From Nostoc sp. FACHB-152 (GTDB lineage Bacteria > Cyanobacteriota > Cyanobacteriia > Cyanobacteriales > Nostocaceae), in assembly GCF_014697475.1 (NCBI RefSeq), contig NZ_JACJRV010000013.1, positions 62,001 to 126,000 on the forward strand: a stretch of 64,000 nt of DNA, in the 5' to 3' direction. The notes below the pieces were generated by a model that saw only the letters and a list, made by a program, of their open reading frames with translations, made no database searches and was not told the DNA's origin. Shown piece by piece: positions 1-64,000 of the stretch (positions are counted from its first letter, which is position 1; each line of letters begins with the position of its first letter). The position numbers and the translations under genes were made by a program.

Positions 1-2925
1 GGCCGTAAACTCAGAAGCTACTTGCTTAACATCTAAAGTTTGCTTGCCTTTAAAACTTAACATCACCAAGGATAAATCCTGCTGTCCTGGTATAGCCCGG
101 ATTTGAGCCGTCAAATCAAGGATATTCAGGTGAGGACTATCGATGTCCAATATAGCCAGGTCAAACCCCTGCTGTTGCATCAAATCCAAAGCAGCACTTA
201 ATTTTACAGGTTGGACACTGATTCCCAAGCTCTGAAGTTGCCAAGTTAAGCATATGTTTAAATGGGCGTTATCGCCTACCAGCAGTAATCGCTTACCGAC
301 AAGTTCGGGATATATGTTGCTAGAACTGTCAATGGTAGAAGGATCAACTTGCAGCATGAGGGTGAAGTAAAAAGTAGAACCTTTGCCAGTTTCACTTTCC
401 ACCCACATTCTGCCCCCCATAATCTCGCTGAGACGCTTGCTAATCGCTAATCCTAAACCAGTACCGCCATAACGCCGAGTCATGGAAGCATCGACTTGGC
501 TAAAGGGTTTAAATAGTCGATCTAAGAGATCGCTAGCTATGCCAATACCTGTATCGCTAACTGCAAACAGAAATTCATAATATACATGATCGCCATCTGT
601 GGCTGCTTGTGGAAGCACCGGCTGCACAGAGATTTTGACAGCGACTTCTCCAACATGGGTGAACTTGACAGCATTGCTGACTAAATTCCAGAGAATCTGG
701 CGCAAGCGGGTAATATCACCAATAATGAGAGTTGGTGTTTGTGGCTGCAATTGATACATCAGTTCGATGCCTTTTAAGGCTGCTTGCGGAGCCAGCAAAT
801 CTAAGGCTTCTTCGACACAAACTTGCAAATCAAAGGGCTGTTCTTCTAACTCTAAATTGCCAGATTCAATCTTAGAAAAGTCGAGAATGTCATTGATAAT
901 AGTTAATAATGCATCGCCACTGTTACGGATAGTTTCTACATAGTCGATTTGCTCAGGCTTGAGGCGAGTATCTAAAAGTAATCCAGTCATACCAATGATC
1001 GCATTCATGGGAGTGCGAATTTCATGGCTCATGGTGGCGAGGAAATTACTCTTAGCCATATTGGCAGCCTCAGCTGCTTGTTTAGCAACACTGAGTTCTT
1101 TGTTTTGCTGTGCTAACAGATTGGCTTGCAGGGTTTCCTGTGCTAGAAATTGGGCTTGGGTGAGGGCAATACCCATTTGATCAGCTAGATGTTTGAGAAG
1201 ATCCAGTTCTAATTCAGTCCATTGTCTAGGGCGATCGCACTGATGAGCAATCAATAGCCCCCACAAATCTTCCCTGACCAAAATCGGTACGACCAAATTG
1301 GCTTTCACCTGAAATTGCTTTAAAAATTCTACATGGCAAGGTTGTAATCCTGCTTGCTCTACATTGGGAATGACACTAATTCGTCCTTGACGATACAAGT
1401 CTAGATATTTATAAAAACAAGGATCGTAAATATCCTGTTCTAAGGTAGCTGACCATCCTGAAATTACCGCCTCCTGCACAACTTTGCCAGAACCATTAGA
1501 GTTAATTTGGAAGATTAAAACGCGATCAGCCTGCAAAATACGCTGAACTTCCGTTACTGTTGTCTGGAGAATTTTTTCTAGTTGCAAAGATTGACGAATT
1601 TCTTCAGTAATTTGCTTTAGTAGCAGAGCGCGTTGGTACTGATGCTGTAGCTCTTCTTCTGCCTTTTTGCGTTCAGTAATATCTAAGTGGGTTCCCACCA
1701 TTCTCAGGAATTTTCCTGAGAAATCGCGGTTTACCAACTTACCCCGATCAAGAATCCACTTCCATTTTCCTGATTTCGTTAAAAAGCGCGCTTCTGCCTC
1801 ATAAAAAGGTGTAATACCCTTGATGTGATCTATCATTCGCTGTCGCATCAAGCGTCGGTCTTCTGGATGAACCAACCTATTGATAACTTTAATATCGTCT
1901 TCTAGTTCGTCTGGATGATAGCCCAGCATCGTGTACCAGCGTGGGCTACGATAAATTTCTCCAGTTGCTAAGTTCCAGTCCCAAAGCCCTTCTTCTACTG
2001 CGTCGAGTGCTAACTTTAACTGTTCTTCACTTGATCTCAGGTTATTTTCTGATTGCTTTCTGAGGGTAATATCACGATATTTCCATAAATGACCATAAAA
2101 TTTGTTATCAACCACAATGGGTGCATAGTCTTGTTCCAAGATTCGCCCATCTTTGAGTTGCCATTCTTGATGGGTAACTATTCCGCCAACGCTCAGGATT
2201 TCATCTAAGCGTTGAATAAATCTTTCCGGCTCAACAAAAAGCTGCTTGCTCGCTTCAGATGCTTGCCGACAATCTATGCCGTTTAAAGCTTCGGGAGCCA
2301 CTGGAATATTAAATAAATTACAAAACTCTTGATTTGCCAGCACAACATTTCGGTTTTCGTCTTCTAGCAAAACACCAATTTGTAAACTTTCAATCAGAGT
2401 TCTGAGCCTATAAGCTGTGGCTCTTAATTCTGCTCGTTGTTCTGTGAGTTTCGTGGTGAGTTTTTTGGCATCTGTCAGCGCGGAATTTTTGGCTTGTAAC
2501 AGAAATAAATAATCAGAAACTGAGTCATATAAAGGAAAATCATCGATGCTCAGTTCTAGCTTTTTGAGAGCAGTAATTTCTGTCATCCAGGGAGAGCCAA
2601 GAAATATCAGATAATTGCTATCTTCCGCATATACTATTTGTCCTTTCAGCTGCATTTCTTTGTGGAGAGATTGCAGGAGAAAAAGCGATCGCGTTTGTTG
2701 GCAAATAGCTTCAAAGCTAACTGGACAGTTGGGACGATTGATTTTGAAATGTTCGTCTAGGGAACTGTTGAGGATTGAAATCGGTTCTAAAATGCGCCCC
2801 AGTACTTCACCTACCTGAACAATCTTCATCTGCCGATCAATTACCAGATGGAAGGGAAACAACGCCGCAAATTGATCAGCACTAAGACTGAATTGATTTA
2901 AACCAATAGCATGATTATTGGTCAT
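1..2925 (-). CDS. H-NOX-associated hybrid sensor histidine kinase (partial, 3' end outside window)
   Basis: At least 975 codons are open from an ATG that overlaps the 3' end of the H-NOX gene by 11 nt to the window edge; no stop is seen. Domains in order: an HNOBA (haem-NO-binding-associated) domain at about residues 20-135 ([17 protein letters not shown]), a coiled coil, PAS (about 175-300), a PAS_3-type PAS (about 305-425), GAF (about 440-590), HisKA with phospho-acceptor His634 in SHEIRTPMN, an HATPase with GTGLGLAI near residue 825, and a receiver-like domain near 880-975. The receiver keeps the central Asp (AILDID) but its acidic pocket reads LVGDN instead of a D-D pair. It probably relays the NO/O2 state of the partner H-NOX protein by autophosphorylation. 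The family assignment is firm; the downstream output lies outside the window. Confidence 0.88.
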
Positions 2926-3484
2926 TGGACTGGGAATCTGAGTATTTAATAGAGAAGATATCGTGAGGATCTCCTTGCTCACGAAAATTAGTTTGGATAA
3001 CATCCACATTTGTGTGAAAGCGTTTTCCCAATCCGTGCAGTAAACCAATTACCATTGGGGCTAATCCTTTTCGATTAGATTGATAGTGGAGTTTCATAGA
3101 GTGATCGTTTTGATGCTCACACTCAAAAGATGGAGGGCAAAGTTCGGAAAAACTCAAACCCACTCTGGCATGAAGGTTGTCAAGATTTTCTATAAACTGG
3201 GGTAACGAGGTTCCGGCACTGGCTAAAAGCTCTCCATAGCCTTCTTCGGCAGTATAATTAACCCAGTATTCTCCAAAGGCTTTCAGAATTTCGTGTGCAG
3301 GTGTATTCAATACCTCACAAGCAGCTTCAACTAAACGATAGGTAACATCGTCAGCATAGCTATCCATACCAATAAAAAAGTCAATATCTTCAAGTTCGGC
3401 CTTTCGCTTGATAGTTTCCCAAGTATCTTCACCGTGGTACTTGCAAACCATGTCTTGAATTGCTTTGTTAACTAAACCATACAT
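2915..3484 (-). CDS. H-NOX haem NO/O2-binding sensor protein
   Basis: A stand-alone 189-aa H-NOX domain protein, the usual length for cyanobacterial members such as the structurally known Nostoc protein. It binds b-type haem and senses NO or O2. Visible hallmarks are the proximal haem ligand His in [12 protein letters not shown], the porphyrin-carboxylate clamp Y-x-S-x-R (YQSNR), and the N-terminus [13 protein letters not shown]. An AAGGAGT ribosome binding site precedes the ATG. The following histidine kinase starts inside its last codons (ATGACCAATAA overlap), which implies translational coupling and a cognate sensor-kinase pair. The upstream 327 bp separate it from the phycobilisome genes. 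Confidence 0.95.
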
Positions 3485-3810
3485 TGACTTAACTCCTTTG
3501 TGCAGAAAAACAGTAAATATACTTTGTCTAACCTGAGAAAGTTATACCAATTCAAATAATGTTTGCAACAGATACCCCACCCGCCTGACGGCACCCTCCC
3601 CTTGGCAAGGGGAGGGTTGGGGAGGGGTCTTATTTATGTGTCGCATTCTTTTTTCAAATTGGTATTAGTTCAGTTTATAAGAAAAAATTAAAAACAACTG
3701 GGTCTAGTCTTCACTCAACGCAATATCCAACTAACAAATAAGCTGCTGGTTATTACATCAACGCAAAAACTAGACCCAGTATAAAATTTTAGCCAACTAG
3801 ATTTTCAATC
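3485..3810. other. Intergenic region with G/C-rich inverted repeat
   Basis: No gene is seen between cpcG4 and the H-NOX gene. The stretch holds a perfect 11-bp inverted repeat (CCCTCCCCTTG, one central base, CAAGGGGAGGG) at about 3594-3616, followed by TTGGGGAGGGG. This is one of the C/G-rich hairpin repeats that occur between genes elsewhere in the window (for example 31364-31441). It may end the cpc transcript or be a dispersed element. The H-NOX promoter must lie here or further upstream. Confidence 0.5.
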
Positions 3811-4578
3811 TTAGCGTCGGCTACCGCCACGGTAAGGCACTGCACTCATATAATCAATATCAAATGCAGAGAGTTTTTGGCCGTAGTTACCACTTGGATT
3901 GATGGCTGCTGCCAAATCTGCAAATTTGCGTGGATCGCCTTCTGCAAGCCGTTTTTCTTGGAACTTGCGGGTGTAGAATTTGTCCAAAGTAAAACGCCAG
4001 TCGGTTTGAACTGTACCTGCTTTTTCTTGGAAGTCTTCGCCGTAGCGAGGTGTAACCAAGTTGTGAGGACGACCTTCTAAGCGTTTACGTTGGTAAGGTA
4101 CGGTATTTTCGCCAAAGCTTTGGCTGTATTCTTCGCTGTCTAATAAAGCATCAACAAAGCCACCAAAACCTTTGGTTCCAATTACAATTGACCAAGCGAT
4201 TTCTTCTTCTTTGTTGTAAGCAGAACGACCTAATAGACGTTTGAGTGTAATGTCAACTAAACGGTAGTTGTTGTTAACTGAAACCACCAAACGATAAAAG
4301 GCTTCAGATTTGGCTAAACCACGGATAAAGTCACGCACGGAGATTGCGCCAGTTTTGAGTTGAGATTCTAAAGTTACTTGGCGGTTGAACTTCAGAATTT
4401 CATGTTCGCTAAAAACTTGGCGGTAAGCTGCCCAAATAATGTTTTGGATATCAGTATAAGAACTGACATCTTCTATACGATAGATATAAGGTGTATTTTC
4501 ATTTTGGTCAGCGATACCAAAGCTTTTAACCCGGTGATTTTGACTGCTTGGTTTGTATTGAAGTAATGGCAGTGCCAT
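3811..4578 (-). CDS. cpcG4: Phycobilisome rod-core linker CpcG4
   Basis: A 255-aa rod-core linker that attaches phycocyanin rods to the allophycocyanin core. The PBS_linker_poly domain covers about residues 20-180, with typical segments [36 protein letters not shown] and [14 protein letters not shown]. It starts [17 protein letters not shown], the conserved CpcG N-terminus. It is the last of four tandem cpcG paralogues (the array order known from Anabaena PCC 7120). The C-terminal ~75 residues diverge from the other copies and lack a membrane helix, so this is a soluble type and presumably binds a core cylinder. Confidence 0.93.
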
Positions 4579-4689
4579 GCTACTTTTTTCCTCTTATTAA
4601 CAGATTACGCAGAGATTTAGCTGGTTACAAATGAGGAGGCTGATCGCTCAAATCCTCACTCATGCTTTATCTATTCTCCCGCATATAGG

Positions 4690-5403
4690 TTAGAAGCCAG
4701 TATTGATTCCTAACCAATTTAGTACCAGCAAGAAAGTTATTCCTGCGGACATTACTAGTAATACGCCTAACAGTGCCGCGCCATCAAGGTTTTGGTTAGA
4801 TATATATGACAAGGAGCGATAACGCCCAATGTTAACAATACCTGCTCTGTCTCGATAGTCAGCACCATAGCGGGGAGTAAAGCTGAATGGTCGGTCTACA
4901 GTCATGCGTTTGCGCTGATAGGGTACAGTGTAGTCACCAAAGGCTTGAGTGTATTCTTCACTGTCAATCAGAGCATCGACAAATCCATTCCAACCGCGAG
5001 TGGCGATTTGAATAGACCAGGCTATTTCTTCTTCCCGATTATAAGGAGCGCGACCCAACAAACGTTTCAGACACATTTCTACCAGCCGATAGTTATTATT
5101 TGGTGTAACAACTAACTGATAAAATCGCTGTGATTTAGCCAAACCTCGGATAAAATCTCTAACCGTGATTGACCGATTTTTGAGTTGGGTTTCTAGGGCT
5201 ATTTGGCGGTTAAATTTAAGAATTTCCTGCTCATTGAAGACTTGGCGATAAGCTGCCCAAATCAGTCTTTCAATTTCACTAGGAGAGTTAGCTGTTTCTA
5301 AACGGTAGATATAAGGTGTATCTTCGTTTACATCTGCCGTACCAAAGCTACTAACTCTTTGATTTTGAGTTGTGGGTTTGTATTCCAGTAAAGGTAATGC
5401 CAT
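4690..5403 (-). CDS. cpcG3: Membrane-anchored rod linker CpcG3 (CpcL type)
   Basis: A 237-aa CpcG-family linker. The start is placed at [17 protein letters not shown] (5403), because all four paralogues begin this way; an upstream in-frame ATG would add six unconserved residues. The linker domain is followed by a hydrophobic C-terminal helix (GALLGVLL... [12 protein letters not shown] type, about residues 208-233). That tail marks the CpcL subtype, known from other cyanobacteria to anchor coreless phycocyanin rods in the thylakoid membrane next to photosystem I. It lacks the long soluble tail of CpcG1, CpcG2 and CpcG4. The PSI role is inferred from family knowledge. Confidence 0.92.
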
Positions 5404-5575
5404 ACTAAAGACCGCCTTCATAATAAGGTTGGCATCTTATACCCAGTCCGTCTTAATTACTGATCATTTTTCATGATGAGTATTTAAGCGGTAAAACATT
5501 TAGAAGGTTGTCAGTTGGCTTTTGCAAACTTTGTTTCCTTCTTATACCTTTATCAAACCACTGAAAAAAACGCCC

Positions 5576-6319
5576 TTACCGCACGGGGAAATTAGCACTG
5601 GAATTGATGGACACCGCAATACCTTTGGGTACGGTTTCTCTGGTGGTGTCGGGAATTTTGATATTGGCAATATTAACTGGTGTGTAGCTAACTGTTCTAA
5701 TGCTGAGGGAATTAGCCAACGCCAAGAAGTTTTTGATGTCGCCTTCTATATAACGAGCGTCTTCTAGCTTGTCGCGCCAATAATTGTTGTAGCGAGGGGT
5801 AACTAGGTTAAAAGGTCTATCTTTATAACGACGGCGTTGGAAAGGAACTATGTTTTCGCCAAAGTTGGTGATATATTCGTCAGAATCAATCAAGGCATCA
5901 ACAAAACCATCCCAACCAACAGTTGCTATTTTGATTGACCAAGAAATCTCTTCGTCTTTATTATAAGGCGCACGACCTAAAAACCGTTTCAGGGCAATTT
6001 CTACTAAACGGTAGTTAGAATTAGTCTCGATTACTAATGTGCGAAAAGATTCAGATTTAGCTAAACCTCTAATAAAGTCACGCACAGTAATAGCACGATT
6101 TTTGACCTGAGATTCTAAGTTGCTTTGGCGGAAGAATTTCAGGATTTCGTGTTCGCTGAAGACTTGACGGTAGGCTGCCCAAATTAATTCTTGAACGTCA
6201 CCACTGTCAGCGCAGTCTTCTATACGGTAGGGTCTAGGGGTATTTTCGTTGGGAATTTCGTAACCAGGGACGCGCTGGTTTTGGGAACTGGGTTTGTATT
6301 CTAGTAAAGGTATTGCCAT
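5576..6319 (-). CDS. cpcG2: Phycobilisome rod-core linker CpcG2
   Basis: A 247-aa rod-core linker beginning [17 protein letters not shown]. The linker domain is at about residues 20-180 ([49 protein letters not shown]). The tail contains NIKIPDTTRE, a motif shared with CpcG1 ([10 protein letters not shown]) and probably used for core attachment. It is second of four tandem cpcG genes; the short spacer to cpcG1 contains three GGTCATT heptamers. Confidence 0.93.
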   Translation of the reverse strand: MAIPLLEYKPSSQNQRVPGYEIPNENTPRPYRIEDCADSGDVQELIWAAYRQVFSEHEILKFFRQSNLESQVKNRAITVRDFIRGLAKSESFRTLVIETNSNYRLVEIALKRFLGRAPYNKDEEISWSIKIATVGWDGFVDALIDSDEYITNFGENIVPFQRRRYKDRPFNLVTPRYNNYWRDKLEDARYIEGDIKNFLALANSLSIRTVSYTPVNIANIKIPDTTRETVPKGIAVSINSSANFPVR

Positions 6320-6329
6320 AATTTTAAGG

Positions 6330-6360
6330 TTTGGTCATTGGTCATTGGTCATTGGTCAAT
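6330..6360. repeat. Short tandem heptamer repeat (STRR-like)
   Basis: About four copies of GGTCATT run in tandem between cpcG1 and cpcG2. Similar heptamers occur at 23441-23461 (GTCATTG), 7881-7898 (AGTCAAT) and 24967-24994 (AGGCAAT). Tandem heptamers of this kind are characteristic of heterocystous cyanobacteria. Confidence 0.8.
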
Positions 6361-6384
6361 AGCTGACTGTTAACTACTGACTCT

Positions 6385-7224
6385 TTAGGTTGTGCGGTTA
6401 CCGGGAAGATAACGGTAAGGCAGTGCAACGGCTGTTGGTTTAACTGTTGGTTGCGGAGTACCAACTTCACGGCTGTTGTCGGGAATTTTGATGTCTTTGA
6501 TTTGGGAGACAACCGAAGCGGTTATGCGTTGATAATTACGTTCGCCGGTAATCATGTTCCCAGCCATTGCTAAGAAGTTGGTGGGAATGACGCGACGAAT
6601 TTCTTCTTTAGAGGCATAACCTGTGGTACGTGCGCTGTAGAAGGAACGACCACCTAAGAAGTTCATGGTCTGGCGATCGCGCCAGTAATTGTTGTAGCGT
6701 GGGTTAACTAAGTTAAAGGGTCTATCTTTGAAGCGACGGCGTTGGTAAGGTACGATATCATCGCCAAAGTTTTGTTGATATTCGTCGCTGTCTAGTAATG
6801 CGTCGATAAAACCATGTAGACCTTTGGTGGCAATGACGATTGACCAGGCAATTTCCTCATCTTTATTATAAGCTGCGCGTCCTAAGAAGCGTTTTAAGAT
6901 GAGGTCAACTAAACGGTAGTTGGAGTTAATGTCTGCTACCTGTGTCCGGAAAACTTCAGATTTACCCAAGCCCCGAATAAAGTCCCGAACTGTAATTGCT
7001 CGATTTCGCAGTTGCGATTCTAAGAAGGTTTGGCGATTGCTTTTGATAATTAAATGTTCGCTGAAAATTTGCCGATATCCTGCCCAGATAATCGCATCAA
7101 TATCTTGATCATCAATAGCAGCCGATAAGCGATAAATAGTTGGGGTATCTTCGTTGGGTACTTCGTAACCTTCTACCCGTTGGTTTTGTGAACTTGGTGA
7201 ATATTCTAAAAGTGGTATTGACAT
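6385..7224 (-). CDS. cpcG1: Phycobilisome rod-core linker CpcG1
   Basis: A 279-aa rod-core linker, the longest of the four paralogues. It begins [17 protein letters not shown]. The linker domain is at about 20-180 ([49 protein letters not shown]), followed by a soluble tail with [10 protein letters not shown]. It lies 40 bp downstream of cpcF and probably belongs to the cpc transcript. It links phycocyanin rods to the allophycocyanin core at the cytoplasmic thylakoid surface. Confidence 0.94.
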
Positions 7225-7264
7225 ATTTACTTTTACCTTGTTTTATGGTATTTAACCTGGACTG

Positions 7265-7864
7265 TTAACCATAAGCTAGTTGCACACGAGCGCGGACTGC
7301 TTTTTCGGTATCGGTTGTGAGCATTTCTCCCAGTCTGGCGGAAATAGGCTGTTGCAAATCGCTATTTTGTGCCAAGGCTTGTAGCCCAACAACAGCAGCA
7401 TACCGAATTGACCACTCAGAGTCTTGAGAAATAAATACAAGTGTTTCTAAGGCTCTTTTGGGGGCTGTATGGCTTTCAGGAAAATCTAGCTTATGCCAGT
7501 GCAAGTTTCCTAAACCTTTGGCAGCAGCACGGCGGACACTAGGGGCAAAGTCTGTAGCAGCTGCACTGATTAATAAATCCAAAGCACGAGGGTCAGCGAT
7601 CGCCGCTAATGTGCGAATCGAATAAGCCCGCGCGCCATAGTTGTAATCATCAATTTGTGATATCAGCTGCGGTACTGCCACTTCTCCCATTTCTGTGAGG
7701 GCAGTTGCCGCTACCGTTGCGGCGGCTGGGTTGTTATAACCAAACACAGCAATTAAGGTAGGAATTGCAGCTATATCTTTTGTTGCTGCCAAGTTCTGCA
7801 CTGCTGTCACCATTTTTGCTGGTGTGTCTGCTAGGGCGACGGCACGAATTAGTTCATCAGTCAT
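7265..7864 (-). CDS. cpcF: Phycocyanin alpha phycocyanobilin lyase, CpcF subunit
   Basis: A 199-aa HEAT-repeat protein made of E-Z/PBS-lyase repeats (LAAIADPRALDLLISAA, DFAPSVRRAAAKGLGNLHW, WSIRYAAVVGLQALA). With CpcE it forms the heterodimer that attaches phycocyanobilin to the alpha-subunit Cys84. Position directly after cpcE and before cpcG1 matches the known cpc operon order. It lacks the NHCQGN isomerase motif of the related PecF, as expected for a simple lyase. Confidence 0.93.
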   Translation of the reverse strand: MTDELIRAVALADTPAKMVTAVQNLAATKDIAAIPTLIAVFGYNNPAAATVAATALTEMGEVAVPQLISQIDDYNYGARAYSIRTLAAIADPRALDLLISAAATDFAPSVRRAAAKGLGNLHWHKLDFPESHTAPKRALETLVFISQDSEWSIRYAAVVGLQALAQNSDLQQPISARLGEMLTTDTEKAVRARVQLAYG

Positions 7865-7880
7865 TTGTGAATAATCAGTT

Positions 7881-7939
7881 AGTCAATAGTCAATAGTCAA
7901 CAGCCATTACTTTTGACTATGAACTATGGACTATTGACT
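7881..7939. repeat. Heptamer repeat forming an inverted repeat between cpcE and cpcF
   Basis: AGTCAATAGTC (7881-7891) is matched by GACTATTGACT (7929-7939), an 11-bp stem, with additional AGTCAAT copies on the left side. It fills the cpcE-cpcF spacer and overlaps the cpcE stop codon, so it could act on mRNA stability or on the relative expression of the two lyase subunits. Confidence 0.65.
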
Positions 7940-8771
7940 ATAAGAGTGAATCCATCAAATTCATTACCCGAATTGCGTCATCAGATATAGATAAACTATC
8001 TAACTCATCTGTAAGCTGATGCTCTAGCAATCCTTTGAGGGCAATAAGTTTGAAGCTATTTTCGACTTTAGCTTGAGCGATCGCTTCTGCTGCTGCCAAA
8101 TACCCAATTGCACCCAAATCCCCTAAGACAACGCGGCGTAATTTCAGATCGTCTGTTACCAACAACATTTGCACTAACCTTTCTCCGTAGATGGGGTTTT
8201 GTGTGAGTTGGTACATAGCTCTGGCTGTGGCGCATTGTACTCGTGGTAATGGATGCTCTAGGAAAGGTTCTATGAGTCCAATTGCCTCAGTTGCGTTAAT
8301 AGCTCCTAAGGCTTCGATGACTGCTTCGTAGGGCTGGGTTAGATGAGGGAGTCCCGGTACTTGCACGGCCTCGGCTACACCCCCATCTAACATTTTGATG
8401 AGTGCGGATGCGGCAGAGCGATCGCGTAACATTTCCAAAGATTGGGCGGCTGCTTCACGCACATAGAAATCAGAACATTCTAGGCATTCAATTAAGCTCG
8501 GTACTGCTCTGGTATCACCTAACTTACCTAATGCTCTAGCTGCATTCCGCCGCAGAGGATAACCTCCGAGTTCTGTTCTATCAGCTTCATCTTGTAATGC
8601 TGCAATCAACGCATCTACAGCGTCTGCTTTTTTAACCCGGAACTTGCCCAGCCACCAAGCTGCATAATAGCGGAGACTTAAATCTGGAGATTGCAGGTTA
8701 GCAATAGCTAGCTCTGGTGTGAGCTGTGGCCCGTTCTCTGCGGGAAATTCTTCCCCACTGGGTTCTATCAT
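7938..8771 (-). CDS. cpcE: Phycocyanin alpha phycocyanobilin lyase, CpcE subunit
   Basis: A 277-aa HEAT-repeat protein with the CpcE/PecE signature LRYYAAWWLGKFRV near the N-terminus and PBS-lyase repeats (YPLRRNAARALGKLGD, DFYVREAAAQSLEMLRD, HPLPRVQCATARAMYQL). It pairs with CpcF to ligate phycocyanobilin to Cys84 of CpcA. It starts 10 bp after cpcD ends, in the cpcBACDEF order. The length is usual for the family. Confidence 0.94.
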   Translation of the reverse strand: MIEPSGEEFPAENGPQLTPELAIANLQSPDLSLRYYAAWWLGKFRVKKADAVDALIAALQDEADRTELGGYPLRRNAARALGKLGDTRAVPSLIECLECSDFYVREAAAQSLEMLRDRSAASALIKMLDGGVAEAVQVPGLPHLTQPYEAVIEALGAINATEAIGLIEPFLEHPLPRVQCATARAMYQLTQNPIYGERLVQMLLVTDDLKLRRVVLGDLGAIGYLAAAEAIAQAKVENSFKLIALKGLLEHQLTDELDSLSISDDAIRVMNLMDSLL

Positions 8772-8781
8772 TGCCAGAGAA

Positions 8782-9024
8782 TTATTCCTCTTCAGCAGTT
8801 AAAGGCTCAATCTTGACGATTTTGCCACCCAGACGGGTAATTCTTTGGTATTCTTCGTTCATCCGGCTGTATGGCACTGTAATAAATACACTACCGCTAT
8901 TGCGAATATTGTATTTATTTTTGTCAGTTTCGGAGTTTTGCCGCAAGCCTACAACTTCGTAACGGAATACCCGGCTAGCAGATGAAGAAACGCTACTAGC
9001 ACCAAGTGTGGTTTGACCGAACAT
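8782..9024 (-). CDS. cpcD: Phycocyanin-associated rod-capping linker CpcD
   Basis: An 80-aa small linker with the CpcD domain (FRYEVVGLRQ ... VFITVPYSRMNEEYQRITRLGGKIVKI). It caps the distal end of phycocyanin rods and limits rod length. The same ~50-residue domain is found at the C-terminus of CpcC and PecC here. It lies between cpcC and cpcE in the operon. Confidence 0.95.
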   Translation of the reverse strand: MFGQTTLGASSVSSSASRVFRYEVVGLRQNSETDKNKYNIRNSGSVFITVPYSRMNEEYQRITRLGGKIVKIEPLTAEEE

Positions 9025-9088
9025 TACTTCTATATCTCCTGTTTGGTTGAAAAATCCCTATTGTCGGCTTTGCTGCCACCAAGCTCTT

Positions 9089-9949
9089 TTATGCTGATGT
9101 AATGCTGACGATTTTGCCGCCTTGCCGATGAATTTGTTGGATTTTGTCAGAAAGCCGCTCGTAAGGTACGATAAAGGCTGTACTGCTTCTTCTCACGCTG
9201 GGGTAGCCGGGAGAGCGAATTCCGGTAACTTCGATGCGATAAACACGATCTTCTTCTCCTACGGCGTTGCCTAAAGTCCGTTTAGGAGCGACATCGTTTG
9301 TCGCACGATAGCCCCAGTTATCATTTGAACCCGAAGGCCCAACAATTGAGGAAGCTTTGTTGCTAGCTAATTCTTGTGCTAGGCGTGATTTTTTACCTTC
9401 AACTTGGGCGCGATCGCTATTTGCATAGCCTCGGTATAACCGGAAGATGCGGTTAAAACCTACTGTTTTCTGCCCTGGTTGAGTTTCAAAACCACGATAG
9501 TAAGGTACGATGCTATCGCCAAAGTTGTTTTGGTACTCTACAGAATCAATATAAGAATCAATTTCTGCGTCGTAGCCTTTTTCTTGATACAAGTCGAGGT
9601 GATAAACAACTTCTGACTCGTCGTAAGGAGCGCGACCCAACAAATGTTTGTAGTTGAGTTCGATCAAACGAGTTTGGAAGCTGTTATAGAAAAACTTGCT
9701 TTTGTAGAGTTCTGATTTGGCAACGCTACGCACAAACTCCCGCACTGTCAGGTTTCCATCCCGCAGGAGTGATTCTGCGCTCTTTAGGCGTTCCGATGCC
9801 ATGATGTAATCATTACCCAAGACTTGCCGATATACGGCACGAATCACGGCTTCGACTTCTTCTCTGCTGGCGTTGGGGCGCAGTTCAACTCGACGTGCTT
9901 CGCTGTAAGGCTCTGTTCCTAGCCTAGATGCTGCTGCTGTAATTGCCAT
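9089..9949 (-). CDS. cpcC: Phycocyanin-associated rod linker CpcC
   Basis: A 286-aa rod linker. The N-terminal PBS_linker_poly domain (about residues 20-180; [52 protein letters not shown]) connects phycocyanin hexamers within the rod. The C-terminal CpcD-like domain (about 235-286) ends in [14 protein letters not shown]. It sits between cpcA and cpcD. Only one cpcC copy is present in this array. Confidence 0.95.
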
Positions 9950-10027
9950 TTTTTATCCCCCTATTGATGTTCGGCTGCTAGTGCCGACTGCTTGCTCAAA
10001 TAAGCCTTCTATTTATCCCTAGATAAA

Positions 10028-10096
10028 ACTATGCCCGGAGCCAGATCCAACTGCTAGGTGATTCCATCCAGCACTTGCATCCCTCTCCGGGCAGAA
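10028..10096 (-). terminator. Stem-loop between cpcA and cpcC
   Basis: On the plus strand TGCCCGGAG (about 10031-10039) pairs with CTCCGGGCA (about 10086-10094), a 9-bp G/C-rich stem. It lies just downstream of cpcA. In other cyanobacteria a hairpin at this place attenuates transcription or protects the abundant cpcBA transcript relative to linker genes; that role is inferred here. Confidence 0.6.
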
Positions 10097-10103
10097 AAAC
10101 TAT

Positions 10104-10595
10104 CTAGCTTAGAGCGTTGATAGCGTAGTCGATGTAGGTGTTAGCTTCGTTAGCAGCTTGACCAGATAAGCCATGATTAGCTTTGATGTGCTTCAGAGCT
10201 TCTACATACCAGCTAGGAGACAAATCAAAGGAGCTGTTGATTTCAGCCAAACCAGCAATCAGGTATTCATCCAAGGGGCCAGTACCACCAGCTACCAAGC
10301 TGTAGGTGATGATCCGCAGGTAGTGACCAACGTCACGAGCGCACTTGGATTTACCACGGCTGTCAGCAGCAAACTGAGGGCCAGGGGTTTGGGTGGTGTA
10401 AGGGAATTTTTGGTAAACAGCTTGGGTTGCACCATCAATCAAGCGTTGAGCGTTGGAGGTCAAACCACGAGCAGCTTCCAAGCTTGCAGCAGCACGTACA
10501 TAACGACCGTTAACAGCTTGTAATTCGGTGTTGCCTAAGAAACGTCCTTGGGTATCAGCAGCTGCGATAGCTTCGGTAATTGGTGTTTTAACCAT
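10104..10595 (-). CDS. cpcA: C-phycocyanin alpha subunit
   Basis: A 163-aa globin-fold phycobiliprotein, the standard length. The bilin-binding Cys85 (Cys84 in mature numbering) lies in [15 protein letters not shown]-terminus [20 protein letters not shown] is typical of CpcA. It forms (alpha-beta) hexamers with CpcB in the rods and carries one phycocyanobilin attached by CpcE/F. An AAGGAGAT ribosome binding site precedes the ATG. A hairpin-forming segment downstream (about 10030-10090: CCCGGAGCCAGAT...TCTCCGGGC) may terminate or stabilise the cpcBA message. Confidence 0.97.
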
Positions 10596-10674
10596 CTTTT
10601 CAAATCTCCTTGGTATTTTTAGTCTTTTTTACCTGGTAGCCAAATACTTTCGTATTGAGACTTTTTGACTGCTA

Positions 10675-11196
10675 TTAACCAACAGCAGCAGCAGCGCGAT
10701 CAAAGTAGCTAGCTACTTCAGAGATCAATTGGCTGCAATCACCTTTGGTGATACCGTTAGGATCGTTAGCGATCGCAATAGCTGCATCTTTCATCTTTTG
10801 AACACCAACAGCTACGGAAGAACCAGGTGTACCTAGAGCTTGGTAAGTTTCACGCAAGCCGTTCAAGCAGCGATCGTCCAGGACACTTGCATCACCAGCC
10901 AAAATAGCGTAGGTTACATAGCGCAAAATGATTTCCATGTCGCGCAAGCAAGCAGCCATACGACGGTTGGTGTAAGCGTTACCACCAGGAGCGATCAATT
11001 GGGGTTGCTCTTCAAACAAAGAACGCGCAGCGTTGGTAACGATAGCAGAAGCGTTGCTGGTGATGCGGTTAACAACATCTAAGCGCTTGCTGCCTTCTTT
11101 AACAACGTTAGAAAGAGCATCCAATTGTTCGTTGCTCAAGAATTCGCCTCTAGCGTCGGCTTGAGAAGTTACCTTGGTGAATACATCTAATGTCAT
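10675..11196 (-). CDS. cpcB: C-phycocyanin beta subunit
   Basis: A 173-aa phycobiliprotein. Two bilin-binding cysteines are visible: Cys83 in [17 protein letters not shown] and Cys154 in [13 protein letters not shown]. Asn73 in PGGNAYTN is the conserved gamma-N-methylated Asn of beta subunits. It opens the cpc operon after a 740-bp gap that must carry the cpc promoter. TAGGAGATTAGAGTCC before the ATG provides a good ribosome binding site. The start is MTLDVFTKV, as in the family. Confidence 0.97.
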
Positions 11197-11792
11197 GGAC
11201 TCTAATCTCCTAATTCCTTAGTTGAGAGATGTCTCGATTAAAACTGGTAATGTTTTATCAATTCAGGATGGTTTATAACAGACCAAGTACCGATTTGTAT
11301 TTTCGCCGCTCTCAGATTCGCCTGTTACTTCATGAAGAAAATTATGAGAACCAGGGTTTGATTTATGAGAGACTAGCAAACTTTACGAATTGATTGTCTT
11401 GTTTATGTTCTGTCTGTTATTGACCCCTACAGCTTATGTTTATACAACGCTATAGATCCTTTATTTGTTACAAATTATGAATAAATAAGTTGCAGGAATA
11501 AGAACCACCTCAAATCCTTTACATACAAGGGCTTTAACTGAGATAAGAAGAGATTTTTTGTTACATAACTTCATATTGCACAAATTTTTCAGCAAATTCC
11601 AGTGGGTTTAATATTTTCTTAATTTTTCTGTAACCCTTACCTAGCAAGATATTGCCGTTTTACATTAGATTTTGCTTCCGGAAGGTTATTGTGAAGAAAC
11701 ATAAAATAAATATTTCGCAACATTTTTGTGAGTGCTTGTTTTAGAAGCGAGGGAAGAGAAAAGGGGGATAGGGTGAGTATTAACACTCATCT
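11197..11792 (-). promoter_or_regulatory. Upstream region / long leader of the cpc operon
   Basis: About 600 bp without a gene lie upstream of cpcB. The region is A/T-rich and ends in a MITE-like element next to pecF. By position it must contain the promoter(s) and a long 5' leader of the cpc operon, which is known to have distant start sites in related strains. I could not assign -10/-35 boxes with confidence. Confidence 0.5.
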
Positions 11793-11925
11793 CTAGTAGT
11801 CTGCCAACCCAAAATTGTTAGGTGAGGGCTGGGGAAAGGGGAAAGGTTAAAGGTTAAAGGAGTAAACATCTTTTCCCTTTACCCCTTGCCCTTTACCCCG
11901 CCAAGAAAACTTGGCGAACTACTAG
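11793..11925. mobile_element. MITE-like inverted-repeat element between pecF and cpcB
   Basis: A 133-bp segment bounded by imperfect terminal inverted repeats: CTAGTAGT-CT-GCCAA on the left and TTGGC-GA-ACTACTAG on the right (13 of 15 positions pair). Inside are tandem GGTTAAA units, purine-rich and complementary pyrimidine-rich tracts (GGGGAAAGG / CCTTTACCCC type) and a small GCCAAG-AAAA-CTTGGC hairpin. It has no ORF. It would fold into a long hairpin, could end pec transcription and has the look of a non-autonomous element. A plain structured terminator is the alternative. Confidence 0.5.
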
Positions 11926-11938
11926 GCCTCTTGATTTC

Positions 11939-12562
11939 TTAAGCCAAAGCTAAAGTCATACGCGATCGCACCACTAAATCTGCCTCCCCCGCGATCGCAT
12001 TTTTTAAAGCAGTCTTAGCTTCAGGCGTGGCTATTTCTTGCAAAGACACCGCAGCCGCATAGCGCAGTCCCCAATCTTCAGGTGAAAGCACAGCCCAAAT
12101 CAACTTTTCTTGAACAAAGCGAATCACTTCTGCATCTTGAGAATTGCTAGCAATTTTTCCTAATCCTCTAGCAGCGATGCGGCGTACATTTCCCTGACAA
12201 TGATTGGCTACTGTTGTACCCACAACTTCCGCTAATAAATCCAACGCATCTGGAGAACCAATTTGGGCTAAAGCTTGGATAATGTGAGCTTGCAACCCCT
12301 GATCTTGAGAAGCTTCATAAGCACTAATTAATGGCTGAACTGTCGGATTTTTTAACTTGACCAATGACTCTACAGCCGCAGCCCTAACAGCTGGATGATG
12401 ATGACTAAGAACTTTAATTACAGAATTGATCACGGCTAGTTCTTGTGTGTCGCTAGAACTTATCTCTGTAATTGCTGTAATCACCTCTTCTGGTGTGGAG
12501 GCATGATTTATTTTTGAAATTAATTGCTCAATATCACTATATGTATTCATAGTTTTGCTCAT
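11939..12562 (-). CDS. pecF: Phycoerythrocyanin alpha phycoviolobilin lyase-isomerase, PecF subunit
   Basis: A 207-aa HEAT-repeat protein homologous to CpcF. It holds the PecF-specific motif NHCQGN with His121 and Cys122, the pair required for isomerising phycocyanobilin to phycoviolobilin. With PecE it attaches phycoviolobilin to Cys84 of PecA. PBS-lyase repeats include HHHPAVRAAAVESLVKL and WGLRYAAAVSLQEIA. An internal Met5 (MNTYSDIEQLI) is an equally possible start, since neither has a clear ribosome binding site. Confidence 0.94.
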   Translation of the reverse strand: MSKTMNTYSDIEQLISKINHASTPEEVITAITEISSSDTQELAVINSVIKVLSHHHPAVRAAAVESLVKLKNPTVQPLISAYEASQDQGLQAHIIQALAQIGSPDALDLLAEVVGTTVANHCQGNVRRIAARGLGKIASNSQDAEVIRFVQEKLIWAVLSPEDWGLRYAAAVSLQEIATPEAKTALKNAIAGEADLVVRSRMTLALA

Positions 12563-12790
12563 TCAGAAAAAATAGATTTATGCACTGAAGTTGGAAAAGT
12601 TTTGGGTGAATATAATTCGCTACTATACAGGCAAATTTCGCCTGCACTGACCAACCAAAAATATTTCTAAAAAAACCTGGCAAAATATCCTGACAAAATG
12701 GAAAAAACAAAAGTAAAAAGACAAAAACTTATGTTTTGCCCTTTTACTTTTTATTGACAAATTCTAATTTTGAAAACTGAATTTTTAATT

Positions 12791-13564
12791 TTACAGTTGA
12801 ATTAATAACTCATCAATCGCTCGGAAAATTAACAATATTGTTTCTTTTTCTGAATGATTATTTTCTAATAATGTCTCTAAAATGCGTTTTAAGTTTAACA
12901 GCTTCAAACTATTAGGAACTTGCGCTGTCAAGATTGACTGTATCGCTTGTTGATGTCCAACTGCACCTAAGTCAAAAACTGCTGCCCAACGTAAATACAT
13001 ATTGTCATGGTTGAGGTTTTTAACAATACGTTCGATGTATTGGGGTTCCTGAGTTAAAAGATACATATATCGAGCGGCTGCACATTGCACTCGTTCAGAA
13101 GGATGTTTCAAAAACGGTTCAATTTGCGGACGTGCTGACCAAACTTTTAGAGTAGCTAACGCTTCAATCAAAGATTCATAGGGTTGCTCTTGACTGGTGT
13201 GCAGAAGATTTAGTAAAGGAGTAATTGCGCTTTTGTCACCGATAGCAGCTAAAGCGGCGATCGCCGCTTCTTTTAGTCGCAAATCCTCGTCGCACTCTAA
13301 CGCTTTTATTAACGCTGTTACAGCTTGGGGATTTTTCAATTGTCCTAAAGCGCGTGCAGCTTGACGGCGTAAGGGATATCCCCCCGATGGAATGCGATAA
13401 CGTTCATCAAACAAAGCATCACATAAAGCCATACAACCAGCTTGTACTTGATGTTTACCTAACCACCAAGCGGCATAATAACGAATTTGGTTATCGTCAC
13501 CAGATAATGCCGCGATCGCGGTTTCTGGCGAAAGAATTGGTTCAGCAGAATTAGTGGTAGTCAT
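12791..13564 (-). CDS. pecE: Phycoerythrocyanin alpha phycoviolobilin lyase-isomerase, PecE subunit
   Basis: A 257-aa HEAT-repeat protein with the CpcE/PecE signature IRYYAAWWLGKHQV and repeats such as YPLRRQAARALGQLKN and HPSERVQCAAARYMYLL. Together with PecF it forms the lyase-isomerase for PecA. I place the start at MTTTNSAEPILSPE (13564). The frame is open 44 codons further upstream, but that part is translated purine/pyrimidine repeat and has no homology to the family. It is separated from pecF by 228 A/T-rich bases. Confidence 0.93.
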   Translation of the reverse strand: MTTTNSAEPILSPETAIAALSGDDNQIRYYAAWWLGKHQVQAGCMALCDALFDERYRIPSGGYPLRRQAARALGQLKNPQAVTALIKALECDEDLRLKEAAIAALAAIGDKSAITPLLNLLHTSQEQPYESLIEALATLKVWSARPQIEPFLKHPSERVQCAAARYMYLLTQEPQYIERIVKNLNHDNMYLRWAAVFDLGAVGHQQAIQSILTAQVPNSLKLLNLKRILETLLENNHSEKETILLIFRAIDELLIQL

Positions 13565-13574
13565 TGCTAAATAA

Positions 13575-13690
13575 GGGTGTAAGGAAAGAAGAAGGGAAAA
13601 GGATAAAGGTGAAAGGGAAAAGGGTAAGAACCAACTTTTGCCCCTTGCCCTTTTCCCCTTTCCCAAGGCGAAGCCTTTCCCCCCACACCC
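13575..13690. repeat. Complementary purine/pyrimidine repeat in the pecC-pecE spacer
   Basis: GGAAAAGGATAAAGG...GGGAAAAGGG is followed by CCCCTTGCCCTTTTCCCC, giving a long imperfect hairpin. Its composition resembles the repeat at 11793-11925 and the inserts in the 5-oxoprolinase gene. It extends the pecE frame artificially. Confidence 0.6.
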
Positions 13691-13732
13691 GCACACCCTG
13701 TCTAAGGAAGAATTTCTGACTTCTCCTAAGAT

Positions 13733-14569
13733 TTAAACTGGCGAAATTTTGACTATCTTACCGCCGCGCTTGTGAATTTCTTGGTATATGGTTGAGAGGC
13801 GTTCATAAGGCACAGTGTAAGTTTGGATGCTACGACGTACTGAAGCTTTGGAGCCGATTGTACCAGCGATCGCTTGAATAACGAACATCCGACTATCTCC
13901 CCGAAGAGCCGAACTAACCAAAGTTGGTGCGGCTGAGGCAAAGCTAGTACCAGCAGAAGTTGGTGGCATAATACCGTTGGGTAAATTTAATGCAACCTTC
14001 GTCCGCAAGCGAGAATTTTTACGTCCCATCTGAGCGTTATCACTGTTACCGCTACCGCGATAAAGCTCAAATATGCGATTAAATCCTACCGTTTTCATTC
14101 CTGGAATTGATTGAAATCCCCGGTGGTAAGGAACTACAGAATTCCCAAAAGCATTCTCGTATTCTGGGCTATAAATGTAAGATTCAATATCTGCATCGTA
14201 GCCACGAGCCGCATATAAATCTACATGGAAAGCAATCTCTGATTGGTCGTAAGGCGCACGTCCCAATAAGTGCTTATAGTTTAATTCGATAAAACGCACT
14301 TGGGAGTTTTTATAAAAAAAGCATTCTTTGTAAAAATCAGATTTGGCTAAAATCTCCACAAATTGCCGCACACTAATTTTGCCGTTACGCAATAAAGCTT
14401 CCGCACTAACAAATTTTTCGCTAGCATATAGTCCTTGACGACCAAAAATTTGTTGATAAGCAGCATAAAATACTTTTTGTAATTCGTCTTCGCTCCAATT
14501 TTGGCGTAATTCGACTTTAATGCCGATTTCATCTCTAATGCCTAGCCGTTCTGCGACTGAACTACTCAT
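13733..14569 (-). CDS. pecC: Phycoerythrocyanin-associated rod linker PecC
   Basis: A 278-aa rod linker with an N-terminal PBS_linker_poly domain ([53 protein letters not shown]) and a C-terminal CpcD-like domain ending [14 protein letters not shown]. It has the architecture of CpcC. Its place between pecA and pecE identifies it as the linker that joins phycoerythrocyanin hexamers at the rod tip to phycocyanin. Confidence 0.93.
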
Positions 14570-14831
14570 TTTGACAATCGCTCCTGTTTAAATTTTTGCT
14601 TGTAATAAATTTGGGTCTTTGGCAGTAGAAAAATGCAGCAATCAAAGTAGAAATTTATTCTACTTATAGCAATCCTGTTTGAAGTGTAAAAATTATCTTT
14701 ATGGTCGTTATTGTCAATTAGTAATTACAAAGGGCAAATGACTAATGACAACCAACAGAAAAATATTTCACAAATCATCTAGAATCACTTTATTGAGCAA
14801 TTATCTATTTCCAAAGACCCACAGTTTTGTC

Positions 14832-15320
14832 TTAGCTTAGTGCGTTAATTGCATAGTTGAGATAGGTGTTAGCTTCACCAGCAGCATCACCATTTAAACC
14901 ATGATTATCACGAACAAATTCGAGTGCAGCTACATACCAACTAGGAGACAAACCCAAAGCACTATTGAGTTCACTTAAACCAGCAACTACATATTCATCT
15001 AAAGGCCCTGTACCGCCAACAACACAGCAATAGCTGATGGTGCGGAGGTAGTGGTCAATATCCCGTACACATTTGGATTTACCTTCAGGAGTAGAGGCAT
15101 ATTGAGGGCCACTCATTTGAGTAGTATAGGGGAATTTTTGATAAACATGATTTGCAGCTGCTTCTGCCCATTTTTTGCCATTATTTGTAAATGCTTGAGC
15201 AGCTTCTAAACCTGCACGAGCGCGGCTGAACCGACCAAATACTGCTTGCATTTCGGTATTGCTGAGATAAGAACCGCGTAGATCAGCAGCAGAGATCGCT
15301 TCAGTTAAAGGTGTTTTCAT
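14832..15320 (-). CDS. pecA: Phycoerythrocyanin alpha subunit
   Basis: A 162-aa phycobiliprotein alpha subunit. The bilin-binding Cys84 lies in [15 protein letters not shown]. It differs from CpcA in the bilin pocket (for example [18 protein letters not shown]) and begins [19 protein letters not shown]. The presence of pecE/pecF beside it supports attachment of phycoviolobilin, which extends absorption into the green-yellow range. Phycoerythrocyanin forms the outermost rod disc in many heterocystous strains. Confidence 0.95.
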
Positions 15321-15393
15321 AATTCTCCTAATCTCCTCGATTTCTGACTAATTACTAACAACCAATTTGAGAAAAGTTTGCACAAAAAATTTA

Positions 15394-15912
15394 TTAAACA
15401 ACCGCACTAGCAGCGCGGTCAAAATAGCTGGCTAATTCAGAAATTAATTGGCTACAATCACCTTTACTAATACCATTGGGGTCATTAGCAATAGAAACTG
15501 CGGCATCTTTCATCTTTTGAATACCGGAAGCTACAGCATCACCAGGAGTACCAAGTGCTTGATAGGTTTCACGTAGTCCATTTAAGCAGCGATCGTCCAT
15601 GATGCTGGCATCACCTGCTAATACGGAATAGGTGACATAACGCAGAATAAATCCTAAGTCACGGATACAAGCAGCTTGATTACGGTTGTGGAAACAAGCA
15701 CCACCTGCATTAAAAATTTGAGGACGTTCAGCAACTAAAGCCCGATAGGAATTAGCCACAATAGAGGAAGCATTACTGGTTAGTCTGTTAACGATATCTA
15801 ACCGCTTATTGCTATCAGCAACTACTGCTGATAAAGCATTGATTTCATCACCACTTAGATATGAACCTTTTCTATCTGCTTGGTCAACTACTTTGGAAAA
15901 AGCGTCGCGCAT
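15394..15912 (-). CDS. pecB: Phycoerythrocyanin beta subunit
   Basis: A 172-aa beta subunit with bilin-binding Cys82 ([17 protein letters not shown]) and Cys153 ([13 protein letters not shown]). The segment [11 protein letters not shown], with a Cys-Phe-His in place of the CpcB NAYTN segment, is characteristic of PecB. It is the first gene of the pec operon, so the promoter lies in the 780 bp upstream. It pairs with PecA in rod-tip hexamers. Confidence 0.95.
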
Positions 15913-16695
15913 TTTGTATTACTCCTAAAGGTCATTCATTGCAGATGTTTATCAGGTTTATAGCAATTAATCTATCGAGCAAAATTTATTGCATGACACA
16001 ATAGCTATTTCAAATAATTATTTGAAATAACAATATTTTGCCCCAATCAACTATTTCAAAAACTAGCTAAATTGGCTGGTTTTTTACTTGCTTTTAAAAC
16101 CTTGTTCGTATTTTATATATTGGTTGAGTTCGTTTATTCTTAAGTTTTGTAAAATAGTTTTACTCTATACAGCTTTTTCCCTAAAGGGTTGCTTTGCAAA
16201 GCTTTTACTGATCCCAAGCAAATATTTGCTTTACAATTGAACATCTTTCGCAATCTTACTACACATAGTCTCTCAGCTTTTTTTGGTTGAGTAGCAAATA
16301 GAACTTATATATGATGCTTTGCTGACAGTAAGTTTTATTGAGGTGGTATAACACAGCAGGAATCAAGCTACTGTTCAATACAAGCTAAAAGTTGAAAATT
16401 CAAGCCTTTTTAACTTTTAGCTTTTGTCATTTGACTGCTATGTAGCGTTAGTAGTTTGTTAACAAATCGTTAGAGAAATTTTGTGACTTATGCGACAATG
16501 TTTAGTTTTCGTTAGCTAAATAAAAATTGTTTTGCACTTTAATATCAGATAGATTCTTAATTTACTTATAACTTTTTGTTTACAAGCCTTTCATACAGCA
16601 TTGTTACTGCTGACTGCAATTTTTAGACAAAATTGATGTGTAAGCTTTTGTAAAGCAAAGTAAAGGCTAATCTGAAAATTCTTGATATTCTTTTT
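15913..16695 (-). promoter_or_regulatory. Upstream region of the pec operon
   Basis: About 780 A/T-rich bases with no gene seen on either strand lie between pecB and the pseudouridine synthase. A small hairpin at 16009-16030 (ATTTCAAATAATTATTTGAAAT, two perfectly matching arms) lies about 100 bp upstream of pecB and could be an operator. No reliable promoter boxes were assigned. Confidence 0.45.
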
Positions 16696-17634
16696 TCAAA
16701 AAGATATTGCTACTCTTCGCCGCAGCACTTCTAACAGAGTTGTCAAAGTGTGCGGAAGTGGTGCTGTCACCTCTATCCAATCTTCAGAAATGGGATGTTT
16801 TAACTTGAGTCGCCAAGCGTGTAGTGCTTGACCTGGAAGATTTACGCCTACAGAACGACCAGAACTATAAACAGGATCGCCAACAATGGGATGGCCGATT
16901 TTGGCACTATGAACGCGAATTTGATGAGTACGTCCTGTTTCTAATTGAAAGAGGATTAATGTGTAATTACCTAAGCGTTCTAATACTCGCCAATGAGTGA
17001 TGGCTGTACGTCCACCTTGTTCTACAGGGACAACGGCCATTTTCTTGCGGTCTTGGGGATGGCGACCAATAGGAAAATCTATCGTACCACTTTCAGTTTT
17101 TGGCGCACCATAAACTACGCCTAAATATTCTCGGCGTGCGGTTTTTGCTTGGAGTTGTGCTTGTAAGTGTTGATAAGCAAGGTCAGTTTTAGCGATCGCG
17201 ATCGCTCCCGTTGTATCCTTATCCAATCGATGCACAATTCCCGGACGTTGGACTCCGCCAATACCAGGAAGGTTAGGACAGTGCGCCAACAAGGCATTTA
17301 CTAATGTGCCATCATAATGTCCGGGTGCGGGATGGACAACTAACCCGGCGGGTTTGTTGAGGATGAGTAACTGGTCGTCTTCGTAAAGAATATCTAAGGG
17401 AATCTCTTCTGCTTGTAGCTCTAGGGGCTGTGCTTCTGGTATTTGTAGAGTGATGCGATCGCCTGCTTTCACATTCACCTTCTTAGATATGCAGACTTTG
17501 CCGTTAACTTGGACATTACCTTGTTCAATTAACTGCTGAATGCGCGAACGCGAAATATCTGGTAATTCTTCCGCCAGATAACGGTCGAGGCGTTCACTAT
17601 TATTTTGTACTTGTAAATCAATTTCAGTCTGCAT
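16696..17634 (-). CDS. RluA/RluD-family 23S rRNA pseudouridine synthase
   Basis: A 312-aa protein with an N-terminal S4 RNA-binding domain (about residues 15-70; LDRYLAEELPDISRSRIQQLI) and a pseudouridine synthase catalytic domain. The catalytic Asp138 lies in the HRLDKDTTG motif; RTHQIRVH is the conserved C-terminal motif. Length and the S4 domain fit RluD-like enzymes that modify the 1911/1915/1917 loop of 23S rRNA, though the exact target cannot be read from sequence. Confidence 0.92.
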   Translation of the reverse strand: MQTEIDLQVQNNSERLDRYLAEELPDISRSRIQQLIEQGNVQVNGKVCISKKVNVKAGDRITLQIPEAQPLELQAEEIPLDILYEDDQLLILNKPAGLVVHPAPGHYDGTLVNALLAHCPNLPGIGGVQRPGIVHRLDKDTTGAIAIAKTDLAYQHLQAQLQAKTARREYLGVVYGAPKTESGTIDFPIGRHPQDRKKMAVVPVEQGGRTAITHWRVLERLGNYTLILFQLETGRTHQIRVHSAKIGHPIVGDPVYSSGRSVGVNLPGQALHAWRLKLKHPISEDWIEVTAPLPHTLTTLLEVLRRRVAISF

Positions 17635-17724
17635 TGGAAATTAGGGAGTAGTAAAGAAAGGCTGAAGTATGAAATGAAAAACTCTGATAATAAGCTTGAG
17701 AGTGATTAAAGTATGTGCTTTATT

Positions 17725-17782
17725 TACGCGTTGACGTTCTTGTGCGGCTAATATTTCTGCTTGTTCGCGTTGTTTCGCTAGT
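17725..17782 (-). pseudogene. Possible detached C-terminal tail of the Uma2-type gene
   Basis: On the minus strand the bases encode LAKQREQAEILAAQERQRV, directly after a stop codon. Such charged coiled-coil tails are typical ends of cyanobacterial Uma2/DUF820 proteins. The neighbouring Uma2 gene stops abruptly at DGQKFLT about 200 bp upstream, so an insertion or mutation may have separated the tail. The link rests on composition and position only. Confidence 0.35.
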
Positions 17783-17989
17783 TATAGATAAATGAGAAAC
17801 GAATGGCACTAAGTTAACGGCGAACCCACTACCTATAAGGCTTTGGGTGTCGGATGTAGTAAAAAAGAGTAGTGAGTCAGAGATTGATTTGTGTCCGTAC
17901 TTATATTTATTGTTCTTGATTTTCCCTACACCCCACACTCTACCCCCAACACCCTGCCCTGACGACGTTTCACGTTTTCTTAGTGCCTT

Positions 17990-18547
17990 TCAGGTGAGAA
18001 ACTTCTGTCCATCGGGACGATATATTTGAAGTTCGCCATCTGATAACTCGAAGCGTATACCTAGATGCGGACTTACCCAATTTATCATCTGCGGAATTTC
18101 CGCTAATTCATCCTCATAACGCAACCAACCGCTTAATTCAGTTGTCTCTGGGTCGTATATATAATATTCTTCCACCCCGTAGCGATTGTAAAACTTGTAT
18201 TTTGCAATCATCTCTTTGGCAGTTTTGCTAGGTGAAAGAATTTCAAACACCACTTGTGGCGGAATATTACCTTCTTGCCATTGGAAATAGGAACCGCGAT
18301 CGCCTTTTGGTCTACCAAATGCCACCATGATATCAGGCGCTCTGCGAGTTACGTTATCACCCTCAACTGGATACCAAAACAGATCACCCGCTACGAATAC
18401 ATTTGGTTCATTGGCAAATAATAAATCTAGGTTCTTTTTAATCAACACAATCAATTCCGACTGTTTTGTATTTTCTGCCAATGGCTGTCCATCAGTTTCC
18501 GGGTAGATGATGTCTTTTTTGGTAGAAGAAGGTAGCTGAGTGACCAT
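17990..18547 (-). CDS. Uma2 family (DUF820) endonuclease-like protein, tail shortened
   Basis: A 185-aa Uma2/DUF820 protein with a PD-(D/E)XK nuclease-like fold: FVAGDLFWYPVEG, RAPDIMVAFGRP, PPQVVFEILSPSKTAKEM, KFYNRYGVEEYYIYDP. These genes are strongly expanded in cyanobacteria and their role is not established. The usual charged coiled-coil C-terminus is missing; the protein ends at YRPDGQKFLT, where full-length relatives normally continue. The spacer down to the pseudouridine synthase contains no other gene apart from a possible tail fragment. Confidence 0.85.
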   Translation of the reverse strand: MVTQLPSSTKKDIIYPETDGQPLAENTKQSELIVLIKKNLDLLFANEPNVFVAGDLFWYPVEGDNVTRRAPDIMVAFGRPKGDRGSYFQWQEGNIPPQVVFEILSPSKTAKEMIAKYKFYNRYGVEEYYIYDPETTELSGWLRYEDELAEIPQMINWVSPHLGIRFELSDGELQIYRPDGQKFLT

Positions 18548-19370
18548 ACGCGTAAGTCCAGATTACACAAGTGGCATAGTTAATTTTAGCTTATTAGTTC
18601 AATCGTCAAATTTTGCTACCTTTTGTACCTATATTTTGGGTGTTAATTAGTTTATTTGTTGGCAAATATAGATTGCTATTTTGAAAATATCTTAACTTTT
18701 CTACAGGATTCAAAAAGATGACTAGTTACTGTACCTCTTTAAATTCTCCGGATAAACTATTTAATTTCTGTCCAGGGAAATCTTTAAATAAGAATTACAT
18801 TTGCGTCTTCTAGTTTGTTTATCATAAAGCTAATATTTTTCTCTGCCCAAAATTTTATTCTAGCTGAGGTAGGAATGATTACTTAGTTACTATATATACT
18901 TAAAACTAGAAAATTTCTCCTTGCGTAGGTATATACTTAATTGAGGTTTTTCTAGTTCAACAGCTATTTTATTCAAATAAACATCAGTAATATTGTAGTA
19001 ATTTTGATACTGATGGGTTGGAGCCAATACTGCTAAATGCAAAATTTGAGTTATTGTTAAATTGACCAGATTATTGCAAGCTCAGAAAGCTGATTTAGCT
19101 TTTGAATACTGTATTAATGGCAACCGATTAAGCTATTTTGCGATCGGGCAATAGCTTAGTTTGTTATTTACCGGATGAGATGTAGTGAGGTTAACAATAG
19201 CTTATCAGAGATTGGCTACTTTAGAGTTAGGGGTAAAGAATCTCTGTACTAACTTTAATCTGACAGCTATATTTAGCTGAACACTATTTTCAAAATATTG
19301 TGATGTGAATGCCAACAAGGTATTCACTAATTTGACTTGCCAAGATGTACTCATATTTATAGTTAACTTT
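18548..19370. other. Intergenic region upstream of patA
   Basis: About 820 bp with no gene seen. It is A/T-rich and lies between the divergent Uma2 gene and patA. It presumably contains the patA promoter and leader. No RNA gene or repeat family was recognised here. Confidence 0.4.
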
Positions 19371-20471
19371 ATGAAAACTCTCCCTATTAGTAGATATAGA
19401 TTCTTTCAAAAACTCCAGCCGTTATCTCTATTAAAGAAAATCACAGGTAAATCTGTGACTGGTTGTTTACAGGTATTTAGCACATCTGGTGCTTGGTCAC
19501 TATATATAGATGAGGGTAAGTTAATTTATGCTTGCTACTCAGAAAAGATGTTTGAACCCCTTTATAGGAATTTGCAACGCTTGAGTGAGCAAATTTCTAC
19601 TTTACCTAACGGTATTGACGACCAATTAAAAGCAATATTTGAAACTGGTGCTGGTAGCCAAGCTATTCCAAACCCAGATTATTTAGCAATTTGTTGGTTA
19701 GTTAATCAAAAATATATTAGTTCCACAGAAGCAGCAATATTAATAGAAAAATTGGCACTAGAAGTTCTAGAGACATTCCTGAACTTAGAAGAGGGAAGTT
19801 ATGAATTCATCCCAGAAAGTTTCTTGGATGATATGCCCAAATTCTGCTATCTCAATCTTCGCTTGTTAGTTGAACGGTGTCAAAAGCGAGGGAAAGACGG
19901 GGTTTATCAAGAGACATCGACATATACAGAAACTAGCTCGTCTCCAACTAACTATCAAAATTTACCATTGCCATTTTTGTATTCCAGGTCAAAACCTCAA
20001 CCCAAACCGGAACCACAATTACCCAAAATCAACCGCTTTCCATCACAACCTACTAATTCTAGCAACCATAATTATCAAGGAAATCCTTCTGCCTCCACAG
20101 AAAAGAAAGTTTACAAAATATTTTGCATTGATAACAGCCCCGCTTTACTAAACGTTATTAAGGATGCTTTAGATGAACAAATATTTTCTGTCCTTGGAGT
20201 AACAGATTCTTTAAAAGCCTTAATAGAAATTCTCCGTATTCAACCGGACATTATTTTATTAAATGTCGATATGGCTGATTTAGATGGTTATGAACTATGC
20301 ACCTTATTACGAAAACACACATACTTTAAGAATACACCTATAATTATGGTGACAGAAAAACCTAGCTTCATAGATAGAGCTAGAGCTAAAATAGTCAGAG
20401 CTTCTGGTTATTTAGCTAAACCTTTTACCCAAGGAGATTTAATGAAAATTATCTTTCAACATATTGTGTAA
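19371..20471 (+). CDS. patA: Heterocyst pattern-formation regulator PatA
   Basis: A 366-aa response-regulator protein. I choose the start MKTLPISRYRFFQKLQPLSL (19371), as in the known Anabaena PatA; an ATG 22 codons upstream is not conserved-looking. Residues 1-180 form the PATAN (DUF4388) domain, followed by a Pro/Ser-rich linker (about 190-245) and a C-terminal receiver (KIFCIDNSPALLNVIK, phospho-acceptor in ILLNVDMADLDGYE, conserved Lys in YLAKPF). PatA is needed for intercalary heterocysts and acts with HetR. The receiver's acidic pair reads IDNS, with one Asp, so phosphotransfer may be altered. Confidence 0.92.
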   Translation: MKTLPISRYRFFQKLQPLSLLKKITGKSVTGCLQVFSTSGAWSLYIDEGKLIYACYSEKMFEPLYRNLQRLSEQISTLPNGIDDQLKAIFETGAGSQAIPNPDYLAICWLVNQKYISSTEAAILIEKLALEVLETFLNLEEGSYEFIPESFLDDMPKFCYLNLRLLVERCQKRGKDGVYQETSTYTETSSSPTNYQNLPLPFLYSRSKPQPKPEPQLPKINRFPSQPTNSSNHNYQGNPSASTEKKVYKIFCIDNSPALLNVIKDALDEQIFSVLGVTDSLKALIEILRIQPDIILLNVDMADLDGYELCTLLRKHTYFKNTPIIMVTEKPSFIDRARAKIVRASGYLAKPFTQGDLMKIIFQHIV

Positions 20472-20472
20472 T

Positions 20473-21138
20473 TTAAGCCTGAGTTAGACTAAATAAACTC
20501 AACTCTATAAGTAAAGGACATGGGTACAATTCCCATTGCATGGTTGAAACATTCAAATCTTTAATCAGTCCTGTCCGGATATCTAATAGCCAGCCATGAA
20601 CTAAAGGTGCTTTTCGTTCATACAGTGCTTGACGCATGACAGAGGTTTGATAAAGATTCTTTACTTGCGCCACAACATTAATTTCTGCTAAACGATTCAG
20701 CCGTTCAACTCTAGTTGGCAAGGCATCAATTTCAGATTTTTTCTGAAGATATAACTCTCGAATTGGGTTCACCCAGTTATCAATGATTCCAATGGTTCGC
20801 CATTCTAAAGCTGCCTTAATTCCTCCGCAATCGTAGTGACCACAAACGATAGTATGTTTCACGTGAAGATGTAAAATTGCGTATTCTAAAACGGCTAAGA
20901 AATTAATGTCCGTTAGAGAAACTTGATTAGCGATATTCCGATGTACAAATAAATCTCCAGGTTCAGTGCGGGTAAAGTTTGTTAAAGGCAGACGACTATC
21001 AGAACACCCGATGTAGAGAAATTGTGGTGTTTGTCCTGTTGATAATTCTTCAAAGTAGTTTGGTTGTAGAGCCAACTTTTCGGCAACCCAAATCTGATTA
21101 TTTCTAAGCAGATCATCAATGCTGTCGTATTTCATCAA
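20473..21138 (-). CDS. Beta-class carbonic anhydrase
   Basis: A 221-aa beta-carbonic anhydrase catalysing CO2/HCO3- interconversion. The zinc ligands are Cys45, His101 and Cys104 (CSDSR and HYDCGG), with the Asp47-Arg49 dyad intact; HRNIAN is also typical. It ends two bases from the patA stop, so the genes are convergent. There is no CcmM-like or signal sequence, so a cytoplasmic or carboxysomal location cannot be decided; the length is shorter than that of carboxysomal CcaA. Confidence 0.92.
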   Translation of the reverse strand: MMKYDSIDDLLRNNQIWVAEKLALQPNYFEELSTGQTPQFLYIGCSDSRLPLTNFTRTEPGDLFVHRNIANQVSLTDINFLAVLEYAILHLHVKHTIVCGHYDCGGIKAALEWRTIGIIDNWVNPIRELYLQKKSEIDALPTRVERLNRLAEINVVAQVKNLYQTSVMRQALYERKAPLVHGWLLDIRTGLIKDLNVSTMQWELYPCPLLIELSLFSLTQA

Positions 21139-21398
21139 ATTTGCTTGAGCTTCTTACAAATATTTTAGCTGTTTTACTATTGGTGACAGGGCGATATAAA
21201 GTGATGAGAAGCTAAAATTTTGCTAAAGATGACAATCTTGATTAATAATGAAAACCTGATTACTGTGTATTAATAATACTTCTAGTTCAGTTAATAACTA
21301 AAATGCTTAACAAAGTGCTGGATTTATATTGAACAAGTTGTCCATATTGATGATGAAAAAGACAATATAATTGTTAATAACTATTTCTAAAAGCAACA

Positions 21399-21680
21399 AT
21401 GCTTCAAGCAACAGAATATCTTTACATTGTTAGAGATGATCAGATTTTGAGTGGCGAACCAATTATTCAGGGAACGCGTACACCTGTCAGAGCAATTTTG
21501 GAAACTTGGCGTATGGGTGTTGCACCTGAAGAAATTCCTATAGGAATGCCTCATCTAACTTTGGCGCAAGTGTTCGCTGCATTGACTTATTACAGCGATC
21601 GCCAAGATGAAATTAACAATTATATAGAACGTAACCGAATTTCCGATGAATTAATCGACCCATTAGTTAGAGATTTGTGA
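21399..21680 (+). CDS. DUF433 (VapB45-type) antitoxin
   Basis: A 93-aa DUF433 protein: SGEPIIQGTRTPVRAILETWRMGVAPEEIPIGMPHLTLAQVFAAL. This winged-HTH family usually forms type II toxin-antitoxin pairs with a PIN-like DUF5615 toxin gene immediately downstream. Here the stop codon overlaps the next start (GTGA), but the toxin gene is broken. The antitoxin itself looks complete. Confidence 0.9.
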   Translation: MLQATEYLYIVRDDQILSGEPIIQGTRTPVRAILETWRMGVAPEEIPIGMPHLTLAQVFAALTYYSDRQDEINNYIERNRISDELIDPLVRDL

Positions 21681-21851
21681 ACAGCTATTTTATCCGTTTG
21701 TATTTAGATGAAGATGTCAATGTTTTAGTGGCAGGCTTGCTTAAAGCTAGAGGGTTTGATGCCATCACCGCAAGAAATTGCACAACGTTTATTGGTGATT
21801 TTGAATCACGTTACAGCAGATGAAATGCAAAGTCAGGTGAGATATATTTAG
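21677..21851 (+). pseudogene. DUF5615 PIN-like toxin, internally deleted and frameshifted
   Basis: The GTG-started frame gives the family N-terminus (YFIRLYLDEDVNVLVAGLLK, RGFDAITAR) and then stops after 48 codons. Overlapping it in the +2 frame from about 21768 is the family C-terminus (PQEIAQRLLVILNHVTADEM, QSQVRYI, stop at 21849-21851). The middle of the ~110-aa protein, including acidic active-site residues, is deleted. The junction lies in ATCACCGCAAGAAATT, which reads ITARN in one frame and SPQEI in the other. The toxin is therefore inactive. Confidence 0.82.
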
Positions 21852-21891
21852 GCTTGTTTTTTTGATGTTGGGACAGAGTTTGCATCAAATA

Positions 21892-22671
21892 TCAAACTGG
21901 ACGACAACCAGATAAAATATCGTGCATATTTACCACAGAACCAATAACCGCGATCGCTGGAGCATCAAATCCAGTTTTCTCAACCTGTTCTACAATTGTC
22001 CTTAACTGACCGATCAGTTCTTCTTGCTCTGGTCTTGTACCCCAACGCACTAAAGCAATCGGTGTTTCTAAACTCAAACCCGCCGTTGCTAACTCTTCGA
22101 TAATGTGCGATAGATTGTGAACACCCATGTAAATTACAATTGTCTCGGAACCGTGAGCGATCGCTTGCCAATTTACTTTCGGTCTATACTTACCAGCCGA
22201 CTCATGACCAGTTACAAATGTGACTGATGAGCTATGCAAGCGATGGGTTAAAGGTATACCAGCATAGGCTGGAGCCGCAATTCCCGATGTAATTCCCGGC
22301 ACAACTTCTACAGAGATGCCCGCTTTAACTAACTCTGCCATTTCTTCGCCACCGCGACCAAAAATAAACGGGTCGCCGCCTTTTAGCCGCACTACAATGG
22401 TATGACTTTGAGCTTTATCAATTAGTAGTTGTGTTGTTTCATCTTGTAATAACGAGTGTCTCCCCATCCGCTTACCAGCGTTGATTTGTTCTGCTTGGGG
22501 ATTAATCATGGCTAAAATCGCCGGACTCACTAAAGCATCATAGATAACCACATCGGCACATTCCAACAAACTTTTGCCTTTGAGAGTCATCAGTCCGGGG
22601 TCTCCCGGCCCTGCACCTACTAAATAAACTTTTCCTAAATTCTCTTGACCCTGTTTTTCTGTGCAGTTCAT
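21892..22671 (-). CDS. cobA: Uroporphyrinogen-III C-methyltransferase (SUMT)
   Basis: A 259-aa SAM-dependent methyltransferase that converts uroporphyrinogen III to precorrin-2, the entry to sirohaem and cobalamin. Motifs: VYLVGAGPGDPGLMTLKG (N-terminal SAM loop), RLKGGDPFIFGRGGEE and VVPGITSGIAAPAYAGIPLTHR. It is a stand-alone CobA with no CysG-like fusion. Its start overlaps the sirB stop by 4 bp (ATGA), so the two are translationally coupled. Confidence 0.94.
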   Translation of the reverse strand: MNCTEKQGQENLGKVYLVGAGPGDPGLMTLKGKSLLECADVVIYDALVSPAILAMINPQAEQINAGKRMGRHSLLQDETTQLLIDKAQSHTIVVRLKGGDPFIFGRGGEEMAELVKAGISVEVVPGITSGIAAPAYAGIPLTHRLHSSSVTFVTGHESAGKYRPKVNWQAIAHGSETIVIYMGVHNLSHIIEELATAGLSLETPIALVRWGTRPEQEELIGQLRTIVEQVEKTGFDAPAIAVIGSVVNMHDILSGCRPV

Positions 22672-23402
22672 TCGTTCATCAAATCCCAGATTAAATCAGC
22701 TAATTCTGCACTTGCTCCCAAAGGTTGAGCTAATTGGAAAGTCACCGCAGGAAATTTTAATTTTAGCTCTTCTGTTACCTGTGCGATCGCATCGGTTATG
22801 CCACCAGCGAATAAAAAGTATGGCAAAATCGCAATTTGCATCTTGCCAGCAGTCACCAACTCTTCTACCCGCGCTGCTAAATTAGGTGGTACAGACCAAT
22901 AAGCAGCTACCGCGCCTAAATTTGCGGCTATATTTTCGACTGGTTGTTGAGAACCTGGACGACGACTACCATGAGCTAATAAAATCCATGCCTGGGTAGT
23001 GATATCAGCCATTTGCTTAGATAACAAAGTTGGCAAATTAGGCTGACTACCTAAATATGGTAGTAATTCAATGCTGATATCTTCACCTATAGCTTGTTGT
23101 GCAAGTTCTACTTCTTCGGGAATTTCCTGCATGACATGGACTCCCGGTAGCAAAAATAAAGGGATAATTTTCAAACTGTCGCATCCAGCCACCACAGCAC
23201 TGTGGGCAAATTCTTTAATTTGGATGTGCAAAGGTTCAGGTCGTGTTTCTAGATAGGCTAAACCTAGCAGCTTGTTCTGCTTCTCACTGTTGTCTAGTGA
23301 GTTGTGCTGTTTTTTAGCTATCAAATCGATCAATTGCTGCAAAGCAATTTCTGGACGTGGGTCGCGGCTTCCGTGAGATACCAGCAGATACGCAGATGGC
23401 AT
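22668..23402 (-). CDS. sirB: Sirohydrochlorin chelatase (SirB/CbiX type)
   Basis: A 244-aa two-domain CbiX-family chelatase. Each half begins with a chelatase His motif: LLVSHGSRDPRPE and ILLAHGSRRPGSQ; the metal-site His in LKIIPLFLLPGVHVMQEIP is also visible. It inserts Fe2+ (or Co2+) into sirohydrochlorin. With cobA downstream it supplies sirohaem for nitrite and sulphite reductases. The length matches long-form CbiX/SirB. Confidence 0.9.
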   Translation of the reverse strand: MPSAYLLVSHGSRDPRPEIALQQLIDLIAKKQHNSLDNSEKQNKLLGLAYLETRPEPLHIQIKEFAHSAVVAGCDSLKIIPLFLLPGVHVMQEIPEEVELAQQAIGEDISIELLPYLGSQPNLPTLLSKQMADITTQAWILLAHGSRRPGSQQPVENIAANLGAVAAYWSVPPNLAARVEELVTAGKMQIAILPYFLFAGGITDAIAQVTEELKLKFPAVTFQLAQPLGASAELADLIWDLMNE

Positions 23403-23440
23403 TGGTAAAGGTGTAACTCTTGCTAACTAAGCTTAATATT

Positions 23441-23461
23441 ATTTGTCATTGGTCATTGGTC
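23441..23461. repeat. GTCATTG heptamer repeat
   Basis: Two to three tandem copies of GTCATTG upstream of sirB, the same unit as at 6330-6360. Confidence 0.7.
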
Positions 23462-23581
23462 AAAGTTTGAATGATTTTTAAGTTTTGTAAAATAATTATT
23501 TTTATTTTTACTGACTAATTTTTGTCCGTTTGGACTAGCACAGCAGGGGTTTATTGTGGAGGAGTTCAAAGTTGTCTAGCG

Positions 23582-23962
23582 TTATTGCTCTTCGGCTTTG
23601 TAGGTGTAAAAGTTATTAAACGCTCCTACAGTTTCAAATTTGTAGCCAGGTAGCCATGAATTAATTGTGAAATCTGTACGATACACACTAAATAAAATAA
23701 AGTCTTGCCTGTCTGTCGTTTTAGCAAGCACTTCTCGTATCTGGGGATTGGCTGAATCAACCATTTTGTCACAACTGGAGTTTAATAAATTCTCGATTAG
23801 CTTAGATGTTTTTTTACAAACATCTGTTTTCAAGTATTGTGACAGTTGGTTTACAGCATACTCTTCGTAGGCGCCCTGAGTCGGATTAGTCTTGCTCATG
23901 GCTACCCCAAATACAGCTAGTCCGGCAGCGATCGCAACTGCCATAATAGTCAAGAGTTTCAT
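23582..23962 (-). CDS. DUF4359 family small exported/membrane protein
   Basis: A 126-aa protein with an N-terminal hydrophobic helix (LLTIMAVAIAAGLAVFGVAM, residues about 3-22), then NPTQGAYEEYAVNQL and FILFSVYRTDF. This matches the cyanobacterial DUF4359 family, whose function is unknown. Cys49 and Cys64 could pair in the periplasm. It is a single gene between sirB and tRNA-His. Confidence 0.8.
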   Translation of the reverse strand: MKLLTIMAVAIAAGLAVFGVAMSKTNPTQGAYEEYAVNQLSQYLKTDVCKKTSKLIENLLNSSCDKMVDSANPQIREVLAKTTDRQDFILFSVYRTDFTINSWLPGYKFETVGAFNNFYTYKAEEQ

Positions 23963-24043
23963 AATCGTTCCACCGTGATTCTCAGATACTTATTAGAGTC
24001 CCAGGACTACGAAGTAACAAAGTCCGTTCCTCCGAAAAAATTC

Positions 24044-24073
24044 TTGCGTCATTCATTAGGTAGGTGCTATAAT
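24044..24073 (+). promoter_or_regulatory. Promoter of tRNA-His
   Basis: A consensus -10 box TATAAT at 24068-24073 and a -35-like TTGCGT at 24044-24049, separated by 18 bp. The tRNA begins 20 bp downstream of the -10 box. Confidence 0.7.
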
Positions 24074-24092
24074 CAGTAATCGATGAGTTAAT

Positions 24093-24166
24093 GGCGAGCG
24101 TAGCCAAGAGGTTAAGGCAGTGGATTGTGGTTCCACCACTCGTGGGTTCGAGTCCCATCGTTCGCC
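24093..24166 (+). tRNA. tRNA-His (GTG anticodon)
   Basis: The cloverleaf can be drawn by hand. The acceptor stem GCGAGCG pairs with CGTTCGC (one G-T). The D arm is AGCCAAGAGGTTAAGGC. The anticodon arm is TGGA-TTGTGGT-TCCA with anticodon GTG. The T arm is GTGGG-TTCGAGT-CCCAT. The His-specific extra G(-1) is encoded at 24093 opposite discriminator C. The 3' CCA is not encoded. Confidence 0.96.
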
Positions 24167-24328
24167 CTGGATAATATAAATTACTCAAAGCAGTGGTGTG
24201 AACCGGAATAGAGATATTTCCTGGTCAACAATATTAAACACTATTGTAAAGTCTGGAATTGAAGTAGCCACAAAACTTTGACTTGATAGTTTTGTGGCTA
24301 GTGGGCAAATTTAAACTATAAATATCCT

Positions 24329-24363
24329 AAAATCCCCAACTTCGCCAAGTAATCGGGGATTTT
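24329..24363 (+). terminator. Stem-loop downstream of tRNA-His
   Basis: AAAATCCCC (24329-24337) pairs perfectly with GGGGATTTT (24355-24363) around a 17-nt loop, followed by ATTGT. It resembles an intrinsic terminator and also the AATCCCCGACTT-type hairpins frequent in this genome (compare 43621-43656 and 49694-49718). Confidence 0.6.
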
Positions 24364-24370
24364 ATTGTAT

Positions 24371-24538
24371 ATGATGCCTAGCTTAGGACTGTCGTTAGCA
24401 GCAAGTAGCGTTACTTTATTCGGTTGGTTAAGCGATCATTTCAAAACTCATTATATGGCGATCGCATCCTATACAGTAATTTTGATGGTCTGTGTGCTGA
24501 TGGCGATTGAGTCACAGACCATAATCTGCTATGCGTAA
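24371..24538 (+). CDS. Hypothetical 55-aa membrane peptide
   Basis: An ATG-started frame (two adjacent Met codons) encodes 55 residues with SLGLSLAASSVTLFGWL and a strong hydrophobic stretch YTVILMVCVLMAI near the C-terminus, ending QTIICYA. No clear ribosome binding site is seen, and the start lies just after a hairpin. It could be a small membrane protein or a chance or eroded reading frame of a larger transporter. Confidence 0.3.
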   Translation: MMPSLGLSLAASSVTLFGWLSDHFKTHYMAIASYTVILMVCVLMAIESQTIICYA

Positions 24539-24613
24539 ACTTAGCAGATGATAAAACTAGAGTTAAAAGGCTTCTAACCCTATCACCTGTTACCTATCAC
24601 CTGCCATAAAAGG

Positions 24614-24730
24614 TTAGAAAAGTCCTAAAAGAAAAATCACAGTCAAGCCACAGAACAGAAGTGACGAAATAATCATCATGTTGCCTACGCTGTGGTCAGA
24701 AGTTGCTAGCTTATGTGGATGGTCTTGCAT
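24614..24730 (-). CDS. Hypothetical 38-aa single-helix membrane protein
   Basis: A 38-aa frame starts at ATG 24730 behind GGGAAGGTGC, a plausible ribosome binding site. It has a polar, His-rich N-terminus (MQDHPHKLATSDHS) followed by one clean transmembrane helix (MMIISSLLFCGLTVIFLLGL) ending at the stop. The shape matches the many one-helix proteins of thylakoid complexes. I do not recognise it as a known subunit. Confidence 0.5.
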   Translation of the reverse strand: MQDHPHKLATSDHSVGNMMIISSLLFCGLTVIFLLGLF

Positions 24731-24966
24731 ATGCACCTTCCCGGTGTTAATCACTTGTGGTGCAATTATATACAGCCTTAAATTAGATTATTCCAGCTAA
24801 TATTAAAAGTTCATTTTATTTGATTGAAGTTCAAATTAATTCCTACCTTACCAACAAGAATATGAACTTTTATGTAAATTTTAACAGTGAAATATTCCTC
24901 TTTTAATAAAAATACAAGTTATGTTTATAGGAATCTGGTTTGATTACTGAACATACTTGTGTAGTC

Positions 24967-24994
24967 AGGCAATAGGCAATAGGCAATAGGCAAT
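24967..24994. repeat. AGGCAAT tandem heptamer repeat (four copies)
   Basis: Four tandem copies of AGGCAAT, an STRR-type repeat. It lies in the gap between the small membrane ORF and susA. Confidence 0.85.
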
Positions 24995-25203
24995 AGCAAA
25001 GAAGGCAGGTAACAATGTACTGATTTTTTTCAAAAATCAAATATGAGTCTTATAATCTAGGAAGGAATGAATATAAAATCCGAATAATTTACAACCCATG
25101 TAGGGTAAGCATTATATATATTTAATCTTCCAAAAGTAAGGAACATTGTACGCCTCTAGCTAGAGGGAATAGTACTGAGTTATCGCTACTTTAAGTAAAG
25201 AAG

Positions 25204-25268
25204 AACACGAATTAAGAGCGACAGGCGAAACACAGATAGAAGATAGTTTATCTGTGTTTATTCGTGTT
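25204..25268 (+). promoter_or_regulatory. Two-part stem-loop in the susA leader
   Basis: AACACGAAT (25204-25212) pairs with ATTCGTGTT (25260-25268). Inside, AAACACAGATA (25228-25238) pairs with TATCTGTGTTT (25249-25259) around a 10-nt loop. The two right arms are contiguous; the left arms are separated by a 15-nt bulge. The structure ends 25 nt before the susA ATG. About 40 bp further upstream is a perfect 14-bp palindrome CCTCTAGCTAGAGG (25153-25166). Either may be an operator or mRNA control element. Confidence 0.5.
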
Positions 25269-25293
25269 TGTAGTTATTTTAGTTGAGGTGAGT

Positions 25294-27714
25294 ATGTCTG
25301 AATTGATCCAAGCCGTCCTGGAGAGTGAAGAAAAGAATGATTTACGTTCCTTCATTAGTCAATTACGTCAGCAAGAAAAAAACTACTTACTACGAAATGA
25401 CATACAGCTGGCATATAGTGAATTTTGCACTAAACAAGAGAAGCCGGAAAAATCTCACAGTTTTTCTTACTTAAGCAAACTTATCTACTACACCCAAGAA
25501 ATCATTCTAGAAGACTCAAATTTTTGTTTTATTATTCGCCCTCAGATTGCTAGCCAGGAAGTTTATCGGCTGACAGCAGACTTAAGCGTTGAATCAATGA
25601 CTACCCAGGAATTGCTGGATCTGCGCGATCGCCTTGTCAACAAATTTCACCCCAACGAAGGCGACTTGCTAGAATTAGACTTTGGGCCGTTTTATGATTA
25701 CACTCCAGTCATCCGCGACCCGAAAAATATTGGTAAAGGGGTAGAGTATCTCAACCGCTATCTATCCAGCAAACTATTTCAAGACCCCAAACAATGGTTA
25801 GAAAGCTTATTTAACTTCTTGCGTCTACATCAATACAACGGCGTTCAACTACTAATTAACAATCGTATTCAATCACAGCAACAACTGTCTCAACAAGTCA
25901 AAAAAGCGATCGCATTTGTTAACGATCGCCCCAATGATGAATCCTACGACGAATTTCGCCACCAATTACAAACAATGGGTTTTGAACCTGGTTGGGGAAA
26001 CACAGCGTATCGGGTACAAGAAACCCTCAATATTTTAGATGAATTAATTGACTCCCCCGACCCGCAAACACTAGAAGCATTTATTTCTCGTGTGCCGATG
26101 ATTTTTAGAATCGTCTTAGTATCAGCACATGGTTGGTTTGGCCAAGAAGGAGTTTTAGGACGACCAGACACAGGTGGACAGGTAGTTTATGTGCTTGACC
26201 AAGCCAGGAATTTAGAAAAGCAGCTACAAGAAGATGTATTGCTAGCTGGTTTAGAAGGACTGAACGTTAAACCAAAAGTAATTATTCTCTCGCGCTTAAT
26301 TCCAAATAGCGATGGTACGCTGTGTAACCAAAGGCTAGAAAAAGTCCACGCTACAGATAATGCTTGGATTTTGCGCGTACCTCTGCGGGAATTTAATCCC
26401 AACATGACGCAAAACTGGATTTCTCGATTTGAGTTTTGGCCTTATTTAGAAACCTTCTCCATTGACTCAGAAAGAGAACTGCTAGCAGAATTCCACGGTA
26501 AACCCGACTTAATAGTAGGTAACTATACAGATGGTAATTTAGTCGCCTTTCTACTAGCGCGACGGATGAAAGTTACCCAGTGCAACATCGCCCATGCTTT
26601 AGAAAAATCTAAATACTTGTTTAGTAACCTTTACTGGCAAGATTTAGAAGATAAATATCATTTTTCATTACAATTTACAGCTGACTTAATTGCCATGAAT
26701 GCTGCTAACTTTGTCGTCAGCAGCACCTACCAAGAAATTGTGGGTACACCCGATAGCGTTGGGCAATATGAGTCTTATAAATGCTTCACCATGCCAGAGT
26801 TGTATCATGTGGTGAATGGCATTGAATTATTTAGTCCTAAATTTAACGTTGTACCGCCTGGGGTGAATGAGAATTATTACTTCCCCTACACGCGGACTGA
26901 AGAACGAGTAGCAAGCGATCGCGATCGCCTGGACGAAACACTGTTTACACTAGAAGATCCTAGCCAAATTTTTGGCAAACTCGACGACCCCAGCAAACGC
27001 CCTCTCTTTTCAATGGCGCGTCTTGACAGGATTAAAAACTTAACTGGTTTAGCCGAATGCTTTGGTCAAAGCAAAGAATTGCAAGAGCATTGTAACTTGA
27101 TTTTAGTAGCAGGTAAATTACGTACAGAAGAAACTACTGATAACGAAGAACGCGACGAAATCATCAAACTTTATCACATCATTGATGAATACAATTTACA
27201 TGGCAAAATTCGCTGGCTAGGTGTGCGCCTCTCAAAAAGTGATTCTGGCGAAATCTACCGCGTAATTGCCGACCATAAAGGTATCTTTGTCCAACCTGCT
27301 TTATTTGAAGCCTTTGGTTTAACAATTTTAGAATCAATGATTACTGGATTACCCACTTTTGCGACTCAATTTGGTGGCCCTCTAGAAATCATTCAAGATA
27401 GGGTGAATGGCTTTTATATTAACCCCACAAATTTAGACGAAACAGCCACAAAAATTCTAGACTTTATCACTAAATGTGAGCAAAATCCCGATTATTGGGA
27501 GACAATATCACAGAAAGGTATTGACCGAGTTTACAGTACATATACCTGGAAAATTCATACCAATAAGTTGTTAACTTTGGCACGAATTTATGGCTTCTGG
27601 AACTTTACATCCCAAGAAAACCGCGAGGATTTATTGCGCTATCTAGAAAGTTTGTTCTATTTAATCTATAAACCCAGAGCGCAACAACTATTAGAGCAAC
27701 ATAAATATCGGTAA
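25294..27714 (+). CDS. susA: Sucrose synthase
   Basis: An 806-aa GT4-family sucrose synthase: sucrose + NDP to NDP-glucose + fructose, reversible. I start at MSELIQAVLESEEKND (25294), preceded by a GAGGTGAG ribosome binding site; this gives the length known for Anabaena SusA. The N-terminal regulatory part (about 1-270) is followed by the GT-B domains: GWFGQEGVLGRPDTGGQVVY (sugar site), MARLDRIKNLTGLAE and the C-terminal nucleotide-binding loop PALFEAFGLTILESM. In heterocystous strains SusA cleaves sucrose and feeds glycogen and nitrogen-fixation metabolism. Confidence 0.95.
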   Translation: MSELIQAVLESEEKNDLRSFISQLRQQEKNYLLRNDIQLAYSEFCTKQEKPEKSHSFSYLSKLIYYTQEIILEDSNFCFIIRPQIASQEVYRLTADLSVESMTTQELLDLRDRLVNKFHPNEGDLLELDFGPFYDYTPVIRDPKNIGKGVEYLNRYLSSKLFQDPKQWLESLFNFLRLHQYNGVQLLINNRIQSQQQLSQQVKKAIAFVNDRPNDESYDEFRHQLQTMGFEPGWGNTAYRVQETLNILDELIDSPDPQTLEAFISRVPMIFRIVLVSAHGWFGQEGVLGRPDTGGQVVYVLDQARNLEKQLQEDVLLAGLEGLNVKPKVIILSRLIPNSDGTLCNQRLEKVHATDNAWILRVPLREFNPNMTQNWISRFEFWPYLETFSIDSERELLAEFHGKPDLIVGNYTDGNLVAFLLARRMKVTQCNIAHALEKSKYLFSNLYWQDLEDKYHFSLQFTADLIAMNAANFVVSSTYQEIVGTPDSVGQYESYKCFTMPELYHVVNGIELFSPKFNVVPPGVNENYYFPYTRTEERVASDRDRLDETLFTLEDPSQIFGKLDDPSKRPLFSMARLDRIKNLTGLAECFGQSKELQEHCNLILVAGKLRTEETTDNEERDEIIKLYHIIDEYNLHGKIRWLGVRLSKSDSGEIYRVIADHKGIFVQPALFEAFGLTILESMITGLPTFATQFGGPLEIIQDRVNGFYINPTNLDETATKILDFITKCEQNPDYWETISQKGIDRVYSTYTWKIHTNKLLTLARIYGFWNFTSQENREDLLRYLESLFYLIYKPRAQQLLEQHKYR

Positions 27715-27939
27715 TTAGTTAATAGTCAATGGTCAAGAGTCAATAGTAAAAGAATGTTTGTAAAGTACCAGACTGTAACAATATCGCCCCTAGTGACTGT
27801 TTCCCAATTCTCTGATCCCCCCAACACCCCTTTTTAAGGGTGGCTAAGAGCCTCTCAAAGTCCCCCTTTTTAAGGGGGATTTAGGGGGATCTACAAGTCT
27901 TCTTCTCAGAACCATTGACCCTTGACTCTGGACTATCAA
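27715..27939. terminator. C/G-rich hairpin repeats between convergent genes
   Basis: TCCCCCTT (27861-27868) pairs with AAGGGGGA (27872-27879), followed by TTTAGGGGGATC; a second weaker hairpin CCCCTTTTTAAGGG precedes it at about 27829-27842. AGTCAAT-type heptamers flank both ends. The hairpins sit between convergent susA and the peptidoglycan-binding gene and may stop transcription from both sides. Confidence 0.55.
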
Positions 27940-28542
27940 CTACCTAGTTAAATAAAGCCAAGTTCTTGGGCCGACTACACCATCTGCTGTTAAATTTTGG
28001 CGGCTTTGAAATGCTTTAACAGCACTTTCTGTTACCGCCCCATAAACTCCATCTAATCGAATAGGATAGCCTTTAACTATTAGTAATCTTTGCAAGACTC
28101 TGACAGCTAGACCTGAATTACCAAAACGTAAACTTGGCAAAGTTCGACCAGTGGATATTTGATAACTTGCTACAAGAAGAGGGTCATCATTAACTTGTTG
28201 AGCTATGAGGCTTTGTGAGCGTGGAAACTTCAATTTTACAGGCTGAAGATTATTAAATTCAGATACACTATATAAATCTTTAGTAGGTTTTTTTTCTGTA
28301 TTGTTTACTAGAGTTTTTTGAGGTTCAGAATTAAAAGCTACTAGGGTAGCTGGGGAATTTTCTTTAAGCTGCATGAATTCAGGCGGCGTGTTACTTGCAT
28401 CTAGATTTGATTGAGATATCTGCCCCTGTGGTGTTATATGCACGCCATTGTCTAGCTGAATTACAGGCTGCTGGGATAAATAAGACGGAGATGGTTGTTT
28501 TGCCATCAACACGCCCGTCATCAGCAGGACAATATCACTCAT
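27940..28542 (-). CDS. Peptidoglycan-binding domain protein
   Basis: A 200-aa protein whose C-terminus (about residues 136-197) is a PG_binding_1 domain: LRFGNSGLAVRVLQRLLIVK, DGVYGAVTESAVKAFQSRQ, DGVVGPRTW. The first ~130 residues are low-complexity and polar, with a weakly hydrophobic N-terminus (MSDIVLLMTGVLMA) that may be a short export signal. It probably binds cell wall. No catalytic domain is present. Confidence 0.8.
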   Translation of the reverse strand: MSDIVLLMTGVLMAKQPSPSYLSQQPVIQLDNGVHITPQGQISQSNLDASNTPPEFMQLKENSPATLVAFNSEPQKTLVNNTEKKPTKDLYSVSEFNNLQPVKLKFPRSQSLIAQQVNDDPLLVASYQISTGRTLPSLRFGNSGLAVRVLQRLLIVKGYPIRLDGVYGAVTESAVKAFQSRQNLTADGVVGPRTWLYLTR

Positions 28543-28884
28543 TTTGTTTTGATGTTATTAACACCCATATTTCCTTTGACAGAGAAAATATTGTGGTTCC
28601 GGAATGGGTGTCTTAAAAAATCAAAACGAATTCTACGTTATCGTGGTTGTCTGGCTTTTGAGCCTGGGAACTTTGCACAAAATTGAGGCGATAGCTAGAA
28701 GGGATAACAATCACAGCAAAAATCCTTCCCATCACCTAAGCAACCCTTCCAGCACCTAGCCCTAACGGTTAGACATCGCAGCTATACAAACTAATCCCTC
28801 TTTCCAGAAACAGTCAAGAGGACTTGTTGATTCTATTTGTAGGGGGTGGCAATGCTGCCAGTGGTCTGCTTCTAAAAAACATCC

Positions 28885-29067
28885 TCAAGCGTTAAGCGAG
28901 GATACAGATAATAATATCCTCCTGACTTGGTTTTGTTGCTTCCGTGCTTCCCTCAACTGCGCCTCCGTTAGAGGTTCACGTATGAGTTCGCCTAGTGTTT
29001 GTTGAAAGTGAACTGAACCGTATTGGGTTATATTTGGGCTTAATTTTTGTCTAAGTCCCGTTACAAA
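28885..29067 (-). other. Open frame without a normal start codon (possible gene remnant)
   Basis: Sixty codons stay open between two stops on the minus strand: a start-less segment encoding GLRQKLSPNITQYGSVHFQQ, then TLGELIREPLTEAQLREARK, ending with LLSVSSLNA. The charged helical character looks protein-like, but no ATG or GTG is available. It may be the 3' end of a decayed gene. I do not recognise the family. The rest of the 28543-29382 gap shows no gene and must contain the promoter of the precursor peptide gene. Confidence 0.25.
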
Positions 29068-29370
29068 CTAACTCTAAAAGACAAAACTCCTGTACTAATG
29101 TCTGTAAAAGTGGTTATAAAATAATCAGTTTTTCAATGCAAGGGGCAACTATCAAAAAGATGAAAGGCGTAGTCTATATCTATCTCAAATACATGAATTT
29201 AATACTAACAAGGTCATCTTTTAAGCTCAAGACATAAAACCTTTAGTTGTGTCCATTAAATTGACTAAAACAGCTTGATTTTCAAGGTTTGTTACCCAAG
29301 AATGTAATTAAGGATTAAACAAAACAAAGTTTAATTCTCTGACTAACGTTGCTCAAATTAATTTTATTTC

Positions 29371-29375
29371 AGGAG
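29371..29375 (+). promoter_or_regulatory. Ribosome binding site of the precursor peptide gene
   Basis: AGGAG with a 7-nt spacer to the ATG at 29383. It supports this start and strong translation. Confidence 0.75.
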
Positions 29376-29382
29376 AACAATC

Positions 29383-29643
29383 ATGGCTTCCATCAAAATC
29401 TCTGAACTACGTCCAGCCGGTTCTGAACTATTCCAAGATTCTGAAAGCTTCCTCAACGAACTCTCTGAAAATCGCGAAATGGATCAAGTTATGGGCGGTT
29501 TTACTAATATTAATGTTAATGCTTCTATAGGTGTTACACGTGACAATGACAACAATACCATTGGTAACACGATTGCTAACTCCATTGCTAACTCCGCTGG
29601 TAACAGTTTCGGTAACCAATTTACCCGACGCAACAGAAGATAA
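29383..29643 (+). CDS. Double-glycine-leader RiPP precursor peptide with N-[S/T]-x-[G/A] repeats
   Basis: An 86-aa peptide. Residues 1-39 form a leader (SELRPAGSELFQDSESFLNE ... MDQVMGG), ending in Gly38-Gly39, the cleavage mark for C39-peptidase exporters. The 47-residue core has 12 Asn, 9 Ser/Thr and no Cys. From Asn58 it runs as tetrads with Asn every fourth residue up to Asn78 (58, 62, 66, 70, 74, 78) and Ser/Thr after five of them; the DNA shows a matching 12-nt period at 29554-29616. It ends in a basic tail TRRNRR. Genes for an APH kinase and a HopA1 lyase follow, so the Ser/Thr are likely dehydrated. The product is unknown to me; it cannot be a lanthipeptide without Cys. Confidence 0.8.
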   Translation: MASIKISELRPAGSELFQDSESFLNELSENREMDQVMGGFTNINVNASIGVTRDNDNNTIGNTIANSIANSAGNSFGNQFTRRNRR

Positions 29644-29690
29644 TACCTTTCGTAACTAATACTATTTAGTTTCATTAAAGCCATAATACA

Positions 29691-29745
29691 ATGCTAACAA
29701 AAGATAGGTCTTGTTGACAAATTGCTACCTACGTTTTGTTAGCAT
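29691..29745 (+). terminator. Strong stem-loop after the precursor gene
   Basis: ATGCTAACAAAA (29691-29702) pairs perfectly with TTTTGTTAGCAT (29734-29745). After a 2x2 internal loop TAGGT (29705-29709) pairs with ACCTA (29727-29731). There is no U-tract, so it may be a processing or stability hairpin or an attenuator that keeps precursor mRNA above that of the modification genes. Confidence 0.65.
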
Positions 29746-30169
29746 AGATTATGGCATTCTTCACAAATTAACTTTCTAACCTTTTAAAGTCAATTGGTTG
29801 TTAATATTTGTTGTTGAGATGAGGCAGAGGGTAAAATATTTTATTTAGATTAATATTTGTTTACAATAATGAATACTTGCTTAGATAAATAAATATAGAT
29901 AAAATGCATTTTTTAACACTTATTTATTCTTTAATATTTCACTGCCGATGGACATCTTTAGTAGGATTATACCTTTGTATTTTTTTATAAAACTATATAT
30001 CTAGAAGTAATAGTTTAAAAAATATATTTAATGAAAATATATCTTAATGCTTGCTAATAATAAGCTTGCTCAAACTAATAAAAACAAAAAAGTATCTAAT
30101 AAAATAGCATAGTAAAAATAACATTTAATTTAAATAAACTGATTTTTTTATTACCTACTGTTTGAATAT
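29746..30169. other. A/T-rich spacer between precursor and kinase gene
   Basis: About 420 bp, very A/T-rich, with no ORF of note and no second precursor peptide found. It could contain a separate promoter for the modification genes. Confidence 0.5.
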
Positions 30170-31333
30170 ATGACTATGATTTTAAGTTCGGGAAATGTAG
30201 TAAAATATCTAAAATCATGTGGGATTATTGGATTAGACAACGAAGCTGATATAAAAATTGAACCGAAATTAGCTAAAAACTTTAACTTATTACTGACTTT
30301 CCCAAATGATCGTAAACTTCTAATCAAACAAGAAGCTCTCAATCAACAAGGAAAAACATTTGGAGAATTTCTGTGGGAATGGAAAATTCAAGAATTTGGA
30401 CAGAAATTCTCACAATTAAGTCAGATACGCGATTGGATATCAGAAGCAATTCATTTTAACCCAGATGATTCCATTATTATTTTTAATTACCTAGATAACT
30501 ATCGTGATGTGATAGCTTTCTATGGCAAGGAAAAAATTTTTCCCACAGAAATAGCATCTGCTATAGGCAAGGTTATAGCTAGTATTCATAGCTTAACTTT
30601 CCATCAGACAGATTATCAGGCTTTTTTTATTCAAGAGCAGGAGAGTGAATCCTCGGAAAATTTTCCCTATTTAAGTAACAATTTAGGACGAATCAGCCCA
30701 GAAATATTTGCTTCTGTTCCCGCTGAAGGTTTAAAATTCTTTGCCCTATATCAACGATATGATAGTTTAGGTCAAGCCATAGCCGAACTGGAAAATTCTT
30801 TAAAACCAAGTTGTTTAACACACAATGATCTGAAATTGAATAATATCCTTTTGGCTAATGATTGGGAACAAGGTATTGGCAAAAACACCATAAGATTGAT
30901 TGATTGGGAAAGGTGTAGTTGGGGAGATCCTGCTTTTGATTTAGGTACGCTCATTGGTAACTATCTACGCATTTGGTTGAGTAGTATGATTACCAACAAA
31001 ACGATGAGTATCGACGAATCCTTGCGGATGGCGACGAATCCATTGGAGGTAATGCAACCTTCTATTGCTAATTTAGTAATTGCATATTTAAATCATTTTC
31101 CAGAAATCTCAGAACATCGTCCTGACTTTTTACGGCGAGTCATCCAATGTGCTGGTTGGGATTTGATTAACGCTATTCAATCAACCCTGCAATACCAAAA
31201 AACTTTTGGTAATACGGGTATCTGTATGCTTCAAGTGGCTAAATCTTTATTATGCCGTCCAGAAGCATCAATTCCCACAGTTTTTGGTATGCAAGCATCA
31301 GAACTCACATCCGCCAGCTTATCTCCTGTTTAG
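30170..31333 (+). CDS. APH-fold kinase, likely kinase half of a split Ser/Thr dehydratase
   Basis: A 387-aa aminoglycoside-phosphotransferase-fold protein. The catalytic loop HNDLKLNN gives His218, Asp220 and Asn225; the metal-binding Asp245 is in IRLIDWERCSWGDPAFDLG; Lys53 (LLIKQE) is the likely ATP-binding lysine. All key residues are present, so it should be active. In class V lanthipeptide and thioamitide clusters an APH protein phosphorylates precursor Ser/Thr and a HopA1-type protein eliminates phosphate; the same two genes are neighbours here. The substrate role is inferred from context. Start choice: ATG 30170, with another ATG two codons on. An antibiotic-type phosphotransferase is unlikely. 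Confidence 0.8.
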   Translation: MTMILSSGNVVKYLKSCGIIGLDNEADIKIEPKLAKNFNLLLTFPNDRKLLIKQEALNQQGKTFGEFLWEWKIQEFGQKFSQLSQIRDWISEAIHFNPDDSIIIFNYLDNYRDVIAFYGKEKIFPTEIASAIGKVIASIHSLTFHQTDYQAFFIQEQESESSENFPYLSNNLGRISPEIFASVPAEGLKFFALYQRYDSLGQAIAELENSLKPSCLTHNDLKLNNILLANDWEQGIGKNTIRLIDWERCSWGDPAFDLGTLIGNYLRIWLSSMITNKTMSIDESLRMATNPLEVMQPSIANLVIAYLNHFPEISEHRPDFLRRVIQCAGWDLINAIQSTLQYQKTFGNTGICMLQVAKSLLCRPEASIPTVFGMQASELTSASLSPV

Positions 31334-31363
31334 AAGTTACACACAGGGTACACACAAGTAGAA

Positions 31364-31441
31364 TTACCCCCCTTAATTCCCCCTTGGAAAGGGGGGACAC
31401 CATAAAATCTAGTTCCCTCCCCTTTCCAAGGGGAGGGTTAG
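31364..31441. repeat. C/G-rich hairpin repeats between kinase and lyase genes
   Basis: Two hairpins: CCCCCTT-GGAAAGGGGG type at about 31379-31396 and CCCTCCCCTT-TCC-AAGGGGAGGG at about 31416-31438, followed by TTAGGGTGGGGT. They match the dispersed repeat at 3585-3630. Confidence 0.65.
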
Positions 31442-31553
31442 GGTGGGGTAATACCAACGCTTAAACCCAGATGAATAAACTGTTTTTGACTTTGTTACGA
31501 AAAACCTATATTTATCAAATTCTTCTTCTCCCTATCGTTAAAGGCAAGCACCT

Positions 31554-32654
31554 ATGCAAATACTAGATCCGCAGCCAATACAACTAACAGCTATTCCAGA
31601 GCCATTGCAGTATTCATTACAAGATATTGTTAATAAAATTCAGATTGAATCCAAATTTTGTATAAGCCACCCTGACTACAAACCTATAGAATTACCCTCT
31701 GAGGCAATTTCACGCTTTCAGCAATTGCCTTCAGATATACAAAATAAGTACTTAAACACCCAACTATATAGTTTTCTCTACGGCATTTATTACAATGGCT
31801 CGCTAAAACGTGTTTTAGCGCTAGATGAGGAAACAACAAATTTAGCAGTTAACCAAAATCTAGAAAATAACACCTTTCTAGGGGTAGATTTGGTGTTTTA
31901 CAATCGTCTCCATGAAAGCAACAAAGGTGAAGGCTATTTTAGCCCCGATTGGCTAGTGGTTAGAGAAGAACCAGATGGAGCTTTAGCAGTACATCAGGGC
32001 GGTTTGACTCTGCATATTGAGCGCAATAAACATTTACAACCATATGACCAATCTGTGACTGTGGGTAACTCAGTAGCCATCAAACTACCCAAAAATTTGG
32101 TGCAAAATGGCTTTTACATGGCTGTTAGCAATGCGGGTTCTTACAGTGGTGAAGATATAGTACGAGTCTATTTCAACTTAACTACAGATGGTGCAGTTGC
32201 AGTCATGGAAAGCTTAACTACTCAACTGAATGCTATCAATCTTCCTTTCGACTTTAAAGCGTTATACAACCCCTCAGATTATGAGCGTCATGACTCAGCA
32301 GTGCTTTACTTTGGCAAAAACAGCTATGAAGTTGTCCACCCAATACTAGAAAGGGTGTATACAGAACACCAATACCATTTTCAGGCAGAAGTACCTTTAT
32401 TTACTAAATTTATAGCACCAGGGTTGGCCATAGCTGAAGAACCAGACCAAAAATTTGGAGAAAAAGAAAGTTTTGGTACAAATCGCTGTCAAATTGTTGC
32501 CAATGGATTGATAGAAGCTTGGGAGCAAGAAGACAATTCACCAGAAGGAAGGATGGCATCGATTCTGCAACAATTCTCTTTGAGAGAAATTGATTTGCAA
32601 CGTCCTTACCTCAATGCCAAATCTGAAGATATTTATAAAAAGATAAAGTTATGA
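31554..32654 (+). CDS. HopA1-family protein, likely phospho-Ser/Thr lyase for RiPP dehydration
   Basis: A 366-aa HopA1-domain protein (domain about 130-320): GEGYFSPDWLVVREE, VRVYFNLTTDGAVAVM, INLPFDFKALYNP with Lys235 as a likely catalytic residue, and FGTNRCQIVANGLIEAW. The family was first seen in type III effectors and later as the elimination enzyme of class V lanthipeptides and thioamitides, related in fold to OspF/SpvC phosphothreonine lyases. Its stop overlaps the next start by 4 bp, so it is coupled to the AKR-like gene. It has no secretion signal and acts in the cytoplasm. Confidence 0.85.
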   Translation: MQILDPQPIQLTAIPEPLQYSLQDIVNKIQIESKFCISHPDYKPIELPSEAISRFQQLPSDIQNKYLNTQLYSFLYGIYYNGSLKRVLALDEETTNLAVNQNLENNTFLGVDLVFYNRLHESNKGEGYFSPDWLVVREEPDGALAVHQGGLTLHIERNKHLQPYDQSVTVGNSVAIKLPKNLVQNGFYMAVSNAGSYSGEDIVRVYFNLTTDGAVAVMESLTTQLNAINLPFDFKALYNPSDYERHDSAVLYFGKNSYEVVHPILERVYTEHQYHFQAEVPLFTKFIAPGLAIAEEPDQKFGEKESFGTNRCQIVANGLIEAWEQEDNSPEGRMASILQQFSLREIDLQRPYLNAKSEDIYKKIKL

Positions 32655-33691
32655 AAATTACTAATCTTACCCCTGATATTCCGAATCCTGATATTCAGCC
32701 TCAGTTAACTACCGCAGATGAACTAGCCATTGCTAATAGTAGATTTCCTCAATCAGATCTGCCTTTTTACCGCAAATTTGGGCGGACTAACTTAACTGTT
32801 AGTTGTTTAGGGCTGGGCGGTGGTGGCCCTATATCCAGTGAAGATACTCTTTACGCTTTTGACCAAGGCATTAACTTTTTTTTCTACTCTAGCGATTTAC
32901 ATCAATATTTTTATAGTTCCATGCGTCCTGCACTGCGCCAATTATGCGGAAGCGGCTCTTCAGTGCGTGAGAAGGTGGTTCTGGCAACTGTCAGTTACAT
33001 GATTAGAACTCCAGACACAGTCTTTACCTATCTATACGATCAGTTTATTGACCTAGGTATTGATTACGTTGATGTGTTTTTCTGGGGTTGGATTGACGAG
33101 CATAATCATCCTGCATTCGAGAAGTGTATTAGCGCCTCTGATGATATCCGTGGCCCTAATACACTGTGTCAACGCTATATAGAAAGAATGTTTGGTGTTT
33201 CAGAAAAACTGAAAAAAATGGGTGCGGTGCGCTACATAGGTGCTTCTTTTCACGACCACGACCTAGCAAAACAGTGGTTAAATAGCCCTTTATTGGATGT
33301 TGTTATGGTAAGGCACAATGTGGCACACCGTACAGCTCAAAGAAAGGTTTTCCCTTATTTGGATGTTAACGATCCTTATCGGCCTGGTATTGTTACTTTT
33401 AAGTCATCAGGTATGTTAAATGCTCTTTGGGAACCGCCTGTTAGTCTACCAGATGGATGCTGGCAACCTTCAGTCCCAGATTTATATCGCTATTCTTTAA
33501 GCCAAAATTCTGTTGATGTTGCTTTAGCAGGTTGGCGAACTCGTGAAGAGGTCGATGCTGCAATTCAAGGTGTGCAGAAGGGCAAACTTACTCCTGAAGA
33601 AATCGACTACCTCAACCTATACGGCGATTTACATCGCAACCGAGTGAAACCTCACGAAATTCCCACCGAACGTTTGCTTGTCAACAGATAG
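32651..33691 (+). CDS. Aldo/keto reductase-fold protein lacking the catalytic tetrad
   Basis: A 346-aa AKR-superfamily protein, recognisable from FGRTNLTVSCLGLGGGGP, DLGIDYVDVFF, GAVRYIGASFHDHD and the C-terminal VDVALAGWRTREEVDAAI. The residues expected for catalysis are replaced: INFFF instead of INFFD (Phe78 for Asp), VVLATV instead of the ATK motif (Val114 for Lys), and DVFFWGW instead of D-x-x-x-x-H-W (Gly146 for His). The NADP-binding end is less altered. It is translationally coupled to the HopA1 gene. It might be a scaffold, a leader-binding partner or an unusual redox enzyme acting on dehydro-residues; this is not decidable from sequence. Confidence 0.8.
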   Translation: MKITNLTPDIPNPDIQPQLTTADELAIANSRFPQSDLPFYRKFGRTNLTVSCLGLGGGGPISSEDTLYAFDQGINFFFYSSDLHQYFYSSMRPALRQLCGSGSSVREKVVLATVSYMIRTPDTVFTYLYDQFIDLGIDYVDVFFWGWIDEHNHPAFEKCISASDDIRGPNTLCQRYIERMFGVSEKLKKMGAVRYIGASFHDHDLAKQWLNSPLLDVVMVRHNVAHRTAQRKVFPYLDVNDPYRPGIVTFKSSGMLNALWEPPVSLPDGCWQPSVPDLYRYSLSQNSVDVALAGWRTREEVDAAIQGVQKGKLTPEEIDYLNLYGDLHRNRVKPHEIPTERLLVNR

Positions 33692-33718
33692 AAATAACAA
33701 TCTTAATATCAGTAATTT

Positions 33719-34486
33719 ATGACAGAACAATTAGAACAAACTCTACCTCCAAAAGTTTCACCCAATGAACCCGTAAATGTCCAGTCTGCAACCGATGCAG
33801 AAATTTTGGAATATTTGCGTCGTTCTGCTAAGTTTGCGGAAATCGCTGTGGCTGCTGAACGTGAGGCATTCGTTATAGCGAACTGTAAACAGTTGGGAAT
33901 TGAAATATCTGAGGATGAATGGCAAGCTGCTGGAGATGCTTTTCGCTTAGAACGCAAATTATGGGGAAATGCAGAAACTCTTGCATGGTTGGAGGAACAG
34001 CGCATTAGTGTTGAAGAGTGGTCGGAAGGTATTAAAGTAGCACTGTTAGAGAAAAAGCTCAAAGAACATCTATTTGGTGCGCTTGTGGATGGTGCTTATG
34101 TATCTAACCGTGACAACTACAGACGGGTGGCACTGTCGCAAATTCTGGTGACTGACCTTGCAACTGCTTGGAAAATCGTACAATTGCTACGCGAAGGACA
34201 AGCTTCTTTCTGCGCGTTGGCTTTGGAACATTCCAAGGGTAAGCAGTCTCAAGAAAATGGCGGCTTTGTCGGAATTCAGTATTTAGTAGAACTGATACCA
34301 GAAATTGCTGAACCTCTGACCGAAGCTAAAGAAGGCGAAATTGTTGGCCCTGTGCAATCAAAAATAGGGTATCACGTTCTGAGAGTGGAAAAGTGGTTCC
34401 CTATAGAATTAAATCAAGCCGTGAGAGAGCAAATTATGGACTCATTGTTCCAACAGTGGTTGCAAAATTTGCAGAATTCTAACTAA
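33719..34486 (+). CDS. Parvulin (PpiC/SurA-type) peptidyl-prolyl isomerase
   Basis: A 255-aa protein with an alpha-helical N-terminal half and a rotamase domain at about 130-228: ALSQILVTDLATAWKIVQLL, FCALALEHSKGKQSQENGGF and GPVQSKIGYHVLRVEKW. No signal peptide is present, so it is cytoplasmic. Such isomerases are frequent beside cyanobacterial Gly-Gly peptide and HlyD/C39 exporter genes. It follows the AKR-like gene by 27 bp and belongs to the same transcription unit. It may hold or fold the precursor before export. Confidence 0.88.
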   Translation: MTEQLEQTLPPKVSPNEPVNVQSATDAEILEYLRRSAKFAEIAVAAEREAFVIANCKQLGIEISEDEWQAAGDAFRLERKLWGNAETLAWLEEQRISVEEWSEGIKVALLEKKLKEHLFGALVDGAYVSNRDNYRRVALSQILVTDLATAWKIVQLLREGQASFCALALEHSKGKQSQENGGFVGIQYLVELIPEIAEPLTEAKEGEIVGPVQSKIGYHVLRVEKWFPIELNQAVREQIMDSLFQQWLQNLQNSN

Positions 34487-34521
34487 TAGGCTGAATACAA
34501 CGTGAGTTCGACGGATATAAA

Positions 34522-34610
34522 GAACCCCTCTCCAAACCTCTCCCCGAAGCGGAGAGAGGCTTTGAAACCCCCATTCCCTCGTAGGGAAGGGGGCTAGGGG
34601 GTTAGGTTTT
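34522..34610. repeat. Paired hairpin repeats
   Basis: CCTCTC-CCCGAAGCGGA-GAGAGG (about 34536-34559) is followed by CCCCATTCCCT-CGT-AGGGAAGGGGG (about 34567-34592). Both are intergenic hairpins of the kind seen at 3585 and 31364. They probably end the modification-gene transcript. Confidence 0.6.
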
Positions 34611-34737
34611 TCAGATTTTGATGTTAACAATAATACTTTTCAAACAACCTCTCACCGCATTTCTCCTCCTTGCATCTTGCTTGCTGTTTTACGGGTAGCA
34701 AGTTGAAACAATCAACATAGATTATCAGGGGAAAATC

Positions 34738-35490
34738 ATGAGCTTAATTTTAGTGGCTACTAATGGTAACGACACCATTAACGGTACAAATAATAGCGAT
34801 GTCATCGAAGCTTTAGGTGGTAACGACATCATTAGAGGTCTAGAAGGTAGTGACGTTATCGATGGTAATGATGGTAATGACCGTATTAATGCTGGTTCTG
34901 GCAATGATGTGTTTACAGGTGGTCGTGGCGTAGATACGCTCACTGGCGGAGGAGGGAGAGATACTTTCCAGTTCTCTGATGATCCTTTCTCTGGGGGTTC
35001 TCCAACGCGAGCCGCTAACGGTATTTCAGTTTTGAATAAGCCTGATATTCTGACCGACTACCAAATTGGTACAGATAAGTTAGAGTTTCAAAAGCAGCAG
35101 TTAGATATTGATAAATTCAGCTTCCAAAAAGGAAATAGCAGTAATTTATCTGGTAATAATAATGTACTGGTGCTGCTCAACCCATTTCCAAATGCTGCTG
35201 CGGCTGCTAGAGCGATCGCCAATAATAATGCAATTACTAGCGATCGCGGTTTATTTGTCTATTTCAACACTACTTTAGGCTTTGCCAGAGTTGTCTTTTC
35301 CCAAGATCTCAGTGACGGCGGTACAATCAGCGTTCTTGGCAATTTAACCAATCAAACAAATCTTGCTAATCTGAGGCAGTTCTCCTCTGGTGACCTTGTA
35401 TTGACTGGTAATAACAATGTAGTGTCTGGTTCTAGTGGTAATTTTTCATTGCCCGATTTAGGATCATTGGGAATCGATTTAGGGTTTTAA
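34738..35490 (+). CDS. RTX-type calcium-binding protein
   Basis: A 250-aa protein with glycine-rich RTX nonapeptide repeats (GGxGxDxUx) at about residues 26-80: NGNDTINGTNNSDVIEALGG, then GNDIIRGLEGSDVIDG, GNDGNDRINAGSGNDVF, GGRGVDTLTGGGGRDTF. The C-terminal part (DILTDYQIGTDKLEF ... GTISVLGNLT) is the usual cyanobacterial RTX tail. Such proteins are secreted by type I systems without a cleaved signal and fold on binding Ca2+ outside. An HlyD/ABC pair lies 1.2 kb away on the other strand. Its part in the peptide pathway is unclear. Confidence 0.85.
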   Translation: MSLILVATNGNDTINGTNNSDVIEALGGNDIIRGLEGSDVIDGNDGNDRINAGSGNDVFTGGRGVDTLTGGGGRDTFQFSDDPFSGGSPTRAANGISVLNKPDILTDYQIGTDKLEFQKQQLDIDKFSFQKGNSSNLSGNNNVLVLLNPFPNAAAAARAIANNNAITSDRGLFVYFNTTLGFARVVFSQDLSDGGTISVLGNLTNQTNLANLRQFSSGDLVLTGNNNVVSGSSGNFSLPDLGSLGIDLGF

Positions 35491-35565
35491 TTTAACCTCA
35501 AGAGGTTTGTATAGGCGCACAAGATTTACGCCCGTACCTGTTCACAAGCTTAAGTCCTGTTGATT

Positions 35566-36357
35566 TCACGCTGCTTGTGATGATTGAGACTTGAGCTTTT
35601 CTGTTGAATGATTGCTATTTACATCAAGTTGCACCACAATTTCAAATTGTTCAAGTTGTTGTTTTAACCAAGCCGTAAATAAATCTCCTAAAATCGTACC
35701 GCGCAGTTGTTCATCTAATTGAGGTTTGATAATTTCTTCTACCGAAATTAAATGCGCTCCTTTGGCAGTAATTATAGGCTTGAGAAGTTGTGGCGGATTA
35801 GCAGCAAATACTGCTGCTGCGATTTCTGGATGGAAGTCATGACGGCGTTTAATACCTTGGTATCCTCCGGCGCGACGAATCTCCGGATTTTGGATATATT
35901 GACGGGCAATTTCTTGAAAATTAATTTCGCCTTCTTGCAAGGCATAAAACAGTTCTAAAGCTAATCCTTCATCATCTAAAATTACTTCATAAATGACTGC
36001 ACTAGTATAGTTAATTTGGTTGTCATAAAAAAACGGCTCTACTTTTTCTCCAAATAGATGAGTTGCTAATTTATTTGAAATCAAATTAATTTGGGCTAAT
36101 TCTTCAAAGTCATCAACCGACAGATAATATTTTTCTAGCCATGCCCAAGTATCTTCTGCTTTGAGAAGTTGGTTGGCTAAACGCAAGCTATCTGCTGCTT
36201 GTTGAAGTTCTTCTGGGTTAATTTTAATTCCAGCTTCTAAGGCTTTATCGGCAATAATTTTGTGAGTTGCGATCGCTTCCAACAAATTAGGAATTTGACA
36301 CGTAATTTTGATGTGATGCAAGATATCTTCGTTGGAAAATGTTAATATTTTAGCCAC
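35566..36357 (-). CDS. Second parvulin-type peptidyl-prolyl isomerase
   Basis: A 263-aa parvulin-family protein related to the one at 33719: a helical N-terminal half, then a rotamase-like domain (VIYEVILDDEGLALELFYAL, GEINFQEIARQYIQNPEIRR, AGGYQGIKRRHDF). The catalytic-fold region is more divergent, so isomerase activity is less certain. It is convergent with the RTX gene and separated by about 290 bp from the HlyD gene upstream of it. Confidence 0.75.
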   Translation of the reverse strand: MAKILTFSNEDILHHIKITCQIPNLLEAIATHKIIADKALEAGIKINPEELQQAADSLRLANQLLKAEDTWAWLEKYYLSVDDFEELAQINLISNKLATHLFGEKVEPFFYDNQINYTSAVIYEVILDDEGLALELFYALQEGEINFQEIARQYIQNPEIRRAGGYQGIKRRHDFHPEIAAAVFAANPPQLLKPIITAKGAHLISVEEIIKPQLDEQLRGTILGDLFTAWLKQQLEQFEIVVQLDVNSNHSTEKLKSQSSQAA

Positions 36358-36651
36358 AGTGACATTCCTCTGATTAATTCCTACAAAGTGAATTTTTTAT
36401 ACTCTTTTTTTGTAAATACACCCTTAATGATTGCGTCCTAACTTACAGCAGGAAACAGAAAATAGGGAACAATTGTGAATGTCTCTTAGTATATAGATTT
36501 GTTATTAAATTTTTTACATCATTCACTCGCAATCTGCTGTAATTATTTTGCCATGTTAATTAATCTGTATTTATTGGCAAAAACAAATATTTATGACTAC
36601 AATAATTATTGCAGATTTTCAATAAAATGCAATTAAATAATTATAAACAAA

Positions 36652-38211
36652 TTACAGTTCTAAACCACCTTTCTGCAACTTCTTAAATGGGTCTAAAACA
36701 AAATCAATAACTCGACGTTGACGAACAATTACTTCTGCTGTTGCTGTCTGTCCTGGTAATAAGTCAATACGTTTATTTCCTGATTCTATATATGGATGAT
36801 TTAGAGTAATTTCTAACTCATAAATCTCTATTTTTCCTTGGTTAGTTTCCTGAATTTTGGAATCAGGTGAAATCCAGTTAACATGACCTTTCACAACTCC
36901 ATAATCTTGGAATGGATAAGCATCAAACTTGATTTTTACGGGCATTCCTTTCTTTAAAAAACCGCTTTCTTGACTGGGCATCTGTGCTTTGAGTACGTAG
37001 GCAGTATTCTTCGGTGCAATTTGAGCAATCATTTGACCTGGCTGCACCACTGACCCAGGTTTAGAGATAGGTAATGTAAAAACAGTGCCATCAACAGGCG
37101 ATCGCAATATTCTTTGACCTAACTGAAGCTTTAGGGATATTATCTGACTGCGACTTTGCATGATTTCCGAGCGCAGTACAGCAATTTGTGTTTGTAAATC
37201 TTTGAGTTGTTCCTGAGATTTGAGAATAGTTAATTTTCCAGCTTGCTGTAAACTCTTATAACTATTTTGTACCTCTTGTAGTCGGAGTTTTGCTTGTTGA
37301 ATCTCAGACTCAAGCTGAGTAATTGTGGTTTGATAGCGGTTTTGTTCTTCAGCTAAACGCAATTTTGCTTGTTTAATATCAGATGTGGCTTGTTCATAAA
37401 GTCGTTTGCTTTCTTGTTGTTCTTTTTTGAGTTGATCAACTTGGTTTTCAGAAACCGCACCAGCTTTAACAATTTGGTTAAAGCGTTCGACTTGTCGGGA
37501 ATCTATAGTTAAACGACTTTGAGCCGAATTTTGATCATTTTGAGCGCTATTAATCTGCTGCTGGGCCTGATTGACTAATGCCTGTTTTTCTAATTTTTGT
37601 AAATTATAAGTACTCTGTTTTGCATCAAGATTTTGCTGTGCTTGGTTAAGTTGGGCAAGCTTTTCTAACTCTTGGGATTGGTTTTGTTGCTCTTGAACAC
37701 GAATTGAAAGTTCTAATTGGTTTTTGAGTAAATTCAGTTGCATGAGGCGATTTTGTTGCCCTTCTAACTTCGCTTGCACCTGTTGGAGTTCTGTTTTCAA
37801 AACACCAGTTTCCAGTTCAACTAAAACCTGACCTGCTGCTACAGTTTGGCCTTCTTTGACTTTCACCGCAGTCACATTACCACTAACTGCACTGTCTATT
37901 CTTTGGGCTGCCCCTTTGGGTTCTATACGCCCTCTTGCATTTCCAGTTTCATCAACTTTAGAAAGCATAGTCCAAGGTAAAACGAGTACCGCAAAGCCGA
38001 TCAAAAAATACAGTAAAGAGTGCGCCCAACGCTTCGGTAAAGCATCTAATAGTTCTTCTGTACTGTGCGACCAATCATTAGTATCATTTGCTGTTTCTAG
38101 ATTTTTAACCTCTATAGTACCTTTTACAGCTTCAGGTTGATAGTAGTTTTTAAGTGCATCTTCATCAGATGTAGTTAAGGCTGTTGAAGAATTCCAAGAA
38201 GGATCAGGCAT
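36652..38211 (-). CDS. HlyD-family membrane fusion protein
   Basis: A 519-aa type I secretion adaptor. One transmembrane helix (LLYFLIGFAVLVLPWTML, about residues 66-83) is followed by the first half of the lipoyl-like domain (GAAQRIDSAVSGNVTAVKVK, EGQTVAAGQVLVELE), a long coiled coil (about 135-355), the second lipoyl half (RSPVDGTVFTLPISKPGSVV) and a beta-barrel domain (LPGQTATAEVIVRQRR). It connects the ABC exporter just upstream (84 bp) to an outer-membrane TolC-like channel that is not in this window. Confidence 0.94.
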   Translation of the reverse strand: MPDPSWNSSTALTTSDEDALKNYYQPEAVKGTIEVKNLETANDTNDWSHSTEELLDALPKRWAHSLLYFLIGFAVLVLPWTMLSKVDETGNARGRIEPKGAAQRIDSAVSGNVTAVKVKEGQTVAAGQVLVELETGVLKTELQQVQAKLEGQQNRLMQLNLLKNQLELSIRVQEQQNQSQELEKLAQLNQAQQNLDAKQSTYNLQKLEKQALVNQAQQQINSAQNDQNSAQSRLTIDSRQVERFNQIVKAGAVSENQVDQLKKEQQESKRLYEQATSDIKQAKLRLAEEQNRYQTTITQLESEIQQAKLRLQEVQNSYKSLQQAGKLTILKSQEQLKDLQTQIAVLRSEIMQSRSQIISLKLQLGQRILRSPVDGTVFTLPISKPGSVVQPGQMIAQIAPKNTAYVLKAQMPSQESGFLKKGMPVKIKFDAYPFQDYGVVKGHVNWISPDSKIQETNQGKIEIYELEITLNHPYIESGNKRIDLLPGQTATAEVIVRQRRVIDFVLDPFKKLQKGGLEL

Positions 38212-38294
38212 AGCTTTTTACCCGTATTGAGGAGAGAGGGAAGGGCGACTAGGAAGTAGCAAAAAAACTGGCTTTTGGCTCTTGGCAAAGCTAT

Positions 38295-41200
38295 TTAAGA
38301 CTGAACTTGTGCCAATTGTTGCTGATTGAGGTAGAAGTAATGACCTTTTTTAGCAATTAATTGATCGTGAGTACCGCTTTCAACCAATACACCACGATCC
38401 AAAACCAAAATTAGATCAGCATTACGTACAGTAGAGAGTCGGTGAGCAATAATCAGGCTGGTACGCCCTTTAAGTATGGTTTTGAGGTTTTGCTGAATAA
38501 TACGTTCAGATTCCGAGTCTAGGTGACTGGTAGCTTCATCTAAAAGTAATAAACGAGGATTACCCAACAAAGCACGAGCTATAGCTAATCTTTGGCGTTG
38601 TCCACCAGATAACATCCCGCCACCTTCACCGATTTCAGTTTCGTAACCCTTTGGTAATTGTTTGATAAATTCGTCTGCTCCTGCCAATTCTGCCACTTCC
38701 ATAATTTCGGCTAAAGTGGCTTCTGGGTGAGCAATGCTGATATTTTCCCGAATCGTACCGCCAAACAAAAAAGTATCTTGATCCACCACACCAATTTGGC
38801 TACGGAGCGATCGCAGCGAAATACTAGTAACATCTTGACCATCAATTAAGACTTTGCCATCTGTTGCTGGGTATAAACCTAATACTAATTTAGAGAGGGT
38901 GGTTTTACCGGAACCACTACGTCCAACAACGGCCACTGTTTGCTCAGGCTTAATTTCAAAGCTGAGATTTTCGAGGACATTAATATCGCTTTCAGGATGA
39001 TAGCGAAAAGTAACTTGCTCAAAGCGAATATGACCGCGTAACCTTGGCAATGATTGTCGGGGTTGATGTTCCAAATCTTCTTCTGGTTCGGCTTCTAAAA
39101 CATCATTAATTCGTTCTATAGAAACTATTACTTCCTGTAATTGATTCCACAATACTATTAGTCGCTGGAAAGGATTAATGATGTTACCTAACAACATATT
39201 GAAAGCGACTAATTGCCCAATTGTCAGTTGATTTTGAATCACCAACGACGCACCAAACCACAGCAACCCTGTAGTTATCAAAGTTTGGATAGTAGAGCTA
39301 AAAACTTGTAGTTGGTTACTAATTACCTCAGCTTTAAAAGTTTTTTTAATCAAATTATTTAAGAGTTCTTCCCAACGCCAGCGTACTGTCTGTTCAATGG
39401 CCATTGAACGAATTGAGCTAATCCCTGTCAGACTCTGAATCAAATAACTATTTTCTTGGGCTAAGGCATTAAATACTTCTTGGGAAATTCGGCGTAAAAA
39501 AGGCGTTGCAATCAGTGCTAGTAACAAGTATGGTGGCACAATTGTTAAGGATAGCAGTGCCATTTGCCAACTGTACCAAAACATCAATCCTACATAAACA
39601 AATACTGTCAGCAAATCCAAGCCAATAGACAGTGATTCTCCCGTAAGGAAGCGTTGAATTTTTTGATTTTCTTGGACACGGGAAATAATATCGCCAACAT
39701 AACGCGATTCAAAGTAAGACAAGGGCAAGCGGAAGGTGTGTTTAATAAAACCCACCATCAGTGATACCCCAATGCGATTGGCAGTATGATCCAATAAATA
39801 TTGCCTTAGCCCGTTTACAGCAACGCTGAACAAGCCAAAAATTAGCAATCCGAAACCAACGGTATTCAAAGTCAGAGTACTACCCTGGACAATCACTCTA
39901 TCTAAAAGTAATTGTGTGAATAGCGGCGTTACTAGCCCCAATATCTGAATCACCACAGAAGCTATAAATACTTCTAGCAGTACTGTAGTGTGCGGTTTGA
40001 CTAAATCAAAAAATTGCCAAAATCCTGAACTTGCTTCTTCGGCTTCTTTTAAGAGGCTGGTAGGTTGTAACAATAAAGCATAACCAGTCCAGCCTGCTTT
40101 AAATTCTGCAATCTTCAGGTTGCGTTGCCCAATGGCGGGATCGCCGACAATCACTTGTTTTTTATTAATTTCGTAGACTACGACGTAATGTTTGCCTTCC
40201 CAGTGAGCGATCGCTGGCAATGGTTGTTGTGCTAATTTATCAAGACTTGCTTTCACCGGACGAGTAGTAAAACCAACGCTTTCTGCGGCTAGTGTTAAAC
40301 CTCGTAGTGACGAGCCATCGCGGTTAACGTTAGCTAACTCCCGCAAGCGGTTGACACTCAATCGCTTACCCCAATAGCGACTAATCATCACCAAACAAGC
40401 AGCCCCACAGTCAGAAGCACTTTGTTGTTGGTAAAAAGGGTAGCGTTTGCTGATGTGTCCCCACCAATGCCCTAATCTGACTTTCGGGCTGGGAAAGTAA
40501 GCACGTCGTTTTTTTTGTGGTTGTGGTAGCTGAATTTGAGAAGGAAAGGAAATAATGTTGCTGTTGGTTTTGGTAACTACTACTACAGGTTTTTCTGCTA
40601 TGGGGGCTTGAGTTGCTTGTGAATCAACCAATTCTGCCAACTGTCCCCAATGTAGCAGTGCTTTTTGCCAATCACTATGCTTGAGACTGTAAGCGATGGT
40701 GGGTTGTGACACCTGCCAATTGCCCGGTTTCATAGCAGAGATGTCACCAGGGGTTAGTTTGCTACCATCAGAATGCTGTAATTCTCCTTGACGCACTATC
40801 CATAGCCGACTTTCTGCGGCTAGTTGGGGTGGTAGGGAACCAATGTCTAGATGCTGTCGTGAGAAATAAGCCAAAGCTTTGAGCATATCTTCAACAGATG
40901 TATTGCCTTTGCCGATTGAGTTCTGACGACACAACATGAGTAAATCCCAAAGTTCTGCACGGGCGAAAAGGCGATCGCGAATGCTGGGATATTTGCCCAT
41001 CAAAGTTTGCAACGTTTCTTGTGAGAGATAACTCAGCTTTAAGTTCAGAGAAGATCTGGCTGAGTATGGTTGCAAATTTGCTTCGGGAAACAACGTTAGT
41101 TCACCAAATGACGCACCTGGCGAGAGGGTAGTAATTAAGTTCTGCTCACTATCCAACAATCGGACTTTACCCGCTAACACTAAATAAATTCCCGCTTTTG

Positions 41201-41351
41201 CTGCTGTTGCTTGCCAAAACAGTTGTGCTGTCGGCGGTTCCACAATTTCCATCGCCCCCAAGCAACTTTGCAGTTCTCTATCTTCTAGCTTTTCACCCAA
41301 GACAACGCTTAACTGTTCACCAAGCTGTGCTTGTGAAAATACTGATGGCAT
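38295..41351 (-). CDS. Peptidase-containing ABC exporter with cyclic-nucleotide-binding domains
   Basis: A 1,018-aa exporter. Residues about 40-130 form a cyclic-nucleotide-binding-like domain (SPGASFGELTLFPEANLQPY), with a second degenerate one at about 170-230. The C39 peptidase domain (about 308-430) has catalytic Cys315 (SASDCGAACLV), His388 (HWEGKHYVVVYE) and Asp404 (GDPA). Then come a six-helix membrane domain (about 455-750) and an ATPase with Walker A VGRSGSGKTT, signature LSGGQRQRLAIARAL and Walker B LLLLDEATSHLD. It should cleave leaders after Gly-Gly and export the peptide. With the HlyD gene it forms a type I system, and it is the natural exporter for the precursor at 29383. Confidence 0.95.
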   Translation of the reverse strand: MPSVFSQAQLGEQLSVVLGEKLEDRELQSCLGAMEIVEPPTAQLFWQATAAKAGIYLVLAGKVRLLDSEQNLITTLSPGASFGELTLFPEANLQPYSARSSLNLKLSYLSQETLQTLMGKYPSIRDRLFARAELWDLLMLCRQNSIGKGNTSVEDMLKALAYFSRQHLDIGSLPPQLAAESRLWIVRQGELQHSDGSKLTPGDISAMKPGNWQVSQPTIAYSLKHSDWQKALLHWGQLAELVDSQATQAPIAEKPVVVVTKTNSNIISFPSQIQLPQPQKKRRAYFPSPKVRLGHWWGHISKRYPFYQQQSASDCGAACLVMISRYWGKRLSVNRLRELANVNRDGSSLRGLTLAAESVGFTTRPVKASLDKLAQQPLPAIAHWEGKHYVVVYEINKKQVIVGDPAIGQRNLKIAEFKAGWTGYALLLQPTSLLKEAEEASSGFWQFFDLVKPHTTVLLEVFIASVVIQILGLVTPLFTQLLLDRVIVQGSTLTLNTVGFGLLIFGLFSVAVNGLRQYLLDHTANRIGVSLMVGFIKHTFRLPLSYFESRYVGDIISRVQENQKIQRFLTGESLSIGLDLLTVFVYVGLMFWYSWQMALLSLTIVPPYLLLALIATPFLRRISQEVFNALAQENSYLIQSLTGISSIRSMAIEQTVRWRWEELLNNLIKKTFKAEVISNQLQVFSSTIQTLITTGLLWFGASLVIQNQLTIGQLVAFNMLLGNIINPFQRLIVLWNQLQEVIVSIERINDVLEAEPEEDLEHQPRQSLPRLRGHIRFEQVTFRYHPESDINVLENLSFEIKPEQTVAVVGRSGSGKTTLSKLVLGLYPATDGKVLIDGQDVTSISLRSLRSQIGVVDQDTFLFGGTIRENISIAHPEATLAEIMEVAELAGADEFIKQLPKGYETEIGEGGGMLSGGQRQRLAIARALLGNPRLLLLDEATSHLDSESERIIQQNLKTILKGRTSLIIAHRLSTVRNADLILVLDRGVLVESGTHDQLIAKKGHYFYLNQQQLAQVQS

Positions 41352-41372
41352 TTCCTTATCTCCAAGACTGAA

Positions 41373-41975
41373 TTAGTGATTGGTCTGTGCCAAATTGAAT
41401 GACCAAAGGAAATTAGACTGGCCATTGTTAGATTGCAAGTCACAAATTCTAATGCCAGCATCCTTTAAAGATTCAGTTGCTTGTTGTTTTGTGGATTTTT
41501 GTTTAGTAGATAGCCCCATTTGTTTGAGTAGCCGATTAATATGGCGATCGCTAATTTCAATTCCCAATTCCTGAGCCAAATGTTTGCTCAACCATTGAGA
41601 TGTCCAGCTACTAAATGCATAACCATAATCACGTGGACTACGGCTCACCAATTCTTTTAACCTTTCAAGATATTGATGATTCACAGTCTTGGGTCTACCA
41701 ATAGGCCGCTCATTCCATTTGTGCGCTAGACCAGCCTCTGCTACCGCAATCCAGTATCGTGCCATCTCTTGAGAACAACTTAATATTTTGCAAATATGAG
41801 ATTGGGGTATACCCTTATCTGCCAGCAACATAATTTCAATACGACGACGATATTCTGGCTGTAACTCTGCTTGCAAATTCTTGAGTAAAACCTTTCGTTG
41901 AAAAGGTGTCAAAAACTTGCTTTCATGCGTAGAAGCATTATCAAAACTCTCGTCTTGGCTGGAATAGTACGACAT
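41373..41975 (-). CDS. IS630-like HTH protein without transposase catalytic domain, putative regulator
   Basis: A 200-aa DNA-binding protein. I start at MSYYSSQDESFDNA (41975); a longer frame adds 12 unlikely residues. It contains two helix-turn-helix units like the N-terminus of IS630/Tc1-type transposases: RRIEIMLLADKGIPQSHICK, ILSCSQEMARYWI, then the linker RPIGRPKTV and a second wing (SRSPRDYGYAFSSWTSQWLS, ISDRHINRLLKQMGLS). The DDE catalytic part is absent and the protein ends naturally 22 bp before the ABC gene, so it is probably a domesticated regulator of the exporter operon. Confidence 0.75.
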   Translation of the reverse strand: MSYYSSQDESFDNASTHESKFLTPFQRKVLLKNLQAELQPEYRRRIEIMLLADKGIPQSHICKILSCSQEMARYWIAVAEAGLAHKWNERPIGRPKTVNHQYLERLKELVSRSPRDYGYAFSSWTSQWLSKHLAQELGIEISDRHINRLLKQMGLSTKQKSTKQQATESLKDAGIRICDLQSNNGQSNFLWSFNLAQTNH

Positions 41976-41997
41976 AATAACTTTTGCCTTGCGGGTG

Positions 41998-42185
41998 TTC
42001 CAAAAAATCAAATGCCCAGCCCTTCAGGTTCAGCAATTGCACGCCACTTGCTAGAACGGGGGGAACCCCCGCAACTGGCTCCTCAACTCAGGACAACCGA
42101 CGACACTGGCTTCAACGTGGGTAACCAGCGCAGCACTCCGTCTCCCCAATGCACTGCTTCACCGGATCAGGGATATTGTAGGTAA
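41998..42185. repeat. G/C-rich dispersed-repeat-like segment
   Basis: This stretch is much more G/C-rich than its surroundings, with GGGGGGAACCCCC at about 42058-42070 as a near palindrome. It looks like a piece of a dispersed Nostoc-type repeat upstream of the HTH/exporter operon. No convincing protein is encoded. Confidence 0.4.
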
Positions 42186-43620
42186 ATAAATAGACGTTTG
42201 AGCGTTTTCACCCCAAAGGGCGCGCTTTGACGGATGATTGCTTTTATTCGGAGCAAGTACCCATACTAAAGCTTGCGCTCACCAAATGCCTCATCACCAG
42301 AACTAAATCATCTTTAAAAATTTCCTCTAGCCTTAGATGAATTTGGGTATCTAGTAGTGGGATAGATTGAGCAATTGCTGACTACTGAAGTTATCACCAG
42401 CAACTTATCAGCCTATCTTGAGGCAAAGCCAACGCTCATTATTTTGAAATATTTGCAGATTTAGAAACTATGAGTAAGTTTGGAGTATGAGCAATTTTTC
42501 CTCTTTTTAATACAAATGCGCTTTTAAATTGAGTCTAAATTCCCTGATGCTAAGTAGTTTTGTGTCTTAAAAGATTTTATGGATCTGAGAGGTCGTTTTA
42601 AAAGTATCGGAAGATGTATTTTTGCTGTTATAAATTTCGATGCTTTGCTGTGTTTTCATAGCAAATGACCTTTTAAAACATCCTCTAAACCAAACTATAG
42701 TGACTAATGGTGCTTATTTAGCATTCTTTATGGTTAGCTTACTTTATCATCTTTTCACTGATTTTTACCTCCTTAATCCCAACTCCGGCTGATTGAACTT
42801 AAGGCTTAATATCGTGGCGATATATACATATTGTTGCAGCACATGAAAGTAACTTAATAATATTTTAATAAACAGTATATTTGATTACTTTTTTGAACTG
42901 CTGCTCTGATTATAGAGTTTTTGATAAGTAATGCATCATCTGTGCAACAAATATGGTTAAAAAATATGTATTAAATTTTTATAAAAAATACGGTTATGTT
43001 TGTATCAACTTATAATTATTTTTGCCAAAATTCTTGAGTTATTTTCAATCAATCCTAACCTTTATTTTATTTGCTTAAACAGGGTAAATTAAACAGTGGT
43101 GTTAACCATTTTGGGACAGATGACAAGTATAATTGCTTATCTGTCCGGTTTAATTTATACAATACGCGCTTAAACGAGTATAAGTAATTCTGATAGTAGC
43201 AGATTTAAAGGTTAAGACATCAAATTCAGCTATATTTTAACACTGCTTACCCGTTCTACCTTAGGTCTGGAATATATCAAAACCTATCTGAAGAAAATAT
43301 TTTTGCCTATTCACATATAAAGTTTTTAAATACTACTTTCGAGAGATATATTTTAAATATCTAACAAATATCTCCTTAGATAGATGCTCAATAGTTTATA
43401 TGAATTTAGTAATACATTTAGTAAGATATACAACTCGCAAGAGTAAACATGACGGGAGAAGCCCAGAGCTTATTCATGAAGTCGATTAATTTTAAACAGC
43501 AATGTTTAAGGACAGGAATAGTAAATACTACTAACTAAAATCGAATTAAACAGTAAAAGATATAGATTTCAATAATCAACCTAAGTTTATTCAAGGCACT
43601 CTTATATTAATGATTAGCCC
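42186..43620. other. 1.4-kb A/T-rich intergenic region
   Basis: No gene is seen on either strand; stops are dense in all frames. A MITE-like element is at 42589-42685. The rest is low-complexity A/T-rich DNA. It is the longest non-coding stretch in the window and separates the exporter operon from the Ca2+/H+ exchanger. Confidence 0.6.
42589..42685. mobile_element. MITE-like 97-bp inverted-repeat element
   Basis: GAGG-TC-GTTTTAAAAG (42589-42604) on the left matches CTTTTAAAAC-AT-CCTC (42670-42685) on the right: 14 of 16 positions pair. There is no ORF between. It may be the relic of a non-autonomous transposable element or simply a hairpin. Confidence 0.4.
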
Positions 43621-43656
43621 TCAGATCCCCAATATCTTCAAAAATCGGGGATCTGA
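43621..43656 (-). terminator. Hairpin downstream of the Ca2+/H+ exchanger gene
   Basis: TCAGATCCCC (43621-43630) pairs perfectly with GGGGATCTGA (43647-43656) around a 16-nt loop, 7 bp from the exchanger stop codon. It resembles the hairpins at 24329 and 49694. Confidence 0.65.
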
Positions 43657-43663
43657 TTTTTCA

Positions 43664-44755
43664 CTACCCAACGGTGTTCGTAACTGGATAGAAGTAAAAA
43701 GCCAAACCCAAAACTGTGTAAGCAGCTAGTAACAGTGTACCTTCTAACCAATTAGACTTGCCATCCGAACTAATGCTATTAGCAATCAAAACAGCTACAG
43801 CTACAGCCACTAATTCAAACGGATTAAAATCTAAATCCATTGGCTGACCCCATATCCAGCCAGCAATTACCAGCACGGGTGCAACAAATAAGGCAATTTG
43901 CATACTAGAACCCACAGCCACAGATACAGAAAGATCCATCTTATCTTTCATGGCTACCGTCACTGCTGTGGCGTGTTCTGCGGCGTTACCAACAATAGGA
44001 ACTAAAATTACACCTGTAAATAGTGCTGTCAAACCTAGTTGAGATGTAGCTACTTCTAAAGAATCAACTAGCATTTCTGACTCTAGTGCTACCAGGAGAG
44101 TACATACTAGTAAAACTCCACTCCATAACCAAAGATTTGGCTTTTTGTGAGCAATTTCCTCTCCTTCTACCTCTGCAACGCCTACATCATAAAGATATGT
44201 GTGCGTTTTCATCGAAAACAACAAGGTTAAAGCGTAGACCAAAATTAACACTACTGCCACAGCCAGCGAAAGATGTTGTAAAGTTTCTTCCCCAATGCCT
44301 TGGGATGTATAGTTCATAGCTGTTGGCAGCAAAATGGCAATTACCGCCAAATTCATCGAAGAGGCATTAACTCGCGCTACAATAGGTTGAAATGTCTGTT
44401 CTTTATAACGAATTCCCCCCAGAAACATCGAAAGACCCATTACCAATAACAAGTTGCTGATAATCGAGCCGGTGACACTAGCTTTCACTACATCTACCAG
44501 CCCTGCTTTCAAAGCAACTAAAGCAATAATCAATTCTGTGGCATTGCCAAAGGTGGCGTTTAGAAGACCTCCTAAGGTCGGGCCAACTACCACTGCAATT
44601 TCTTCAGTAGCCGTCCCCATCCAAGCCGCTAAAGGCAGAATGGCTAAACCTGCTGTGGCAAATACTATCAAGTCTCCCCATTCGAGAAAGTGAGCTGCTA
44701 AAGAAACTGGAATAAACAGCAACAACACGAAAAAAATAATGTTTTTACCTGACAT
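43664..44755 (-). CDS. Calcium/proton exchanger (CaCA superfamily, CAX type)
   Basis: A 363-aa integral membrane antiporter with about 11 helices. The two alpha-repeat signatures are visible: GGLLNATFGNATELIIALVALKAG-type sequence in the first half and VPIVGNAAEHATAVTVAMKD in the second, each with the acidic residue that binds Ca2+. An acidic loop (VAEVEGEEIAH) separates the halves. It exports Ca2+ from the cytoplasm using the proton gradient. The length is normal. Confidence 0.93.
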   Translation of the reverse strand: MSGKNIIFFVLLLFIPVSLAAHFLEWGDLIVFATAGLAILPLAAWMGTATEEIAVVVGPTLGGLLNATFGNATELIIALVALKAGLVDVVKASVTGSIISNLLLVMGLSMFLGGIRYKEQTFQPIVARVNASSMNLAVIAILLPTAMNYTSQGIGEETLQHLSLAVAVVLILVYALTLLFSMKTHTYLYDVGVAEVEGEEIAHKKPNLWLWSGVLLVCTLLVALESEMLVDSLEVATSQLGLTALFTGVILVPIVGNAAEHATAVTVAMKDKMDLSVSVAVGSSMQIALFVAPVLVIAGWIWGQPMDLDFNPFELVAVAVAVLIANSISSDGKSNWLEGTLLLAAYTVLGLAFYFYPVTNTVG

Positions 44756-45327
44756 TTGGTTACTTTAAGTTGAATGTATCCGACAAAAACGTTGAGTGAG
44801 GAATGGGAAAGATAAAGGAGTCAAGGAACTTAGGGGAGCAAACCAAGAATTATTCTTCCGCATCCGCTTTATCTCCCTCATCCCCCTGAGTACTCATAAC
44901 TCAACACTCCAATAGGATACTCTCAACAGTCTGATAACCCATTGAGAAAATCTACTGTGATCAGTTTGAGGTTAAAAAGTTAATATGTTAACTAATATTG
45001 CGTTTTACACAGTTTTCGCAAACTTTCGTAGCAAAAGTATCCATTTTGTTTTGAGTTAATACACCAAAAATCGAGTTTAATGTATTAAAAGACAATTAAA
45101 TTTTTGTTGGGACTACTAACGAAAAAACTAAACTTAGTACTACCTGAGAAACATCTGTGCGATCGCCCAGAGTTAATACTTTAGTCAGAATGCTTTCTCA
45201 GAAATTAAACTGTATCGTAGACCATAGTTTTACTCTATACCGGATTTAGTATTCAAGCCTGTGTAGATAAGGTTTGAATACAACGCCTTATGCGTCAATG
45301 CAAGTTTTTTGTTTTGGATAAATATAC
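44756..45327. promoter_or_regulatory. Divergent intergenic region
   Basis: About 570 bp between divergent cax and GH57 genes. It must contain both promoters. I see no ORF, no RNA gene and no clear operator. Confidence 0.45.
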
Positions 45328-48045
45328 ATGACTTCTGCTGCTGAACGGCCAGCTAGCTCTGGCTCAACATTTTCACGTAATCCCATCATCAAAGACACTC
45401 ACCAACCCGATCCCCTGAGTACGGCTAATGGTGTGTATGTCACGATGCATGGACATTTTTACCAACCACCACGCGAAAACCCTTATCTGGACGCAATTGA
45501 GCGTCAGTCAGGTGCGGCTCCTTTCCATGATTGGAATGAGCGAATTCATTTTGAATGCTATCGCCCTAACGCCTTTGCCAGGATATTGAACGACAAAGGC
45601 GAAGTCGTGGGGATCGTCAATAATTACGAGTATCTCAGCTTTAACATCGGCCCTACTTTGATGTCGTGGCTAGAACGCTACGATGTAGAGGTTTATCAAC
45701 GGATTTTAGAAGCAGATGCGAAAAGCGCACAACGTCTGCAAGGCCACGGTAATGCGATCGCGCAAGTATATAATCACATCATCATGCCTCTGGCTAACGA
45801 ACGCGATAAATACACTCAAATTCGCTGGGGCAAAGAAGACTTCAAATCCCGCTTTGGCCGCGATCCCGAAGGAATGTGGTTAGCAGAAACAGGTGTAGAC
45901 TACGCAACCATAGAAGCTTTAATTGCCGAAGGTATTCGTTTCATTATCTTGGCACCATCGCAAGCACAACGTTGCCGTCCATTACCAAATAAAAATGATC
46001 CCCAGCCAGAATGGTACGAAGTTGGTGGTAGTCAGATTGATCCCACTCGTCCCTATCGCTGCTATTTAAAGCCAACTCTGAATACTGCGGCTTCCCCTCT
46101 GAGCAGCGTCTCCGTCAAAGATGGTAATGACGCTGTAGAAGGACTACCTTATATTGATATCTTCTTCTACGATGGCCCAATATCACGGGATATGGGTTTT
46201 ACAGATGTTACTTATAGTGCCAATCATTTGGCTGGACGTATTGGTTCAGCTGTGCGTGGGGATCATCGTCCAGCCCAATTGATTTCTGTAGCTACCGATG
46301 GCGAAACTTTCGGACATCATAAAAAAGGCACTGAAAAAACTTTAGCCTACGCCTTTACAGAAGAATTTCCCCGCCACGATTGGATAGTGACAAACTATGC
46401 ACATTACCTCAGTATCAATCCTCCGACTTGGGAAGTAGAACTCAAGCCAATCACCGCTTGGAGTTGCGCCCACGGTGTAGATAGATGGCAAGATGACTGT
46501 GGTTGTGGTGGTGAAGGCGGCGTTTGGCATCAAAAATGGCGGCGGCCTTTACGCAATGCTTTAAACTGGCTGCGGGATCAGTTAGTTGAAGTGTATGAGG
46601 AATATGGGCCGCAATTTTTCCAAGATCCCTGGCGGGCTAGAGATGAGTATATCAAAGTAGTCCGCGATCGCTCTCCTGCTAATGTCAGCCGTTTCTTATC
46701 TCGTCATCAAAGCCACAAACTCACCGCCGCCGAACAAGTAGACGCTTTGCGCCTGTTAGAAATGCAGCGTCACGGCTTATTAATGTTCACCAGTTGCGGC
46801 TGGTTTTTTGAAGAACTGTCTCGTCCAGAAGGAACCCAGATTCTACGTTACGCCGCCCGTGCTTTAGAATTGGCGGGAGATGTTGCAGGGGTGCAATTAG
46901 AAAAAGGTTTTATCAAACGCCTGGGTTTAGCACCCAGCAATGTCGAACAATTCAAACATGGCGGAGAAATTTATCGCCAGTTGGTAACAACAGCGCAAGT
47001 CAGTTTTAAACAAGTTGCAGCCCATTATGCGATTACTTCGCTGTTTAATCATCACAAACCGCCAGAAACTTGCAATTTACCTGGGCAAGAAACTACTAGT
47101 AAACTGCATAATCCTTGCCAGAAGAGAATTTACTGCTACACCGTCAATGAACTAGATTACCAGTTGCAACGCATGGGATCGCTGACATTGGTAGTAGGAC
47201 AATTAAAGTTAGTCTCTGAAATTACTTGGGAAAGCGAACATTTAGTATTTGCAGTGTTGCATCTAGGTGGTTGGGATTTCCATTGCTGCATTCAACAGTT
47301 TGCTGGGCGGCGGGAATATAGCCAATGTAAAGAAAAGCTGCTTGGCACATTGCAACAAGCAAGTGCGGCGCAAACTATCTTGGTGATGACGCAGCTATTT
47401 GGCAAAAATACCTTTAGCTTGCAGAATTTGTTTGCAGAAGAACGCCACCGGATTATGCGGCTACTAAGTCAAGAAACCTTGACACGCTTGGATCAACTAT
47501 ATACGCAAACCTACCGGGAAAACTATGGCGTACTCATGGCGTTCCATCGAGATGAATTAGCAGCACCGCAAGAATTGCAAGTAGCAGCCGAGATTGCTTT
47601 AGGATATCGCTGTATGACAACATTGCGATCGCTAGAGCAAGATATTATCGAACCGCAGTTATGCTGGAATCACATTGTAGAATTAGAAGCGATCGCCACA
47701 GAAGCTAAACATCTGCGTTGTCGGTTGAATGTGCCTGAAGGTAAGCAAATGTTAGAGCAAATAATCTTGCGATCGCTCTGGCAATTATTACACGATAGCA
47801 ATGGTAATTTTGCTCAAGATATTCAACTGTTAGAAAGATTAATTGATGCCGGATATGAGTTGAATTTGGGTATTTCTTTGTATCGTTCTCAAGAACTATA
47901 TTTCAACTGTTTGAACAGTAAGATAGTGCCTGATTGTATGACCAGCCTTATTAACAAAGAAGATACTAATCAATGTCGGCAGTTGTTAAAGTTGGGGCAG
48001 AAATTAGCTGTTGATGTGAGTGCAATTTTGAGTAAGTTAGATTAG
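45328..48045 (+). CDS. GH57-like glycoside hydrolase with DUF3536 domain
   Basis: A 905-aa protein. The N-terminal glycoside hydrolase 57 domain shows YVTMHGHFYQPPRENPYLD, FHDWNERIHFECYRPNAF, GMWLAETGVDYATIEALIAE and SVATDGETFGHH, which place the usual catalytic-site residues. The long C-terminal half (about 430-900) is DUF3536. Family members are alpha-amylase or branching-type enzymes acting on alpha-glucans; the exact activity is not established for this architecture, but a glycogen-related role is likely. No signal peptide is present. Confidence 0.88.
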   Translation: MTSAAERPASSGSTFSRNPIIKDTHQPDPLSTANGVYVTMHGHFYQPPRENPYLDAIERQSGAAPFHDWNERIHFECYRPNAFARILNDKGEVVGIVNNYEYLSFNIGPTLMSWLERYDVEVYQRILEADAKSAQRLQGHGNAIAQVYNHIIMPLANERDKYTQIRWGKEDFKSRFGRDPEGMWLAETGVDYATIEALIAEGIRFIILAPSQAQRCRPLPNKNDPQPEWYEVGGSQIDPTRPYRCYLKPTLNTAASPLSSVSVKDGNDAVEGLPYIDIFFYDGPISRDMGFTDVTYSANHLAGRIGSAVRGDHRPAQLISVATDGETFGHHKKGTEKTLAYAFTEEFPRHDWIVTNYAHYLSINPPTWEVELKPITAWSCAHGVDRWQDDCGCGGEGGVWHQKWRRPLRNALNWLRDQLVEVYEEYGPQFFQDPWRARDEYIKVVRDRSPANVSRFLSRHQSHKLTAAEQVDALRLLEMQRHGLLMFTSCGWFFEELSRPEGTQILRYAARALELAGDVAGVQLEKGFIKRLGLAPSNVEQFKHGGEIYRQLVTTAQVSFKQVAAHYAITSLFNHHKPPETCNLPGQETTSKLHNPCQKRIYCYTVNELDYQLQRMGSLTLVVGQLKLVSEITWESEHLVFAVLHLGGWDFHCCIQQFAGRREYSQCKEKLLGTLQQASAAQTILVMTQLFGKNTFSLQNLFAEERHRIMRLLSQETLTRLDQLYTQTYRENYGVLMAFHRDELAAPQELQVAAEIALGYRCMTTLRSLEQDIIEPQLCWNHIVELEAIATEAKHLRCRLNVPEGKQMLEQIILRSLWQLLHDSNGNFAQDIQLLERLIDAGYELNLGISLYRSQELYFNCLNSKIVPDCMTSLINKEDTNQCRQLLKLGQKLAVDVSAILSKLD

Positions 48046-48097
48046 ATGTTTTAGATAAATTTATGAAGGCACTTTTGTCGGTTAGGCGGCGAGGGTG

Positions 48098-48135
48098 TCT
48101 TTTTTTCGCGCAGAGGCGCAGAGACGCAGAGAGGA
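48098..48135. repeat. CGCAGAG repeat upstream of the 474-aa gene
   Basis: GCGCAGAGGCGCAGAGACGC followed by AGAGAGG. A roughly complementary segment (CTCTCCTTCGCGTCCTTCGC, GCCCTTTGCGG) lies at 49642-49673 behind the next gene, so the pair forms imperfect inverted repeats around it. Confidence 0.6.
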
Positions 48136-48209
48136 GTGTAAATGCTGATTGGTAATTGGGAATACTGAGTTAAGCGCGTGCTTATTAGTTGAACAACTAG
48201 GAGAAAATT

Positions 48210-49634
48210 GTGAGTTTACCAGTTACCGTAACCTTTATGCTTGCTGATTGGATTATTAAAGGTTTAGCAGACGGAACTTTGGAAAGGGTTGGAGGTGTAA
48301 TTCGGGAAGTAGGTACAAAACAGGTTGTCACTTGGTTAAGGGAAATAGCTGGACAAACTACTCAAGTTAATACTTTAAAAGATATAGCTGGACAGTCTGT
48401 TCAAGGTAATACTTCTAATAATTTACTTAACCTGATTTTTTCAGGGGCAAATCTTATAACCTCAGGAACCAATACAGTTGTTACAAAACAGGGATTAGCT
48501 AATGTTAACCAAATTTTGGGTGGAGTTGTCCAAGCCAGTTTAGGAAATATTGCCCTTTCAGGTGTAAATTTAGTTGCAACAGTTGCTAATGCGGCTATTA
48601 CAAGGAAAGGCTTTGCTGATGTCAATCAACGCTTAGACAGTGTTGAAAATCATTTAGGAGGAATAGAGCAAACCCTAGAAATAGCTCAGGGAATTTTGCA
48701 GGTAACTACTGCTGCTAGCATACTTAATCTTGGTGTTTCAGTGATGGGCTTTGTTGTAATCGCACAACGCCTAAAAGAAATAGAACAGCGTTTGCAACAA
48801 ACACAAGAATTGTTAAACAAAATTAACCGTAAAATTGATATAAGTTTTTATGCTAATTTTCGTGCTGCCATTGAACTAGCAATCAATGCTTTTACAATGA
48901 CAAAAACTGAAAATCGTAGAAGTAGTGCCTTACAAGCTATTAATCGATTTTTAGAAGCAGAACATATTTATACTGAATTTATAGATATTGAAATAGATAA
49001 AAAAAGTCAAATTGCTGAGGAGTATATTTTGACTTTAACACTGGCTTACCTATCTGAAGCTCGCTGCTATCTAGAATTAGAAGAACACGACACAGCAATT
49101 CGTCGCTTTCAAGAAGGAACAAAAGTTATTCGTACTCGGATTCAAAAATATGTTGACATCATGCTGACTTCAAACCCAGCAGCATATTTACAACCTCAAT
49201 TTCAAGGTCAAATTGATTTACAGAGACTTACTCAAATTTACCAATGGATTGACCCAACATTGAATGAAAATAAAGTCTTTGAAATGCAACGTGATAATTT
49301 ATTTAAGTGGAATCAAGACCCAAATAAATGGGTAGAAACATTGCCAGCTTTAATTTGGGAGCCTAATTTAGATTGGGCTGGTAAAGCATTTTGGGATGAT
49401 CCTAAACCAACTATTTATGCACGTCTTCCCAAAACTTTTGAAAAGATAGAATCAATGATTGAAACCAGCCGTAGATTTGAAGCGTATCAAACAGAAGTAC
49501 AAGCAATATCTCAATTAGGGATTAGCTTCCACGAATGGCTGAAACTAACACCTTCAACAGAAGTAAAACCTGAAAGTGCAGAATTCATGTATATCATTCC
49601 ATCTACACCTTTAGAACTCAAACCGTCCTGTTAA
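48210..49634 (+). CDS. Unrecognised 474-aa protein with internal duplications, membrane segment and coiled coil
   Basis: GTG start behind AGGAG. I do not recognise the family. Residues 77-106 and 116-145 are duplicated copies 39 residues apart (FSGANLITSGTNTVVTKQGL vs LSGVNLVATVANAAITRKGF); a smaller duplication is IAGQTTQVNT (46-55) and IAGQSVQGNT (59-68). A hydrophobic segment (166-186) is followed by a coiled coil (IEQRLQQTQELLNKINRKI). The C-terminal half is alpha-helical and TPR-like (LTLAYLSEARCYLELEEHDT). Flanking inverted repeats suggest a movable accessory gene. A pore-forming or membrane-acting role is conceivable but not supported directly. Confidence 0.7.
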   Translation: MSLPVTVTFMLADWIIKGLADGTLERVGGVIREVGTKQVVTWLREIAGQTTQVNTLKDIAGQSVQGNTSNNLLNLIFSGANLITSGTNTVVTKQGLANVNQILGGVVQASLGNIALSGVNLVATVANAAITRKGFADVNQRLDSVENHLGGIEQTLEIAQGILQVTTAASILNLGVSVMGFVVIAQRLKEIEQRLQQTQELLNKINRKIDISFYANFRAAIELAINAFTMTKTENRRSSALQAINRFLEAEHIYTEFIDIEIDKKSQIAEEYILTLTLAYLSEARCYLELEEHDTAIRRFQEGTKVIRTRIQKYVDIMLTSNPAAYLQPQFQGQIDLQRLTQIYQWIDPTLNENKVFEMQRDNLFKWNQDPNKWVETLPALIWEPNLDWAGKAFWDDPKPTIYARLPKTFEKIESMIETSRRFEAYQTEVQAISQLGISFHEWLKLTPSTEVKPESAEFMYIIPSTPLELKPSC

Positions 49635-49693
49635 AATCTTTCTCTCCTTCGCGTCCTTCGCGCCCTTTGCGGTTCGTTAAAAAATTACAAGCT

Positions 49694-49718
49694 CCCCGAC
49701 TTATTAAAGAAGTCGGGG
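49694..49718 (+). terminator. Hairpin after the 474-aa gene
   Basis: CCCCGACTT (49694-49702) pairs with AAGTCGGGG (49710-49718) around a 7-nt loop. It lies between convergent genes and probably works in both directions. Purine/pyrimidine repeats (49725-49785) follow. Confidence 0.6.
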
Positions 49719-49866
49719 ATCTGGGGAAAAGATTAAAGGGTAAGAGTTAAAGGTTTTTTCTTCGCCTTTCCCCTTTAACCGAACCGTATTGCTTCATAGC
49801 CTTTAAACCCCATAATGACTAATTGGTTCAAAAGCGCACTGTTGTGAGCCTTTACGAACAATCTCT

Positions 49867-52800
49867 CTATATGGGAAGAGAAATTATAAACTCTGTCCCT
49901 TCGCCCAGAACAGAATTAAATGTGATTTTACCACCGTGTTTTTCTTCGACAATTTGACGGGCGATCGCCAATCCTAATCCCGTACCTTTACCGACTCCCT
50001 TGGTAGTAAATAAATGGTCAAATATTTTTTCTTGGACTTCTGCACTCATGCCTTTGCCGTTATCAGCAATTGATATTTTTACGTATTGATGCTCTATGAT
50101 TGATGTTGTGATTATGATGCAGTTAGGATAAGCTTTAATCTCTGCAAAACTCTTACCAATATTTGCTTCTTCTAACGCATCAATAGCATTGGCAAGAATA
50201 TTCATAAACACCTGATTTAATTGCCCAGGAAAACAATTGACTAAAGGTAAATCACCATAGTTAGTAATTACTTCAATTGCTGGGTGTTGTTCGTTGGCTT
50301 TGAGGCGATGCTTGAGAATTAAAATTGTACTATCAATTCCTTCATGGAGATTAAATTGTACTTTGTAATCTTTGTCAGCGCGAGAAAATGTCCGCAAGCT
50401 AGTGCTAATATTTTTCAACCTGTCGCACGCCATGACCATTGCATCGATTGTTTTAGGTAAGTCTGCCAAAAGATACTCTAAGTCAATTTCCTCCGCATGG
50501 TCTTGAATTTCATCACCAGGATTTTCAAGAACTGCTTGATAGAGTTTGAGATGTTCACTCAGGTCAGCTAAATTGGGTTTAGTTTGTTTGAGAGTAGCAG
50601 CAATAAAACCAAGAGGATTATTCATTTCATGGGCAACGCCAGCGACTAAATTACCCAAAGCTGACATTTTTTCACTTTGGATAATTTGTAACTGGGCTTG
50701 TTGTAGTTCTTGTTCTGCTCGTTTGCGTTCGCTAATATCTAACAATAAGCCGTCCCACAAAATTGTGCCATCAACAAGTTTTTGAATGCGCGCTTCGCCA
50801 TGAATCCATTTAACAATTCCCGAAGGTGTAACAATTCGACCTGTCCATTGCCAAGGAGTCAAAGTTTGCATTGAGTGGGCAATCGACTGCTGGCTATCTG
50901 CTGCATCTTCTGGATGCACTAAATCAAGAATAGTCTGCACATTGGCGATCGCTTGCTCGGCTGTAACTTCGTATAATTTATAACAATCTGCACTGATATA
51001 CGATAGAGATATTTCACCATCAGCAGACACAGTAAATTGATAAACAACCCCAGGAACATTATCTACCAAGTTATGAAAGCGAGAATTACTGGTACTCAAT
51101 TCGACAAAAGATTGCTCTAACTTTTGGGCATATTCCTGAGCAGATTCATAAAGTCGGGCATTTTCTAAAGAAATGGCAGCTTGAGCGCAAATTAAATTCA
51201 GTATTTCGATGCGATCGCTTGTGAATGCCCCTGTGATTAAACTATTTTCTAAATATAAAATCCCCAACAACTTACCTTGATGCAAAATCGGGCTGCACAA
51301 AATACTTTGAGGCTGTTGATGGATAATGTATGGGTCGTTGGCTAAGGTGGTATCTGCGGTTGCATCTAATAAAACAACAGTCTGTTGACTGTGCTTGACT
51401 TTGTAAATGAGCTTGTGGGGAATTTCTTGACTCTCTTCAACAGGAATTCTTTGCAATAGCACTGGGTTTGTTCCCTGGGTAATTGAGCCTTTAATTAGCA
51501 AGCGCGAGTCTCGCAACAGCATTAAGACACATTTATCAGCCCCAGCATTTTCGATGACGATCAAAAGTAACGATGAAAGTAGTTTTTCTAGTTCGATTTC
51601 ACCAGATATCGTCTGAGATACTTTGAGAATTGCTTTTAAATCTAGAGTCTCTGAGACACTGCTGCTAGAAGCCGAAGAACTGCTTTTTGTGACAGTCCCC
51701 AAGGCGAAGATAGTTTCGTTAGTTGAAATAACAGAACGGCTTTGCTGTAATATGGGGGCGAGTAATTGGGGATAGCATTTTTCTAAGTCAGTGACTTTGG
51801 CTTTTGCTCCCCAACGCGCATAACCATAATAAGCTTCAATCATGTACTCCCCGGCAATACGCTGTTTACCCCAATCTAGGTAGAACTTTGCTGCCAGTTC
51901 GTTAGCAAGTGCTTCTTCTTGGATATATTCGTTGGCTTTAGCTCCAGATATTGCCCGATCGTATAGTTCACTGGCTTCGACTTTGTTTCCTAAGACTCGA
52001 CATTTTTCTGCTGCTACCAAATCGAACTTATGCTGATGATTCATCGGTGCATAATGCGCCCAGTGTTGCAACTGAGTTTGGTTTTTTGCCACCCTTTCTA
52101 ATGCGGTTGATACTTCGCCTGATAGTTGAGTCAATTGTGCTAGAGCTATTAAAGAATCATAAAAATAAAATGCAGGTTCGGCAACTGTTCCTGCACCTGC
52201 CATGAAATAGTTTCTGCATTCAAGGGCATTATTATTAGCTGGCTCAATTTCTCCAAATAAAAAGCAAAGTGTCAACTTATATGAGTAAAAAATATATAGT
52301 CCACATATATCATTTGTAGACCGCAGCTGAGGGAGAAATTCTGTTTCTTGGAGAGCTACTCCAGATAAAATAGTAGGATGCTCTGCAAAACCTAGTAAAT
52401 TTAAAATCACTTGCCGATAGATGAGACAGTAATTAGCTGTTCCCAATTGCTTCAGTTGTACTAAAGCATTGTAGTAAGTGTGTGTATCTTGCTCCAAGTT
52501 AGCAAGGGGTTGACCACCCCAAGAAGAAATCCAACAGAAATTGTGAACGGCATATCCAGCGTATTCTAGGTTTCCAACTTCTAGCCCAAGGGTATAACTC
52601 TCACTCAAAAGGGGTAACATTTCTTTGAGGTGAGATTTGCGGTGGAGGATATAACTTCCTAATAGGAAAAATACTTCCAGTTTAGTTGCTTTATCATCGA
52701 ATTTTGCAGTCAAATTCAATGCCAACTGCCCAAATTCAGCAGCTAAATCTATATTCTGCATATTACAGAGAACCAAGCTATAGCAAGTATAGTTAGTAGC

Positions 52801-55653
52801 AGAAATAGATATATTACCGTGCTGCAAAAATAATTTGACTAACAAAGTAGCTAGTAATGGATACAAAAGAGATCCACAGGTGTAAGCGGCTGCCATGATG
52901 CTGCCGGCAATCTGGGTAATGGCGATTTTGTTGACATCCGTCATTACAGGTAGGTGGAGAAAATCTGCAATTTGGCGATCGCCAATTAGTTCGCTAATTT
53001 CTTGGATTGACTTTTGAATATCTGCGGGTGTAGGTGATGCGGTTATAGTTGCACCCAACTGTTGCAGAATCTGAATGCCGATCTCCAGCACTTCACTAAG
53101 TTGACGTTGGGAAGTCTTGGCTTGAATCCTAATGCGGTAAACATTGACCTGTTCTAGTAACGAATGTGCCTGTTCGGTAACAATATCAATCAACTGTTCC
53201 ATCACCTGAAAGTCGCCATTTAGCATTGCCACTTCTGCCGCTAATTCATGCCAGGCGAGAGTCATTTCATACTTTTGTTGCCAAGCTTGTTCTCCCAACA
53301 AAGACAATCCCACTGCGGCATATTCCTGCGCCGCTTGATAGGCGGTAGCAGTTCTGGCTTTGCGACAGGCAATGAGGTTCAGTTGTGCTAGTTCATTTCT
53401 TTGTGTTTGTTCGTTAATTAAAGAAGTTCCATAATTTAATTGATTAACGATTTCAAAAATACCCTCAACTCTTGCTTCTGGCGAAATCTGTTGCAGCAGC
53501 AGTTGTCCGATGTGGTAATGAGTCGTCTGTTTTTGGTCATTGGGAATCAGAGAATAAGCCGCTTGCTGTACTCGGTCATGTAAAAATTTGTATGTAACAG
53601 TCTGTTGATTTTCTGATGTATGTGCTGGGGTTCCTTTGCCAACATAAAACTTATAAACATCACCGATTGGTAAAATCAATCCTTCCTGTAATGCTTTCCA
53701 CAGACAAGCTGCTGTTTCGATTTGAGATTGTTGTGAAACAATTGCCAAAGTCGCTAAATCAAAAGAATTGCCAATACAAGCAGCTAACTGCAATACTTGT
53801 TGAGTTGATGGCGGTAGTTTTTGCAATTGAAAACTCATAAAAGCCACAACATCATCTGTAACAGCTTGCGCCGTCACTTCTGCTATGTCACATTGCCAAC
53901 AACCTAACTCAAAGTCAAATTGAATCAGTCCATCTTGATGTAATGCTTTGAGAAACTGGGTAGCAAAGAATGGATTTCCCTGAGTTTTTTGATAGATTAA
54001 TACAGAAAGTTTCCATACCAAATCTTCAGAAGCCTTGAGTGTTTCAGCAACTAATTTATTGACTTGTAATTGACTTATTGGTGCTAAAGTAATTGTATTC
54101 ATCGTTGCTTGTGATTTAGCAATTTCACTCAAAGTCAACATTAATGGATGTCCAGGATTCACTTCGTTATCACGATATGCACCAATGATGAATAGATGAC
54201 CTGTATCAGCCATTAATAGCTGCATTAATTTTAATGATGCTGAATCCGCCCATTGTAAATCATCTAAAAATATTACTAGGGGCTGTTCTGCACTGGTAAA
54301 GACTTGGGTGAATTTTTGAAATAATAAGTTAAAACGATTTTGGGCAGCAATTCCTGATAATTCTACTGCTGGTGGTTGCTTGCCAATAATTCTTTCTAGT
54401 TCGGGAATAACTTCAATAATTACTTGTGCATTTTCGCCAACAGCATCTAAAATTTTATTTTTCCATCGTTCTATTTGAAGATCATTTTCAGTTAATAATT
54501 GCTCCATTAAATCTCGGAAAGCTTGCACAAAGGCACTGAAGGGAATATTACGTTGTAATTGGTCATATTTGCCTTTGATAAAATAACCACGCTGGCGGAC
54601 AATTGGTTTATGTACTTCGTTAACAACGGCGGTTTTCCCAATTCCAGAAAACCCAGCAATGAGCATCATTTCTGTGGCACTCTGACTGACTCTATCAAAT
54701 GCGTCAAGGAGAGTTTTAACTTCGGCTTCTCTACCGTAGAGTTTATCAGGGATGATGAAGCGATCGCAAAGATCCCTACTAGCAATATCAAAACTTTGAA
54801 TCTTACCAGTTTCTTTTAGCTGAATTAAACATTTTTCTAAATCAAATTTCAATCCTAATGCACTTTGATACCTATCTTCGGCATTTTTCGCCATCAATTT
54901 CCTGACGATTTTTGAGATAACTGAAGGGATATCTGGATTAATTTCATGTATTAATGGTGCTGTTTTAGCAATATGAGAATGTACCAATTCCATCGCATCA
55001 TGAGACTGGAATGGTAACTCATCTGTAAGTAATTCATAGAATGTCACACCCAGGGAATAAAAATCTGTGCGATAATCAATTCCTCGATTCATTCTCCCGG
55101 TTTGTTCTGGAGATATATAAGCAAGTGTTCCTTCTAAAACGTTGGGGTTAACTAGGGTTTGGGTTTCTCTGGGTAATAATGATGCAATACTAAAGTCAAT
55201 TAATTTAACTTGTTTAGTTTGGGGGTTGATTAATATATTGCTGGGTTTGATATCTTTATGAATAATGCGCTCATGATAGAGTAAATCTAAGATGTTACAC
55301 AGAGCGATCGCTATCACTAAAAATTCTTCTAAAGATTGTTGGGTTTCTCTAGTTCTCCACTCTTTAAGAGAAATCCCCCCAAAGTCTTCCATAACTAGTG
55401 CATAACCATTTTGGCAAGGTTCTAGACTGTAGATTTGGACTATCAGGGGTGAGTTGAGATTTTTGGCAATTGTGTACTGGTTGCGAAACAACAAAAGTTC
55501 GTTAAAACTGGGATAAGGATTTTTTAGTAATTTAACGACTACTGGTTGTTGATCAACTTCTCGATAACCTCGATAAACTTGGGTTCGGGAACCATTATAA
55601 AGTTCTTCGCTGATGCGATATTCGGGAATATTCTCAAGAAAAGTACTAATCAT
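49867..55653 (-). CDS. Ser/Thr kinase - ATPase - GAF - PAS - histidine kinase signalling protein
   Basis: A 1,928-aa protein. Residues about 15-275 are a Hanks-type Ser/Thr kinase (IHKDIKPSNILIN, metal motif DFS, SPEQTGRMNRGIDYRTDFYS). About 300-600 is a STAND-type AAA ATPase (IAGFSGIGKTAVVNEV, LVIFLDDLQWADSASLKLMQ). A long TPR-like helical region follows (about 700-1280), then GAF (about 1350-1500), PAS (about 1530-1650) and a histidine kinase core (AGVAHEMNNPLGF, N box [27 protein letters not shown]). Such HstK-type proteins are typical of filamentous cyanobacteria; the signals are mostly unknown. No response regulator is adjacent. Confidence 0.93.
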   Translation of the reverse strand: MISTFLENIPEYRISEELYNGSRTQVYRGYREVDQQPVVVKLLKNPYPSFNELLLFRNQYTIAKNLNSPLIVQIYSLEPCQNGYALVMEDFGGISLKEWRTRETQQSLEEFLVIAIALCNILDLLYHERIIHKDIKPSNILINPQTKQVKLIDFSIASLLPRETQTLVNPNVLEGTLAYISPEQTGRMNRGIDYRTDFYSLGVTFYELLTDELPFQSHDAMELVHSHIAKTAPLIHEINPDIPSVISKIVRKLMAKNAEDRYQSALGLKFDLEKCLIQLKETGKIQSFDIASRDLCDRFIIPDKLYGREAEVKTLLDAFDRVSQSATEMMLIAGFSGIGKTAVVNEVHKPIVRQRGYFIKGKYDQLQRNIPFSAFVQAFRDLMEQLLTENDLQIERWKNKILDAVGENAQVIIEVIPELERIIGKQPPAVELSGIAAQNRFNLLFQKFTQVFTSAEQPLVIFLDDLQWADSASLKLMQLLMADTGHLFIIGAYRDNEVNPGHPLMLTLSEIAKSQATMNTITLAPISQLQVNKLVAETLKASEDLVWKLSVLIYQKTQGNPFFATQFLKALHQDGLIQFDFELGCWQCDIAEVTAQAVTDDVVAFMSFQLQKLPPSTQQVLQLAACIGNSFDLATLAIVSQQSQIETAACLWKALQEGLILPIGDVYKFYVGKGTPAHTSENQQTVTYKFLHDRVQQAAYSLIPNDQKQTTHYHIGQLLLQQISPEARVEGIFEIVNQLNYGTSLINEQTQRNELAQLNLIACRKARTATAYQAAQEYAAVGLSLLGEQAWQQKYEMTLAWHELAAEVAMLNGDFQVMEQLIDIVTEQAHSLLEQVNVYRIRIQAKTSQRQLSEVLEIGIQILQQLGATITASPTPADIQKSIQEISELIGDRQIADFLHLPVMTDVNKIAITQIAGSIMAAAYTCGSLLYPLLATLLVKLFLQHGNISISATNYTCYSLVLCNMQNIDLAAEFGQLALNLTAKFDDKATKLEVFFLLGSYILHRKSHLKEMLPLLSESYTLGLEVGNLEYAGYAVHNFCWISSWGGQPLANLEQDTHTYYNALVQLKQLGTANYCLIYRQVILNLLGFAEHPTILSGVALQETEFLPQLRSTNDICGLYIFYSYKLTLCFLFGEIEPANNNALECRNYFMAGAGTVAEPAFYFYDSLIALAQLTQLSGEVSTALERVAKNQTQLQHWAHYAPMNHQHKFDLVAAEKCRVLGNKVEASELYDRAISGAKANEYIQEEALANELAAKFYLDWGKQRIAGEYMIEAYYGYARWGAKAKVTDLEKCYPQLLAPILQQSRSVISTNETIFALGTVTKSSSSASSSSVSETLDLKAILKVSQTISGEIELEKLLSSLLLIVIENAGADKCVLMLLRDSRLLIKGSITQGTNPVLLQRIPVEESQEIPHKLIYKVKHSQQTVVLLDATADTTLANDPYIIHQQPQSILCSPILHQGKLLGILYLENSLITGAFTSDRIEILNLICAQAAISLENARLYESAQEYAQKLEQSFVELSTSNSRFHNLVDNVPGVVYQFTVSADGEISLSYISADCYKLYEVTAEQAIANVQTILDLVHPEDAADSQQSIAHSMQTLTPWQWTGRIVTPSGIVKWIHGEARIQKLVDGTILWDGLLLDISERKRAEQELQQAQLQIIQSEKMSALGNLVAGVAHEMNNPLGFIAATLKQTKPNLADLSEHLKLYQAVLENPGDEIQDHAEEIDLEYLLADLPKTIDAMVMACDRLKNISTSLRTFSRADKDYKVQFNLHEGIDSTILILKHRLKANEQHPAIEVITNYGDLPLVNCFPGQLNQVFMNILANAIDALEEANIGKSFAEIKAYPNCIIITTSIIEHQYVKISIADNGKGMSAEVQEKIFDHLFTTKGVGKGTGLGLAIARQIVEEKHGGKITFNSVLGEGTEFIISLPI

Positions 55654-56390
55654 ACCCTAAATCTTTAAAATGTTTGGATTTAGTATTCCCAAATGATTAA
55701 CTGAATTCTCTATGTAAACGTAAGAACTTATACCATGCTCTGTATTAATTACAGTGCAACATTTTTTTAATACAGTCCAATTACCTCCTGGAATACTAAA
55801 AGTCTTCTTTGAAATCTGTATCAATTAAAGGATATGCTCAAATTCCCTGAGAATAAGGGATTGATGAACAAGTGGTATGGGGCAAGGTGTAGGGATGCCT
55901 GAAAGAAAGCAGAAGTTTCAAACACTTTCATTGAGTCCATTTTAGGAGCTAACTAATTTCCGAAACCTTTACTACTTTTTTTCTTGTTTTTCGGCTCTAT
56001 TACCATTAACTCGGCTGCAAAACCTGCTTCATTCTGCAATATTAACTGTTGTTAAACTTTAACTTAAAATTGATCCCTAAAAGCTTATGCTGCGTTTTGT
56101 ATAGTTTTCCGTCAAAAAGATACAAAGTGGGAATAATTAGCAGTGTAGATATAAAATATCGGTACGAACTCAGCCTCTTAACTTCTACCACAAAGTTTAC
56201 TAACGATAGTATAAAAGTTAACTCAAGACATCATAGCTAAAGGTCTGATGTTGTACTGAGTTTAGAGGTTGTTTCGGAGTAAAAAATTTTTATTTCTATC
56301 AGTATTACCTGTTTAGCATCACCAAGTACGCTCAAGATATTTTGTTCGCTTGTTGAACACTCAATTGTATTTAAAAGGAGATAAAAGCTT
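55654..56390. other. Intergenic region upstream of the giant kinase and the 125-aa gene
   Basis: About 740 A/T-rich bases between divergent genes, with promoters for both. No other gene, RNA or repeat was recognised. A good GGAG ribosome binding site (about 56376) precedes the gene at 56391. Confidence 0.45.
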
Positions 56391-56768
56391 ATGAAAACCG
56401 TAGTAAATTTAACACAACAATCAGTAATAAGCGAAATTGAGAGTGTTTTAGACACCTATGCATATCATCCTTATCAAGCAACCTTTGCAATTCCTGAATT
56501 ACGTCAACAACTAATTGTTTTCATTCTCAGCCGCATTCCTTGCTTTCATAAAATAGAATTTGACAGAGAATTTCCGTTACAAAACATCACAAAATATGAC
56601 TCTATAGACCAAAAGTTTCCTCGTAGTCCATTAGAGCAGAAATTATATTTGCAAAACTTAATTCATCAAGGCATTTTTTCGATTATGCATGACAAGTCTG
56701 ATTGGATTAACCAGCATCTATGTGACATAGTTGAACCAGGCTGTGAACCTTCGCATTGGTTTGGTTGA
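56391..56768 (+). CDS. Hypothetical 125-aa protein
   Basis: A 125-aa soluble protein behind AAAAGGAGATAAAAGCTT. It begins MKTVVNLTQQSVISEIESVL and continues DTYAYHPYQATFAIPELRQQ, with LIVFILSRIPCFHKIE and a C-terminal CEPSHWFG. No membrane segment or known catalytic motif is seen. The pattern of a helix plus FAIPELRQ...LIxFxLSRIP vaguely recalls ComFB-like small proteins of cyanobacteria, but I cannot confirm that. Confidence 0.6.
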   Translation: MKTVVNLTQQSVISEIESVLDTYAYHPYQATFAIPELRQQLIVFILSRIPCFHKIEFDREFPLQNITKYDSIDQKFPRSPLEQKLYLQNLIHQGIFSIMHDKSDWINQHLCDIVEPGCEPSHWFG

Positions 56769-56888
56769 TAATTATAGAAGGCAGGGGACAGAAGGTAAAA
56801 AATACTGTCCCTGACATTTACTGCTTCAAAAAGTTTTTAATTAATACTTATTTTATAAATTAAGAGTAATTACAAGTCCAAACTTCTA

Positions 56889-57275
56889 TCAAGCTGAATT
56901 TTTTATTAAGGAGTATGGTTGGATCAACACTTCCGCTGGAATCCCTAATGAAGAATGCAAACGTCGAATCATTTCTAGTGTTAGTGGTTGCTGGCGATTC
57001 AAAACCTCCTCAACCTCTCTACGGCTTCCAATAACACATTCCAAATCCTGCCAAGACAGCCCACGAGATTCGAGATAATATAAAATTGCCTCAACTGGGT
57101 CTGGTGCTTCAATATGATAATGTCGCTGTTCGTATGCTTCCACCAGTGTTGTCAAAACTTCTAATAAATCGCACTCCGGTGTATTAGGTTCTGCATCAAA
57201 CAATCTTTCAATTTCATTAAGTGCAGCACGATAATCAGCTTCGGTTCGGATGGGGTGGGGTTTAAGCATATACAT
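56889..57275 (-). CDS. HigA-like antitoxin / HTH regulator without adjacent toxin
   Basis: A 128-aa protein like COG5499 HigA-type antitoxins: the N-terminal MLKPHPIRTEADYRAALNEI and a C-terminal XRE-type helix-turn-helix (LSWQDLECVIGSRREVEEVL, NRQQPLTLEMIRRLH). HigB toxins usually precede this gene, but the upstream neighbour 35 bp away is 5-oxoprolinase and no HigB frame is visible. It is thus an orphan antitoxin or a plain regulator. Confidence 0.8.
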   Translation of the reverse strand: MYMLKPHPIRTEADYRAALNEIERLFDAEPNTPECDLLEVLTTLVEAYEQRHYHIEAPDPVEAILYYLESRGLSWQDLECVIGSRREVEEVLNRQQPLTLEMIRRLHSSLGIPAEVLIQPYSLIKNSA

Positions 57276-57310
57276 TACCTCAAATTGTTGTCGCGTCTAC
57301 GCTATCGTAT

Positions 57311-60300
57311 TCAGAATGCGTTCTTGCTAACAAAACCGTAACCACCACCACCAGGAGTTTCAATCACAAAAACATCTCCTGTATTCATTTCCATCACAGC
57401 TTTACTACCTAAACTCTCAATATTTTCATCAATTCTTTCAACATAATTACGCCCTACTTTACCTGCTTCTCCACCATGTAATCCAAAAGGCGCAACTATG
57501 CGATGATTTGATAAAATCGCGGCTGTCATCGGTTCAAGAAAACGCAAGCGACGAATTACACCATTTCCGCCATGATGATATCCTTTACCACCACTATGTT
57601 CACGGATGGCGAAATTTTCTAACACCACAGGAAAACGCCATTCTAATACTTCAGGATCTGTCAGACGCGAATTTGTCATGTGAGTATGAACTGCGTCTGT
57701 ACCATCAAAATTTGCGCCTGCACCAGAACCACCGCAGATAGTTTCGTAATATTGATAGCGTTCATTCCCAAAAGTAAAGTTATTCATTGTTCCTTGGGAA
57801 GCTGCTAACACATCCAACGCACCATACAACGCATCGGTAATAGCTTGAGAAGTTTCCACATTTCCTGCTACGACAGCAGCAGGGTAACAAGGATTTAACA
57901 TACAACCTTCAGGGATGGAAATTTCTAAAGGTTTAAGACATCCGGCATTTAAGGGAATGTCATCATTAACTAATGTGCGAAAAACATACAAAACTGCCGC
58001 TTTGCACACTGCTGCCGGCGCATTAAAGTTATTATTTAACTGCTGGGCTGAAGTACCTGTAAAATCTATTTTGGCACCGCGCTTTTCTCTATTAATGGTA
58101 ATTGCAACTTGAATCACACTACCATTATCTAATTCATAACTAAAACTCCCATCTTTTAGAACTTCAATGACACGGCGAACTGATTCTTCAGCATTATCTT
58201 GGACAAAACCCATGTAAGATTGTATAGTTTCTAAACTGTAGTGTTCTACCATTTTTAGAAGTTCTTGCACGCCTCGTGCATTGGCGGCAATTTGGGCTTT
58301 TAAATCGGCTAAATTTTGTGTAATATTTCGCGCCGGATAAGGTTCGCTAGTTAATAACTCTACTAATTCTGTTTCGCGGAATTTCCCTGCTGCAACTAAC
58401 TGGAAATTATCGATTAATATACCTTCTTCTACTACATTTTTACTATTTGGCGGCATAGAACCAGGAGTAATACCACCGATATCTGCGTGGTGTCCCCGCG
58501 AGGCGACGTAGAAAAGTGGGGAAGTGGGGAGTGGGGAATGGGGAAAGACGGGAGTGATAACGGTAATGTCTGGTAGGTGAGTACCGCCGTTGTAGGGGTT
58601 ATTTGAAACAAATACATCGCCGGGTTTGATGGTGTCGCCATAGTTAGCAATTAAAGCTTGTACACTTTCACTCATGGAACCCAAATGCACAGGAATGTGG
58701 GGCGCATTCGCTACTAATTGGCCAGAACCATCAAAAATTGCACAGGAGAAATCCAACCGTTCCTTGATGTTTACAGAGGAACTGGTATTTTGTAAGGTTA
58801 TACCCATTTGTTCAGCGATCGCTCGAAACAAATTATTGAAAATCTCCAACATCACTGGGTCTGGTTTTTGAGATTTGTCATTTATCTTTTGTCCTTTGTT
58901 ACCTGCAACACCAACAACGGACAACACAAGATGATTTCTTACAGTTAATTGGGCTTGCCAATTAAGTTCAATTACATTTGTACCCGTCGCCTCAACAATA
59001 ATTGCTGGGCCTGCAATACAATCTCCTGGCTGCAAATCTTGCCGTTGATAGACTGGAGTAGTCTGCCATGCACCAGCACTGTACATTTGAACAGTCGCTA
59101 CTGCTACGGGTTCTTTATCATTCCTACGTGCAATTACAGCTTCTTCTGGCGCATCATGCTGTGCCACCACCTCTACCGCCACCGCTTCCACAATCAACCG
59201 CTTCTCTGGCGCAATAAACCCATAACGCTGACGATGCAACTCCTCAAACTGACGCTGCATCATCGTCATATCTCCAAAATTCACAATCAACGGCGCATCA
59301 GTCCCCTCATACCTCAAATGCACCTTACGATAAACCTCTATGTTGGCAGAGGGTGCAGGGGTGTATGGGTGTATGGGTGTAGCAGTCTCTCCTTCCTCCG
59401 CGTCCTTTGCGTCTACCCTTCGGGAAGCCGCTTCGCGTCTAATGCGGTTCGTTTCCTCTTCCGCCTCCGCCACCAAACCAGCCAACTCTAACTCCACCTC
59501 CGCCAAAAAACCCTCACTCAAAACCACTTCCACCGACTTCTCGCGCATTACCCGTACATCTGCCAACCCCATACCATAAGCAGACAACACCCCCGCATAA
59601 GGATGAATAAATACCTGCTTCATCCCCAAAGCATCGGCAATTAAACAAGCGTGTTGCCCACCAGCACCACCAAAGCAACACAAAGTATACTCTGACACAT
59701 CATAACCACGCTGGAGAGAGATTTTTTTGATAGCGTTTGCCATTTTATCAACTGCGATCGCCAAAAAACCCGCAGCTACTTCTTCAGGGGTTCTCCCATC
59801 CCCAATATCTGCCGCCAATTCCTGAAACTTATGCCGCACAATCTCTGCATCTAAAGGCAAATCCGCATTCACCCCGAACACCTTGGGGAAAAACTCTGGT
59901 TGCAACTTGCCTACCATCACATTGCAATCAGTCACCGTCAACGGCCCACCTTTAGAATAAGCAGCTGGGCCAGGATTTGCCCCCGCAGATTCCGGCCCCA
60001 CCCGATACCGGGAACCATCAAACTGCACAATCGAACCACCACCCGCCGCAACGGTGTGAATTGCCATCATGGGAGTTCGCAGACGTACCCCTGCAACTTC
60101 CGTTTCAAAGGTGCGTTCATACTCGCCATTGTAATGAGCTACATCGGTAGATGTGCCACCCATATCAAAGCTGATAATCTTGTCAAATCCAGCAATGCGG
60201 CTTGTCTGCACTGCCCCAACTATGCCACCAGCAGGGCCGGATAAAATACTATCTTTGCCTTGGAAATTCTCTGCATCTGCAAGCCCACCGTTGGATTGCA

Positions 60301-61144
60301 TGAACATCAATTTGAGGGAGTTGGAAGAGGAATCGGGGCTGGGGGCTGGGGGCTGGGGGAATAATCCTTGTTCCCTGTTGCTGATCTCCCTAGCTTCTTC
60401 CCGATTCCCTACTCCCGATTCCCTACTCCCAAATACCAATTGACTGGAGACTTGATTTACATACCGTCGCAAAATCGGGGATAAATAGGCATCAACAACT
60501 GTCGTATCGCCTCGGCTAACTAATTTCATTAAGGGGCTGACTTCGTGAGATACCGAAACTTGAGTAAAGCCAATACTATGCGCTAAAGCCGCAACTTGCT
60601 TTTCATGGGTGGTGTAGCGATAACCGTGCATGAAAACGATCGCACAACAACGAATCCCGTCATCGTAAGCCGCTTGTAATTGCGGACGAACAGCCTCAAG
60701 ATTTAGCGGTACTAATTCCTGACCTTGCGCGCTGTAACGTTCTTTAACTTCAATCACCCGTTCGTAGAGCATTTCTGGCAAAATTATCTGACGGGCAAAA
60801 ATATCAGGACGGTTTTGATAACCGATGCGTAGGGCATCCCGAAATCCTTGGGTAATTACGAGAACGGTGCGATCGCCTTTTCTCTCCAATAAGGCGTTTG
60901 TCGCCACAGTTGTTCCCATCTTCACCGCCGCGATGCGATCGGCAGGAATGGGCGCATCAGCAGAAAGTCCCAACAATTCCCGAATTCCTTGGACTGCTGC
61001 GTCCGTGTAGCGTTCCGGATTTTCTGACAGCAGCTTGTGAATTACCAACTCACCATCAGGACGCTTCGCCACAATATCTGTGAATGTGCCGCCTCTGTCA
61101 ATCCAGAATTCCCAACGTGTAGAAGATGCTGATGCCCCAGTCAT
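57311..61144 (-). CDS. 5-oxoprolinase (fused HyuA-HyuB type)
   Basis: A 1,277-aa ATP-dependent 5-oxoprolinase, converting 5-oxo-L-proline to L-glutamate. The N-terminal hydantoinase A half begins [20 protein letters not shown] and has [20 protein letters not shown] and [13 protein letters not shown]; the hydantoinase B half begins near residue 750 ([20 protein letters not shown]) and contains [20 protein letters not shown] and [10 protein letters not shown]. Three segments interrupt it with translated repeat DNA (plus-strand 60326-60432, 59341-59455, 58508-58550), all in frame. They lie in loops, so the enzyme may still work. Confidence 0.92.
58508..58550. repeat. GTGGGGA-type repeat inserted in frame in the 5-oxoprolinase gene
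   Basis: Four GTGGGGA/ATGGGGA units. On the coding strand they add a Pro/Ser-rich bridge ([11 protein letters not shown]) between ITPVF and [11 protein letters not shown], where relatives have a short loop. Confidence 0.65.
59341..59455. repeat. Composite repeat inserted in frame in the 5-oxoprolinase gene
   Basis: Contains tandem GTGTATGG units (59360-59380) and a CGCGTCCTTTGCGTCTACCC segment typical of dispersed Nostoc repeats. It encodes a charged insert (about [20 protein letters not shown] plus a Pro-rich stretch) before [13 protein letters not shown]. Confidence 0.65.
60326..60432. repeat. Third repeat inserted in frame in the 5-oxoprolinase gene
   Basis: Tandem GGGGGCT units (about 60337-60358) and GATTCCCTACTCCC repeated twice (about 60402-60430). 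It encodes a Ser/Arg/Glu-rich and Pro-rich insert ([29 protein letters not shown]) before [11 protein letters not shown]. Confidence 0.7.
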
Positions 61145-61245
61145 GGTAAATTCCTCAATGCCGATTGCGCTACTTCCAAGGTTATGATTTTTAAGTTATC
61201 AGATACTTACTTGCTTAGTACGCTAAATATTTATAGGAGAATTGC

Positions 61246-62157
61246 ATGGCGGTTGAAAAAATCCGTTGGTCTCGCATGGCTTTCCAGATTAAAGGCTCGG
61301 TATTATTTTCAATTTATCAACGAGTTTTTTGGTGTGGCTTTTTTGGGGTTATTGTTTCTCTACTTTACTATTTAAAATTACCTGTTTCTCAGCCTATTTT
61401 AGGAAACGTTATTCCTAGTATTGTTTTAGGTTTATTATTAGTTTTTCGCACAAATACAGCTTATGATCGCTTTTGGGAAGGTAGAAAAGCTTGGGGTTCT
61501 ATAGTTAATACTGTACGCAATTTAGCCCGACAAATTTGGGTATCTATTGATGAAGTATCCTATGAAGATAGGGAACATAAAGTTGCTGCATTAAGGTTAT
61601 TAGTAGCTTTTGCAGTCACAACTAAATTGCATTTAAGAGGAGAAAAAGTCAATAGCGAACTAGAAGAATTAATGTCCCCATCTAAATATTTAAAATTGCA
61701 GACAATGAACCATCCGCCTTTAGAGGTGGCTTTTTGGATTGGTGATTATTTGCAACAGCAGTATGACCGTCACTGCTTAAATAGCTACCAATTAACCAGT
61801 ATGCAAGAATTATTAAATAACTTAGTGGATAACTTAGGGTCTTGTGAACGAATTTTAAAAACCCCAATGCCTTTAGCTTATGCCATTCATCTCAAGCAAT
61901 TATTATTGTTATATTGCATCTTATTACCATTTCAAATGGTGGAGACTTTAAAATGGTGGACAGGCTTAATTGTGGCGTTAGTTAGTTTTACATTGTTTGG
62001 GATTGAAGCTATCGGCTTAGAAATAGAAAATCCGTTTGGTTATGATGAAAATGACTTACCCCTTGATGCAATTTGCGACACAATGAAACGGAATATTGAT
62101 GATTTAATTAGTTTGCCACCAAATGTGCGATCGCATCCAGACAACATCACCAATTAA
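61246..62157 (+). CDS. Bestrophin-family channel protein
   Basis: A 303-aa bestrophin/UPF0187 protein with an initial WSRMAFQIKGSVLFSIYQRV, hydrophobic helices, and the signature SIVLGLLLVFRTNTAYDRFWEGR; the C-terminus has EIENPFGYDENDLPLD, the conserved acidic belt. Bacterial bestrophins form pentameric anion or cation channels; thylakoid members in algae and plants pass bicarbonate or chloride. The specificity is unknown here. AGGAG with a 7-nt spacer precedes the ATG. Confidence 0.92.
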   Translation: MAVEKIRWSRMAFQIKGSVLFSIYQRVFWCGFFGVIVSLLYYLKLPVSQPILGNVIPSIVLGLLLVFRTNTAYDRFWEGRKAWGSIVNTVRNLARQIWVSIDEVSYEDREHKVAALRLLVAFAVTTKLHLRGEKVNSELEELMSPSKYLKLQTMNHPPLEVAFWIGDYLQQQYDRHCLNSYQLTSMQELLNNLVDNLGSCERILKTPMPLAYAIHLKQLLLLYCILLPFQMVETLKWWTGLIVALVSFTLFGIEAIGLEIENPFGYDENDLPLDAICDTMKRNIDDLISLPPNVRSHPDNITN

Positions 62158-62236
62158 AAAATCCTTTATATTTAATATAGTGTGATATTTCGACTCAATA
62201 TCTGGGTTAACCGAATTTTAGTATTGGGGTAGGTTT

Positions 62237-63730
62237 ATGTTCAAACTAACAATTGCTGGCATCTCGTCAATTATAATGTTCACCATATTTTCCACAATTG
62301 CTCAAGTAAAGACTCCTACCCCTGCTTCTAGTCTGCATCTGTCACAAACTGGCTCTAATAATTCTATCCCACGACGTATTCCTAGTTCTAAAGTTCCACC
62401 TGCACTACCTTTACCTGCTACTGGTGGAGTCAACTACTATGTTTCTCCAACTGGATCAGATTCTAACGATGGTTTATCTCCAAGTAAAGCATTCAAGACA
62501 CCGCAAAAAGCAGCAAATCTAACTAAGCCGGGAGATACTGTCTATTTTCTTGAGGGTACATATTTCCCTGAAAAAAACTGGGTAGTAATGGATATTAAAA
62601 ATTCAGGTAAACCGAATGCTTGGATTACCTATAAACCTTACCCTAATCATCGAGTAAAACTCAAACAAGACCCTGTAAAAGGAAGTTGGCATATTATCTA
62701 TAGTGATAGGGCTTCATATATTAATATTGAAGGTCTAGAACTAGAAGGAAATAATCAAAAAATCACTTTAAAATATGCTAAATCACAATCAAAAAATAAA
62801 CTTAATACTTTAACAAATGGGAATTGTCTTTCGGTTGACGGGAGAAAAGTTTCTCCTAAACTAAAACCTCATCACTGGAGGGTTTTTAATAATAAAGTTC
62901 ATGATTGTGCGGGTATGGGAATAGGGTTTGCCCATGCAGACTATATAACTGTTGATCATAATTATATTTATAATAATTCCTGGTTTACACTTTACGGTAC
63001 TTCAGGTACAGGTGTTTATCAAAGTTATAATTCTGATAAGAATACCACTGATTACAAAATTATATTTACTAATAATTGGATTTATAACAACCGATTATAT
63101 ATTCCTTGGATTGCTGTTGGTAAAATTACAGACGGGAACGGAATTATTATTGATGATGGCAGAAATACTCAAAACGGCTCTAAATTAGGAGTTTATAAGG
63201 GAAAAACATTAGTGATAAATAATATTATCTATAATAATGGTGGCTCTGGAGTCCATGCATATTATAGTGATAATGTAGATATTATCAATAATACTGCTGT
63301 AAATAATAATCAAAGTGCTGAAATTACTGGGGGACAAATATTTGCAAATCAAGCCAGTAATATTAAGGTACTAAACAATATCATGGTTGCATTTCCAGGT
63401 AAAAATGTAAATGCCGATTGGACGACAAAAAAAGAACAAAAAACCAATGTGTTTGACTATAACATTTACTGGAATTTAGGAAGATTACAACCAAGAGTTA
63501 GAGGTAAAAACGATATTATAGCTGATCCGCAATTTGTTGATCCCAGAAATTTAAATTTTAATCTTAAAAATAATTCTCCGGCGATTAATACAGGATTAAA
63601 AAAAGCAATAGTAGCCTTTGATTACTTTAAGAAAACCCCCATTATTAATTGTAAAAAGAATAGAGGTGCAATTGAGTTGGGTTCTTTAACTTTATCTTTT
63701 AAACCAAAAACTAACACTTGCGGAATTTAG
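62237..63730 (+). CDS. Secreted right-handed beta-helix (pectate-lyase-like) protein
   Basis: A 497-aa protein with a signal peptide (residues about 1-22, FKLTIAGISSIIMFTIFSTI) and a low-complexity linker. A DUF1565-like start follows (NYYVSPTGSDSNDGLSPSKA, TPGDTVYF type), then a parallel beta-helix of Asn-rich turns (NNIIYNNGGSGVHAYYSDNV, DIINNTAVNNNQSAEITGG). The family includes polysaccharide lyases and epimerases of the extracellular sheath. Catalytic residues cannot be assigned. It is A/T-rich with many AAT codons. Confidence 0.82.
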   Translation: MFKLTIAGISSIIMFTIFSTIAQVKTPTPASSLHLSQTGSNNSIPRRIPSSKVPPALPLPATGGVNYYVSPTGSDSNDGLSPSKAFKTPQKAANLTKPGDTVYFLEGTYFPEKNWVVMDIKNSGKPNAWITYKPYPNHRVKLKQDPVKGSWHIIYSDRASYINIEGLELEGNNQKITLKYAKSQSKNKLNTLTNGNCLSVDGRKVSPKLKPHHWRVFNNKVHDCAGMGIGFAHADYITVDHNYIYNNSWFTLYGTSGTGVYQSYNSDKNTTDYKIIFTNNWIYNNRLYIPWIAVGKITDGNGIIIDDGRNTQNGSKLGVYKGKTLVINNIIYNNGGSGVHAYYSDNVDIINNTAVNNNQSAEITGGQIFANQASNIKVLNNIMVAFPGKNVNADWTTKKEQKTNVFDYNIYWNLGRLQPRVRGKNDIIADPQFVDPRNLNFNLKNNSPAINTGLKKAIVAFDYFKKTPIINCKKNRGAIELGSLTLSFKPKTNTCGI

Positions 63731-63763
63731 ATTTTTTACGGAATTTAGAACTCTATTTATTTA

Positions 63764-64000
63764 CTAAATTAACCGCCGAATACCGAGTTCTAAACCTTGA
63801 CAGACACCTGTGAGAAAATCTAAATCTAAGGTAGCGATCGCATCACTAGATTTGTGATAATGGGGATTCCGCATGAATGCCGTATCAGTCACCATAATTG
63901 CCGGATATCCCAAATCCCAAAACGGTGCATGATCACTCAGTCTGGTTTGACGCACAATTAAGCCTCTATTTGGGACTGGTAGCCACTGGCTGGCTACCCC
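63764..64000 (-). CDS. M28-family zinc metallopeptidase (partial, C-terminus only)
   Basis: The last 78 residues are visible; the gene continues beyond the right edge. The segments RQTRLSDHAPFWDLGYPAIM, VTDTAFMRNPHYHKSSDAIA and TLDLDFLTGV match the C-terminal zinc-binding part of M28 aminopeptidases (SDHAPF and NPHYH). The open frame extends upstream of the internal ATG through VASQWLPVPNRGLIV, so the start is outside the window. Confidence 0.9.
   Translation of the reverse strand, partial: GVASQWLPVPNRGLIVRQTRLSDHAPFWDLGYPAIMVTDTAFMRNPHYHKSSDAIATLDLDFLTGVCQGLELGIRRLI

What the first reader, a model, noticed from the sequence alone, without database searches (positions are those of the whole stretch)
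29383..41975. Candidate new RiPP pathway: split APH/HopA1 dehydratase with a Cys-free Asn-repeat precursor and C39 exporter
A Gly-Gly-leader peptide is followed by an APH-fold kinase, a HopA1 lyase, an AKR-fold protein and a parvulin, then (opposite strand) a parvulin, HlyD, a CNBD-C39-ABC exporter and an HTH protein. APH plus HopA1 is the known Ser/Thr dehydration pair of class V lanthipeptides (LxmK/LxmY) and thioamitides (TvaC/TvaD). Here the core has no Cys, so rings by Cys addition are impossible and the product class would be different: a linear, multiply dehydrated, Asn-rich peptide, perhaps reduced or otherwise rearranged.
Basis: partly seen in the sequence, partly recalled or inferred. 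Interest (0 to 1): 0.88.

Follow-up and report, generated by a model that had tools for sequence, protein, structure and literature searches.

The report
Cysteine-free dehydrated peptide pathway in cyanobacteria
A cyanobacterial gene cluster makes small secreted peptides whose serines and threonines are probably dehydrated but which mostly have no cysteine to form rings; it belongs to a large family already noticed in print, but its odd reductase-like protein, which follows dehydrating enzymes of two unrelated kinds, may be an undescribed modifier of such residues.

Summary
The locus is real and nearly as described. The Gly-Gly precursor (29383-29643) has no Cys. The HopA1 protein models onto the LxmKY lexapeptide dehydratase and keeps its four catalytic positions; the APH keeps its kinase motifs. 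The leader family tracks HopA1: 34 of 34 leader-bearing relatives and 41 of 42 in a 291-genome class sample. Of 320 distinct precursors 248 have Cys-free cores. Dehydration is thus well supported, though chemically untested. By its features the family is not new: PMC8153245 'Family 1A', PMC9486802 'type-B' (Cys-containing ORFs only).

What I did not find in print is the AKR-fold protein. It lacks all four AKR catalytic residues, yet its 35 copies in sampled genomes all sit beside a Ser/Thr dehydratase: 29 HopA1, 6 LanM. Its tree needs at least two partner switches. AKR-linked LanMs often lost the first cyclase zinc Cys (8 of 12; controls 3 of 28). Best reading: it tailors dehydro-residues. The 'HTH protein' is a transposase remnant.

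The parts
29371..29375 (+). AGGAG ribosome-binding site, 7 bases before the precursor ATG
   Evidence: read in the sequence
29383..29643 (+). precursor peptide, 86 aa: leader 29383-29499 ending in Gly-Gly, core 29500-29640 with N-[ST]-x-[AG] repeats and no Cys
   Evidence: leader family alignment A1, genome searches
29680..29755 (+). strong RNA hairpin between the precursor gene and the enzyme genes, probably a transcript end or attenuator (role inferred)
   Evidence: -32.8 kcal/mol, z -6.3; no Rfam match at gathering score
30170..31333 (+). APH-fold kinase, LxmK-like
   Evidence: HxD..N and DxE motifs conserved
31554..32654 (+). HopA1/LxmY-like phospho-Ser/Thr lyase
32651..33691 (+). AKR-fold protein without the AKR catalytic tetrad; proposed modifier of dehydro-residues
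33719..34486 (+). parvulin-like protein (PPIase; TIGR04500-related, below its cut-off), travels with the AKR gene
34738..35490 (+). RTX calcium-binding repeat protein; strong matches (over 200 bits) only in L050, L082, L146 and L154 besides this locus
35566..36357 (-). second parvulin-like protein, beside the exporter
36652..38211 (-). HlyD membrane-fusion protein
38295..41351 (-). CNBD-C39 peptidase-ABC exporter; C39 motif DCGAACL read in the sequence
41373..42011 (-). IS630-type transposase N-terminal remnant; not judged part of the system

Best explanation
A RiPP pathway. The precursor's conserved leader is recognised by an APH kinase and a HopA1 lyase that work together as an LxmKY-type dehydratase: the kinase phosphorylates Ser/Thr of the core and the lyase eliminates phosphate to give dehydroalanine/dehydrobutyrine. 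With no Cys in the core and no cyclase gene found beside it, lanthionine rings do not form. The AKR-fold protein then acts on the dehydrated residues (most likely stereoselective reduction to D-Ala/D-Abu, or another non-ring conversion), the two parvulin-like proteins hold or fold the peptide, and the CNBD-C39-ABC exporter cuts after Gly-Gly and exports the product with HlyD. Shown here by computation: family, fold, conserved residues, linkage. Inferred: leader recognition, dehydration itself, what the AKR-fold protein does, roles of the parvulins, the product.
For: HopA1 model best matches the LxmKY complex (9dk1/2/3, E 6e-17 to 1e-16, TM 0.76-0.77 by target); R204, K235, R245, Y252 lie where CaoY R187, K219, R229, Y236 lie (PMC9486802 section 6; alignment to 9dk1; spacing agrees exactly for three, one residue off for R204) and are invariant in the 35 AKR-locus HopA1s aligned (the window's and 34 of the 55 listed). 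K235 is Lys in 48 of 49 HopA1s of stretches with a precursor but 6 of 41 of stretches without (Fisher p 1e-17). Leader genomes hold HopA1: 34 of 34 among 60 relatives, against 0 leaders in 19 HopA1-less genomes, and 41 of 42 among 291 class genomes. APH and HopA1 are fused in one protein in 8 fetched loci. Cores Cys-free in 248 of 320; Ser/Thr 21% in AKR-locus cores and seldom adjacent (121 seen, 259 expected, z -11). AKR-fold protein: 35 of 35 genome copies beside a dehydratase, 29 HopA1 and 6 LanM; in the named loci LanM stands in 7 of 7 AKR loci without HopA1 and 1 of 59 with it; tree needs 3 partner switches, at least 2 forced by well-supported branches; AKR-linked LanMs lost the first zinc Cys in 8 of 12 against 3 of 28 controls.
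Against: No product or activity is known. 72 of 320 cores do have Cys, so rings are not excluded family-wide. None of the four AKR catalytic residues is kept in 42 of 42 cyanobacterial rows, which speaks against ordinary AKR redox chemistry; the protein could be a binding or scaffold partner. Many HopA1/APH clusters with the same leader lack the AKR gene, and their cores avoid adjacent Ser/Thr only weakly (65 seen, 77 expected, z -1.9). One leader-bearing genome (G177) has no HopA1 match at E 1e-6 (an APH stands beside its leaders). PMC8153245 reports no conserved Ser/Thr in Family 1A cores, so not every member need be heavily dehydrated. AKR-LanM loci number only 9, and at 3 of them the single LanM keeps intact zinc motifs (L193, L197, L239). 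Six precursor-less HopA1s keep Lys (all six without the thioesterase neighbour). In the APH-HopA1 fusions the residues at the R204 (8 of 8) and Y252 (7 of 8) positions differ.
Confidence: 0.68

Rival explanations
1. The AKR-fold protein is not an enzyme on dehydro-residues but a chaperone or leader-binding scaffold that presents the peptide to the dehydratase or exporter.
For: None of the four AKR catalytic residues is kept in 42 of 42 rows; it travels with a parvulin gene (57 of 66 loci).
Against: It is found with two unrelated dehydratases and unrelated leader kinds, which a dedicated scaffold would not easily serve; its own set of residues (D82, H84, V114, Y116, H201, N223) is invariant in all 42 cyanobacterial rows, as expected of an active site (though some of them also of a fold).
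Confidence: 0.3
2. Ordinary class V lanthipeptide clusters: the Cys-containing cores are the real substrates and Cys-free ones are decayed or serve as decoys.
For: 72 of 320 cores carry Cys; PMC9486802 took Cys-containing cyanobacterial 'type-B' ORFs as putative LanA (section 7).
Against: Cys is 1.1-1.2% of residues in the dereplicated cores and 248 of 320 cores have none, including arrays of near-identical copies; only one APH-family gene and no cyclase gene among the ten ORFs scanned here; a HopA1-LanC fusion beside a Cys-containing Gly-Gly peptide (L228) shows what a ring-forming version may look like.
Confidence: 0.12
3. Unmodified double-glycine bacteriocins exported by a group I/II cyanobacterial bacteriocin cluster; the APH/HopA1 pair has another, unrelated job.
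For: Exporter, HlyD and SurA-like proteins match the long-type clusters of PMC3140520; solitary APH-HopA1 copies without precursors exist.
Against: Near-perfect genome-level co-occurrence of leader and HopA1; the solitary copies have mostly lost the catalytic Lys while precursor-linked ones keep it.
Confidence: 0.08

Closest known systems
Family 1A HopA1-associated precursor peptides (PMC8153245, 2021; section 16 and passages read)
   Same: Cyanobacteria, conserved leader with double glycine, highly variable cores, several precursors per cluster, HopA1+phosphotransferase pair
   Different: The parts I read do not single out Cys-free cores, the AKR-fold protein, the lysine-less solitary pair or APH-HopA1 fusions; supplementary logos were not held, so that this locus is in Family 1A is my inference from the described features
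'Type-B' putative class V LanA ORFs (PMC9486802, 2022; sections 6 and 7 and passages read)
   Same: Cyanobacterial short ORFs beside LanK/LanY homologues
   Different: Collected only ORFs containing Cys, so the Cys-free majority was outside that set; its figure of sequences was not held
Class V lanthipeptides (lexapeptide LxmKY, cacaoidin CaoK/CaoY)
   Same: Same two enzyme families; HopA1 fold and catalytic positions match LxmY/CaoY
   Different: Core without Cys, no second APH-family gene and no F420 reductase or flavin Cys decarboxylase among the ten ORFs scanned; C39 exporter and parvulins instead
Thioamitides (TvaC/TvaD, TsaC/TsaD) and kintamdin (KinD/KinC); passages of PMC8153245 and PMC9415263 seen
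   Same: APH + HopA1-like dehydration
   Different: No YcaO/TfuA and no Cys decarboxylase among the ten ORFs scanned; no AviCys possible without Cys
Cyanobacterial group II bacteriocin clusters (PMC3140520, 2011; sections 5 and 8 and passages read)
   Same: Long-type C39-ABC exporter with CAP_ED domain, HlyD, SurA-like rotamase, Gly-Gly precursors
   Different: The text I read names no phosphotransferase (term search), HopA1 or AKR; no M16 peptidase here
SprOR-type oxidoreductase associated with dehydroalanine reduction (PMC7794033 section 9 read)
   Same: Also inferred from co-occurrence with both canonical lanthipeptide clusters and the HopA1/APH pair
   Different: Different kind of protein (luciferase-like); the protein here is AKR-fold without the AKR tetrad

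Membership tests
Class V lanthipeptide | LanK (APH) gene | tested here: met
   NF038156 E 2e-26 (92.9 bits, curated cut-off 315 not reached), PF01636 6e-12; kinase motifs conserved
Class V lanthipeptide | LanY (HopA1) gene with catalytic residues | tested here: met
Class V lanthipeptide | Cys in core for (methyl)lanthionine or AviCys | tested here: not met
   0 Cys in the 86-aa precursor
Class V lanthipeptide | second APH-family protein (CaoX/LxmX) in the cluster | tested here: not met
   one APH-family ORF among the ten scanned; feature taken from PMC9486802 passages
Class V lanthipeptide | lanthionine-containing product | not testable with these tools
   needs mass spectrometry or NMR
Family 1A of PMC8153245 | cyanobacterial, Gly-Gly leader strongly conserved, core variable, beside HopA1+APH, several precursors per cluster | tested here: met
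   (relatives; this window itself shows a single precursor)
Family 1A of PMC8153245 | sequence match to the published logo or network | not testable with these tools
   supplement not held
Group II bacteriocin cluster (PMC3140520) | long-type C39-ABC with CAP_ED, HlyD, SurA | tested here: met
Group II bacteriocin cluster | M16 peptidase gene (called characteristic in a passage of PMC4558948) | tested here: not met
   none among the ten ORFs scanned
Aldo-keto reductase superfamily (AKR-fold protein) | TIM-barrel AKR fold | tested here: met
   AlphaFold2 pLDDT 89; the 50 best PDB matches listed are AKR-fold proteins by title, TM 0.53-0.69
Aldo-keto reductase superfamily (AKR-fold protein) | catalytic tetrad Asp-Tyr-Lys-His | tested here: not met
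   F78, L83 (F in one row), V114, G146 in 42 cyanobacterial rows; Asp/Tyr/Lys in the 3 ordinary AKR rows, His in 2 of them as aligned; tetrad positions recalled from general AKR knowledge

The most novel reading that the evidence does not exclude
The AKR-fold protein founds a new kind of RiPP tailoring enzyme that acts on dehydroalanine/dehydrobutyrine with an active site rebuilt after loss of the AKR tetrad, and that was recruited independently by two unrelated dehydratases: LxmKY-type pairs with DSESFL-leader peptides, and LanMs whose cyclase zinc site has often decayed, with NHLP- or Nif11-like leader peptides. Together they form a 'dehydrate and convert, do not cyclise' branch of lanthipeptide-like biosynthesis. 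If the conversion is stereoselective reduction, Ser/Thr-rich cores with Asn repeats or alternating Ser/Thr would become linear peptides with many D-residues, perhaps helical channel formers.
Probability: 0.4. Interest if true: 0.8.

Novelty: new variant of a known kind. Interest (0 to 1): 0.6.

Why it matters
At least one survey of class V lanthipeptide precursors (PMC9486802) collected only Cys-containing ORFs; that filter would discard about three quarters of this family (248 of 320 cores without Cys). The AKR-fold gene gives a handle on Cys-free dehydrated peptides and a candidate new chemistry on dehydro-residues, testable by a simple co-expression. The Lys-to-Gln split between precursor-linked and solitary HopA1 copies suggests a sequence rule for telling RiPP lyases from a second, unexplained function.

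Tried and rejected
Novelty of the whole pathway: rejected after reading PMC8153245 section 16 and PMC9486802 section 7. HTH protein as regulator: rejected (IS630). Alternating Ser/Thr (every second residue) as a general rule of AKR-locus cores: rejected (lag 2: 261 seen, 252 expected, z 0.8), although single loci such as L158 show it; lags 3-6 are enriched instead (z 2.6 to 6.5). Neighbourhoods of five of the distant AKR relatives (L212-L216): first residues of ORFs read by eye only, no RiPP sign seen, no family search made. Rfam match for the hairpin: none at gathering score. Papers naming an AKR in lanthipeptide or HopA1 clusters: none with the term in the listings (7 of 8 listed; 20 of 32 listed; 'keto reductase' with 'lanthipeptide') listed 5 papers, none that looked relevant by title, none opened. 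All searches cover an open-access PubMed Central library only. The N-[ST]-x-[AG]/N-x-N-[ST] repeat is real in AKR-locus cores (26 of 212 distinct cores with two or more, shuffles 1.0 on average and 4 at most) and absent in the 103 others, but I have no function for it.

Corrections made on checking: 14 (not 15) relatives in alignment A2; 13 of 14 (my notebook says 12 of 13) Cys-free picks in L200; about half, not most, of the HopA1 stretches carry a precursor. None changes the odds.
Full report
What is there. The window lies in a cyanobacterial genome (own assembly 8.6 Mb; nearest named AKR relatives are Nostoc strains). The order is precursor, hairpin, APH, HopA1, AKR, parvulin, RTX on the + strand, then parvulin, HlyD, CNBD-C39-ABC on the - strand. 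A 76-base hairpin of -32.8 kcal/mol (z -6.3) separates the precursor gene from the enzymes.

Is it a family. Around the HopA1 hits of 60 relatives I hold 90 stretches (L035-L124, one the window itself and one a duplicate) and compared them with the window's proteins. 49 of the 90 HopA1 copies lie in a stretch with at least one short ORF like the precursor, 139 ORFs in all, with the leader MAxIKISELxPAGSELFxDSESFLNEL...GG. A profile of 40 leaders found the family in 34 of 60 relatives, all 34 with HopA1, and in 0 of 19 HopA1-less genomes. In an even class sample of 291 genomes (a few shared with the 60), 42 have the leader, 55 have HopA1, and 41 of the 42 leader genomes have HopA1; the exception, G177, has an APH and a parvulin beside its leaders on a short contig. 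Some precursors lie away from any HopA1, alone or in small arrays (20 such places fetched, some on short contigs; no HopA1 match in the 20), suggesting that the enzymes also serve precursors at a distance.

Dehydratase. The window's HopA1 protein folds (pLDDT 84) like LxmY in the LxmKY complex. The four residues that matter in CaoY (PMC9486802) are present. A control inside the data: HopA1 copies in stretches with a precursor keep the catalytic Lys (48 of 49), copies in stretches without mostly do not (Lys in 6 of 41; 33 have Gln). Of the 41, 31 stand directly before a thioesterase gene, and none of those 31 has Lys; none of the 49 has that neighbour. In eight fetched loci APH and HopA1 are one protein of 772-826 aa (of three scanned with Pfam both domains are found in L224 and L231, in L223 only HopA1 reached the threshold used while the APH profile built here scored 469 bits). 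In these fusions the Lys is kept in 7 of 8, but the residues at the R204 (8 of 8) and Y252 (7 of 8) positions differ, so the mapping is less sure there.

Cores. Of 320 distinct precursors from L035-L124 and L145-L222, 248 have Cys-free cores (157 of 216 in AKR loci, 91 of 104 elsewhere). Cys is 1.1-1.2% of core residues after dereplication. In AKR loci Ser+Thr make up 21% and neighbouring Ser/Thr are strongly avoided (z -11); elsewhere 17% and weakly (z -1.9). The window's Asn repeat recurs in close relatives as N-x-N-T units.

AKR-fold protein. It is highly conserved (14 relatives 61-89% identical) and AKR-like in fold but lacks the tetrad. A scan of named genomes gave 66 cyanobacterial loci (the tool kept the 80 best of 127, 78 distinct; two loci are from one strain): 59 with HopA1, 57 with both APH and HopA1, 56 with a leader precursor. 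The 7 without HopA1 all have a LanM gene on the fetched stretch, within about 10 kb; of the 59 with HopA1 one (L171) has LanM; of the 90 HopA1 stretches two do. By a motif of my own I picked 33 Gly-Gly precursors at these LanM loci (none in L197), 30 of them with no Cys in the core; one was confirmed as NHLP-type by a family model, the others, including Nif11-like ones in L200, were judged by eye. In the tree the LanM label needs three changes, at least two forced by well-supported branches. Twelve distinct LanMs at nine loci: the first zinc-ligand Cys is lost in eight; among 28 scoreable control LanMs from the same 60 genomes (30 of 44 listed match rows fetched) it is lost in three (Fisher p 7e-4). 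At L193, where the motifs are intact, both precursors seen have a Cys; at L201 one LanM is intact and one is not, with 9 of 9 picks Cys-free. Rows are related, so p-values here and for the Lys/Gln split are rough. The zinc-ligand and AKR-tetrad positions are recalled knowledge applied to alignments made here.

Known or new. The enzyme pair, its chemistry and a cyanobacterial peptide family with these features are in print (PMC8153245 section 16; PMC9486802 sections 6-7; PMC7794033 section 9). HopA1-LanC fusions are also reported in PMC8153245; L228 is one, with WCHG and LCHG motifs intact and a Cys-containing Gly-Gly peptide nearby, a natural contrast to the Cys-free loci. I found no paper on the AKR-fold protein, the zinc-less LanMs with it, the lysine-less solitary pair or the APH-HopA1 fusions with Arg/Ser-rich precursors; for the last three I made no dedicated search beyond.

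Verdict. Real, well-conserved RiPP system; dehydration very likely; Cys-free nature general; pathway class already noticed; the AKR-fold protein is the part worth pursuing.

Noticed in passing
L106 (own genome, G000:C103) and others among L035-L124, 31 HopA1 copies in all: Solitary APH-HopA1 pair without precursor nearby, directly before a hotdog-type thioesterase gene (name by eye), in which the lyase Lys is replaced (29 Gln, 1 Glu, 1 His of 31) while the kinase motifs mostly stay: a second, unexplained function.
   Followed up: partly
L223-L227, L229-L231: APH-HopA1 fusion proteins of 772-826 aa; in five of the eight loci (L223, L224, L225, L226, L231), and in the unfused locus L233, the leader-family precursor has an Arg/Ser-rich, Cys-free core.
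   Followed up: partly
L228:6413-10507: HopA1-LanC fusion beside a separate APH and a Gly-Gly peptide with Cys-containing core; LanC zinc motifs intact. Fusions of this kind are mentioned in PMC8153245.
   Followed up: partly
L167, L200, L201, L202, L240, L244: LanM synthetases with a lost zinc-ligand Cys in the cyclase domain near Gly-Gly precursors that are nearly all Cys-free.
   Followed up: partly
L125-L144: Leader-family precursors away from any HopA1 gene, singly or in arrays, as if modified at a distance.
   Followed up: partly
window 31360-31460: Short inverted C/G-rich repeat of the interspersed kind between APH and HopA1 genes (seen).
   Followed up: no
window 3811-15912: Genes that look like phycobilisome linkers, phycobiliproteins and lyases, read by eye from the ORF list.
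   Followed up: no
L158:7005-8769: Precursor cores with nearly alternating Thr/Ser and hydrophobic residues, e.g. runs of Ile-Thr.
   Followed up: partly
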